From a virus, in the IMG/VR virus record IMGVR_UViG_3300031787_000433, positions 1 through 35,351 of that record: 35,351 nucleotides of DNA, one strand, 5' to 3'. The position numbers were made by a program, and so were the translations under genes. Below are positions 1 to 35,351 of this stretch, piece after piece (within the stretch, counting starts at the first letter, position 1; the number at the start of each line of letters is the position of its first letter). The notes below the pieces were generated by a model. That model had not been told where the DNA came from. It saw nothing but the letters and a program-made list of their open reading frames with translations, and did no database searches.

Positions 1-127
1 GATGTCAAGCTGCGTTCCCTTGAGGATCTGCATGATTCCACGCGCCGAACTTGTGGGGTTTTTAGCGTCTGTATCAAATCGTGATTCGTGCCACGCTAGA
101 GCAACGAGGATCCGTTTCCACATCGCG
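1..127. repeat. Terminal direct repeat, left copy (circular contig overlap)
   Basis: Bases 1-127 are identical to 35225-35351. The length of 127 matches a common largest k-mer setting of de Bruijn assemblers, so this is most likely assembly overlap of a circular molecule and not a biological repeat. The transglycosylase gene reads through the joint without a frame break. Confidence 0.95.
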
Positions 128-210
128 GTATCGACTGATTTGAAGCGGGGCTGCATTTCGTTGACCGCTGCATTTGCCAATTCCGCCACCGTCCTTGCAT
201 CAATTCGCAT
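1..210 (-). CDS. Lytic transglycosylase, N-terminal part (continues at window end)
   Basis: This is the first 70 codons of a 151-residue SLT-type lytic transglycosylase. The start ATG at 210-208 overlaps the TAA of the upstream gene (TAATG). Reading runs off base 1 and resumes in frame at 35224, because the molecule is circular. The catalytic glutamate lies in the HESRFD motif (about E42), followed by ARGIMQI, both typical of SLT domains; the enzyme cleaves the peptidoglycan glycan strand. There is no signal peptide. Its position next to capsid candidates suggests a virion-borne enzyme that opens the cell wall during entry, which is inference. Confidence 0.9.
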   Translation of the reverse strand, partial: MRIDARTVAELANAAVNEMQPRFKSVDTAMWKRILVALAWHESRFDTDAKNPTSSARGIMQILKGTQLDI

Positions 211-965
211 TATTTTTCTCCCTGAGCAACGGCAAATTCGGCAATGCACTTGACCGGATAGCGAACGTACTTGCCGGTCGTTGGTATGTATTGAACTACC
301 TGTGCAAATACTTGTGGTGCTTGTACGATCTGACCGCCGTCGCTGTTGGAGATTACTGCGTACATATCATTGAACTCCCACGGGCAAGGAATACCTACCG
401 ACATATCGGATACGTTGAAGCTCAAAAGGTTGCCAAATTCGTCGCGGCTGCCTACCGACGGCACAGACAAATCTCGAAGAAGGTTTACGCCGCCAATGAC
501 AAAAGCCGGTCGAAACCAGTTGTGCGACCAGTCACTAATAAGCCCATCCCGAAACCGGGACACAACAAAGGACTGATTTGTGCAAAGGCTTGTGTCAATG
601 GCTGCATTTGTTGGGCCATCCTGATCCGGCGAGCCTGTAAGACGGTGATCATACGCTCGAAAATGGATTTTTGTTACTACGATCTTATTCGCAGTACGCA
701 AATATCCGGTATCGGTCATTGGTCGCAAGCGCGTTGAATATGGGCTTGCTGTAACGGCGGTTGTGCCGGGGCTTGTTGGCATTTGCGTCAATTCGTCGTG
801 CTCGATATTGCCGCCGCCGTTTGTCAGCCAATAGCCATCATTGGAGTTAGGAACCCAATTCTCAGCAAAATCCGGATTTGTGTCCGTCGTAGAAAACCAC
901 ATCGCCGTCCGAATGTCATATATCGGCGTTTGCAGCAATCGTTCGATTCGATTGTGGTCAAGCAT
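210..965 (-). CDS. Candidate capsid protein A (beta-rich, 251 aa)
   Basis: I cannot assign this by homology. The 251-residue protein has no signal peptide or membrane segment and is rich in alternating hydrophobic stretches that suggest a beta-sandwich. It ends YPVKCIAEFAVAQ, closely matching the end of the next protein upstream (YPIRCELQFIGAK), so the two look paralogous. An AAGG element lies about 9 nt before the ATG at 965. It is the third of three consecutive beta-rich genes in the late unit. Inference: a jelly-roll capsid or vertex protein of a tailless virus. Alternative: a spike or minor structural protein. Confidence 0.55.
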   Translation of the reverse strand: MLDHNRIERLLQTPIYDIRTAMWFSTTDTNPDFAENWVPNSNDGYWLTNGGGNIEHDELTQMPTSPGTTAVTASPYSTRLRPMTDTGYLRTANKIVVTKIHFRAYDHRLTGSPDQDGPTNAAIDTSLCTNQSFVVSRFRDGLISDWSHNWFRPAFVIGGVNLLRDLSVPSVGSRDEFGNLLSFNVSDMSVGIPCPWEFNDMYAVISNSDGGQIVQAPQVFAQVVQYIPTTGKYVRYPVKCIAEFAVAQGEK

Positions 966-980
966 TTTTTTGAGCCTTAA

Positions 981-1400
981 TTATCGCTTCGCGCCAATGA
1001 ATTGCAATTCGCAGCGGATCGGGTAGGTCGCTCCAAAGAGTGCCGTAGCAGAGTCAACCGTAAATACAACCTGATAATTTGTGTTCGCTGCGAGGCTGAA
1101 CTTCGGCACGTTGCTGTTAGAATCGTACCACATTGACAGAAACGCAAAAACGTCGCACGGCGTAGAGGCTAGTACAGCCGATGTATCGTTTGCGAGGATC
1201 TGCAACATGATACGATCGCGGGTTTGCTGAGTGGGCAAAATTGCCCCGGCGGTATTGAAAAAAGCACCGCGCACGCTCACAACGTCAATGTTGAAACCGG
1301 GTGTCTTAAACACCTGATCTGCCGGCTGCGCGGCGGCGGTAATGTTGTTTTTCAGCGTCCAGATGTAAAGACCTGATGCTGGTATGAGTTGCGGTTCCAT
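981..1400 (-). CDS. Candidate capsid protein B (single jelly-roll size, 139 aa)
   Basis: This compact 139-residue protein has about eight predicted beta stretches (for example FNIDVVSVRGAFF, RDRIMLQIL, NYQVVFTV) and the C-terminal strand YPIRCELQF shared with the 251-residue neighbour. The size and pattern suit a single jelly-roll. The gene follows a 149-bp non-coding gap with a strong hairpin (1443-1477), the largest gap in this part of the unit. No family was recognised. Inference: minor or major capsid protein with a vertical single beta-barrel. A structure prediction would settle this. Confidence 0.55.
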   Translation of the reverse strand: MEPQLIPASGLYIWTLKNNITAAAQPADQVFKTPGFNIDVVSVRGAFFNTAGAILPTQQTRDRIMLQILANDTSAVLASTPCDVFAFLSMWYDSNSNVPKFSLAANTNYQVVFTVDSATALFGATYPIRCELQFIGAKR

Positions 1401-1442
1401 GATGACTTCTTGGGGTTACGGGTGATGGTGGTATCCGCCGAC

Positions 1443-1477
1443 CTCGCACCGGGCCGACTTGGATGACCCGGTGCGAG
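1443..1477 (-). other. Strong intergenic hairpin between capsid candidates
   Basis: A perfect 11-bp inverted repeat (1443-1453 with 1467-1477, arm CTCGCACCGGG) closes a 13-nt loop in the 149-bp gap between the 204-residue and 139-residue capsid candidates. No T tract follows on the minus strand, so it is not a classical intrinsic terminator. It could protect the upstream mRNA 3' end or partly attenuate transcription, setting capsid protein ratios. A smaller 5-bp stem lies at 1498-1515. Confidence 0.6.
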
Positions 1478-1549
1478 TTGCGTGTTGGCGGTAAGAGTGC
1501 TACGTTTTTCAGTAGCAGTACGACAACGCTTGTGCGTACATCCAACCGC

Positions 1550-2164
1550 TTAGGCAGTTGGACGGCTCTGAGCACCCCAGTACCGCAGCGTCACGTTAAA
1601 TCCACGGTTGGATGTCGTGAAGCCGGCGTTTGGAAGGTGCGGGTTCGTTGCTCCCGAAGCAGCAAGCGAATAGCCACTGTTTGGCAGGAACGTAATAACG
1701 ATGTCGCCGCCCTTTGGAACCTCAATCGGCTCTGGGAGCGTGAAAATCGGAGCGAACTTCTGCACTGCCGTCAATGTACCGCTGACGTTAATCAGTTGGT
1801 ACGGAACGAGATCCTCAAGCGCAAAGCGATCTTCAGCCTTGCCCAGAATCGAGAACTGGATGTAGCTGAAGCGGTTGAAACCTTCGATTTGCGATGCTGC
1901 CGGCTCACTCTCATTTGCTGCGAAAGCAAGGTTGTGATTGAGCTGGATAGCCCTGATATACACGGCACGCTGCTGAGCGAGTACCGAAAGGACGCTTGTG
2001 CGGTACGTCGTGCTCTTCGATGCTGTGTTATCGAAAAATGTGTACGACGAGTCAAGCGTAGCACCGGGATTGATCAAAACACTGTCTTGACCAATGGCCC
2101 ATGTATTTTGAACTGACGCGCCGGCTGGCGGTAGTCCAAAGCCGTCTGGAACGATTTGCGACAT
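1550..2164 (-). CDS. Candidate major capsid protein (jelly-roll-like, 204 aa)
   Basis: The 204-residue protein has no membrane segment and is beta-rich, ending in FNVTLRYWGAQ, a final strand like those of the two downstream genes. A good Shine-Dalgarno (AAAGGAA, 6 nt from the ATG) and a strong hairpin behind the gene suit a highly expressed product. Its size is in the range of the single-jelly-roll capsid proteins of Thermus phage P23-77 and halovirus SH1 (established for those viruses), but I see no direct sequence match. Inference: major capsid protein. Alternative: other beta-sandwich virion protein. Confidence 0.5.
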   Translation of the reverse strand: MSQIVPDGFGLPPAGASVQNTWAIGQDSVLINPGATLDSSYTFFDNTASKSTTYRTSVLSVLAQQRAVYIRAIQLNHNLAFAANESEPAASQIEGFNRFSYIQFSILGKAEDRFALEDLVPYQLINVSGTLTAVQKFAPIFTLPEPIEVPKGGDIVITFLPNSGYSLAASGATNPHLPNAGFTTSNRGFNVTLRYWGAQSRPTA

Positions 2165-2227
2165 TGCAAATTCCTTTGAATTGATTAGAAATGATTATTT
2201 GACTGAGAGAGCGAGTGTCTGAAAGAC

Positions 2228-2776
2228 TTAGAACGGGCTGGTAGAGAACATCGGAGCGTTTCCGGCTGCGCTAGGCGAACCGTAACCGTCGCTGTAACCT
2301 TCGAGACCCTTGCTTGCAGCGTAATCCGGTGCAAAGCGATCCATCATGCCATCGTAGCTCGGTGCATACGTGCCATTTGGAAGCTGCGTCATCCGTGCGC
2401 CGGCTTGCATTGCTGCGGCAAGTCCATTTGCAGGCGTTTCTCCACCCGTTGAATCCGTTGTACCGGATTCGTCCATGCGCCACAATGGTTTATCCAGTGC
2501 CTTTTCAATCGGTGCGCGACCGGCTGTATAGGCAAGTTGGACGGCTCCCAAAGCCCACGCAGCGCGGCGCAGACCGGGGATATTAAACAGAGCACCGATG
2601 CCCCACGTTGAAGCAAATGCCACACCCAGACCCGCGTACGAGTTCAGATTCAGCAATGTAGAAGGCAGAATCCACGTTACCGCAGCGAGCAAAGCCGATA
2701 CGTCATCGGTAAGCTCCTGCTTTGACATGGAATGCTTCAGATTTTGATTGATCTGAAGCGAAAATTTACGTGCCAT
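2228..2776 (-). CDS. Probable membrane-associated virion protein (182 aa)
   Basis: I do not recognise this family. The N-terminal 30 residues are polar. Residues about 28-85 are strongly hydrophobic and Gly/Ala-rich, enough for two membrane segments (around LLAAVTWILPSTLL and GLGVAFASTWGIGALF). The C-terminal half is hydrophilic, with many Gly, Ser and Tyr. GGAG lies 10-12 nt before the ATG. It sits directly upstream of the capsid candidates in transcription order. Inference: a protein embedded in an internal virion membrane. Confidence 0.55.
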   Translation of the reverse strand: MARKFSLQINQNLKHSMSKQELTDDVSALLAAVTWILPSTLLNLNSYAGLGVAFASTWGIGALFNIPGLRRAAWALGAVQLAYTAGRAPIEKALDKPLWRMDESGTTDSTGGETPANGLAAAMQAGARMTQLPNGTYAPSYDGMMDRFAPDYAASKGLEGYSDGYGSPSAAGNAPMFSTSPF

Positions 2777-2807
2777 AAAGCACTACTCCGTAAAAATGGT
2801 TGAAAAA

Positions 2808-4022
2808 TTACATTCTTCGATTGGTTCCGGCCCGGTAAACGTACGCTGCTGTACCACCGAGTACCAGCCACATCCACCACGGGAATCCGGCTTGTTGTGC
2901 TTTGGCGCGTGTAGGATCCAGCTTGTTCGCTTCCGTGTCAAATTCTCCACCGCTATTTTGTGCGGTTGTAGGGGCGTTAGGCATTGTTGGTTGCTGAGGC
3001 GTTACGTTTGTGCCGATAACGCGGCTTGACTCACTCAGCCCCTTTAGGGTTTTGGCTTTACGCTTAGCACGTAGCCCCGCGCCGAGCGCACGCAACACTT
3101 CTTCGCAATCGACATCTGGATCCGCGTCAGTTTCGCACACCAGTACCTTTACCTTGACCTTGAAGGGCTTTGATCCCGGTGCGGGTTCCTCTGTAACGTA
3201 GGCGGATGCTTTTACGAGTCGTTCTTCACAGTCATCGCACCAATTCGGATCCTGCGGTACTTGCGACAAGCCCATCATGCCGGGTACTCCACCTTCCTCG
3301 ATCGAGCCTTTAAGAGCTTTCAGAAGTTCATCGCAGTCCATCTGCGGATCTTCTTCCATGTCGCCTTCGCAGATAATCTTCTTAAATGCTACGGGAATCT
3401 CGATCGCTCCCGGTGACGGGCGTGCGCTAACGTGCAGCGTCTTATCGACCCATTTCTCAACGCAATTTTCGGGCGGCGGACAATCTTCGCCGGTAGTATC
3501 ATCTTTTTTCTTCGTACCACCACCGCCTGTATTGTCTTTAGGTTTTGGTAAGAGCTTGATGACGTAAAGAAATTCGACCGGATTTGCTTTGATGTATGGC
3601 GTGTTCCGCCATTGTGGGATTTCCGCCGGCCCAACAATAAGCCCGTATTGATCCGTAATCGCGCTTGGCTTACTCGTAACAATCCACAGAGACGGTGTGC
3701 CGGCTCCGATCTGATTTCTCACCACCACTGGCAATGATTTATCGCTTTGCGATGGTGTATCACCCCAATATCCAAGCGTATCGGTGTAATTACCCGGCAT
3801 ACCCATCCAGCCTTTTGTTGGATTGATAAAGGCTTGCACGACCGCGATAGCTTGCTGACGCAATTGTGGATCAGTTGGCTTGTGCAGTTGGTATTTGGTC
3901 GGGTTATAGGCTTCGTCATACAGACTTCCCATGCCATAACGCATACCACAATTACCAGCAAGGCCGCGTCCTTGTTGTTTTGCAGGCTGAAAGCTGTGAA
4001 ATCCCGTCGAATGCTTGAACAT
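2808..4022 (-). CDS. Tail-anchored Cys-rich protein with internal duplication (404 aa)
   Basis: The start at 4022 is chosen because it lies 11 nt after the preceding stop; longer readings overlap that gene. Residues 1-160 are a mixed N-terminal domain. A Gly/Lys linker (about 163-178) leads into two copies of a roughly 50-residue module (187-238 and 265-314). Each has matching cysteines (C187, C218, C230 and C265, C296, C306) around the pattern CE-D-DP-DC-E-L-AL. A Pro/Thr/Asn-rich stretch follows, then a hydrophobic segment at 380-396 with a basic tail. No family was recognised. Inference: a membrane-anchored virion protein whose paired domains may bind metal or form disulfides. Confidence 0.6.
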   Translation of the reverse strand: MFKHSTGFHSFQPAKQQGRGLAGNCGMRYGMGSLYDEAYNPTKYQLHKPTDPQLRQQAIAVVQAFINPTKGWMGMPGNYTDTLGYWGDTPSQSDKSLPVVVRNQIGAGTPSLWIVTSKPSAITDQYGLIVGPAEIPQWRNTPYIKANPVEFLYVIKLLPKPKDNTGGGGTKKKDDTTGEDCPPPENCVEKWVDKTLHVSARPSPGAIEIPVAFKKIICEGDMEEDPQMDCDELLKALKGSIEEGGVPGMMGLSQVPQDPNWCDDCEERLVKASAYVTEEPAPGSKPFKVKVKVLVCETDADPDVDCEEVLRALGAGLRAKRKAKTLKGLSESSRVIGTNVTPQQPTMPNAPTTAQNSGGEFDTEANKLDPTRAKAQQAGFPWWMWLVLGGTAAYVYRAGTNRRM

Positions 4023-4033
4023 TGTTGATTTTC

Positions 4034-4261
4034 TCACTTTGTTGCAAAGTAAATGATCGCTCCTGCGGCAATAACAGCAACGACATACCACATAGTGTTG
4101 TTGTCGGGTTGTTGTTCGTAGGTTTCCTGCTCATTTGCAGTAGTCGTGTAACCGCCTTTCGGTGCGCCTACAAATCCGGGCGCACGTACGACGGGCATAT
4201 TTCCAAGCGGCGTACTGCTGCGGTACGCATAGGCGGTTGACGGCATGATATTGGACTGCAT
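4034..4261 (-). CDS. Small tail-anchored protein (75 aa)
   Basis: The start at 4261 is preferred because it lies just after the upstream stop (4266); the open frame runs back to 4360, but that would overlap the previous gene by 95 bp. The N-terminus is Pro/Gly/Thr-rich. The final 20 residues (from MWYVVAVIAAGAIIYF) form one hydrophobic segment ending in Lys. No family was recognised. It is one of a series of single-anchor proteins in this unit. Start confidence is modest because no clear ribosome site is visible. Confidence 0.55.
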   Translation of the reverse strand: MQSNIMPSTAYAYRSSTPLGNMPVVRAPGFVGAPKGGYTTTANEQETYEQQPDNNTMWYVVAVIAAGAIIYFATK

Positions 4262-4265
4262 AGGT

Positions 4266-4835
4266 TTATGGAAATTCTTTCGGATAACGTCGGCCCACAT
4301 AGCCGGGGCGTACACCCGGATCGAACGATTGACGAATGCGCTCTTTTGCTTTGGGGGCAAGAACGATTGGCAATACTCTATCTTCTTCAGGTGTTGTTAC
4401 CGGATCATTGTTGCTTGGCGTGCTGTAACGGCTACTGTAATAACCGCCGTGCTCATAGCTCGAAGAGGACGGATTGTTTTCAGTAGTCGTTGGTGCATAC
4501 GTGTACGGATTCGCCTCGCTTGGGGAATAGGACGTGTCTGCGCTGTGCATATCGGTATAGTCACTTGAGCGACGGTTTCCGCTCTGAACATTGATTACAA
4601 TGTTAGGCATCATCATCGTAGCTGATTGACCGCTACCGGCTCCGGGAGTGTTTGCTGAGTACCGAGGCTGACCGCCGCCATTGCATCCACATCCGCAATC
4701 GGAAGTTGATCGACACTTGCGCGAAGGACAGCACGCGCCGGTAATTCGCAGATCCCGCGCAGGAATGTTGCGATTTGGCTTATCGTAGGCGTTTGAGTAA
4801 CGCCTGCCGATAGGTGGTGTAATAGGACTCATCAT
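4266..4835 (-). CDS. Low-complexity Ser/Tyr/Pro-rich protein with Cys cluster (189 aa)
   Basis: The protein is hydrophilic and probably disordered, rich in Ser, Thr, Tyr, Asn and Pro. A cysteine cluster lies near residues 35-51 (CCPSRKC, DCGCGC). A short beta-prone stretch (MMMPNIVINVQSG) lies near the middle, and the C-terminus is basic. AAGGA precedes the ATG by 6-7 nt, and the gene begins one base after the upstream stop. Function is unknown. The Cys cluster could bind metal. Alternative: a linker or spike-base protein of the virion. Confidence 0.6.
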   Translation of the reverse strand: MMSPITPPIGRRYSNAYDKPNRNIPARDLRITGACCPSRKCRSTSDCGCGCNGGGQPRYSANTPGAGSGQSATMMMPNIVINVQSGNRRSSDYTDMHSADTSYSPSEANPYTYAPTTTENNPSSSSYEHGGYYSSRYSTPSNNDPVTTPEEDRVLPIVLAPKAKERIRQSFDPGVRPGYVGRRYPKEFP

Positions 4836-4836
4836 A

Positions 4837-6249
4837 TCATTTCCTTAGAGCTAGATATGCAATGCCGGCGGCTCCGGCTACGCCAAGCAACGCCACCATC
4901 GGAGAAATGCCGCCGTCACGCTGCGTATTCATGCCGGTTTTTGCACGGATCTCGTCAGCAAAGCAATCACGCTTGTCTGCCGGAACGATGTCGGGTATGC
5001 TCATTTTATTGTAGCCGCGACGGTAAAGATCCCAAGCTCGCTCTGTCAATCCCTTTAGAGCAATTCGATCGAGCGAACACGGACTTACCGGTACTCCATG
5101 AGCGATTTGATAGATTCCACGCCATTCCGCAGCCGTCTGAAGATCATTGGTTTCGCTGGCTGTTAGTCCGGCAACCTCAATAGCGCGAGGAATAGCAGCC
5201 GTTGGAGTTGTCATCGCCGTCAGCATCATATTCTGTAGGGCTGGCGTTTTGGTAATCGTGCCGTTATTGATGATTTCTTGCTTGGCTGTTCCGGATTTGA
5301 TCGAACCGCGTACCTGATTGATTGTATCCATGATGTAAAGAGACTGAGCAGCGTTCTCCACCTCTTTACTGACATCGGCTGCATAGTCGTTCATAATCCG
5401 GTTCACGCCATTCACGTCGATTCCGAATTGCTGTGCAGCCGATTTGTAATCCCCGGCTTGCACCTTTTCGTAGAACGTTGTTGCGTCTTTGACGCTAGAG
5501 CGAAACTCCGCTGGCACTACAAGATTGGCAGCCGTCGCCAACTCAGAAATTGTTACCGGCTTATTTTGTGCAAGATTTTGAATTGCCGGCGTAAAGCTGA
5601 GAAACGTCGATGCGTCAATGCTCAAAAACGAACCTACATACGGCGCACACGCTTTCATTGCGAGATCAATCGCTATTGCGGCATACTCCATGAAAAGTTC
5701 GCCTACATACGACCACGTTGTAGGTCGTCCTACGATTTTAATGACAATCGGCTGATTATTCGGGCCTTCATTTTCGAGCTGAATAAGCCGGTTCATAACA
5801 TTTCCGCGTATCTCTGGGAAGATTGTACGCTCAATGTACCCGCCGCCTTCACCTCGCTTGACCTCGATGATTGTAGGGCTTGCGCCCAAAGCACCTGATT
5901 CAGTCAGGTTCTTGGACATTACATTTTCATTATCGCCGCTGAAACGTTCAGTAAGAAGGACAATAGCCCGATTGTGCTTATTACGGAAAACACCAAAGCC
6001 CGACCGATTTACTGTTTCGGGAAGCATTAGACCGAATGCCGATCCGGGAACGCGAGTATTTTGTGCGCCGAGGGCATCATACAGCACGTCATCGTTATTC
6101 AGCCAAGTGAAATGCGGGACTTCGTGACCAAGTTTTCGCGGATCCGTTTGCGACGGGGATACGGACGAGGCCAGACCGCTGTAACGGGTGCTGATTTGCT
6201 TTCTGTCGTAGGACGGTGAAAAGCGATCTTCAAGAGTGACAAGTTCCAT
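4837..6249 (-). CDS. Large tail-anchored virion protein (470 aa)
   Basis: The start at 6249 overlaps the preceding TAA (TAATG), which favours it over an upstream ATG at 6270. The 470 residues show no ATPase or other known motif. The first 180 are mixed alpha/beta, about 180-450 are largely helical, and 450-468 form one hydrophobic segment (MVALLGVAGAAGIAYLAL) followed by RK. It is the largest protein of the membrane-anchored group. Inference: a major membrane-associated virion component, perhaps a vertex or penetration protein. There is no terminase- or portal-like signature. Confidence 0.6.
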   Translation of the reverse strand: MELVTLEDRFSPSYDRKQISTRYSGLASSVSPSQTDPRKLGHEVPHFTWLNNDDVLYDALGAQNTRVPGSAFGLMLPETVNRSGFGVFRNKHNRAIVLLTERFSGDNENVMSKNLTESGALGASPTIIEVKRGEGGGYIERTIFPEIRGNVMNRLIQLENEGPNNQPIVIKIVGRPTTWSYVGELFMEYAAIAIDLAMKACAPYVGSFLSIDASTFLSFTPAIQNLAQNKPVTISELATAANLVVPAEFRSSVKDATTFYEKVQAGDYKSAAQQFGIDVNGVNRIMNDYAADVSKEVENAAQSLYIMDTINQVRGSIKSGTAKQEIINNGTITKTPALQNMMLTAMTTPTAAIPRAIEVAGLTASETNDLQTAAEWRGIYQIAHGVPVSPCSLDRIALKGLTERAWDLYRRGYNKMSIPDIVPADKRDCFADEIRAKTGMNTQRDGGISPMVALLGVAGAAGIAYLALRK

Positions 6250-6464
6250 TACCAGCGTCCTATCGGGCAAGTTTGGTCAATCAAAAGCGTTTTTTGCGGC
6301 AGAAAGCAGTTACATACAGAGCATTTTTCACGCGGAGCCGTCGCCCGGTTCGGGCAGGACATACATTGCATATACCGCATCTCTGCGGTTTCCATGCTTG
6401 CCGTAGGCTTGAACGTAGCGCGAAGCAGATTTACTGCGCCCTGTAAGTATTGCCTGACTGTCAT
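6249..6464 (-). CDS. Small zinc-binding protein (71 aa)
   Basis: The start at 6464 follows the upstream stop by 5 nt; longer readings run into the neighbouring gene. Residues about 33-71 carry CMSC, CSVCNC and a terminal CPIGRW, a layout seen in small phage zinc-ribbon proteins ending in CP-x-x-W. The N-terminal half is basic and amphipathic (VRQYLQGAVNLLRATF). It may bind zinc and contact nucleic acid or protein. No precise function can be assigned. Confidence 0.65.
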   Translation of the reverse strand: MTVRQYLQGAVNLLRATFKPTASMETAEMRYMQCMSCPNRATAPREKCSVCNCFLPQKTLLIDQTCPIGRW

Positions 6465-6469
6465 TTTTT

Positions 6470-6727
6470 TCACTTCAGCAGCATATAGGCGACAAGGATG
6501 GCAACGCCCCCGCCAACGATCCACGGGATATAACTCTGTACCTCTTGAGCTACGCCCTGACCGCAAATCTTCTTTTGAACGTCAATCGGGAGACCTTTAA
6601 TGATCTCCATGACATTTTCGTTCGGCAGACGCTTAATGATGTCGGTAGCTTGCTCAACTCCGATCCTTGTCCAGTCGATTTCGATTCCGAGTCCGGAAAC
6701 ACCGGCAGTGCAACCGCATGAAGCCAT
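6470..6727 (-). CDS. Small tail-anchored protein (85 aa)
   Basis: This 85-residue protein begins with a short Cys/Gly-rich stretch (CGCTAGVSGLG), continues with an amphipathic helical part, and ends in one hydrophobic segment (YIPWIVGGGVAILVAYMLL) plus Lys. AAAGG lies about 9 nt before the ATG. No homology was recognised. The layout is the same as in the 75-, 126- and 470-residue proteins of this unit, suggesting insertion into a common membrane. Confidence 0.65.
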   Translation of the reverse strand: MASCGCTAGVSGLGIEIDWTRIGVEQATDIIKRLPNENVMEIIKGLPIDVQKKICGQGVAQEVQSYIPWIVGGGVAILVAYMLLK

Positions 6728-6744
6728 GATTTGAACCTTTCAGC

Positions 6745-7299
6745 TTAAAAAACGTCAATAACTTTTTTGCGAATCACGGGAGATTTCTCCCATGCAAACC
6801 CATTTTTGCCGGCAACCGGATCCATCGGGAACCAGCGATACTCACCCTCAGCGTTAGGCATCAAAACCTCAACGTAAACGTGCGTGAAATCCTGTCCACG
6901 CCAAGCGATGACCTTGTACTTAACACGGAATCCCATTGCACCAAGAAGGGCGGCAAGCATCATCGACATATCATCGCAGTCGCCAACTAATACACCAAGC
7001 TGATGCTTAGGTGCGATCAAAAATTCTGTTGTTGACGGATTTTTGACATCGGCCCATTCGGTAACGTGCTGATGATCGAATTTGTAGTCGATATTATCCA
7101 CTACCCAATCGAACGCTGCCTTCACTTTGCAGAACTCTTTTTGCACACCCGACGTGCCTGAGCACTGAGCTGATAATCTTTTTGCCAACGTTTTAACGTC
7201 GGGAGTACGCGAATCGCGCCGCGCAAGCCTGATCATGTGATCGAGCGTTTTACCAATGGCTGAATCGCCCTTGCCTATGTCGCGCACAACCGTTTTCAT
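6745..7299 (-). CDS. Transglutaminase-like cysteine protease-fold protein (184 aa)
   Basis: The protein shows the three transglutaminase-like active-site blocks in order: GDCDDMS (C108), THVYVEV (H140) and MDPVA (D160). Members of this superfamily act as transglutaminases, proteases or amidases, so the Cys-His-Asp triad supports an active enzyme without naming its substrate. There is no signal peptide. Its ATG directly follows the TAA of the tail-anchored neighbour. Inference: it may process or crosslink virion proteins during assembly, or attack the cell envelope at entry. Complete blocks argue against a degenerate copy. Confidence 0.85.
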   Translation of the reverse strand: MKTVVRDIGKGDSAIGKTLDHMIRLARRDSRTPDVKTLAKRLSAQCSGTSGVQKEFCKVKAAFDWVVDNIDYKFDHQHVTEWADVKNPSTTEFLIAPKHQLGVLVGDCDDMSMMLAALLGAMGFRVKYKVIAWRGQDFTHVYVEVLMPNAEGEYRWFPMDPVAGKNGFAWEKSPVIRKKVIDVF

Positions 7300-8070
7300 T
7301 TAGCGACGGCTCGTCAGTAATGGCATAGCGACGTAGATCGCAACACCTACGACAACAAGTGTCAAAACATTGCTCAGCAAATCGTTGATACCCGCGAAAG
7401 CCCCATCCTTATCTTTGGCATCTTTGATTTCTTTGACGCGGTTGTCGTACCAATTATTCATGCGCGGATTGCCGGGATCGCGGCTGTCAAACGTCAAGGG
7501 CCAAAGAAAGTCCGGCCTGATCAATTTCTCATCTTTGGCGTACAAATCTCCAGCATGGTAGAACATCGTCTGCACAAACGCTTCGGCTGAAGTATATTTC
7601 TTCAAACTCTGCACACGTTTGACAATGTATTTTACCGCAGCCTTCCAGTCAACCGGGGCGGCATTTACTACCCTGTCGTTTTCCTTGTACGGGAAATACT
7701 CTGGACACTCGCCTTTGCGTACACCTTCAACATAGACGTTGAACACTTTTGCTATGTCGCCATACGAATATGACTCACTTCCGGGAATCCACGGAAAGGC
7801 TTTTGATGCGTTGTGGTTCGATTCAGAATAGATATTGCAATACGTCTCTTCCAACGTAGCCGGATCCGGCTTTGTGCCGATGATCATGCAGCCATATCGA
7901 CCGGTAGGCTCGCTTAGCGTAGCATTGCCGGTTGCCGCATCGTAACGCGGTGCGAATACACTACCGTAGCCGTAGCGCAAGGGGCTTGACTTTATCGTGC
8001 TGTATCGGTTTGTCATGTAGCCATTCGGATAGATATGTGCGTTCGTGACGTGCTTCCTCAATCGCGACAT
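7300..8070 (-). CDS. Tail-anchored virion protein (about 256 aa; start uncertain)
   Basis: The open frame extends to a GTG at 8121. ATG codons at 8070 and 8019 are alternatives, and none has a clear Shine-Dalgarno; 8070 is a compromise. The body is hydrophilic and Tyr-rich, with no recognised motif. One hydrophobic segment (LLSNVLTLVVVGVAIYVAMPLL) ends the protein, followed by TSRR. It is the first sizeable gene of the late unit and directly precedes the transglutaminase-like gene (TAAATG). Inference: a membrane-anchored virion protein. Confidence 0.6.
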   Translation of the reverse strand: MSRLRKHVTNAHIYPNGYMTNRYSTIKSSPLRYGYGSVFAPRYDAATGNATLSEPTGRYGCMIIGTKPDPATLEETYCNIYSESNHNASKAFPWIPGSESYSYGDIAKVFNVYVEGVRKGECPEYFPYKENDRVVNAAPVDWKAAVKYIVKRVQSLKKYTSAEAFVQTMFYHAGDLYAKDEKLIRPDFLWPLTFDSRDPGNPRMNNWYDNRVKEIKDAKDKDGAFAGINDLLSNVLTLVVVGVAIYVAMPLLTSRR

Positions 8071-8152
8071 AATCAATGGGCTGTTTGCGTCCGTTCCGCC
8101 TTTGGCGAATTGGTGTCTCACCCGGTGTAATATGATCGTCGTATTGAGGCAT
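7961..8152 (-). CDS. Possible small basic protein (63 aa)
   Basis: This short frame has the best-placed ribosome site near the late promoter (AGGTAGGG just before the ATG at 8152). It encodes a polar, basic peptide with no known motif. It overlaps the 5' part of the next gene in another frame by over 100 bp, so one of the two 5' ends is probably wrong. It may be a genuine leader gene or only a shadow. Confidence 0.3.
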   Translation of the reverse strand: MPQYDDHITPGETPIRQRRNGRKQPIDYVAIEEARHERTYLSEWLHDKPIQHDKVKPLALRLR

Positions 8153-8154
8153 TG

Positions 8155-8223
8155 CCCTACCTATTGTGCGAAATGGCCTTTGCTGCTTATAGCACAATCG
8201 TCATGCACAATGGCATGAACAAT
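8155..8223 (-). promoter_or_regulatory. Putative late promoter/operator with ATTGTGC repeats
   Basis: This gap lies between the early-unit terminator and the first late gene. On the minus strand a TATAAG -10-like element lies at 8191-8186, with no good -35. The heptamer ATTGTGC occurs twice in direct orientation, 13 bp apart (8211-8205 and 8198-8192), overlapping the -35 to -10 region. It occurs a third time inverted at 8163-8169. This pattern suggests a weak promoter controlled by a bound regulator, fitting late expression. It is inferred from sequence alone. Confidence 0.45.
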
Positions 8224-8256
8224 AAAAAAAGCCTTGCAGGGGGGGGCTGCAAGGCT
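8224..8256 (-). terminator. Intrinsic terminator of the early minus unit
   Basis: A perfect 10-bp stem (8230-8239 with 8247-8256, arm AGCCTTGCAG) closes a G-only loop of 7 nt. On the minus strand it is followed by seven T (8230-8224). It lies downstream of the last early gene and upstream of the late genes, so it separates the two units. Confidence 0.9.
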
Positions 8257-8320
8257 TTGTGCGCTGATTCCTACGTGTCTTATGGGCAAGCGGGGGAGGC
8301 GCGTTCTGCTTCATAATGTT

Positions 8321-8536
8321 TCACACGTAGTTTTGGATAATCAGTTTATTGCGAGACTGAAATATCCGATAGGCGCGATAGATACGGTCGAACGTTTCAA
8401 GATGGTCATACCCGGTCGGCACATTTTTCTGCCGGGCTTTTACTATGACGTAGCGCAAGGCTTCTTTTGCCGACGGTGATGATCCTTCGTCAAGTAGTCT
8501 TTGGACTGTCAGATACGTTGCTATCCTCAGCCGCAT
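8321..8536 (-). CDS. Small basic unknown protein (71 aa)
   Basis: This is the last gene of the early minus unit. The start at 8536 gives 71 residues and a 47-bp overlap with the upstream gene; AGGGG lies 10 nt before it. A longer reading from 8617 would overlap by 128 bp. The protein is basic and mostly helical (YLTVQRLLDEG, KEALRYVIVKAR), possibly with a helix-turn-helix-like arrangement, but I see no firm family match. Confidence 0.5.
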   Translation of the reverse strand: MRLRIATYLTVQRLLDEGSSPSAKEALRYVIVKARQKNVPTGYDHLETFDRIYRAYRIFQSRNKLIIQNYV

Positions 8537-9158
8537 TATCTGATTGCCCCTTGCTCGGTGCAACATAATCAATTTTCCAATGCAAAAACAGTTCGCACGA
8601 ATCCGGATTGTCTGCAATTGATCCCGGATTGATCACCGTCACGCAAGATAACATATACCCTTCCTTGTTGCGAATCGTGAATGTTTGCTGATTCAAAAAT
8701 GCGTCAGGGCGATACTTTGCATTGTGAACGGTCACTTTCAATTTTCCGTTCGCAGCTATATGGTCTAGAAGTTTGGCAGCGAATAGGGTAGCCGTTTGAT
8801 GGTTTGCCTGCTGAATAACGACAAATTGGTCGTAGAGCCGGATTTTGTCATTGGAATAATGATGATTACGGCGAAATCCCATCATGTTGTGATCACGGAG
8901 AAGCAAACGTGAACGTGCGCCAATTATCTCAATAGCATCCACTGGCTGTGTTACGCTGCGGATCTGCATTTTGGGATGGAACACCGTGATATAGTCTTTG
9001 ACCATATCCACATTATCACTCCAATAGCATAAAACGCATGGCATATCGCCCACTTTTTTGTCAAATCGGATGTGATGTTCAATCCATACTGCATCCCCAA
9101 GTGCGTCAGCGTTATTGAATAATTCGCGCTCGATCGCATCACTCATTGTCTGCATCAT
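8490..9158 (-). CDS. Unknown early protein (222 aa)
   Basis: A strong AAGGAG 7 nt before the ATG at 9158 fixes the start, even though it overlaps the upstream gene by 20 bp. The 222 residues are soluble, mixed alpha/beta and rich in His and Asn. A short Cys pair lies near the N-terminus (MPCVLCYW), and the C-terminal tail is acidic and Ser/Asp-rich. No catalytic motif or family was recognised. Its place in a unit of small early genes suggests a host-interaction or accessory role. Confidence 0.6.
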   Translation of the reverse strand: MMQTMSDAIERELFNNADALGDAVWIEHHIRFDKKVGDMPCVLCYWSDNVDMVKDYITVFHPKMQIRSVTQPVDAIEIIGARSRLLLRDHNMMGFRRNHHYSNDKIRLYDQFVVIQQANHQTATLFAAKLLDHIAANGKLKVTVHNAKYRPDAFLNQQTFTIRNKEGYMLSCVTVINPGSIADNPDSCELFLHWKIDYVAPSKGQSDNAAEDSNVSDSPKTT

Positions 9159-9345
9159 CGTCTATCTCCTTTGCAAATATAATGGTAAGCAACAGCCCGG
9201 CTACAATTCCGACACAGCGAATGAATTGTGTGATGCCGTGCTCCGCAGCCTGCTCTTGCGCCATTTGGTATGTGCCTACAATGGAACCGATTGCCATGAT
9301 CATAGCAATAAGAAAATACGCGCAATTTTTACCGGTCTTTTTCAT
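9139..9345 (-). CDS. Two-segment small membrane protein (68 aa)
   Basis: This 68-residue protein has two hydrophobic segments (about CAYFLIAMIMAIGSIVGTY and CVGIVAGLLLTIIFA) separated by a short polar turn, with a basic N-terminus and an acidic tail (DDDADNE). The gene is ATGA-coupled to its upstream neighbour. Size and topology resemble small class II holins, but the location in the early unit, away from the hydrolases, makes a membrane-modifying role equally possible. Confidence 0.6.
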   Translation of the reverse strand: MKKTGKNCAYFLIAMIMAIGSIVGTYQMAQEQAAEHGITQFIRCVGIVAGLLLTIIFAKEIDDDADNE

Positions 9346-9557
9346 TGCTTCACCTCAAAGATCGTTGGTTCTTCTTTTGCTTTTTTCTTGCGCTTGACGG
9401 GTGGTTTACGCTGTGGCATTTCTTCCAGCGGTTCGCCGGGCAAATCGTACCGTATGGTATAGAGTACGCCATTGATTGTAATGCCGCCGAAATACTTTGC
9501 GATGGACAATTGGCTCGCTTGCCAGCCATATATCCGTTTGGGTTCGTTGCTAGTCAT
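9342..9557 (-). CDS. Small basic-tailed unknown protein (71 aa)
   Basis: The N-terminal half is compact (IYGWQASQLSIAKYFGGITINGVLYTIRYDLPG) and the second half is a Lys/Pro-rich tail (PPVKRKKKAKEEP). No family was recognised. It overlaps the preceding gene by 8 bp and the next by 4 bp, so it is translated in a coupled series. The charged tail may contact nucleic acid. Confidence 0.55.
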   Translation of the reverse strand: MTSNEPKRIYGWQASQLSIAKYFGGITINGVLYTIRYDLPGEPLEEMPQRKPPVKRKKKAKEEPTIFEVKQ

Positions 9558-9810
9558 AACGCCTTTCCTTCGCTTTGGCGATAGCGGCGCGGAGACGGCC
9601 CATAACGTCAGATGCCTTTGGGCTTATTGGGTTGCCACCGTCCCACCACCAAACTGCGTTTGTAGCGGCCTCCAACAACTCCTCGTGTTTCGCTTCGAGC
9701 TTCTGGACTTCATCGCACAGCTCCGCGTTCGTCGCTTCGAGGTTCTGGACTTCATCGCTCACCCACGGGGCAGCTTCGCACCCCGATCGTATTCTTTCCG
9801 ATAGACTCAT
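9550..9810 (-). CDS. Coiled-coil paralogue 1 (86 aa)
   Basis: This belongs to a set of three adjacent related genes. It contains heptad-like repeats (VQNLEATNAEL, VQKLEAKHEELLEAA) and ends RAAIAKAKE, the tail shared by all three. The type (LEA-NAELLEAL followed by AAIAKAKG) is widespread among phage early genes, with no known function. A tryptophan-rich insert (WWWDGG) lies between coil and tail. Confidence 0.65.
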   Translation of the reverse strand: MSLSERIRSGCEAAPWVSDEVQNLEATNAELCDEVQKLEAKHEELLEAATNAVWWWDGGNPISPKASDVMGRLRAAIAKAKERRYD

Positions 9811-10004
9811 GGCTGTTCTCCTTTCGCTTTGGCGATGGCGGCGCGTGTTTCAACCACGATACGCAACCCCTGATATTCTTCTGCAATGGAATACCATTGC
9901 TCCAAAAGATTTTGCATCTCCGCGTTAGCAGCTTCCAACCTTGCAACCTCTGAATCTTTACACATCGCACCGTGGGATGTCGTGTATCGTTTTAGCCTCT
10001 TCAT
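9807..10004 (-). CDS. Coiled-coil paralogue 2 (65 aa)
   Basis: The shortest of the three tandem paralogues. It has the core VARLEAANAEMQNLLEQW followed by RAAIAKAKGEQ. It is ATGA-coupled to both neighbours. The N-terminus is basic (MKRLKRYTTSHG). It probably forms homo- or hetero-oligomers with its paralogues through the coiled coil, which is inferred from heptad spacing. Confidence 0.65.
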   Translation of the reverse strand: MKRLKRYTTSHGAMCKDSEVARLEAANAEMQNLLEQWYSIAEEYQGLRIVVETRAAIAKAKGEQP

Positions 10005-10246
10005 AGCTCTTCTCCCTTCGCTTTGGCGATTGCGGCGCGGGCTATTGCATACGCTCTATCGTGACCGATAACGTAGTGATTGCGCCCGTCCGTTTGCGTA
10101 ATGATTTCCTGCAAAGCCTCCAACAACTCCGCGTTCATCGCTTCGAGCTTCGCGACGTCCCTTGTGTAGCATACGCTTCCGTCGGGGTCGATCACAAGTT
10201 CCACTGCATCAAAACGAGGGTGCATTTTGTATCGGTCAATCTTCAT
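10001..10246 (-). CDS. Coiled-coil paralogue 3 (81 aa)
   Basis: Third of the tandem set, with the core VAKLEAMNAELLEALQEI and the shared tail ARAAIAKAKGE. The N-terminal 30 residues differ from the other two and look like a short beta hairpin (VELVIDPDGSVCY). The gene is ATGA-coupled to the genes on both sides. Function unknown. Confidence 0.65.
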   Translation of the reverse strand: MKIDRYKMHPRFDAVELVIDPDGSVCYTRDVAKLEAMNAELLEALQEIITQTDGRNHYVIGHDRAYAIARAAIAKAKGEEL

Positions 10247-10530
10247 GGCATTGCCTCCTCATATATCGCGGCGATACGCTCAGCGGCTTCCCGCGTGGGT
10301 ATGGACATTGCAACGCGCAACAGATCCACATAGAATACATCGTAGTCGCCCGTATCACAAAATGGCCTGACGATATACCTTTTCGGTTTTACATACGGCT
10401 CGATTTTGGGGATAGGCTTCCATGCTTGTCCAATATCAATGTGAGTGTAGTGCCACGGCTTACCTTCGTAACTGTAAACCAAAATTCCATCTTCCTCCGT
10501 CGGCTTGCGGTCGGTTATCCAGTCGCTCAT
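10243..10530 (-). CDS. DUF551-like small phage protein (95 aa)
   Basis: The N-terminus WITDRKPTEEDG, the central W-H-x-H-I-x-x-G-x-x-W-P-x-P region and the C-terminal TREAAERIAAIYEE are features I associate with small phage proteins related to DUF551. The biochemical role of that group is not known to me. ATGA overlaps occur at both ends. It is soluble, with no membrane segment. Confidence 0.6.
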   Translation of the reverse strand: MSDWITDRKPTEEDGILVYSYEGKPWHYTHIDIGQAWKPIPKIEPYVKPKRYIVRPFCDTGDYDVFYVDLLRVAMSIPTREAAERIAAIYEEAMP

Positions 10531-10757
10531 ACTGCCTCCCCCTTAGCTTTCCAGAAACGCCCACGCTTTCCGCATACAGGTTGCATCCCAAAGACAAACG
10601 CTAACAGGCTCATGATATTCGATTCCTTGCGCTCGGTTTCGCAGAAGAAATACAACCGGTCTGGTCGTAGGCATCGGTCATAGTTTATCTCTGCGCTTGA
10701 ATACTCCGATTTTTCGTAATGGACGCAGCCGGAACATGGCTTTTTTTCGGGTTTCAT
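10527..10757 (-). CDS. Small Cys-rich, probably zinc-binding protein (76 aa)
   Basis: The start at 10757 overlaps the upstream stop (ATGA); a reading from 10808 would lie inside that gene. Cysteines occur as CSGC near residue 9, then RC, FC and CGKRGRFW near the end. The final motif, C-G-x-x-G-R-F, is typical of small phage zinc-binding proteins. Metal binding is likely; the target is unknown. Confidence 0.6.
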   Translation of the reverse strand: MKPEKKPCSGCVHYEKSEYSSAEINYDRCLRPDRLYFFCETERKESNIMSLLAFVFGMQPVCGKRGRFWKAKGEAV

Positions 10758-10963
10758 TTTTTGACCTTTTTGGATCGTTGCTTTTTTCGTGCTGGTGCAG
10801 CCTTGCATTTAGGATCTACTGCCGTAGTGTCCGGGCTTATCGTTGTGTCTCGCTGTATTTGCCGGACGCGCCCGTTAGGGCGTAAAACATCTTCTTGTGC
10901 AGTCATATTTATTGTCATTGCTGATATGACAAAAAATAAGACAAGGGCGATTTTACCGTGCAT
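10754..10963 (-). CDS. Small exported or membrane-anchored protein (69 aa)
   Basis: Two ATG codons (10969 and 10963) compete; 10963 has AGGA at a better 9-nt spacing. The N-terminus is a signal-like hydrophobic stretch (KIALVLFFVISAMTINMTA) followed by QED, a plausible signal peptidase site. The mature part is polar and ends in a very basic tail (ARKKQRSKKVKK). It may act in the periplasm or at the inner membrane, for example in exclusion of other phages; this is inference. Confidence 0.6.
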   Translation of the reverse strand: MHGKIALVLFFVISAMTINMTAQEDVLRPNGRVRQIQRDTTISPDTTAVDPKCKAAPARKKQRSKKVKK

Positions 10964-11120
10964 CGTCATCGTTCCTTTCGCTCATGAGGTGACTAATTGT
11001 GATTGTCTGAATCGTCTGTCTGATTCCCTGCTGATAGCCCATCAAGTAAATTTGGAATCCCGTCATCACGCATAGACAACAGAGCGCAATCAGTATAACG
11101 ACATCTATGATTTCATTCAT
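10953..11120 (-). CDS. 55-residue single-pass membrane protein
   Basis: This short gene fills what would otherwise be a gap. Its ATG at 11120 overlaps the upstream TGA (ATGA), and its TAA at 10955-10953 lies just inside the next gene. The product has one membrane segment after an acidic start (IIDVVILIALCCLCVMTGF) and a polar tail ending ERNDDDAR. Coupling on both sides strongly supports translation. Function unknown. Confidence 0.7.
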   Translation of the reverse strand: MNEIIDVVILIALCCLCVMTGFQIYLMGYQQGIRQTIQTITISHLMSERNDDDAR

Positions 11121-11362
11121 TTTTGCGCCCCGTCATTGGTGATCAAAAATGGATTTCCTTCCCGTGCCGGAACATTCATAACGCTGCCTCCGCTCACAAG
11201 ATTTTTGCTCTTTTGTTCGGCGGCGCGTCGTTCGGTATGGTCAATGATGACGTACTCGATTTGCTGCGATTTAGACCGCATATCGACAAGCGTCAAGGCT
11301 ACTAGCGCGTCATAAGCGGTTTCACTTATTGAGATCGTGAGCGTGACTTTTTTGGGTTTCAT
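11117..11362 (-). CDS. Ribbon-helix-helix-type small DNA-binding protein (81 aa)
   Basis: The N-terminal 45 residues have the ribbon-helix-helix pattern: a basic beta strand (KKVTLTISIS), helix (ETAYDALVALTL), turn (DMRSKS) and second helix (QQIEYVIIDHTERRAA). Such proteins dimerise and bind operators through the strand. The tail is flexible. It is ATGA-coupled on both sides. It is a candidate regulator of the early, late or divergent promoters; the target is not known. Confidence 0.65.
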   Translation of the reverse strand: MKPKKVTLTISISETAYDALVALTLVDMRSKSQQIEYVIIDHTERRAAEQKSKNLVSGGSVMNVPAREGNPFLITNDGAQK

Positions 11363-11628
11363 GGCTTGTTACTTTCTTGGGTGATGGAAGAGTGATACGA
11401 GCAGTAATGGTCTTTTTTAGCGTACCTGTGATTTTTATGACACCAGAACGTGTTGCGTAATTCTTGACCGCAATGTTGGCAGCTTGGGCAACGTGGGTGG
11501 TTTGCTGAGACAATCTCTTGTGCGTCCACTGGTTCGTACCGTACTTGGTCGGGCCACAATACCGTGCCGTCGGCAAGGCGTGTGACATACTCGACTTTGA
11601 TTTGTCGGTATAATTGATCGTCATTCAT
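11359..11628 (-). CDS. Small zinc-finger-like protein (89 aa)
   Basis: The first half is soluble with aromatic residues. The second holds CPSCQHCG, then WCHKNH and HYCSYH, enough Cys and His for one zinc site of ribbon or finger type. It is ATGA-coupled to both neighbours. No specific family was recognised. It may bind nucleic acid or a host protein. Confidence 0.6.
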   Translation of the reverse strand: MNDDQLYRQIKVEYVTRLADGTVLWPDQVRYEPVDAQEIVSANHPRCPSCQHCGQELRNTFWCHKNHRYAKKDHYCSYHSSITQESNKP

Positions 11629-12209
11629 GCACGTAGCCCTTTCGTCGTTTGGTGCGTGTTGTACGCTGGCAGGATCGACGGCTGACAGCTATAATCGCTG
11701 ACGCTATCGTACAACTTCGTGTTCATTAAAAAGCATGGATCATCGGTTTGCTCCTTGAAAAATGTGTGGAACGTGCTTTGTGCTGAGGCGCACAGTGATA
11801 CAAAGTCTAGGGCTTTTTCGTAGCGATCCGTGACAAGCGTGTGATACTTGCGATTTCCGGTCACAGCCCGGTTGTAACGAATATCCATGCTCATTTTATA
11901 CACGTTCGACTTCGGCGGAAATTCGATTACTTCTTCGATGCACAGCCTCACGTTGTATGGCTGGCTGCGATTACAGCCGAATGGATAGCTTACCATGAAG
12001 TAATGACCCGGCTCGCGCATAGTGATATACCATTGCGGGTATTCAATGGCTGGTATAAGGTGCTTATCGTGCAGACTTGCAATGAACTGGCGGTGTCGCT
12101 CTAGGACTCCATCTTCCACTTCGCTCGGCTGCGTGAATAGCAGTGCGTCAATTATATGCGCTCCCGTTGGATGGATCCATTGCAGAATGTCATTTTGGTC
12201 TATTGGCAT
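11625..12209 (-). CDS. Unknown early protein (194 aa)
   Basis: AAGGGAG about 9 nt before the ATG at 12209 supports the start. The 194-residue soluble protein shows alternating strands and helices (YPQWYITMREPGHYFMVSYPFG, VYKMSMDIRY) but no motif that I recognise. It follows a 66-bp gap after the 127-residue gene and is ATGA-coupled to the zinc-finger-like gene downstream. Confidence 0.6.
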   Translation of the reverse strand: MPIDQNDILQWIHPTGAHIIDALLFTQPSEVEDGVLERHRQFIASLHDKHLIPAIEYPQWYITMREPGHYFMVSYPFGCNRSQPYNVRLCIEEVIEFPPKSNVYKMSMDIRYNRAVTGNRKYHTLVTDRYEKALDFVSLCASAQSTFHTFFKEQTDDPCFLMNTKLYDSVSDYSCQPSILPAYNTHQTTKGLRA

Positions 12210-12275
12210 CCCCGAAATCTCCCTTAGTGATTATGAAAGTGCAGTGTTGTAGGATGCTGCGCCCCTTTTCATTTT

Positions 12276-12659
12276 TTATTCAGTTGCGTGTGCGCCTGAG
12301 TCAAGATGCCGTTGCCAATACCGTTCCATGATTTCGCTTATGATTCCAAGAGCTGAATAATCACTAACGATTTCTTCCGGTAATTGACCATGATCATAGA
12401 TGATGACGGCATGACCCTGATATACCGATCTATCTTGGTCATCAGTAGAGCGGTTGTCGTTGACAAGATAGAAATTCAAACGTGCTTCGTCTAGGTCGTT
12501 CAATACCCGGCGAATTTTTGATTGCTTCTGTGTCATTTTACACAAGACTTTAAGGTTGTCAGTCGCTACTACTTCGATGTGAAGGTTGCGAACTATTGCT
12601 GCGTTAATAAGGAAATAGTCGCTGCGTGGTACTTTTTCGCACACGGGTTTGTATGGCAT
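12276..12659 (-). CDS. Unknown early protein (127 aa)
   Basis: AAAGGGA lies 6-7 nt before the ATG. The protein is soluble and basic at the N-terminus, with a central beta-rich part (RLNFYLVNDNRS, HAVIIYDHG) and a helical C-terminus (YSALGIISEIMERYW). No family was recognised. Only 12 bp separate it from the preceding gene. Confidence 0.6.
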   Translation of the reverse strand: MPYKPVCEKVPRSDYFLINAAIVRNLHIEVVATDNLKVLCKMTQKQSKIRRVLNDLDEARLNFYLVNDNRSTDDQDRSVYQGHAVIIYDHGQLPEEIVSDYSALGIISEIMERYWQRHLDSGAHATE

Positions 12660-12671
12660 CGCGATTCCCTT

Positions 12672-12998
12672 TCAGTTGACAATTTTCGTTGCTTTGAAAC
12701 AGTCTTTGAACGCCTGTGCATATTCGTCGCGGTGTCCGAACAGAATATCCCATTTTGTCAAACCATCCTCAGAGACAATCACGTCTCCCTCTTCACCATA
12801 ACCGAAGGTAGTAAGGTAGTCATCAAACTTTTGCACGTCCTCATGCGACCACTCCAGAACAGTCGCATGGATATATGCAAAGTCATCTTTATTCGACCAC
12901 CAATGACGGATGAGACCATCTTCACGAAGTGTCGATGTCATCCGGATCAATGTCCATTCCCCTGTGGCTGGACATTTGGAAAATTTGCGAAGCACCAT
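12672..12998 (-). CDS. Unknown early protein (108 aa)
   Basis: A strong AGGGAG 7 nt before the ATG fixes the start. The protein is soluble, acidic in its second half and rich in Trp (WTLIRM, HWWSNKDD, KWDILFG). No motif or family was recognised. It is the second gene of the early unit, just after a hairpin that includes the stop of the first gene. Confidence 0.6.
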   Translation of the reverse strand: MVLRKFSKCPATGEWTLIRMTSTLREDGLIRHWWSNKDDFAYIHATVLEWSHEDVQKFDDYLTTFGYGEEGDVIVSEDGLTKWDILFGHRDEYAQAFKDCFKATKIVN

Positions 12999-13032
12999 CT
13001 TTTTTCTCCCTCAAAAAATGAAAAGTGTTTGC

Positions 13033-13049
13033 GTGACCATTTTGGTCAC
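13033..13049 (-). other. Hairpin overlapping the stop of the first early gene
   Basis: A perfect 6-bp inverted repeat (GTGACC at 13033-13038 with GGTCAC at 13044-13049, 5-nt loop) contains the TGA of the first early gene in one arm. No T tract follows directly on the minus strand. It may be a processing or attenuation point between the first gene and the rest of the unit, or a bound operator. Confidence 0.4.
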
Positions 13050-13255
13050 GGAAAGAGGACAAGCTCAGGTTTAATTACCGGATCCGGCTCCAATGATGTC
13101 AAGAGCACGATACTGGTAAGGAATGCGCTTATGGCGATGATCGAGGCCATAAGCCGATATTGCTGCGGGGTTGCTACCATGTAGGGCCATACCCTCAGCC
13201 CCCGCTTGCCTGTCAGCGCGTCAGTAACTATCGCAATCTCTACTCCGATTCGCAT
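13046..13255 (-). CDS. First early gene: small single-pass membrane protein (69 aa)
   Basis: The frame extends to an ATG at 13327, but the promoter (-35 at 13324-13319, -10 at 13301-13296) lies inside that extension. The transcript therefore begins near 13289, and the real start is the ATG at 13255 with AAAGG upstream. The 69-residue protein has one membrane segment (LMASIIAISAFLTSIVLLTSL) near its C-terminal half. Function unknown; immediate-early membrane proteins often alter host membrane traits or exclude other phages. Confidence 0.65.
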   Translation of the reverse strand: MRIGVEIAIVTDALTGKRGLRVWPYMVATPQQYRLMASIIAISAFLTSIVLLTSLEPDPVIKPELVLFP

Positions 13256-13295
13256 ACCCGGCCCTTTGTGATTGTTGGTGGTCAGTGACAAAGGC

Positions 13296-13324
13296 AATAT
13301 AAGGCTTGTAATTGTACCTGTCAA
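13296..13324 (-). promoter_or_regulatory. Near-consensus sigma70 promoter of the early minus unit
   Basis: Reading the minus strand, TTGACA (13324-13319) is followed after exactly 17 nt by TATATT (13301-13296). This is a perfect -35 and a five-of-six -10 at optimal spacing. The predicted transcript start is near 13289, giving a leader of about 34 nt to the first early ATG at 13255. Confidence 0.85.
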
Positions 13325-13437
13325 CATTTTTTTTTGCGTGCAATGCGCGTGCCGTAGGATTTCATGTTATGATTGTTTGTTTCATAACATTGTATCAAAG
13401 CCTAAGTTATTGATTTCTTTAGACTTAATGATCCTGG

Positions 13438-13671
13438 AAAACCTGCGGAAAACCTGCGGAAAACCTGCGGAAAACCTGCGGATACGGCGGGAAGATACTT
13501 TCGTAAGGCGGCAAAAGTTTCCGCACACTTCCGCGATGTTTCCGCGTTTGAGCGGCGACGTAAATACTTTGATGTCAACGACTTATGACAGTGATGCGGA
13601 AAGGCGTTTTTCATCCGCTATGTTTCCGCGTCGCTTCCGCAATCTGGAGACCAGTGTTTACGGGCTTCCGC
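13438..13671. other. Iteron-like repeat region, candidate replication origin
   Basis: Four perfect head-to-tail copies of the 11-mer AAAACCTGCGG occupy 13438-13481. The core GCGGAAA recurs at 13596-13602. Inverted forms TTTCCGC or TTCCGC recur at 13518-13524, 13529-13534, 13539-13545, 13623-13629, 13635-13640 and 13666-13671. The whole lies in the non-coding gap between divergent units, next to the helicase operon. Iterons of this kind bind initiators or repressors in plasmids and phages. An origin with autoregulation is the favoured reading; a multi-site operator is the alternative. Confidence 0.7.
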
Positions 13672-13691
13672 TTATGCTGCGATCATCTGTG

Positions 13692-13697
13692 TATAAT
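13692..13697 (+). promoter_or_regulatory. Probable -10 element of the plus-strand replication unit
   Basis: A perfect TATAAT lies about 95 bp before the first plus gene. No good -35 is seen at 16-18 bp; that zone holds CGCTTA and is flanked by TTCCGC motifs. This suggests a promoter that depends on, or is repressed by, the protein that binds the repeats. Transcription would start near 13704. Confidence 0.5.
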
Positions 13698-13792
13698 GTC
13701 ATAGTGGGGTACTTGTTCAAAAGTCTATTTGCAGCTATCACATTTATTGTGCTTATTGCGCCCCTTCTTTCACTTCTATCAGGATGACACGT

Positions 13793-14008
13793 ATGTCACC
13801 GCAACTTCCTACTAGGTTGCCGGCTTGCCGGAACCGACTGCGGCGTGGAGCTATCACGCTTATTGCACAATTAACAGGTCGAAACGTTCACACCGTGCGA
13901 CTATGGGTGAATCATGGCGAGCCGGTAGCTAGTAAGCTGAGCGATACGGAAAGATCCGCACTGCGACGCTGTATCGAAGCGTGCATCGTGACTTCGGAGG
14001 GAGTGTAA
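13793..14008 (+). CDS. Small helix-turn-helix-type regulator (71 aa)
   Basis: AGGA at 13781-13784 is spaced 8 nt from the ATG at 13793, favouring it over the ATG at 13784, which sits inside the ribosome site. The short basic protein has a helix-turn-helix-like core (ITLIAQLTGRNVHTVRLWVNHG) resembling small Cro-type or excisionase-type proteins. As first gene of the replication unit beside the iterons, it is a good candidate for the repeat-binding regulator or initiator. Binding is inference. Confidence 0.6.
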   Translation: MSPQLPTRLPACRNRLRRGAITLIAQLTGRNVHTVRLWVNHGEPVASKLSDTERSALRRCIEACIVTSEGV

Positions 14009-14493
14009 TGCAGCAAAATCACAACCAAACCGCAGATCCAAACGCAAACGCCCAAGCCTTTTTAGACATGATGGACGACCTTGCAAGCTGGATCATTCTT
14101 GCACCGCACACGCAACCGAGTAGGATCATGCACCTACCCGAAGGCGTACACGATTTGACCGAAAATCAAATGAAGCGCATGACAGACGAGTACAACATGG
14201 TCGAAGCCATTGTGCAAATTCTGGACGAAACGAAAACAGAGTTGCAGGGGCTAGGGCTATCACCCTTGAGGTACGAGCAAGAATTGATACTTCGATTTAA
14301 TACGCTTATGCACCCCCAGAGCGAAAAAATTGCCCAAGCTGTGTATGATCATTGGCGTTATCAGATCACCGACGGCAATGCACGGTTGAACATGGCAAAA
14401 GCAAAGACGATTTTGGAGATGTTCCAGAAAATTGCATTTATCCGCACGTCCTACGCTCATTTGTTCTACGCACCAAAATCCGAATCGCGCTGA
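14008..14493 (+). CDS. Unknown protein of the replication unit (161 aa)
   Basis: The ATG at 14008 overlaps the upstream TAA (TAATG) and has GGAGGG 5 nt before it, which decides the start. The 161 residues are soluble and almost wholly helical (AQAFLDMMDDLASWIIL, YNMVEAIVQILDETKTEL). No family was recognised. Its stop overlaps the helicase start (TGATG), so the two are coupled. It may load the helicase or bind the origin, which is inference from position only. Confidence 0.65.
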   Translation: MQQNHNQTADPNANAQAFLDMMDDLASWIILAPHTQPSRIMHLPEGVHDLTENQMKRMTDEYNMVEAIVQILDETKTELQGLGLSPLRYEQELILRFNTLMHPQSEKIAQAVYDHWRYQITDGNARLNMAKAKTILEMFQKIAFIRTSYAHLFYAPKSESR

Positions 14494-16232
14494 TGACCGA
14501 GCAACAGGGGAACGATCAAAACGCCGACATAGCTGAACTGTCGAAACGGCTTTTTGAAGGGCTTAAAGCCCTACAAGCAGAGTCACCTATTGACGCAGCG
14601 TATCAAATCGCTGACGATCATACGCGATACGCCGGCAGACTAATAGCCGAAGGCAGCACGACTGAAGCTGAGGCCCGTAGGCGGTTGTTGCCGATAATCG
14701 AGGGTTACGCGATCGCTCGCGCTAGAAATGATGACGAGGTTACGGACGAGTTAATAGCGCGTTTCACTGCATCATTTGATGCCGCTCTTGAGCAAGGCAT
14801 TACACGTACACAGACGTTCGACCGGATCCGCGAAGCCATAGATTATGCAAGCCTAGCGAGCAAATACGCGCAGCGGATTTGGAAGGTAACGGAGCACGGT
14901 AACAAGCTGATTCATACCGCTACGGCTGAATGCGTACTCGAAGAGGTCAAATTGGTATGTGTCGATCTGGGTATGCGAAAGCAATTTTATCAGTACGATG
15001 ATGACGGCGGCAAGTGGGAAAAGGTTACGACCATGACCGTCAAAAAAATTGTCGTCGGTATAATTGGCGATGCAGCTACCGACAGCACAGCAAGCGCGGT
15101 CGTTGGCCTTGTGGCTATAATGTGTGAGGTACGACAAGATGCGTTCAATGCCGGATCGCACCTGATAAATCTGCGTAACACAGCGTTCGATCTTGACCTA
15201 TACAAGCCCGTACCACATAAGCCACAGCATTACTTCACGTACCATTTGACGTATGAATACGATGCTGAGGCAACTTGTTCCTACACAGACAGTATGTTAT
15301 CGCAATATGCGATGCACGATCCGGCATGGATAAATTGTTTTTGGGAAATGGCGGGTTTTTGCCTACAAGCGGATTACTTCGTCAACAAAATGTTCTGGTT
15401 GGTCGGTGACGGCAGTAATGGCAAATCGACGGTGCAGAAACTATTGCACGAATTGATAGGACACTCGCTAACGAAAACCGGGTTTCGCGTTTCCGATCTA
15501 GGCAAGGACTTCTACCTTTATTCGGTTATCGGCAAAAGGATGGCCTTATGCGGCGACGCAGCCGTTCGCATGGATAATATGGACTTGCTCAAGCAGTTTA
15601 CCGGGGGCGATGCGCTCTCTACGAACGTCAAATTTGGTGATTATGTGCAGTTCGAGAATACCGCTAAGCTCATTCTGTGTATGAACCGCGCACCACTTAT
15701 TTCATCGCATGAAGCCCTGAAGCCAATTACACGACGCATAATCTGGCTTCCATTTGAATATCGAATTTTACAGCCGGATCCGAGCGTAGATAAGAAAATG
15801 CTGAGTGAATTACCGGGGGCTTTCAATCGCGCCGTGGAAGGACTTGTGCGGTTACGACGACAGGGTACTTTTACTAAGGTTGACCGGGGTGAAAAAGCTC
15901 TTTCAATTTGGGCTGGTACGGCAAACCTACTCGAAGTATTCATCAGCGAAAACGTGCGGGTACGCGAAAATGAAAAAATCCGGCTAGGCCAACTATGGGA
16001 CATATATCGCAAATGGATGGATCAGTGGGGCGGCAGACTGTGGGAATCAGATCCGTACAATATCCGAAGCGCACACCAACTAAGCCGGGAGATCATTGCA
16101 CGCTACGGATGCAAAAAAGAGTACGAGCAATGCCGTTATTACAGCGCGGACGGTCATTGGATCAGCGGTAAACAGGTTTTTCTTTACGGCATTGGACTGA
16201 GCGAGGAAGAATCGCGGGAAGTCAACTTCTAA
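14493..16232 (+). CDS. SF3 replication helicase, D5/phage P4 type (579 aa)
   Basis: The start at 14493 (TGATG coupling) gives 579 residues; an open frame further upstream overlaps the previous gene. A D5-type N-terminal region (about 125-290) leads to the SF3 ATPase: Walker A GDGSNGKS (305-312), Walker B-like block RMALCGDA (D355), sensor I block LILCMNRAP (N398) and a following arginine pair (RRIIWLPF). Such helicases unwind DNA at viral and plasmid origins. The first 120 residues are helical and show no archaeo-eukaryotic primase motifs, so priming is probably done by the host or another protein. It is the only clear replication enzyme in the genome. Confidence 0.92.
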   Translation: MTEQQGNDQNADIAELSKRLFEGLKALQAESPIDAAYQIADDHTRYAGRLIAEGSTTEAEARRRLLPIIEGYAIARARNDDEVTDELIARFTASFDAALEQGITRTQTFDRIREAIDYASLASKYAQRIWKVTEHGNKLIHTATAECVLEEVKLVCVDLGMRKQFYQYDDDGGKWEKVTTMTVKKIVVGIIGDAATDSTASAVVGLVAIMCEVRQDAFNAGSHLINLRNTAFDLDLYKPVPHKPQHYFTYHLTYEYDAEATCSYTDSMLSQYAMHDPAWINCFWEMAGFCLQADYFVNKMFWLVGDGSNGKSTVQKLLHELIGHSLTKTGFRVSDLGKDFYLYSVIGKRMALCGDAAVRMDNMDLLKQFTGGDALSTNVKFGDYVQFENTAKLILCMNRAPLISSHEALKPITRRIIWLPFEYRILQPDPSVDKKMLSELPGAFNRAVEGLVRLRRQGTFTKVDRGEKALSIWAGTANLLEVFISENVRVRENEKIRLGQLWDIYRKWMDQWGGRLWESDPYNIRSAHQLSREIIARYGCKKEYEQCRYYSADGHWISGKQVFLYGIGLSEEESREVNF

Positions 16233-16424
16233 CCGTGAAAAACGGGAAGCAAAACACGGAATTGAACAAAAAAAACGACGTAAGTGCTTAATTTTCATCG
16301 TCAAATTGCACACGAATTTAGACAATTGCACAAGTAACACGTCATTTGCAGGGTTTATGGCGGGTTCTTTATCGTTGTCTAGCGGTATTTTGATGGTATT
16401 TTGCAGGTCATTTGGAGCAACAAA
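16233..16424 (+). promoter_or_regulatory. Non-coding gap with possible weak promoter
   Basis: The 192-bp gap between helicase and regulator holds two copies of AATTGCACA (near 16304 and 16324). A weak promoter-like pair, TTGTCT at 16375-16380 and TATTTT at 16397-16402 with 16-bp spacing, lies upstream of the regulator gene. It could allow separate expression of the two small downstream genes. Evidence is modest. Confidence 0.3.
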
Positions 16425-16718
16425 ATGAAAATTGACGAAACGGAACCGATCACCGGAGCTGAGCTTCAATTCATTCGCGTCCGATACGGTTTGAGTTTGA
16501 CGAGCGCAGCGAAGGTATTGCATACCACGAGGCACTATCTCAAGAAGGTAGAAGCCGGCGATAAGCCATGTAAGGTCATCTACGCTAAGCGATACGAGCA
16601 AGCTATTGGCCCAAAGTGGCTGCGGATGCTGCGTAAGCTGTACGTGCAGCACAAAGCAAAAAAGCCCTCAGCACTTGTGCCGGGGCTTAATGATCATTTC
16701 TTTGAGGAATCAGAATGA
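16425..16718 (+). CDS. XRE/Cro-like DNA-binding regulator (97 aa)
   Basis: GGAG at 8 nt before the ATG at 16425 supports this start over an upstream TTG. Residues about 9-55 match a Cro/CI-type helix-turn-helix: TGAELQFIRVRYGLSL, then AAKVLHTTRHYLKKVEAG. It probably binds operator DNA as a dimer. Located after the helicase with its own possible promoter, it could repress the plus or early minus promoters, or switch on late genes. The C-terminal part is basic then acidic (HFFEESE). Confidence 0.7.
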   Translation: MKIDETEPITGAELQFIRVRYGLSLTSAAKVLHTTRHYLKKVEAGDKPCKVIYAKRYEQAIGPKWLRMLRKLYVQHKAKKPSALVPGLNDHFFEESE

Positions 16719-16933
16719 AGATGTTACTGACGTTGCCGGTAACCGGAATGAGCCGGCTGGAACACTTTTCAGCACTTATTTACGCAGAACTGCAAGGCAA
16801 ACAGCCTGCAATCGACATGAGCTTCGAGCACGACGCAGAATTAGCCGTCCTTGCAATGAACAAGGCTCAAGTCTTAATCAAAATGCTTCAGGCTATGGAG
16901 AACTTGGACGATGAGACGGTAATGCCGTCTTAG
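16715..16933 (+). CDS. Small unknown protein (72 aa)
   Basis: ATGA overlap with the regulator upstream supports translation. The product is acidic, mostly helical (HFSALIYAELQ, LAMNKAQVLIKMLQAMENL) and soluble, with no family match. It is the last gene of the plus unit and ends 4 bp from the end of the convergent J-domain gene. Confidence 0.55.
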   Translation: MKMLLTLPVTGMSRLEHFSALIYAELQGKQPAIDMSFEHDAELAVLAMNKAQVLIKMLQAMENLDDETVMPS

Positions 16934-16937
16934 GTTT

Positions 16938-17369
16938 TTACGTTTTTGCGTTTGTGCGCGGTAACTTTTTACGCGGCTTTCGCGCTTTCTTGCGCTTCTC
17001 AGCTTTGATCGCTTCAAGCTGCTCCATAACAGCCGTATAGACCACTGCGGCTTTCGCCGCAAGCTCGACGCTTTTCTGTATAAACGCCATCGTATTGTCC
17101 AAGCGATCTGCGAGGGTAGGTTCCGATACGGGTATTGGCGTTTGATGCGCCCAACTCGGATGCGCCTGACTAGGCTGCGCGTATGGATTTACCGGTGGTG
17201 GTGGCGGTGCTGGATCCGGTGGGTTGCTTATCCGCTCTACTGCTTGCCTGTATGCTTCCATCATCGTCAGGAACCGTTCGTTTGAGCCGCCCCCGTCCGG
17301 ATGTAGCTCTGCAACGAGGCTGCGCTTGCGCCGCTCGATCTGTGCAAGTGTATGGCAATCGTCAAACAT
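16938..17369 (-). CDS. J-domain (DnaJ-like) protein (143 aa)
   Basis: Residues about 5-45 match helices II and III of a J-domain, with the diagnostic HPD at 23-25 followed by GGGSNERFLTMMEAYRQA. J-proteins stimulate the ATPase of DnaK-type Hsp70 through HPD. A Pro-rich linker (52-90) leads to a helical C-terminus and a very basic tail (KKARKPRKKLPR) that may bind DNA or a client. The frame extends to 17441, but a terminator at 17421-17397 lies in that extension, so 17369 is preferred. Inference: it recruits host DnaK to replication or assembly, as phage lambda does by other means. Confidence 0.75.
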   Translation of the reverse strand: MFDDCHTLAQIERRKRSLVAELHPDGGGSNERFLTMMEAYRQAVERISNPPDPAPPPPPVNPYAQPSQAHPSWAHQTPIPVSEPTLADRLDNTMAFIQKSVELAAKAAVVYTAVMEQLEAIKAEKRKKARKPRKKLPRTNAKT

Positions 17370-17396
17370 GGCGTTCCAAAATATGACAGAAGTGGC

Positions 17397-17421
17397 AAAA
17401 AAAAAGGGGCGTTTTAGCCCC
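17397..17421 (-). terminator. Intrinsic terminator behind the 916-residue protein gene
   Basis: On the minus strand GGGGC, a 6-nt loop and GCCCC (17421-17406) are followed by nine T (17405-17397). It ends the unit that runs from 25626 and separates it from the J-domain gene. Confidence 0.88.
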
Positions 17422-17447
17422 TTTGTTGCAGGATTGATCACCCGTCT

Positions 17448-20198
17448 TTACCACGATTTTTTCCACCCCGGATCACGCAGCCCCTTACTGCCAAAGATCG
17501 TATGCGACTTCAGCGGCCCGTCACGGTGTTTCCGCAATTCCGCCATGCCATTTCCCTTGTCGTTTGACGTAGCAATCTCAGTGTCAACAGCGTGCGCCAA
17601 TGCTTGAATGCCGAGGTAAGCGTTCTTGCCTTTCGTGGCCTGTGCAATGAAGATCCAACTTATCTCCGGGAACGTTTGCATTAGCTCAACAATTTTTTGC
17701 TGCTCAGTGTTCAGCATATTGATCGAGTCGATAATGACATAACGATATTCGCCGGTATTAACGAGTGCCGTCAGGCGGTCGATCGTTCCAGCGTCATCAA
17801 AATTGATATTTGCCGAATACGCTTTCATCAGATCCATGCGTGCTTTTAGGCGACCTGACGCGACCTTTTCTTCCGTCATGTAGTAGAGAACACGCCCCGT
17901 ATCGGTTTCAGCAAGCTCATTGGCGAGACGCAGGACGAACGATGACTTGCCGGATCCGGGGCCGCCCCAAATCAGCATATTGAATTTTGCAAGCAAATTG
18001 GTCAGAAATTCACGCATCTCACCCGTCAGCGGCAACGATTCAGGGGGATCCATCGACACTATGTCGTTTGTGGTAAGCGGCGCAACGTTCATCGGATCGG
18101 CTGCGGTGGTGTCCGGAACTTTGGAATCCATATCAGCCGGTTCAGTGTTCACTTGCGTCATGGTATCGTTGTCAGATAGACCCTTGTTTTCGACAGTCTG
18201 CGGATCTGCACCAATCTGAGCAACATCCTCAAAATCATAACTTGTATCATCGCCCACGGTGTTGCCGCCGTGCTTTGCGAGAATGTTCTTAGCCCACGTA
18301 TAGGCCGCGTCACCGCCCCACAAGGCCCATGCAATCCGTCCGGCACTAGGATAGCCGTTCTCGCCCAAGCGGAAACCTTCAGCATCCTTGTCCACTTGGT
18401 GACGATCAAAGTAGGCTTTGATTCGCTTAATCGTCTCTAGGCTAACTTTCCGTCCATTAGAAAGATCCCTCGCCCTAGCTACGCCAACCTCAGTACCGCC
18501 ACGATTAAACTCGCGCCGCCACTGTAAGCCTCGCGTTGCTTCACGTTGTGCCAATTCTGGCACATGAAAGGTTATACCTTCCATTGGCTCCCCGGTGCTC
18601 ACCGCAGGATCATAGCCCCACTCATGGATGCTATTGCCGTCTGTGAACAAATCCTTTGCCTTTACCACTTTGGATATAATCGTGTATCCACCCGGTATGG
18701 CAAGTTCGCCATGATCTTCGGCATATCGCCTTGTGAGCGTAACCCAATCGCGTACACCAATCGAAGGCTGAATGGTTACACCGTCAACCGATCCCAAGTT
18801 TTCTACCTGATACTCGACAAATTCACTGTACTCGGATGCGCTGTGAACGGGAACGTCCGCCCACGGCGGAATAGCCGAATTATCACGCATATAGCGACGA
18901 TCTTGCTTTAGATCTGTCAGTGAATCACGCAAGCCCTTTTGAACGGCTCGGTAAATCTTCACCTTAGCGTCGGGCTTGTTGTGAATGTTCCGGATGATCT
19001 GCAATGCTTCGGCATCAGCGTCAGTACCATCGCCGTAAATGCCCAGTGCCCTTGAAAACGGCAACGAGTAAATATCGGGGAAGGCTCGCGCAGCATCGTG
19101 GGCAGGAGCGAAATCGTCATCACGATATGGAGCTTTATGGCGTTGCCCTGATCCGGAATCGACTACGTTTTCATTCTCTGAAAGTCCGCTCACACTGCTT
19201 TTTCTACCTATCGCCTGATTCGCCAACAATAGGACATCGTTAATGTCGGCAGTTCCAAATTTACCCTCTGCGGTGCGGTCGATAACTGCGCGAGAATAGA
19301 GGTAAAGCGCACGATCTAGACCGCGTGATTTGTAGCGATCTAAGGCGTTCAAATGCGATCTATGCCACGCGCTATGTGTAACGTCCGACCATATTTGCGC
19401 CCCGCGCTCATCGCAAGAAAAGTAATTGTTTGCAGAACCGTTGCTCAGGTGCATGGCTAAGGTCGGGTTGTCAGTAGCCAAAATGTCAATCTGCAACTTC
19501 GTTGAATCTTTTACATACGCGATGTTTTCTTCAATCTCATCTTCATCAATCACCTGATTGCGCGTGATCCTGCTGAAACTATACCGATAAGGGACAGTGA
19601 TGGCAACAAGTTCGGTGATCGAGGTAAATCGGCAAAATGCCTGAAAATCTGCATAGGAAAACGCCGCACAATTAGGATGGTTGTGCGTAACGTAAAATTC
19701 TCGTGTCGTGTCACTCAAAAGATCGACCGGGATGCTAACCGCGCCCTTGTCGATTGAAGCGTAACAGACGTGAACGGGCCGCTCATTGTCACGTTGTAAA
19801 CGACCTTCAAAGACCCCAATGTATTCCATTTGCGCCGATGCAATGGCCTGATTAAATTCAGTCCTATTAAGCATTGTAAGAGCCTCAAGAAGCTCGCTTG
19901 ACGGCGGGTTAGGAGGTACACGATCATCACACGCCTCAGCATCAAATTCAACGACCGCCGATTGTGCTGATTGTTGCCAAAGTGTAAGTGATTTCCGAAT
20001 CAGTACAGCCCTATCAAGATCCGTGTCTGCGTCAATAGGAAAATCACCCGACTCAATCTCTCGCTCAAGATCGGCTAACAAACGGGCAATACGCGGTGCG
20101 TCCGCCGCCGCCGCAGAAGGTACTGTCGCAATGCGTCGCGGCCCCGGCGGACATACGATGTCTCGCCAGTCTGTCACGGAATTTGTTGTCAGTGTCAT
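17448..20198 (-). CDS. Multidomain protein: JAB-like, ART-like, phage module and RecA-like ATPase (916 aa)
   Basis: Four modules can be seen. Residues 125-205 hold a JAB/MPN-like metal motif (H172, H174, S181, D184), with one residue fewer than the classical H-x-H-x7-S-x2-D spacing. Residues 413-530 resemble the ADP-ribosyltransferase-like domains of phage polyvalent proteins (IYRAVQKG with R417; WVTLTRRYAEDHG; HEWGYDP with E526). Residues 550-645 carry a phage module (GGTEVGVARARDLSNG, PSAGRIAWALWGGDA). Residues 730-900 form a RecA/RadA-like ATPase with Walker A GGPGSGKS (745-752) and Walker B YVIIDS (D824). It may be injected or act on host targets; the ATPase is one candidate for DNA packaging. 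Its start overlaps the upstream gene (ATGA). Confidence 0.75.
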   Translation of the reverse strand: MTLTTNSVTDWRDIVCPPGPRRIATVPSAAAADAPRIARLLADLEREIESGDFPIDADTDLDRAVLIRKSLTLWQQSAQSAVVEFDAEACDDRVPPNPPSSELLEALTMLNRTEFNQAIASAQMEYIGVFEGRLQRDNERPVHVCYASIDKGAVSIPVDLLSDTTREFYVTHNHPNCAAFSYADFQAFCRFTSITELVAITVPYRYSFSRITRNQVIDEDEIEENIAYVKDSTKLQIDILATDNPTLAMHLSNGSANNYFSCDERGAQIWSDVTHSAWHRSHLNALDRYKSRGLDRALYLYSRAVIDRTAEGKFGTADINDVLLLANQAIGRKSSVSGLSENENVVDSGSGQRHKAPYRDDDFAPAHDAARAFPDIYSLPFSRALGIYGDGTDADAEALQIIRNIHNKPDAKVKIYRAVQKGLRDSLTDLKQDRRYMRDNSAIPPWADVPVHSASEYSEFVEYQVENLGSVDGVTIQPSIGVRDWVTLTRRYAEDHGELAIPGGYTIISKVVKAKDLFTDGNSIHEWGYDPAVSTGEPMEGITFHVPELAQREATRGLQWRREFNRGGTEVGVARARDLSNGRKVSLETIKRIKAYFDRHQVDKDAEGFRLGENGYPSAGRIAWALWGGDAAYTWAKNILAKHGGNTVGDDTSYDFEDVAQIGADPQTVENKGLSDNDTMTQVNTEPADMDSKVPDTTAADPMNVAPLTTNDIVSMDPPESLPLTGEMREFLTNLLAKFNMLIWGGPGSGKSSFVLRLANELAETDTGRVLYYMTEEKVASGRLKARMDLMKAYSANINFDDAGTIDRLTALVNTGEYRYVIIDSINMLNTEQQKIVELMQTFPEISWIFIAQATKGKNAYLGIQALAHAVDTEIATSNDKGNGMAELRKHRDGPLKSHTIFGSKGLRDPGWKKSW

Positions 20199-20497
20199 GG
20201 TTCGTTCACCGGATTCAGTTCAGAGAAAAATGTCAATCGCTGGTTGTCATTCGTAAACGGCATATTTCGACCTGCATCACGGGTTATCATGCCATCGAAA
20301 TCAATCGCTACATATTCAGTAATAGTGCCGCCCCCACCATCGTTGCCAATCTCAATTCTTTTAATCCTGATTAAGACCATAAGAGGCTTATAGGCCGAAC
20401 CAAGCACAGCAATACTTTCAGTGCTTCTGTCTGATCTGTAATCATTGAGCAAAATGCGCGTGGCGGCTTTCTGGGCATCGCTATAAAAGTGCTTCAA
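20195..20497 (-). CDS. Unknown small protein (100 aa)
   Basis: ATGA overlaps join it to both the VWA-like gene upstream and the 916-residue gene downstream. The protein is soluble, with an amphipathic N-terminal helix (DAQKAATRILLNDY), strands in the middle (PLMVLIRIKRIEIG) and a Gly-rich turn (DGGGGTIT). No family was recognised. It is probably part of the same complex or pathway as its coupled neighbours. Confidence 0.6.
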   Translation of the reverse strand: MKHFYSDAQKAATRILLNDYRSDRSTESIAVLGSAYKPLMVLIRIKRIEIGNDGGGGTITEYVAIDFDGMITRDAGRNMPFTNDNQRLTFFSELNPVNEP

Positions 20498-21873
20498 GAT
20501 CCCCCTCCATATACAAGGCGTAATGCTGCAAGTTTAGTTCGTACCGCATCAGTCGCAGCGTTCTGACTGAAGCGACCGGAAATTACGACGCGGGTTTCGT
20601 GTTCCAAGTTATTTATGTTGAAGCGATCAAGCATTCTGTCAATCAAAACCTCGGACGTTTCCGGCACACCTAGATCATCAGGGGAGCAATGCCACCACGA
20701 CCATGTGCCGTAAGAATGTGCATAAAACATATCGTAACGAAAGAATGCAGGATCACCACCGTAGATCAATGCAGTATTAAAATCAAGAAGTTCATCGTAT
20801 GATTTCACGGTAAATTTGTGCAAAAACAGTGTTGGTCGCGTATGATTCACACGGCTTGTTTCCGCATAGCGGTCTTTGGGATCATACGGGAAATCATGTG
20901 CCATACAAGGCCATCTTCCATTGCTGTAACCAACAAATAGCGCGGTAATACTGACCTTGAAACCGTTAGTGATGAGCAACTTAGCTAGTGCAATCGCCGC
21001 AAATGAATTGTATCGGTAATCGTTAGCACGCACGTCACTAGCTGCCGTTACGTTTACATAGATATTGATAAACGGCGTAATGCGGATTTTCTGTTCTTTT
21101 GCAGCAAAAACCTTTTTCGTTTGCGTCCGGAAAAGCCCCGTGCCATCTGTACGCTTTTCAATACCATCTTTAACGAGTTCAACATCCGGCGCATCAGCCA
21201 AATAATGCCGATCATCCCTTGTAATTACAGAGGAAGTAGGCAAGCATTGATCGTCGTCCACGTCAACTTTATAGCACGGAAAGGCATACAGTGTAGGCGC
21301 GATTCGTGAAAACATAAAAACCCCGCCGCGACTGTTGTAGGTCAATCGTGGCCTCGGTACATCTGTTTCCGGATTGATCCGTAGCTCGTCCTCGAAGCGA
21401 GAAAAAAAATTATTCGCATCAGCCAATCGAGGATAAACCCTTTTCACGCCTACAACGTAATTGAAATTTTCATCTTCTCTTACATCGTAGCCATACCAAT
21501 CTTCGTCACGTCTGCGTACTCTCTCCGGAGCAAAATATCTGAAAACCTGACGACGCTCACGTTGCTCAAAATCACCAAAATTGATGCTATCGTATGCCTG
21601 AGTCAGCCGCCGGTTTACATTGCCGATCGCCAGAACATTATCAAGATCCACCATGATAAAATCAGGGGTACGTGCCAATTGTTTTGTAATGGCATCGAGA
21701 TCAGCGTTGTTGCGGTAGGAAGCATCCAGAGCGTACATTTGCTGAAGTCGATACGGTGTCAGCAAATATGATGTTAGTCCCGGCATACGTTGGTATGCAG
21801 CATCGACAAATGGCAGTGGATTGTATGCCTTTATCGTCGCGAACTGACCCGGTGTAAGCGAAAGTATTGACAT
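20494..21873 (-). CDS. Possible VWA-like partner of the AAA ATPase (459 aa)
   Basis: The 459-residue protein lies directly behind a MoxR-type ATPase gene, and the two are coupled (shared base 21873). Residues about 262-320 (PFINIYVNVTAASDVRAND, then FAAIALAKLLITNGFKVSITALFV) fit the first strand, helix and second strand of a von Willebrand A-like fold, as in CobT-type partners of CobS ATPases. The metal site is degenerate: N-x-T in place of D-x-S-x-S. MoxR/VWA pairs work as metal- or protein-remodelling chaperones. The assignment rests on layout and a weak motif. Confidence 0.5.
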   Translation of the reverse strand: MSILSLTPGQFATIKAYNPLPFVDAAYQRMPGLTSYLLTPYRLQQMYALDASYRNNADLDAITKQLARTPDFIMVDLDNVLAIGNVNRRLTQAYDSINFGDFEQRERRQVFRYFAPERVRRRDEDWYGYDVREDENFNYVVGVKRVYPRLADANNFFSRFEDELRINPETDVPRPRLTYNSRGGVFMFSRIAPTLYAFPCYKVDVDDDQCLPTSSVITRDDRHYLADAPDVELVKDGIEKRTDGTGLFRTQTKKVFAAKEQKIRITPFINIYVNVTAASDVRANDYRYNSFAAIALAKLLITNGFKVSITALFVGYSNGRWPCMAHDFPYDPKDRYAETSRVNHTRPTLFLHKFTVKSYDELLDFNTALIYGGDPAFFRYDMFYAHSYGTWSWWHCSPDDLGVPETSEVLIDRMLDRFNINNLEHETRVVISGRFSQNAATDAVRTKLAALRLVYGGGS

Positions 21874-23381
21874 TATTGCCAGTTGATCATGTTGTCTGAT
21901 GGTAGATCACGATACTGATGCGTCGCAAACACGCGGTCGTAATCCATATAAACTCGCAAATTGTCTTGCTGAGAACGGTTGAACGTAGTAATAACAGCGT
22001 CAACGTGATCCTTGAGCGTTTTGCCGCTATCCAAAGCCCACACATCTTTACGCTCGCCATTTTTCCGGGCCATTTCCTGATAATACACTGAACCAGCCGT
22101 CTCAAGCCATCGCAAAGAGATAGTTGAGTCAACACGATTTTCGAGGATCCATTGCCGCAGGCGCATACCTACGGAGTAAACAAGTAATGCGCCAGCACTT
22201 TTCTTTTCAATTTTTTCGTTGAAACCAACATAGTACACAGATCCGCTGAATCGGTCGAGTAGCGACAAATCTTGCCGTGTATTTGCCGTATAAGATGCGC
22301 TTTCAGCCGTTGGAAAAACATTCCCGGTCGCGATAACTCCAAATCCCTCAGCTTTTTGCTTTGGCTCGTTTCGACCATTGTAGATAACAGCGCGATCCGA
22401 TCCGACGCGAACCTTTGTCTTTGCAAGGGCTTCGTTCAACAGTCCCGCTGTATTCGGGTCAATTTTGGGAAGCTCGTCAAGAATCAGGACTTTCCCATCC
22501 GCCCAACAATTTATGAGTGCCCCTTCCACGTAGCCATCAATCGTAGGGCCGCCCTTAATGTCTCCGGGCGACGTGTACTGCGAACAATTCAGAGTAATGT
22601 ATTGCCTTTTTATGTCCCTGCAAATCTTCTCCGCTAAGTACGTCTTTCCTGAACCGGCGGGGCCAACAAGGAAAACATTGTGTCCAAGTTTTATGTCGTC
22701 GATGATCTTGTAATAATCCGGTATATCCTCGACTTCGGAAGCATCGACTACTGGCAAATCGGGTGCGTTCTCCCATTCTAACTTCTTCGTGCTTTCAATA
22801 GCGTTGCGTACTTCTTCCGAAAGACCATCGAAGCCAACCTTGTAAGACTCCATGTAGTTGGCTATGACATTCGTCACGGCATCAACGTCCAAACCTTTCT
22901 CGACGGCCTCATAACCCTGACACAATTCGAGAGCAAAAATGTACCGATTTGTGCTGAAGGGGGCGCGGCAAGTCAAATTCGTGTCAAATACGAAACCTTG
23001 AAGTTCACAAGCGGCACGGAGGCGATCATCCGGTGCTTCCGAAAGACTTATCACGATATTGCCGCCGATACGACTGATCACGCAGTTGTTAGTGACCTTG
23101 ACCGTACCTTCGGGCGGGATTGTAGATTCCCCTCGCAAACCTTGTCTCCGGATACGCAGAATGGCGATACGGTCATCGGCCCTTTCGCGCTCCATCGTAC
23201 CAGACGCGACCTCTGATTCTATCTCTGCAATTTTGTTGTCAATATCCTGCACTGTACGGTAATCGGCTAGGTTACCTAGTCCTGATAGCGTACTGCGAGA
23301 ATTATGATATGCTTTCAACCGTTCAAATGCAGCCCGTTCTATTCTGGGCGAACGCTGCTTATTGGTGCGAGTGTTTTTCAT
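21873..23381 (-). CDS. MoxR/dynein-type AAA+ ATPase (502 aa)
   Basis: Complete AAA+ motifs are present: Walker A GPAGSGKT (240-247), Walker B VLILDELP (298-305), sensor I in VIATGN (N354) and an arginine-finger region SLLDRFSG (R377). The helix-2 insert and CSQYTSPGDIKGG are typical of the CobS/MoxR/AAA_5 group. The N-terminal 200 residues include a basic coiled-coil and a small beta domain. Such ATPases form hexameric rings that remodel partner complexes. It is coupled to the possible VWA-like gene. Virion or replication roles are both possible. Confidence 0.85.
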   Translation of the reverse strand: MKNTRTNKQRSPRIERAAFERLKAYHNSRSTLSGLGNLADYRTVQDIDNKIAEIESEVASGTMERERADDRIAILRIRRQGLRGESTIPPEGTVKVTNNCVISRIGGNIVISLSEAPDDRLRAACELQGFVFDTNLTCRAPFSTNRYIFALELCQGYEAVEKGLDVDAVTNVIANYMESYKVGFDGLSEEVRNAIESTKKLEWENAPDLPVVDASEVEDIPDYYKIIDDIKLGHNVFLVGPAGSGKTYLAEKICRDIKRQYITLNCSQYTSPGDIKGGPTIDGYVEGALINCWADGKVLILDELPKIDPNTAGLLNEALAKTKVRVGSDRAVIYNGRNEPKQKAEGFGVIATGNVFPTAESASYTANTRQDLSLLDRFSGSVYYVGFNEKIEKKSAGALLVYSVGMRLRQWILENRVDSTISLRWLETAGSVYYQEMARKNGERKDVWALDSGKTLKDHVDAVITTFNRSQQDNLRVYMDYDRVFATHQYRDLPSDNMINWQ

Positions 23382-23382
23382 T

Positions 23383-25626
23383 TCATCGTCTCCAAAGGCT
23401 GTTAATGACTTGTTCTAATTCCCCGGTGCTGATTGCCACACCAACATCGTCACGATTCAGAGTAGAGATATAATTCATTACTCCGGTTATCGTGCTTTGA
23501 TCGCCATTTCTCAGACGTTCAAATACATTTTCACCATATTGCTCAATGAATCTAGAGTTACTGGTGGGCGATTGTTCGGTTGGCGGCTGTGGCGAAGTTG
23601 GTGTTCCGGATTCGGTAGCAGGCGGAGGCACGCTAGGTGTCTGCGGCTCTGCATCTTTAGGCTTATTCTTCGATCCCGGAGGACGGCCTCTGCCACGTCT
23701 GGGCTGCGGCTCTGCATCTTTAGGCTTATTCTTTGATCCGGGAGGACGGCCCCTGCCGCGCCTTTCAGTAGCGGATCCAGATTCCTCGCTCGTAGGTGTT
23801 CCTGCATATCCCGGTATCACTTCAGGCCACGTTGTACCATCGTCGCAAGGACAATTCAGCAAAACAATTCGACCGCCATTGTCCAATTTCAGGTTGACAA
23901 TCGCATAGTAGATATATCGACAATTTTCTTTCCAGCGATCCGCAAAGTGGACATCACCAGAAACCTGCAAAATCGAATACTCTATGTCGTAATCAGAGTG
24001 AGCCACAATCTTGAGTATCGCATAGCCTTTCGCTTTCACAAGATTCCATGAACCATTCGGCATTCGCATTCTGTCGGCATTATCCTGCAATACGACATAC
24101 CATGTACGCATTGGCTTAGTGCCGCCGGAATATCCGCCTGCTGGATCTCCAAACGTCGCCTCTCCAAAAAGGCTCTGGATAATAGTTCTATACTCGAATC
24201 TTCTCGTACTGGAAGATTTGCCGATTACTTGCCAAAGAGGAATATCGTTCCTGACAGGGGTCAGATATTCGTTCTTCAACGACAAAAAATCTGCATAGCC
24301 CGATGCTGAGAGTGTCTTGTAGTCCATTTCATAGTTAATGGCGACTGGCAGCCCAAGCGACGATGCAGGTAATCTGAAATGATTTCTTATGCGACTAAAC
24401 TTTGCGTCATCAGCGGGGGATGTACGAACAAAGTTTGAAAACACTTCGCGATAAAAAGTTTCAATAGCTTGTGTTAAACGTCCACGGTCATTTGCGTTAG
24501 ATGATGACTCCGGTGCGCTTGCCGGGGAAGGATCGGTCGAAGAAGGCGTACTTGGCAATGGCTGAGTGTCGGGCTTTTCCTCACAGCCCACAAACGGAAA
24601 TTCAACAGTACCCCGAAAAATGCTATCGGCAAAAAAATGAGACGCATGATCGCATTCCTGCTTCGTCATCATGGGCATACCGCGTGCATCCGCTGAGCGT
24701 ACTCCAATGCTCCAAACCTCATTGTTGTAAAAACTTTCGGCATCCTTTCTTTCATCAAACTCTTTATCGCCGGTTTCCGATTTCGAGAAAGCCTTGTAAT
24801 CATAAATAGAGAAAAATCCGGTGTCCGCGATCTGTATAAACCATTCACCATGCGATTTATCATCGTCGCTCCAGCCCAAACGAGAAGGAAGCCCAAAAAT
24901 TTCTATTAACTGAGAAAAATTCAAGCCCGTTATTCTTGATACGCGACCACCGAGTCTGTTTTTCAACATGATCTTTACGTCAGCATCGTTGTCGTGCTGC
25001 ATGACGCGGAATTTCAACCCGCCCAAAACCTCTTTCGGTTTGAAATCGGTTACGTTACGACGGGAAGGCGATGCCGCCGGAGATGTCGGGGGAGTAGCGG
25101 GAGATGTCGGGGGAGTAGCGGGCGCGGACTTCGGTTGCTGCTTTGCTGCTTTGCCGCGTCCGGCTTTACTTGCCGCAGATTGCGTTGGAACGGTAACGGA
25201 TTGGCCCGTATGTTTCTCAATAAACGCTCTGACCGCTGAATCTTGAGCGTAAAACTGACTAATTAGGCTATTGAAATTTACCTCACCGCCGTATAGCGAG
25301 CGAAACGCAGATGCTACATCGTCAATGTCAACCCACGCATTAGACGATTTCCCGTAAAAGTCAATGAACTTGCCCTCAGCCGACACCTTGAAAGGGAAGT
25401 TGATCGCTTTGAAAAGATCGGTGAGCCGCTTGGCGTTTGCCTCAGCGTCCGCATCCGACACATAATCAGCCAAACCCTTGCCCTGCATCGTCTGATTGTA
25501 AAGGCGCGTGCAATATGCCTTAAATGACGGTTCATCGGGGTCTAGGCCACGCTTCCTCGCCGCCTTACGACACATTTGCATTAACACTCTATCTTGGTGT
25601 CGGTTCTTTTGGGGCTGATTTGCCAT
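23383..25626 (-). CDS. Tandem AT-hook DNA-binding protein (747 aa)
   Basis: Residues 622-628 and 643-650 each contain RRGRGRPPG, the AT-hook core that binds the minor groove of AT-rich DNA. The two hooks lie in a perfect 21-residue protein duplication (63-bp DNA period near 23641 and 23704). Other parts are a helical N-terminus, a Pro/Ser/Thr linker with a 7-residue tandem repeat (about 170-184), a small globular domain (230-310, with EWFIQIADTGFFSIYDYK and WSIGVRS) seen in some phage proteins, and a central unknown domain (385-600). No enzyme motif was seen. It is first in the unit with the AAA ATPase; DNA organisation or origin recognition is inferred. Confidence 0.7.
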   Translation of the reverse strand: MANQPQKNRHQDRVLMQMCRKAARKRGLDPDEPSFKAYCTRLYNQTMQGKGLADYVSDADAEANAKRLTDLFKAINFPFKVSAEGKFIDFYGKSSNAWVDIDDVASAFRSLYGGEVNFNSLISQFYAQDSAVRAFIEKHTGQSVTVPTQSAASKAGRGKAAKQQPKSAPATPPTSPATPPTSPAASPSRRNVTDFKPKEVLGGLKFRVMQHDNDADVKIMLKNRLGGRVSRITGLNFSQLIEIFGLPSRLGWSDDDKSHGEWFIQIADTGFFSIYDYKAFSKSETGDKEFDERKDAESFYNNEVWSIGVRSADARGMPMMTKQECDHASHFFADSIFRGTVEFPFVGCEEKPDTQPLPSTPSSTDPSPASAPESSSNANDRGRLTQAIETFYREVFSNFVRTSPADDAKFSRIRNHFRLPASSLGLPVAINYEMDYKTLSASGYADFLSLKNEYLTPVRNDIPLWQVIGKSSSTRRFEYRTIIQSLFGEATFGDPAGGYSGGTKPMRTWYVVLQDNADRMRMPNGSWNLVKAKGYAILKIVAHSDYDIEYSILQVSGDVHFADRWKENCRYIYYAIVNLKLDNGGRIVLLNCPCDDGTTWPEVIPGYAGTPTSEESGSATERRGRGRPPGSKNKPKDAEPQPRRGRGRPPGSKNKPKDAEPQTPSVPPPATESGTPTSPQPPTEQSPTSNSRFIEQYGENVFERLRNGDQSTITGVMNYISTLNRDDVGVAISTGELEQVINSLWRR
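23641..23762. repeat. 63-bp tandem duplication encoding the AT-hooks
   Basis: Two copies with a 63-bp period (about 23641-23703 and 23704-23762) differ at only a few positions, mostly silent. Each encodes one AT-hook and its KNKPKDAEPQ spacer. The high identity suggests recent duplication within the gene. Confidence 0.85.
25079..25120. repeat. 21-bp tandem repeat in the Pro/Ser linker
   Basis: Two adjacent near-identical 21-bp units (25079-25099 and 25100-25120) encode the repeated SPATPPT linker of the 747-residue protein. Consistent with replication slippage in a disordered spacer. Confidence 0.75.
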
Positions 25627-25655
25627 AATGTCGGTTTAATGCTGTGTTGTTAATG

Positions 25656-25689
25656 TAAAAATCAGGGCGATATGCAATTTATATCGCCC
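25656..25689 (-). terminator. Intrinsic terminator of the late unit
   Basis: On the minus strand GGGCGATAT (25689-25681), a 7-nt loop and the complementary ATATCGCCC (25673-25665) are followed by TGATTTTT. The 9-bp stem is perfect. It lies 29 bp behind the histone-like gene and marks the end of the late unit. Confidence 0.9.
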
Positions 25690-25717
25690 CGATCAGACTA
25701 TCGTTGCAAATAAACGA

Positions 25718-26077
25718 TTATTTGCAGCCGCCCGGCTTATTGCTTCCCAAACGCTTGCCAGCGGACGAGGCTCCCGTAAGTCGTAGCTTCTTACCCGCAG
25801 CCTTGCAAGCTGGTGAAATGACGCGCTTGGCCTTATCGACGCTTTTCTTGGCTGCCTTCTTAGCAACCTTCTTGGCTGCCTTCTTAGCAACCTTCTTGGC
25901 TGCCTTCTTAGCAACCTTCTTGGCTGCCTTCTTCTTGGTAGCCTTGTAAGGACTCATTGAAGATTGCTTCGGGAACGTCTTTGCAGACAAACCGCGCTTT
26001 TTTGTGCCCTTGCGCCGACGTTTACGCCAACCTTTTTTGGCGGCGGCGGATCGCTCAGATTTTGTGAGCTTTGCCAT
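25718..26077 (-). CDS. Histone H1-like basic DNA-condensing protein (119 aa)
   Basis: The protein is extremely basic. After an N-terminus of KKGWRKRRRKGTKKRG type, residues about 47-77 repeat KKAAKKVA, the Lys/Ala repeat of histone H1-like proteins of bacteria and viruses. The C-terminus has two cysteines. Strong AAGGAG precedes the ATG by 8 nt. As the last late gene, its product would be abundant at packaging; neutralising DNA charge inside a virion is the inferred role. The repeats are encoded by perfect 24-bp DNA units. Confidence 0.85.
   Translation of the reverse strand: MAKLTKSERSAAAKKGWRKRRRKGTKKRGLSAKTFPKQSSMSPYKATKKKAAKKVAKKAAKKVAKKAAKKVAKKAAKKSVDKAKRVISPACKAAGKKLRLTGASSAGKRLGSNKPGGCK
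25845..25934. repeat. 24-bp tandem repeat encoding Lys/Ala units
   Basis: Three identical 24-bp units (25845-25868, 25869-25892, 25893-25916) are followed by an 18-bp partial copy. Each encodes one eight-residue Lys/Ala unit. Identity at silent positions points to recent slippage, so repeat number may vary among relatives. Confidence 0.9.
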
Positions 26078-26104
26078 AATGCGAACTCCTTGTGTGAAAA
26101 ATGA

Positions 26105-26485
26105 TTAAACCTTCTTTGCCAAACAGAAACCGCCATAGATAGCAAGGCCAACAATGGCAAGGTTTCCAATGGATCCAAGCGATTCAATGAATGATTCGCT
26201 CAACCCGTTCATGCCAACCTTCTCAGGGATGATATTGCCATAGGTAGGATTCCTGCCTGTGTCTCGAACGTTGACACCGCGCTCAACAATAGGTTGGCAT
26301 CCACAATCCGCCGATGTCATCTGCCGTGGATCTTTGACGGTTTTTGCATACGCAACACCGAAATAATCACGACCATTGCGACATTTGAGGTTTCTCTGAC
26401 ACCAGCTATCTGCGGCTTGCTTAGCATTAGCCGATCTGGAATCGTCGCCTGAAAGCATATTGCCCATTCCCATACTGTAACTCAT
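26105..26485 (-). CDS. Tail-anchored virion protein (126 aa)
   Basis: AAGGAAA precedes the ATG. The first 100 residues are polar, Gly/Asn/Asp-rich, with cysteines (WCQRNLKC, DCGC). Residues about 104-122 form one hydrophobic segment (SIGNLAIVGLAIYGGFCLA) followed by KKV. No family was recognised. It repeats the layout of the other membrane-anchored proteins of the late unit, although separated from them by the fibre and lysis genes. Confidence 0.6.
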   Translation of the reverse strand: MSYSMGMGNMLSGDDSRSANAKQAADSWCQRNLKCRNGRDYFGVAYAKTVKDPRQMTSADCGCQPIVERGVNVRDTGRNPTYGNIIPEKVGMNGLSESFIESLGSIGNLAIVGLAIYGGFCLAKKV

Positions 26486-26497
26486 ATCGTTTCCTTG

Positions 26498-27040
26498 TCA
26501 AAAGTTGAAAAGTGTTCGTGAAAGTCCAATGAAGATGCCGGGACGCGCCGTGACTACACCACCGTCCATAGACAGGGTAGCACCGATGCCAGCAGACAAC
26601 GCCCAATGGCCCGGAGAAGGGATGATATGCGTGGTGTCCACGTATAAAATCGTTGTATCACGCACCCCAAATTTGATTGAGGCCGTGATCCGACGACGTA
26701 TTTCGTCGCACCAGACGCTAATTGTGTCACGGTAGGCCGTTACGGTGTCCAATCCAAAGGCCACGCCCACACCACGCCGCTCAAGTTCGCTACGCAAACT
26801 ATCCCGTTGAACAATCAGCCGCATGATAGCCGCGCTATCGGTGTGATCATGCGTAATACGAACGGTATCGACACGGTGGTCGATGACTATTGTAGGTATG
26901 CGTACCTCAACCGGTATGCGCTTGACGGTAGTGACGGGCCGTGGAGGGCTATCGTTCGAGCAACGGCCCAAAACAAAGCCCAAAGCCAGTAAAACGATGA
27001 CCAGTAAAGCTGCAATATGGAGCTGCGACGACCGCATCAT
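26498..27040 (-). CDS. N-anchored coiled-coil envelope protein, possible spanin (180 aa)
   Basis: Residues 8-24 are one membrane segment (IAALLVIVLLALGFVLG) followed by a Cys. A Pro/Val-rich periplasmic stretch, a helix (SAAIMRLIVQRDSLRSELERRG), Asp-Thr-rich strands and a final beta-type end (GVVTARPGIFIGLSRTLFNF) with terminal Phe come next. The layout resembles DUF6808-type membrane proteins of Bacteroidota phages. It is ATGA-coupled to a CHAP hydrolase upstream, so a spanin-like lysis role is plausible but unproven. Confidence 0.55.
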   Translation of the reverse strand: MMRSSQLHIAALLVIVLLALGFVLGRCSNDSPPRPVTTVKRIPVEVRIPTIVIDHRVDTVRITHDHTDSAAIMRLIVQRDSLRSELERRGVGVAFGLDTVTAYRDTISVWCDEIRRRITASIKFGVRDTTILYVDTTHIIPSPGHWALSAGIGATLSMDGGVVTARPGIFIGLSRTLFNF

Positions 27041-27627
27041 CTACGCTTGCGTCCCTGATATAACCAGAGGGCGGCAGTCCCGATCAAAACAAGCCCAAAA
27101 AGCCCATTTGCGCTTGCTAGGATCGCGGATCCGCCGCCACTCTTGGATGCTGCGTGAATAAAGGAAAAATCCCATTTGCGCGATGCAACAGCGTTCCAGT
27201 CATAGTGGTAATAGGCTACGCGGCTGTCCAGATTGCCTTCTACGGTAGTGATGCCGTCGCTTTTGATTTCCGTAACAATACCGACATGACCGCTTGCTCC
27301 CGGAGAATCAGAACGTCGGTAGAATACCGACCCTACTTCAGGCTTCTTTGTGACATTCAGACCCGCCTTCTGCGACATGGTAAGCATCAGCCGTGCCCCC
27401 GCCGTGCGTGGTAGCGGATTCTCAACCCCTGCACGCCGCGCGGCCTCCTCATAGACGACCCACACGAACTTCGCGCACCACGCTTCGGGCCTCTTGTTGC
27501 GGATCCAATTAGGATCGAACTGCTCGTGAATCTTATCGACGCACACGCCACGGTTTGCGCTGGATTCCACGCAGTTACGTTCGTACCACTCGGCGGCTAC
27601 CGACGCTATTGTCTTGAAAGGAACCAT
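27037..27627 (-). CDS. CHAP-type peptidoglycan hydrolase with C-terminal anchor (196 aa)
   Basis: The NlpC/P60-like CHAP motifs are in order: EAWCAKFVW (C51), SGHVGIV (H114) and TVEGN (E130). Such enzymes cut the peptide stem or bridge of peptidoglycan. After about residue 170 a hydrophobic segment (GLFGLVLIGTAALWLY) with RKRR follows. An endolysin would normally lack a C-terminal anchor, so this is probably a virion membrane enzyme acting at entry, or an anchored lysin. It neighbours two small membrane proteins that could complete a lysis set. Confidence 0.8.
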   Translation of the reverse strand: MVPFKTIASVAAEWYERNCVESSANRGVCVDKIHEQFDPNWIRNKRPEAWCAKFVWVVYEEAARRAGVENPLPRTAGARLMLTMSQKAGLNVTKKPEVGSVFYRRSDSPGASGHVGIVTEIKSDGITTVEGNLDSRVAYYHYDWNAVASRKWDFSFIHAASKSGGGSAILASANGLFGLVLIGTAALWLYQGRKRR

Positions 27628-27911
27628 TATCCTCGCTTGATAAGCAGGGTATAAATCTCATCTATTCGCTGCGCCATACGCCGCAGTGTCTCTGCGTCCT
27701 CATGCTGACGCTGTTCGATCACGTCAACACGAGCTTGGATGTTGTGCCAGTCATCGCGCCGCGAAACGGCTGCATTGATAACCTCCGTGAAGCTCTTGAC
27801 CATCAATTTCGTGTGCTTAATCCAAGCGATGTATGCGCCTATGGCAACCGGAACCGCAGTAGCTACCGATTGCACAAGCGACCATACGACAGTGATTGAT
27901 GCAGCATCCAT
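27627..27911 (-). CDS. Membrane protein with coiled coil, holin-like (94 aa)
   Basis: Residues about 7-30 form a membrane segment (VVWSLVQSVATAVPVAIGAYIAW). The remainder is a long amphipathic helix with heptads (WHNIQARVDVIEQRQ, AETLRRMAQRIDEIYTLL). The gene sits between the CHAP hydrolase and a virion protein, sharing base 27627 with the former. Size and context fit a holin or lysis accessory. Alternative: a membrane-bound virion connector. Confidence 0.55.
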   Translation of the reverse strand: MDAASITVVWSLVQSVATAVPVAIGAYIAWIKHTKLMVKSFTEVINAAVSRRDDWHNIQARVDVIEQRQHEDAETLRRMAQRIDEIYTLLIKRG

Positions 27912-27913
27912 TT

Positions 27914-28213
27914 CTACTTCCAGACTCCACCGACGTTAATGAACCAGTTTGCTGTTTTCCATACACCCGACACGTTGATCCAAGTAGTCACCTGCTTCCA
28001 CACGCCCAAAACGTTCAGCCAGAGCGTTGTTGCAGGCGAACGGCTTTGCGAAGAACCGTCGCCAACTTGCATCCGGACATATCCAAACTGCGGTGTTGAC
28101 AAACGTCCACCGTAGGTCACGGTATCAGTACGAAATCCCTGCACGGGCGTAGGAGTACCCAGATCGCGCTGGATAATCATTGCGCCGCCGCCGATGGTGA
28201 ACTGGAATGACAT
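27914..28213 (-). CDS. Small virion protein with W-x-NV-x-GVWK repeats (99 aa)
   Basis: The C-terminal half contains three units of the pattern W-[IL]-N-V-x-G-V-W-K (or WFINVGGVWK) spaced about 13 residues apart. Such repeats occur in phage fibre and attachment proteins. The N-terminal half is beta-prone (TPQFGYVRMQVGDG). Its gene shares base 28213 with the 711-residue fibre-type gene. Inference: a cap or linker of the receptor-binding complex. Confidence 0.65.
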   Translation of the reverse strand: MSFQFTIGGGAMIIQRDLGTPTPVQGFRTDTVTYGGRLSTPQFGYVRMQVGDGSSQSRSPATTLWLNVLGVWKQVTTWINVSGVWKTANWFINVGGVWK

Positions 28214-30348
28214 TAGACGAGAATCCTTGCATAGAGATCGACGCCTGACGGCAGGCTACCCGTTGGCACAAACCGACGGCGCAGATTCACCGTGTCTGTA
28301 CCGAGGCCAGCGACCCATGCCGCGCCGTTCCAAAATTCAAACGTCCCGTTCGTTGTGCCTGTGCTTGCCTGTGTAAGCACAAGCAGATTTGTGTCTGCGC
28401 GGTAGATTTCGATGGTATGCGTTGGTAGGGACGTGCCAAAAAGCACGGCCTGTACCCATGCAAACGTTCCGTTTGTCGTGTTGAAATCGGCAAAATTCCA
28501 TCGGTACTGCGACGGGAGACTGTCAGCCGTCTCATACAGAACGGCAAGCGATAGCACCCGTGCCGGAAGCATGGTAACGCCAGCCGTACGAAATAGAAAC
28601 GCAAACTGAATAAACTGATTCACCGATATACCCGAAAGATCGCCGTTCTGCGGCACATCTGTCCATGCGCCTGAATTATCATCAATGCCGCTCGTGCGGT
28701 ATTGCAGGCGGTACATATCAGGCTGCACGCCCATCGTGAAGTCTCCGATGTTTTGGGCATCGTTTACAAGGGCGCGGTAGAATTTGGCTGGAGTGCCGCC
28801 GAGATTGATACGAGGGCAAATAATCCGATTATTTACGTCGGCGTTGAACTCTCCATCAGCAGCAAGAGGATATACCGTAAGGGCATTCACGGTCGTTGTA
28901 CTTGCCGACGAGTAAAGATAGAACATCCAACCATCTTCTACCCAGACGAACGGCACGTTGGAAGCGACGCTATGCACGTAAATAGGAGTATCGGTATCGC
29001 GCAGAGCGGACGGCAAGGTAGGGGTCAACAAACCAGCACGGCGATCAATCTGTTGTCCACCCGTGTAATAGTCGGTTATGTAGATTGTACCCGTGGATAC
29101 CGCGCTCGTAACTACCAACTTGTCAAGCGAACCAGCTACGTCGAACGACGTAAATGTACCGCCAGCGAGGTTAGTGGCTGTACCACCGGGGGGAACTTCC
29201 GACATTGTATCGGCAATGAACGTCACGTTGCCTGCGGTGATGTTGGCAAGCGGTACACGGATAATGCGTGTCGTGGTGAATAGGTACATACTGGCTACGC
29301 CTGCACCCGGCCCATGATTGAGCGTAGCAATACGCCCGTTGTTATTCTGCGAAATGTTACCCGTAACCGCCTGTGCGCCCGTGATCACGATGTCAGTACC
29401 CGTTAGGGTAGCTGCGCCAGCCGTCACCGTCAAAGGGGCGCGTATGTTGTAGCGATATAGCTGCAATGACGTAGCCGCGCCTTCCGTTGCGTACACGTAT
29501 TGCTGTGTCCACGTATCAAAATTGCCGAGCGCACAACCGCCTATTACGTCATTGGTAATGGTCGCGGCATCTTTAAGCCAGTACACAGCTTTGATTTTAT
29601 CGACGGTCGTCGCGGCAGGTATTGTCGTAGCCGGATTTTGGAAGTCCTCAAATCGCAAGCCCTTTGTCACAAAAATACCGCCGTTTGTGGCAGTAGCGTT
29701 AGTTGTGGCCTGCACAATCATCAAATCTTGTATCACGTACGGAGTTCCGGCGGCTATTGAACCAGCCGATGTACCCAGAGTGATTGACGTATCAGAGCCG
29801 ATCGCAGTAATGGCAAACCATGACGTTATCTGCGTGGGGTCTGTGCTGCCAAAACCGATGCGGCTACCGACGGAAAGACCTGTATTCCAGAGCGTACTCG
29901 TACCTGTTACGGCTGTACCTGTTACGGCGACCGTGCCAGTAGTGTAATTTTCAAGCAGAACGCGCATACCACGTACAGTATGCGCCGTAGCTGCTGGAAA
30001 CGTACACGTAATCGCCCCTACAAACGCATAGGTGTTGGTGCTTGGCACATACGTCCATAGCTGCACACGTCGCGTAGCAGCGGCAGCAGCGGCATCCGCG
30101 CCGAATATCCAAAATAGGTTTTCGGAGATTTTTACAGGATGGACAAAAGGGCTTGGGATAGCCAAGCTCGATTCACCAAAGTTCGCAACGCCAAGTGGAG
30201 CAGGGCCAATGAATTTGTCAATCTCACCAGCACCGATATTGAATTGGCCTGTGTGTTTACCACGATTGATCAAGGTAGGGTCGTATGCTGCGCCAATGGC
30301 GGCCTGCGATAGCGAGCCGTTAAAAATCTGCTCAAATGCAGCCTTCAT
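28213..30348 (-). CDS. Large beta-rich fibre/receptor-binding type protein (711 aa)
   Basis: The 711 residues are rich in Thr, Ala, Gly and short strands (TGTVAVTGTAVTGTSTLW, DTSITLGTSAGSIAAGTPYVI), as in phage fibre and baseplate proteins; no catalytic motif is seen. The start overlaps the upstream stop (TAATG). With the two neighbouring repeat-type proteins it forms a receptor-recognition set. In a tailless virus these would be vertex spikes. Family membership is inferred from composition. Confidence 0.65.
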   Translation of the reverse strand: MKAAFEQIFNGSLSQAAIGAAYDPTLINRGKHTGQFNIGAGEIDKFIGPAPLGVANFGESSLAIPSPFVHPVKISENLFWIFGADAAAAAATRRVQLWTYVPSTNTYAFVGAITCTFPAATAHTVRGMRVLLENYTTGTVAVTGTAVTGTSTLWNTGLSVGSRIGFGSTDPTQITSWFAITAIGSDTSITLGTSAGSIAAGTPYVIQDLMIVQATTNATATNGGIFVTKGLRFEDFQNPATTIPAATTVDKIKAVYWLKDAATITNDVIGGCALGNFDTWTQQYVYATEGAATSLQLYRYNIRAPLTVTAGAATLTGTDIVITGAQAVTGNISQNNNGRIATLNHGPGAGVASMYLFTTTRIIRVPLANITAGNVTFIADTMSEVPPGGTATNLAGGTFTSFDVAGSLDKLVVTSAVSTGTIYITDYYTGGQQIDRRAGLLTPTLPSALRDTDTPIYVHSVASNVPFVWVEDGWMFYLYSSASTTTVNALTVYPLAADGEFNADVNNRIICPRINLGGTPAKFYRALVNDAQNIGDFTMGVQPDMYRLQYRTSGIDDNSGAWTDVPQNGDLSGISVNQFIQFAFLFRTAGVTMLPARVLSLAVLYETADSLPSQYRWNFADFNTTNGTFAWVQAVLFGTSLPTHTIEIYRADTNLLVLTQASTGTTNGTFEFWNGAAWVAGLGTDTVNLRRRFVPTGSLPSGVDLYARILV

Positions 30349-30599
30349 TACACGTCACCTTCGGTTGTATCAGCATGATAAAAGTCTCGCGCCAGAAATT
30401 GACACGTCGGCGGAGCGTTGTGGTCGTCCGTCACGTACTTGCACAGCACGAATTGATCAGCTTGAAACACCCCGGCTTCACAAGAAACGCATTCGACGTT
30501 TGTTAGGACAGGCTGACCAAGTTCGATCGTGACGGTAGGGACGGTTTCTGATACAGCTTTATCGCCGCCAAACCAGTTTTTGATGGTATCAAGAATCAT
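30348..30599 (-). CDS. Small Cys-containing protein (83 aa)
   Basis: This 83-residue acidic protein lies between fibre genes and is coupled to both (ATGA and TAATG). It has an amphipathic N-terminus (LDTIKNWFGG) and four cysteines (CVSC, LC, TC). No family was recognised. A role in folding or attaching the adjacent fibres is possible. Confidence 0.55.
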   Translation of the reverse strand: MILDTIKNWFGGDKAVSETVPTVTIELGQPVLTNVECVSCEAGVFQADQFVLCKYVTDDHNAPPTCQFLARDFYHADTTEGDV

Positions 30600-31156
30600 G
30601 GTGCGTATTGCAGATATACGTCGCCGGGGTTGCCCCCCGTGGGCGCGGCTGTGCCGCTTGGAATGTTTAAGGTCGCCGTAAGCGTTTCGTTTCCGCCCGG
30701 ACTGCCAAGCGTGATTGAAATGCCAAAACCTGCCAGTAGCTTGGAAATCAGAAAGCCCGGCGTGGTGTCGTTGTTTGAAATCTTCACCCGTTCGTCGGTC
30801 GCGCCACCCGTTACGTCAATGCGGATGTTCTCGTTACCGCCGGGGTTCTGCGTGGTAAGGGAGACGTTCGTGCCAGCCACCAGCTTTGCGCCGAGGAATG
30901 AAGGCGTAGTGTCGTTTGTAGTGATCTTGACACGTTCGTCGGGAGATGCACCCGTTACGTCAATCCGCAGTGTCTCATTTGCGCCGGGGTTCTGCGTGGT
31001 AAGGGACACGTTCGTACCACCGACCAGCTTTGCGCCGAGAAAACCAGCAGTAGTGTCGTTGGTAGTGATCTTGACACGTTCGTCTGCGCCCGGAGAACCG
31101 CAAGGGCTGTCTGGGAACGCTGGAAGCATCATCGGAACTGTTATGCCTCTTTCCAT
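30596..31156 (-). CDS. Fibre protein 1 with three 45-residue repeats (186 aa)
   Basis: The N-terminal peptide PMMLPAFPDSPC (8-19) is nearly identical to that of fibre protein 2. Three repeats of about 47 residues follow (25-69, 73-117, 121-163), each with the pattern DERVKI-NDT-FL-KL-GT-SLTT-NPG-NE-I. This repeat is common in phage fibres. The short C-terminus (GNPGDVYLQYAP) ends the protein. It is probably a trimeric shaft; the shared N-terminus would dock to the same virion site as fibre 2. Confidence 0.75.
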   Translation of the reverse strand: MERGITVPMMLPAFPDSPCGSPGADERVKITTNDTTAGFLGAKLVGGTNVSLTTQNPGANETLRIDVTGASPDERVKITTNDTTPSFLGAKLVAGTNVSLTTQNPGGNENIRIDVTGGATDERVKISNNDTTPGFLISKLLAGFGISITLGSPGGNETLTATLNIPSGTAAPTGGNPGDVYLQYAP

Positions 31157-31160
31157 TGCC

Positions 31161-31355
31161 TTAGCCCTGCGTACCGTTGTTTGGCAATGCGCGGTAAAAG
31201 CATTGATCTTTTTTGTCCCACCAGTCGCCCGGAGAAGCCCAATCGTTTTGTATTGCTATAACTCCGTTTGAGACAGGTAATGGCCCATTATCATCGTCCC
31301 AGACCACAACGTTTTGGACGATATTGTTACTTATTAAGGCAAAACGTTTTTCCAT
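31161..31355 (-). CDS. Small fibre-associated protein (64 aa)
   Basis: The sequence begins KRFALISNNIVQNVVVWDDD and contains a later W-D pair and FYRAL, a pattern I associate with small proteins encoded beside phage tail-fibre genes, often called assembly or accessory proteins. It lies between the two repeat-type fibre genes. Role inferred from context. Confidence 0.55.
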   Translation of the reverse strand: MEKRFALISNNIVQNVVVWDDDNGPLPVSNGVIAIQNDWASPGDWWDKKDQCFYRALPNNGTQG

Positions 31356-31356
31356 G

Positions 31357-32706
31357 TTAGCTCCAATGAATTATGATTGCCATGCCGTTACCACCGTTGC
31401 CACCACCACCGCTCAATGTCCCGTTTGTGGACGCACCGCCACCACCACCAGAACTGCCTATGCCGCCATTGCCACCACGACCAGCAGGCCCAGTAGCACC
31501 AAATCCACCACCACCACCACCACAAGATATTACATAGTGATTGCGTTTTTGGTAAATGGTCGTGCCATTAGCACCATTTGTGTCAAGGCCACCGCCATTT
31601 GCTGATAAAATGACAGTACCCGTTATAGGATAAGTCTGTTGCTTTAAACTTTCTTGCCCACTAAATACATTGTTGCTGGCATCAGCACCGCCGCCTAAAC
31701 CACCGGGTGTTCCAACGTCAGCAGAAACCATACCACTTACACCGGGATTAACTGCATTAGGTGGATTGCTATTGTTTGTATTTGCTCCAGCAATACCATC
31801 CGTCATTCTTATGCAATTCGTTGTCGTATTTGACGAGGTATTTTGACCACCAGTTCCACCAGCAGAACCCTGAGCGCACCCAATCATATTGAGGTCGGTA
31901 ACTGTACCGTTGCCTCCAAATATGGTATGTCCACCAGCTCCACCACTATCACCGTTGCTGTTATCAATGTTTTGACTATTGCCGCCTATACCACCAGCAC
32001 CTATGTAAATTGGGATAGATGCAGGTAACTGAGCCGCATTGTAGTTTGCAATGATTATCCCTCCCGATGATCCAGAACCACCGCCGTATCTTGTTGTTCC
32101 AAGAGAACCACGCCTACCAGCACCACCACCACCACCTGCACCAATCAGTATTACGCGCATAAACCCAGTTTGCGGATTAGTGTACGTGCCCGATGACGTG
32201 AACTCAGTTATTGTTACAGAAGCACCCCCACCACCTGCCGCCGCAATTGTAAGCGTCTCATTTGCACCGGGATTGTTCGTCGTTAGGGTAATGTTTGTTC
32301 CGGCAACCAACTTTTGACCGAGATATTGATGCTGCGTATCGTTGGCACTTACACGCACCCTGTCATTGGCGGCTACAACGCGCAAATGCTCGTTGCCGCC
32401 GGGGTTCTGCGTTGTGATCGTGATGTCGCTGCCAGCTTGCACCTTTTGACCGAGAAATTGCGCCGTGGTATCGTTAGCAGACACCTTGACTTTTTCGTCC
32501 GCCGCCGTGCCAGTTACATTGATCTGCAACGTCTCATTCGCGCCCGGATTAAGCGTGGTAAGGGCTACGTTCGTTCCGGCTACCAGCTTTGCGCCGAGAA
32601 AACCAGCAGTAGTGTCAGCAGCGGTGACTTTTACCAGTTCGTCGTTGTCGCATGGCCCGTCGGGGAATGCAGGCAACATCATTGGTGACTGTGATTCGCG
32701 TGACAT
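31357..32706 (-). CDS. Fibre protein 2: repeats plus glycine-rich adhesin domain (449 aa)
   Basis: The N-terminus PMMLPAFPDGPC (8-19) matches fibre 1. Three repeats (22-66, 69-111, 114-155) of the same family follow. From about 165 a domain starting ITEFTSSGTYTNP and GFMRVILIGAGGGGGAG leads into a long Gly/Asn/Ser-rich region with many polyglycine runs, typical of receptor-binding tips of phage adhesins. It ends GMAIIIHWS. Inference: the main host-recognition protein. Confidence 0.8.
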   Translation of the reverse strand: MSRESQSPMMLPAFPDGPCDNDELVKVTAADTTAGFLGAKLVAGTNVALTTLNPGANETLQINVTGTAADEKVKVSANDTTAQFLGQKVQAGSDITITTQNPGGNEHLRVVAANDRVRVSANDTQHQYLGQKLVAGTNITLTTNNPGANETLTIAAAGGGGASVTITEFTSSGTYTNPQTGFMRVILIGAGGGGGAGRRGSLGTTRYGGGSGSSGGIIIANYNAAQLPASIPIYIGAGGIGGNSQNIDNSNGDSGGAGGHTIFGGNGTVTDLNMIGCAQGSAGGTGGQNTSSNTTTNCIRMTDGIAGANTNNSNPPNAVNPGVSGMVSADVGTPGGLGGGADASNNVFSGQESLKQQTYPITGTVILSANGGGLDTNGANGTTIYQKRNHYVISCGGGGGGFGATGPAGRGGNGGIGSSGGGGGASTNGTLSGGGGNGGNGMAIIIHWS

Positions 32707-33294
32707 TTACGATCCTATGGCAATAAGACCCCTGACAATCATCTTGCCGAGGCCGCGATTCATAAAACGCTGTTTGTACCACACCCCACCGCCGTCACGC
32801 TGACTACCATTGTTTTTACGGGAGGTGTTTGCCTCAATCGTGGTGACCACACCGTCGGCCCGAACGTTGGTAATCAGAGCTGCATGACCAAGCCATTTTC
32901 TTGGGATGCGCCAGATAATGATGTCGCCGCGTCGTGCGGACGTGGAGCGGCACGCGACAAGAGTTTGCGCTGCTGTGACGTAGGCCGTCTGCGTGGATCC
33001 CGTGCGTGGCAATTTGTTGGAAAGGCCCGTAGCGTGTGAAGCATCGGAGGCCCATGTGTAGATCGCCGCGTAGCAATATGCACTTCGCAGCGGCATCCGT
33101 ACCATTCGGGCGTAACGGTCGATGTGTGCGCCATCATTACGACCCGTTTTCTCTGTCAGGCCAACATCAGCCGCGCCAAAAGACATTACCTTTTCGACGT
33201 ACAAAAGCGGCATCTGTGCTGCGTAACGCGGCAAAGCTGCGTGTAACGACGTACACGCAGCAAAGCAGACGATAAGCAGCACCAGACGCATCAT
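32707..33294 (-). CDS. Secreted CHAP-type hydrolase (195 aa)
   Basis: Residues 1-20 form a signal peptide (LVLLIVCFAACTSLHA). The enzyme part shows SAYCYAAIYTWA (C74), WLGHAALIT (H137) and TIEAN (E154, N156), the Cys-His-Glu/Asn layout of CHAP/NlpC-P60 enzymes. It follows a holin-like gene with which it shares base 33294. This looks like the endolysin: exported by the host Sec system, then acting on the periplasmic wall. It is the second CHAP-type enzyme in the genome. Confidence 0.75.
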   Translation of the reverse strand: MMRLVLLIVCFAACTSLHAALPRYAAQMPLLYVEKVMSFGAADVGLTEKTGRNDGAHIDRYARMVRMPLRSAYCYAAIYTWASDASHATGLSNKLPRTGSTQTAYVTAAQTLVACRSTSARRGDIIIWRIPRKWLGHAALITNVRADGVVTTIEANTSRKNNGSQRDGGGVWYKQRFMNRGLGKMIVRGLIAIGS

Positions 33295-33653
33295 TACAAA
33301 GCACCCCGGTAGGTAGCGAAGTACGTTAGCCCCACCACGATAGCTGTGCCGATATACACCATGCCGAGGGTACGAATACGGGCGGCAATGATCAGTTCAT
33401 CGCTATAATCGTCATCGTTACGGTACTCTGCGGTGTAGCCGATACGAGAATCGGTGAAATTGAGGGCTGTGTACGCCCATTGTGTCACCGTTGCTATTGC
33501 GGTCGTAGCAAATGCCGCTTGACAGGCTACGAGAAGGGTACGCACGGCTTCCGTGTCCCCTACATACAGCCCTACGACCGCAACAATCGCAATAAGCGTA
33601 GTTGATCGCAGGCCGAGGCGAACGCGACGGCGAATTTTAGTGCTGGACGGCAT
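33294..33653 (-). CDS. Multi-pass membrane protein, holin-like (119 aa)
   Basis: Three hydrophobic segments are visible (about TTLIAIVAVVGLYVG, LLVACQAAFATTAIATV and GMVYIGTAIVVGLTYFA), with a very basic N-terminus. Directly upstream of and coupled to the signal-bearing CHAP gene, it fits a class I-type holin. Alternative: a virion membrane protein. Confidence 0.6.
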   Translation of the reverse strand: MPSSTKIRRRVRLGLRSTTLIAIVAVVGLYVGDTEAVRTLLVACQAAFATTAIATVTQWAYTALNFTDSRIGYTAEYRNDDDYSDELIIAARIRTLGMVYIGTAIVVGLTYFATYRGAL

Positions 33654-33656
33654 AGG

Positions 33657-33974
33657 TTACCCCTTGTATTTCGGTGCGAAATGGAATAGACTTTCGGTCA
33701 GAAAGCTCTTAGCAGTCATTGTAGATTCCCGTGTCATGCGACTGAAATCTACCATGTTTATTACGTCTGCAAGTTCCTGTGGGATCGGTGTCATGCGTCG
33801 CTCAGCGTCGTAGTTTGCTTGGCGTTGTGGTTGCGAATTGCACCACATCCGCAGACTGGCAAGTAGCGATGTCCGTGTAAATGCGTTCATTGCGTCGTAG
33901 TCAATCGACTCAAATGCTTTTACTGCCCATTCGGGAAGGTCTTTTGCAAGAATTGTCTTATGCAGCAATCTCAT
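33657..33974 (-). CDS. Unknown helical protein (105 aa)
   Basis: The protein is soluble, predicted helical throughout (ILAKDLPEWAVKAFESI, NAFTRTSLLASLRMW) and slightly basic, with no known motif. The gene shares base 33974 with the coiled-coil protein upstream, suggesting that both act together. Confidence 0.55.
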   Translation of the reverse strand: MRLLHKTILAKDLPEWAVKAFESIDYDAMNAFTRTSLLASLRMWCNSQPQRQANYDAERRMTPIPQELADVINMVDFSRMTRESTMTAKSFLTESLFHFAPKYKG

Positions 33975-34963
33975 TACGGTTGCTCCTTTGCAATTACTGG
34001 CTGTGGAATCTGCATACTCGTCCCCATTGACTGCATCGAGCTATTGCCAGTAGCCATTGGGCTTGGCGGCGGATAGCCGGTTGTGGTAGCTGGTGGGTAT
34101 GGTGGGGCGTATTGCGGTGGGTACTGCGGCGCGTATTGCGGTGGGGGTGCAGGACGATTAAACAGTTGCGTGATCAGCGGCATAACGTGAGGCAAAATGC
34201 CGATGATGTCCTTGAGGCCAATCCCGCCTTCATCGGCACGTATTTTGTCCTGAAGCCCATTGACTTGTGTCTGATATTCATTGCGGATGTTATACTCGTC
34301 CTCGATCGCCTTTTTTTCAGACTTTGCTTCCTCAAGTAGCTGCTTTGTACCAATCAGTTCGCGCTGCATACCGGCGACAAGCTCTTCGTAATACTGTCGC
34401 ATTTGATTTTCTTGCGAACGAAATTGCTCAAGTTGCCGGGTGAGGTCACGGTTAGTTTCCTTGACAATTTCCAGTGATTCCCGCACCATTGTTGCGATCA
34501 TCGACATATCGACTTCTGGGGCCGGGGGCGGCGGGGCGGGTTCTTGCGGTGGTTCGGGCTGCGGGATAGCCATTGCTGCTGGAACGGGGCTAATTGGATT
34601 CCATTTGTCATTCATAGCGGTCATGCCTTCGGTTTCCGGAGCCTGTGGAACGCCGGGGTTCTGCTGGTAGAGGTACGTGCGCCGTCCACCAATGCCGATC
34701 ATGTAGAAAGTGATGATCCGATCTGGCTTAAGGGCATCTACGTTCGTGTCCAGATACTCTGGAATCGTCCGACATCCTTTATCAATAAAGTATTGTCCCG
34801 GACGAATAACCGGCTTCACGCGCCAGTCTGGAGCATCTAGAGCTGAATCTTTCACCAGCTCTCCGTATTCATACTGCACATCTTTTCGGAATCGCAGCGG
34901 ATTTACGCGGTTTTTACGCCTTTCTGGGGCGTTTTTTTCCGCGATCATGTCTTTTAGGCTCAT
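33974..34963 (-). CDS. Coiled-coil, Pro/Gln/Tyr-rich virion or scaffold protein (329 aa)
   Basis: An N-terminal basic domain (1-100) is followed by a Pro-rich linker (about 133-150, with PAPPPPAPE), a long coiled coil (about 152-243) and a C-terminal Pro/Tyr/Gln tail with YPPQYAPPYPP-type repeats (271-303). No enzyme motif is seen. Its place next to the transglycosylase, and its extended form, suggest a structural or scaffolding protein. Function unproven. Confidence 0.6.
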   Translation of the reverse strand: MSLKDMIAEKNAPERRKNRVNPLRFRKDVQYEYGELVKDSALDAPDWRVKPVIRPGQYFIDKGCRTIPEYLDTNVDALKPDRIITFYMIGIGGRRTYLYQQNPGVPQAPETEGMTAMNDKWNPISPVPAAMAIPQPEPPQEPAPPPPAPEVDMSMIATMVRESLEIVKETNRDLTRQLEQFRSQENQMRQYYEELVAGMQRELIGTKQLLEEAKSEKKAIEDEYNIRNEYQTQVNGLQDKIRADEGGIGLKDIIGILPHVMPLITQLFNRPAPPPQYAPQYPPQYAPPYPPATTTGYPPPSPMATGNSSMQSMGTSMQIPQPVIAKEQP

Positions 34964-34978
34964 AAGGGGCTTCCTTGA

Positions 34979-35351
34979 TTAAGCAAATGGGCTTGTTTTC
35001 GACCAGTCCTGAAGGTTATAGGCTTGCCAAACTTTGCGCCGGTATGTTTCGCCGGCTCTAGAAAGGTTGTAGTGGCCCTGATTATATGCTACAACGGCCC
35101 TATCCCATGATCTACGAGCCTTGTTCACATATAGCCAAGCTATGTAGTATGATGCGAGCAGCATACTGTACCCCGGATCGTCAAGGGCTGCATTGGACTT
35201 GGGCTTAATTTTCAAGCGACGCTCGATGTCAAGCTGCGTTCCCTTGAGGATCTGCATGATTCCACGCGCCGAACTTGTGGGGTTTTTAGCGTCTGTATCA
35301 AATCGTGATTCGTGCCACGCTAGAGCAACGAGGATCCGTTTCCACATCGCG
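34979..35351 (-). CDS. Lytic transglycosylase, C-terminal part (continues from window start)
   Basis: This part contains residues from about 29 to the end (151) of the SLT-type transglycosylase whose first 70 codons are read at 1-210; the 127-bp repeat is counted twice. It shows ESRFD with the catalytic Glu, ARGIMQI, and AYNQGHYN, the conserved motif late in the SLT fold. An ATG at 35347 is internal and not the real start. Confidence 0.9.
   Translation of the reverse strand, partial: AMWKRILVALAWHESRFDTDAKNPTSSARGIMQILKGTQLDIERRLKIKPKSNAALDDPGYSMLLASYYIAWLYVNKARRSWDRAVVAYNQGHYNLSRAGETYRRKVWQAYNLQDWSKTSPFA
35225..35351. repeat. Terminal direct repeat, right copy
   Basis: Exact copy of bases 1-127; see the left copy. 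Removing one copy gives a circle of 35,224 bp. Confidence 0.95.

What the first reader, a model, noticed from the sequence alone, without database searches (positions are those of the whole stretch)
1..8152. Probable tailless, membrane-containing dsDNA phage with a 35-kb circular genome
The late unit has fibres, hydrolases and many membrane-anchored proteins, but no protein reads as large terminase, portal, HK97 capsid, prohead protease, tape measure or tail tube, though all larger frames were read. Three small beta-rich proteins sit where capsid genes would be. The known comparison is Salisaeta icosahedral phage 1 (circular, internal membrane). If right, this is a distinct lineage of non-tailed phage.
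Basis: partly seen in the sequence, partly recalled or inferred. Interest (0 to 1): 0.93.

Follow-up and report, generated by a model that had tools for sequence, protein, structure and literature searches.

The report
SSIP-1-related, terminase-less circular phage
This is a complete circular genome of an uncultured virus with no recognisable parts of an ordinary tailed phage; two of its late genes match virion genes of Salisaeta phage SSIP-1, a tailless membrane-containing phage without described relatives in the papers I could search, so it gives that orphan its first relatives.

Summary
Observation mostly confirmed; interpretation partly supported. The contig closes on itself (127-base terminal overlap, about 35,224 bp; two close relatives close too). 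The three small ORFs exist and are 76-84% conserved. No terminase, portal or HK97 profile matches any protein of 300 aa or more; a terminase profile rings in none of nine related records but rings in a tailed control. Decisive new evidence: two proteins match annotated virion proteins of Salisaeta icosahedral phage 1: 6745-7299 (gp34, transglutaminase fold, E 1.3e-14; SSIP-1 is its only match among 50,697 phage records) and the C-terminus of 17448-20198 (gp40 ATPase, E 1.6e-12). The 139-aa protein is modelled as a beta-sandwich (pLDDT 69); small capsid proteins of HCIV-1, HHIV-2, SH1 and P23-77 are among its weak matches, but so are cement proteins. The 204-aa model failed. Capsid identity and an internal membrane are inferred, not shown. 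Corrections: the ATPase is RadA-like; membrane segments are not diagnostic; the 916-aa protein is a polyvalent protein with a swappable N-terminus. gp34-like genes mark six further terminase-less contigs, several circular, and a Verrucomicrobiales MAG. Best reading: a family-level lineage related to SSIP-1, probably tailless and membrane-containing (0.72).

The parts
1..127 (.). Terminal overlap identical to 35225-35351: genome closes to a circle of about 35,224 bp
210..965 (-). 251-aa protein, candidate capsid or vertex protein, 78% conserved in both relatives
   Evidence: no match in Pfam/PHROGs/PDB sequences
981..1400 (-). 139-aa protein, candidate small capsid protein (beta-sandwich, jelly-roll-like) or cement protein
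   Evidence: AF2 pLDDT 68.9, pTM 0.64; weak structural matches to small MCPs of HCIV-1/HHIV-2/SH1/P23-77 and to phage cement proteins
1550..2164 (-). 204-aa protein, candidate major capsid protein (among the best conserved late proteins, 82-84%)
   Evidence: model failed
2228..2776 (-). 182-aa membrane protein directly upstream of the capsid candidates, 81% conserved
2808..4091 (-). 427-aa ORF (start uncertain), hydrophobic C-terminus, late gene
4837..6249 (-). 470-aa protein with C-terminal transmembrane anchor
6470..6727 (-). 85-aa protein with C-terminal transmembrane anchor
6745..7299 (-). Homologue of SSIP-1 virion protein gp34: transglutaminase/papain-like fold, Cys108-His140-Asp160 conserved
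   Evidence: blastp E 1.3e-14, hhalign 98%, Pfam Transglut_core 1.6e-10; SSIP-1 is the only match in 50,697 phage records; invariant residues
7300..8121 (-). 273-aa protein with C-terminal transmembrane anchor
14490..16232 (+). D5/P4-type primase-helicase (replication initiation)
   Evidence: NCBIfam TIGR01613 3.7e-43; DUF5906 and D5_N
17448..20198 (-). 916-aa polyvalent protein: N-terminal JAB-like motif (HNHPNCAAFSYAD), phrog_2579 module (ART-like by eye), about 95-aa mobile module, C-terminal RadA-like ATPase homologous to SSIP-1 gp40
21873..23381 (-). MoxR-type AAA ATPase; no homologue found in relative G002
   Evidence: AAA_5 2e-17, phrog_249 9.9e-26
27037..27627 (-). CHAP peptidoglycan hydrolase with C-terminal membrane anchor
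28213..30348 (-). 711-aa fibre/spike protein
   Evidence: phrog_1591 8.3e-6
31357..32706 (-). 449-aa glycine-rich fibre/spike protein
   Evidence: PF21722 1.8e-6; phrog_863 3.5e-11
32707..33294 (-). Second CHAP hydrolase with N-terminal hydrophobic segment
33974..34963 (-). 329-aa protein with coiled-coil-like and Pro-rich stretches, 74-75% conserved
34979..35351 (-). Lytic transglycosylase (SLT); the ORF continues across the junction and starts at position 210
   Evidence: PF01464 3.9e-18; relatives' copies are 151 aa; junction sequence

Best explanation
A complete circular dsDNA genome of a phage related to Salisaeta icosahedral phage 1, most likely making a tailless icosahedral particle with an internal membrane. 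Proposed working (inferred unless marked): a D5-type primase-helicase starts replication (domain shown). The long minus-strand late unit makes capsid proteins (204 aa, 139 aa, perhaps 251 aa, placed next to a membrane protein), proteins with a C-terminal membrane anchor that would sit in the inner membrane (segments shown, role inferred), vertex spikes (711 and 449 aa) for attachment, and wall hydrolases (SLT and two CHAP; domains shown). The gp34-like protein keeps a Cys-His-Asp set (shown) and is probably a virion-associated processing or wall-acting enzyme. The 916-aa polyvalent protein is probably packaged and delivered with the DNA: its C-terminal RadA-like ATPase corresponds to SSIP-1 gp40, annotated as a virion structural protein, and its N-terminus is swapped between relatives (JAB-like motif here, GNAT in G002; shown), as expected of an arsenal aimed at host defence. 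Whether that ATPase packages DNA is open.
For: gp34 homology: E 1.3e-14, hhalign probability 98, unique to SSIP-1 among 50,697 phage records. gp40 homology: E 1.6e-12, hhalign 97.6; SSIP-1 is also its best and fullest phage match. Both are annotated structural proteins in SSIP-1. In a gp34 tree the window group joins SSIP-1 with moderate support (83/86). Terminase absent here and in all related records, with working controls. Circular like SSIP-1. Beta-sandwich model of the 139-aa protein, with HCIV-1 capsid chain 6h9c_D third by E-value and HHIV-2, SH1 and P23-77 VP16 also listed. Published: SSIP-1 has two capsid protein types and an internal membrane (PMC6356626, PMC4958249).
Against: Only two genes are shared with SSIP-1 by sequence; the capsid candidates match neither SSIP-1 gp45/gp46 nor any solved structure by sequence. 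The fold evidence covers one protein with Z up to 8.4, in a range where unrelated beta-sandwiches rank equally. RadA-like ATPases of this kind also occur in Bacteroides phages. Membrane-segment counts do not separate it from tailed controls. No host or virion is known.
Confidence: 0.72

Rival explanations
1. A highly divergent tailed phage whose terminase, portal and capsid have drifted beyond profile detection; gp34- and gp40-like genes were exchanged with SSIP-1-like phages.
For: Fibre, SLT and CHAP genes and a capsid-polyprotein module are shared with tailed phages; the gp40-like ATPase occurs in Bacteroides phages.
Against: Large terminase is among the most recognisable phage proteins and no large protein here is one; the only P-loop proteins identified are RadA-, MoxR- and D5-like. 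None of nine related records has a terminase. No tube or tape-measure protein is recognised.
Confidence: 0.12
2. A tailless phage with the usual double jelly-roll capsid protein (PRD1/PM2/FLiP type), hidden in one of the 400-500-aa late proteins, the small proteins being minor ones.
For: Proteins of suitable size exist (470, 427, 459 aa); the FLiP and Odin groups also lack a recognisable FtsK/HerA ATPase (PMC8328091).
Against: The 470-aa protein has a C-terminal membrane anchor, unlike a shell protein, and is less conserved (54-63%) than the 204- and 139-aa proteins (76-84%). Homology points to SSIP-1, reported to have two capsid protein types.
Confidence: 0.1
3. A plasmid or satellite-like mobile element carrying some virion-like genes.
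For: Circular; P4-type primase; no integrase found.
Against: Full set of spikes, lysis and wall hydrolases, and about 20 kb of late genes largely conserved in order in two relatives; matches annotated SSIP-1 virion proteins.
Confidence: 0.06

Closest known systems
[quoted passage not shown]
   Same: Circular dsDNA; homologues of gp34 and gp40, both annotated structural; late transglycosylase; no terminase
   Different: Smaller (35.2 against 43.8 kb); only two shared genes; ATPase fused into a polyvalent protein; has MoxR and D5 genes with no counterpart named in SSIP-1, no integrase found; capsid proteins not recognisably related by sequence
Thermus phage P23-77 and Halopanivirales (SH1, HHIV-2, HCIV-1)
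   Same: Small beta-sandwich protein weakly resembling their small capsid protein; circular genome as in P23-77; late hydrolases
   Different: No sequence match; RadA-like rather than FtsK/HerA-like ATPase; genome twice the size of P23-77
Polyvalent proteins of phages and conjugative elements (PMC5512222)
   Same: Disparate enzymatic domains in one late, probably virion-borne protein; N-terminus differs between relatives
   Different: Fused to a gp40-type RadA-like ATPase in a putatively tailless phage
Roseobacter phage CRP-406 and Synechococcus phage S-CBS1 (tailed)
   Same: Share the roughly 95-aa module at residues 548-642 (46-62% identity), at the N-terminus of their major capsid protein
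   Different: They have terminase, portal and tape measure; this genome has none

Membership tests
SSIP-1-like phages | gp34 structural protein homologue | tested here: met
   E 1.3e-14; only SSIP-1 in 50,697 phage records
SSIP-1-like phages | gp40 ATPase homologue | tested here: met
   E 1.6e-12; best phage match
SSIP-1-like phages | Circular dsDNA genome without terminase | tested here: met
SSIP-1-like phages | Capsid proteins related to SSIP-1 gp45/gp46 | tested here: inconclusive
   No sequence signal; no confident model of the 204-aa protein. That gp45/gp46 are the SSIP-1 capsid proteins is my inference from their being paralogous structural proteins
SSIP-1-like phages | Tailless icosahedral virion with internal membrane | not testable with these tools
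   Needs particles; membrane-segment counts not diagnostic
Halopanivirales / single-jelly-roll lineage | Two single-jelly-roll capsid proteins | tested here: inconclusive
   One protein modelled as a beta-sandwich, Z up to 8.4
Halopanivirales / single-jelly-roll lineage | FtsK/HerA-type packaging ATPase | tested here: inconclusive
   RadA profile better (NCBIfam 4.6e-8, PDB RadA 3.6e-12); FtsK and DUF87 below cut-off, but the positive control P23-77 is below cut-off too
Tailed phages (Duplodnaviria) | Large terminase | tested here: not met
   controls ring
Tailed phages (Duplodnaviria) | HK97 capsid protein, portal | tested here: not met
   No Pfam/PHROGs/NCBIfam match in the proteins of 300 aa or more
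[quoted passage not shown]
   No profile match; large late proteins not modelled
Polyvalent proteins | Several unrelated effector domains in one late protein | tested here: met
   phrog_2579, phrog_2859 and ATPase domains in one chain; GNAT-type N-terminus in relative G002; the JAB and ART labels rest on motifs only

The most novel reading that the evidence does not exclude
The gp34-like gene marks a large, overlooked lineage of tailless phages without terminase (nine records here besides SSIP-1, circular ones at about 29, 32, 35, 35, 35, 35 and 70 kb, plus a related locus in a Verrucomicrobiales MAG), with SSIP-1 as its only cultured member; this window founds a separate family in it, with a polyvalent effector fused to the SSIP-1-type ATPase.
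Probability: 0.45. Interest if true: 0.82.

Novelty: new variant of a known kind. Interest (0 to 1): 0.7.

Why it matters
SSIP-1 has stood as an unclassified dsDNA phage since 2012, with a genome said to share hardly any similarity with GenBank (PMC6356626). These genomes would be its first relatives, giving gene conservation and synteny with which to find its capsid, its packaging ATPase and its wider lineage, and showing that terminase-based virus detection overlooks such phages. A domain-swapping polyvalent protein fused to a probable virion ATPase would suggest that tailless membrane phages also deliver proteins with their DNA.

Tried and rejected
AF2 of the 204-aa protein with three sequences: pLDDT 33, not used. 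Profile searches of the three capsid candidates against PDB sequences: nothing useful. hhalign of late proteins against 21 SSIP-1 proteins, and of the three capsid candidates against all 57: only gp34 and gp40; a full all-against-all run timed out. Shuffle tests of the capsid candidates against SSIP-1 and G003 proteins: one z of 4.0 among 84 pairs, not counted. Profile comparison of capsid candidates with sister lineages: probability about 10 or less for the window proteins. Capsid-protein scans of viral contigs and genomes: only the two close relatives or nothing. L049 matched the ATPase only; by eye its transposase-like neighbours suggest a Mu-like phage, set aside. Membrane-segment count as evidence: rejected after controls. 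Rfam and tRNA: nothing. Window 25001-35351 was not compared at DNA level with phages; 1-25000 gave no match.
Full report
WHAT WAS CHECKED. The window is a whole virus record whose first and last 127 bases are identical; it closes to about 35,224 bp. No tRNA or Rfam family was found. Apart from a + strand replication block (13784-16232, with a D5/P4 primase-helicase), the main genes run on the minus strand in one direction round the circle. The lytic transglycosylase ORF crosses the junction (34979 to 210).

NO TAILED-PHAGE HALLMARK. All proteins of 300 aa or more were run against PHROGs and/or Pfam and/or NCBIfam. Three kinds of P-loop ATPase appear: D5-type primase-helicase, MoxR-type AAA and a RadA-like domain. 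No terminase, portal, HK97 capsid or tape-measure protein is called. Two terminase profiles find nothing in this record, in the relatives G001 and G002, or in six gp34-bearing records, apart from an E 0.001 P-loop match inside the RadA-like domain of G001; phrog_2 rings in tailed phage S-CBS1.

RELATIVES. Two IMG/VR records, G001 (31.9 kb) and G002 (29.5 kb), share most late genes in order; both close on themselves. The 204-, 139-, 251-, 182- and 184-aa proteins are among the best conserved (76-84%), as expected of shell and core proteins. G002 lacks homologues of the MoxR and 459-aa genes and has one fused 1239-aa ORF there, either natural or an assembly effect.

LINK TO SSIP-1. In 50,697 phage records the 184-aa protein matches SSIP-1 gp34 alone. 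Direct blastp: gp34 E 1.3e-14, gp40 against the C-terminus of the 916-aa protein E 1.6e-12; hhalign 98.0 and 97.6%. Both are annotated structural proteins of SSIP-1, reported as a membrane-containing phage with two capsid protein types (PMC6356626, PMC4958249). In a gp34 tree the window group joins SSIP-1 at 83/86, with a long SSIP-1 branch. No other SSIP-1 protein matched.

CAPSID. AF2 of the 139-aa protein (three sequences) gave pLDDT 68.9 and pTM 0.64, nine strands, though only one of five models was good. Foldseek PDB lists HCIV-1 6h9c_D third (E 4e-3), then HHIV-2, SH1 and P23-77 VP16, mixed with phage cement proteins and other beta-sandwiches; VIA-align Z is 8.4 at most, within the range of common arrangements. 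So a jelly-roll-like capsid or cement protein is plausible, not shown. The 204-aa model failed; 251 aa was not modelled for want of jobs.

THE 916-AA PROTEIN. Domains: N-terminal HNHPNCAAFSYAD (JAB-like by motif; no Pfam match); phrog_2579 region (ART-like by eye, unconfirmed); a roughly 95-aa module also found at the N-terminus of tailed-phage major capsid proteins; RadA-like ATPase (NCBIfam RadA 4.6e-8; PDB RadA 3.6e-12). In G002 the N-terminus instead carries a GNAT domain (PF13508 3.9e-5, just below its score cut-off). This is the layout of polyvalent proteins, predicted to be packaged and injected (PMC5512222). The published prediction of gp40 as a packaging ATPase (PMC4124505) is therefore uncertain: its relatives include RadA-like proteins of Bacteroides phages.

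WIDER LINEAGE. A scan with a gp34-family alignment found further records: G003 (35.6 kb, circular), G006 (70.2 kb, circular), G008 and G009 (35.0 and 35.4 kb, circular), G005 (43.3 kb) and G007 (16.8 kb), none with terminase; also a locus in a Verrucomicrobiales MAG. By eye, those read in detail have the gp34-like gene, then proteins with C-terminal membrane anchors, then small beta-rich-looking proteins 4-8 kb downstream; some of these are related across records (E 2e-7 and 3e-6), but the window's own candidates do not join them at useful probability. G008 and G009 carry a 351/379-aa protein with VIVGQTQRAGKTT that looks HerA/FtsK-like by eye but has no Pfam match.

Membrane segments: 10/32 late proteins here, against 5/24 and 8/25 in two tailed phages, 7/26 in SSIP-1 and 15/26 in P23-77.

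VERDICT. A terminase-less relative of SSIP-1, probably tailless and membrane-containing, family-level distinct. Shown: circularity, the two homologies, absence of hallmarks, conservation. Inferred: capsid identity, membrane, delivery of the polyvalent protein. Novelty was judged on the held literature only: searches for SSIP-1 found no described relatives and NCBI lists it as unclassified.

Noticed in passing
L059:9821-14636 (Verrucomicrobiales MAG JABTUJ010000008.1): A gp34-like gene followed by a 333-aa protein weakly similar to a capsid candidate of G003 and by several repeated beta-rich-looking ORFs: a possible provirus of the wider lineage.
   Followed up: partly
L076 (G008) and L077 (G009): Two circular 35-kb genomes, no terminase, with a gp34-like gene, a 91% identical 256-aa late protein (capsid candidate) and a HerA/FtsK-looking ATPase; the 256-aa protein and the ATPase had no match among known phages.
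   Followed up: partly
window 18273-18557, residues about 548-642 of the 916-aa protein: A roughly 95-aa module shared at 46-62% identity with the N-terminus of major capsid proteins of tailed Roseobacter and Synechococcus phages; possibly a virion-targeting module.
   Followed up: partly
L046:4378-8097 (G002): Fused 1239-aa ORF in which a GNAT domain replaces the JAB-like N-terminus and the MoxR and 459-aa genes are missing.
   Followed up: partly
window 9139-12209: Run of about a dozen tiny overlapping minus-strand ORFs, some with a shared motif (LEA.NAEL...RAAIAKAKGE), function unknown.
   Followed up: no
window 30596-32706: Modules like 'DERVKITTNDTTPGFLGAKLVAGTNVSLTTQNPGGNE' repeated within and between two spike proteins.
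   Followed up: no

Follow-up and report, generated by a model that had tools for sequence, protein, structure and literature searches.

A predicted replication origin with conserved iteron spacing upstream of a P4-family helicase gene in a 35.2-kb viral genome

The Rep helicase of SaPI and the Cch2 helicase of SCCmec are self-loading initiators of mobile elements that act at short iterons, which are bound by their C-terminal domains; in SaPI and SCC elements, the origin immediately follows the helicase gene (PMC7581432). The locus described here belongs to a viral sequence of 35,351 nucleotides (IMG/VR record IMGVR_UViG_3300031787_000433; the whole analyzed stretch is referred to as the window) and is predicted to work with a similar pair of initiator helicase and short iterons. 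Unlike in SaPI and SCC, the array of the window is located approximately 0.8-1 kb upstream of the helicase gene, at the head of the operon, and its sites are found in both orientations and in a conserved 10.5-bp register on one helix face. The P4 alpha protein and the window helicase share the C-terminal domain of the P4-family primase/helicase (TIGR01613), whereas no primase domain was recognized in the N-terminal 190 residues of the latter. The P4 origin is noncoding and contains repeats, as in the window. In ori-lambda, phased direct repeats are placed beside an AT-rich melting element, as in the window. The lambda iterons lie within the O gene, whereas those of the window are intergenic; among the ORFs scanned, many of which matched no family, neither an O-like or RepA-like initiator gene nor a rolling-circle HUH or Rep_trans endonuclease gene was found. 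Salisaeta icosahedral phage 1 (NC_017983), which is tailless, has homologues of only two window proteins, namely the packaging ATPase (gp40) and a structural protein (gp34), and no homologue of the helicase was detectable in it.

The window has a perfect 127-bp direct terminal repeat (1-127 and 35225-35351), and the unit is therefore 35,224 bp. Judged from its sequence, the genome is probably complete and circular or circularly permuted. In a 916-aa protein (17451-20198, minus strand), the C-terminal region aligned with gp40, the packaging ATPase of Salisaeta icosahedral phage 1, and a 184-aa protein (6748-7299, minus strand) matched the same phage at the structural gene gp34 (E 8e-15). The 916-aa protein carries a ParB C-terminal-like segment besides the ATPase part. 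Because of the gp40 and gp34 homologues, and since no terminase was recognized in the ORFs scanned, the virion is likely to be of a tailless type, as predicted from the genes. The comparison suggests that the lineage is undescribed and is a distant relation of Salisaeta icosahedral phage 1. Elsewhere in the genome, two separate CHAP-domain endolysin-like proteins (27040-27627 and 32710-33294, both on the minus strand) are conserved in the two relatives introduced below, a MoxR/CobS-like AAA ATPase (21876-23381, minus strand) is distantly related to proteins of Acinetobacter phages and of uncultured phages from the gut, and a 119-aa ORF (25718-26077, minus strand) contains 3.7 perfect 24-bp tandem repeats (25845-25933).

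IMG/VR was scanned for relatives. IMGVR_UViG_3300032213_002590 (G002) was returned by the iteron-pattern scan and, independently, by a scan that used the 916-aa protein as query, and IMGVR_UViG_3300034272_002099 (G001) was obtained from the latter. Their helicases are 73% (G002) and 71% (G001) identical to that of the window, most genes are syntenic, and in both the array sits upstream of the orthologous helicase gene. The comparison set consists of three genomes, two of which are contigs without known ends. Single-protein scans of IMG/VR with the helicase and with the MoxR-type ATPase gave no matches, and the helicase-alignment scan of genome contigs found no provirus and no host. The iteron-pattern matches also included similar TGCGGAAA tandem arrays with an 11-bp period in the contigs L007 (785-811), L008 (1316-1342), and L009 (3104-3130). 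These contigs were judged unrelated because no relative of the helicase is encoded in them and terminase-like ORFs were seen by eye in two of the three.

The preliminary description had reported four perfect 11-mers without spacer, followed by inverted TTCCGC forms, and both observations were borne out. The AAAACCTGCGG units start at 13438, 13449, 13460, and 13471 and end at 13481, with no other copies in the window, and Tandem Repeats Finder placed the array at 13436-13482 on the plus strand (period 11, 100% match); the identical unit is present in G002. On the left, the inverted-repeat box TAAGT-N15-ACTTA (13403-13427) is found once in each of the three genomes, as is the conserved box TGTTTCATA (13378-13386), which precedes the TAAGT box by exactly 25 bp. 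A perfect 9-bp inverted repeat, ATGTTATGA / TCATAACAT (13364-13390), overlaps the TGTTTCATA box, and its left arm is not kept in the relatives.

Offsets of the sites were counted from the TAAGT box, with a minus sign for inverted sites. Rightward of the array, the first sites are the degenerate GCGGGA (13487-13492, plus strand, offset 84), also found as GCGGGA at 84 in G001, and the degenerate GCGGCA (13508-13513, plus strand, offset 105), an inverted partner of the 13519 site and an exact GCGGAA in G001. They are followed by three inverted TTCCGC sites (13519-13545, minus strand; starts 13519, 13529, and 13540; offsets 116, 126, and 137), a lone direct GCGGAA (13596-13601, plus strand, offset 193) that was absent from the preliminary description and is invariant across the three genomes, three inverted sites in 11-bp steps (13613-13640, minus strand; ATCCGC at 13613 and TTCCGC at 13624 and 13635; offsets 210, 221, and 232), and a final inverted TTCCGC (13666-13671, minus strand; offset 263, and 264 in the relatives). 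Packed into approximately 230 bp are 10 of the 27 GCGGAA/TTCCGC sites of the window, compared with a maximum of 6 copies of any 6-mer per 240 bp in 100 first-order Markov shuffles. In the real sequence, a 6-mer is more densely clustered only at 31.4 kb, in a coding CCACCA repeat. No Rfam family was matched by the window.

Conservation of the repeats in relatives, which had been put forward earlier as a check, was confirmed: repeats, orientation, and exact spacing are kept in both. The exact GCGGAA offsets are 42, 53, 64, 116-, 126-, 137-, 193, 221-, 232-, and 263- in the window, 42, 53, 64, 75, 116-, 137-, 193, 210-, 221-, and 264- in G002, and 53, 64, 75, 105, 126-, 193, 210-, and 221- in G001. 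The gaps among them are mostly filled by one-mismatch copies, and the offsets 42/53/64/75, 116-, 126-, 137-, 193+, 210-, 221-, and about 264- are shared by the three genomes. For the sites outside the array, the observed number of coincidences was reached by 0, 4, and 6 of 100,000 random placements in the three genome pairs. Ungapped identity was 74-82% in the sites, 41-53% in the spacers, and 26-42% in the downstream sequence. A neutral tandem duplication without function, to which the ease with which short tandem arrays arise and the TGCGGAAA arrays in three viral contigs that lack any relative of the helicase could point, is already contradicted by the orientation, exact spacing, and flanking boxes that were kept while the spacers diverged, and it is scarcely credible. 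Since the repeats recur with base-exact spacing in two distant relatives, the region is most likely a replication origin: positions of approximately 13355-13671 are probably, as we predict, the origin of a circular or circularizing 35.2-kb virus, of the P4/SaPI working type. For an origin of a known kind, the array geometry is unusually conserved and rigid.

The DNA beside the array was also the weakest in the genome. When the 35,224-bp unit was scored by nearest-neighbour energies, the least stable 60 bp of the window were those at 13367-13426 (z about 3.8), a putative DNA unwinding element, and the least stable 100 bp start at 13355 and adjoin the array. The array-adjacent DNA is the least stable in G001 and ranks third (60 bp) and second (100 bp) in G002. 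Strand bias gave mixed results. GC skew, proposed in the preliminary description for locating the origin, had its cumulative minimum at 32.8 kb, away from the array, and does not support an origin here. At fourfold-degenerate sites of the plus strand, the raw cumulative AT skew had its minimum at 13,861 and its maximum at 33,447. Circular detrending shifted the minimum to 17,427, and the detrended amplitude was matched by 3 of 5,000 gene-order permutations. The synonymous-site AT skew gives moderate backing at best to an origin here.

The exact sites showed a best period of 10.5-10.55 bp in each of the three genomes (R 0.78-0.84), and most of them would therefore lie on one face of the helix across approximately 220 bp. 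Compared with random positions, the register had p values of 0.0018 (window), 0.019 (G001), and 0.0026 (G002), and for the non-array sites in single genomes p was only 0.03 and 0.09. Since the test was chosen post hoc with the positions already seen, the three genomes do not provide independent evidence, and the signal is weak without the array, the phasing lends support and does not decide. We tentatively raise the possibility, in which our confidence is low, that the origin is a rigid lattice, with single sites of either orientation kept in one register over approximately 21 turns at base-exact spacing, in an undescribed lineage of a tailless type.

Plasmid partition sites can also have tandem phased sites, and a centromere-like partition or copy-control site bound by a partition protein was therefore considered. 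The ParB-like segment of the 916-aa protein, matched by a ParB C-terminal-domain phrog, could supply such a protein, but its gene is approximately 4 kb away and also carries the putative packaging ATPase, and no ParA gene was recognized in the ORFs scanned; we regard a partition site as very improbable.

On both sides, the large genes point leftward; the exception is one rightward operon (13784-16930), which opens immediately to the right of the array. For the first leftward gene (13046-13255, minus strand), an internal ATG was taken as the start, since homology to both relatives sets in near that point and the promoter would otherwise lie within the longer ORF's overlap. The operon opens with a gene for a 74-aa helix-turn-helix protein (13784-14008, plus strand), conserved in both relatives with 41-43% identity. 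The protein was modelled as a helix-turn-helix (mean pLDDT 74), and the Foldseek search with the model returned weak helix-turn-helix matches only (all E > 0.8). It is followed by a weakly conserved 161-aa protein with no assigned function (14008-14493, plus strand) and by the likely initiator, a 579-aa P4-family SF3 helicase of the primase C-terminal type (14493-16232, plus strand), the start of which was placed at the ATG at 14493 instead of at 14352, as this is roughly where homology to the relatives sets in. The helicase matched TIGR01613 (phage/plasmid primase P4 family) with 147.5 bits (curated cut-off 108.7) and the Pfam families D5_N and DUF5906. Its best match among solved structures was PDB 7ola, a DNA primase, which we take to be a SaPI helicase. 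The C-terminal residues are well conserved between the window and the relatives; the AlphaFold model, made with three sequences, had a mean pLDDT of 39.5 and was unusable. Farther downstream, a 96-aa helix-turn-helix protein (16428-16718, plus strand; weak HTH_31/HTH_3 match, about 70% identical in the relatives) is an alternative regulator. Because the SaPI Rep and SCCmec Cch2 helicases bind iterons via their C-terminal domains (PMC7581432), the window helicase was taken as the first candidate binder of the sites. As candidate binders, the 579-aa helicase and the 74-aa helix-turn-helix protein rank above the 71- and 97-residue regulators suggested earlier.

As previously described, the array is at a point of divergence, with promoters pointing apart on either side: a leftward one (TTGACA-N17-TATATT, 13296-13324, minus strand) and a rightward one (TTGTTC-N17-TATCAC, 13713-13741, plus strand), both with counterparts in the two relatives. 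This layout could also be that of a transcription-control region, in which the 74-aa or the 96-aa helix-turn-helix protein would occupy the GCGGAA sites and steer the divergent promoters, comparable to the immunity or early-control region of a phage. Divergent promoters on both flanks in three genomes, a conserved helix-turn-helix gene as the first rightward gene, and the resemblance of the TAAGT-N15-ACTTA box to a dimer site are consistent with such control. However, the GCGGAA sites stay clear of both conserved promoter cores in the three genomes, the last site starts 46-47 bp ahead of the rightward -35 box (window and G002), about a dozen phased sites beside the weakest DNA of the genome are more than a switch needs, and the 74-aa protein had no significant fold match in Foldseek. 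A region of this kind is unlikely to be the main explanation of the sites. Because the sites miss the promoter cores, an origin is favoured over a simple occlusion operator, and the layout is compatible with sites that may regulate from a distance. The earlier reading of the repeats as an origin or operator signal is supported by the conserved geometry, and two features that it had not foreseen, the adjacent least-stable DNA and the sites being clear of the promoters, favour the origin over the operator.

At the predicted origin, the helicase would bind the sites along a single helix face, probably via its C-terminal domain and possibly together with the 74-aa helix-turn-helix protein. The bound sites would form a compact, perhaps wrapped, complex, which would melt the neighbouring AT-rich DNA; helicase hexamers would then be loaded and theta replication started. 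Host primase and polymerase would supply the remaining functions, and among the scanned ORFs no viral polymerase was recognized. Since divergent promoters flank the array, the initiator complex may also tune both transcription units.

If the rigid lattice is true, initiation would use a wrapped single-face complex that loads an SF3 helicase, unlike at plain direct-repeat origins. Because the spacing is base-exact, an assembly on one face makes a sharp prediction: half-turn insertions would kill the origin, and full-turn insertions would be better tolerated. The locus would provide a compact, testable pair of origin and initiator for a virus group in which no cultured member was found here.
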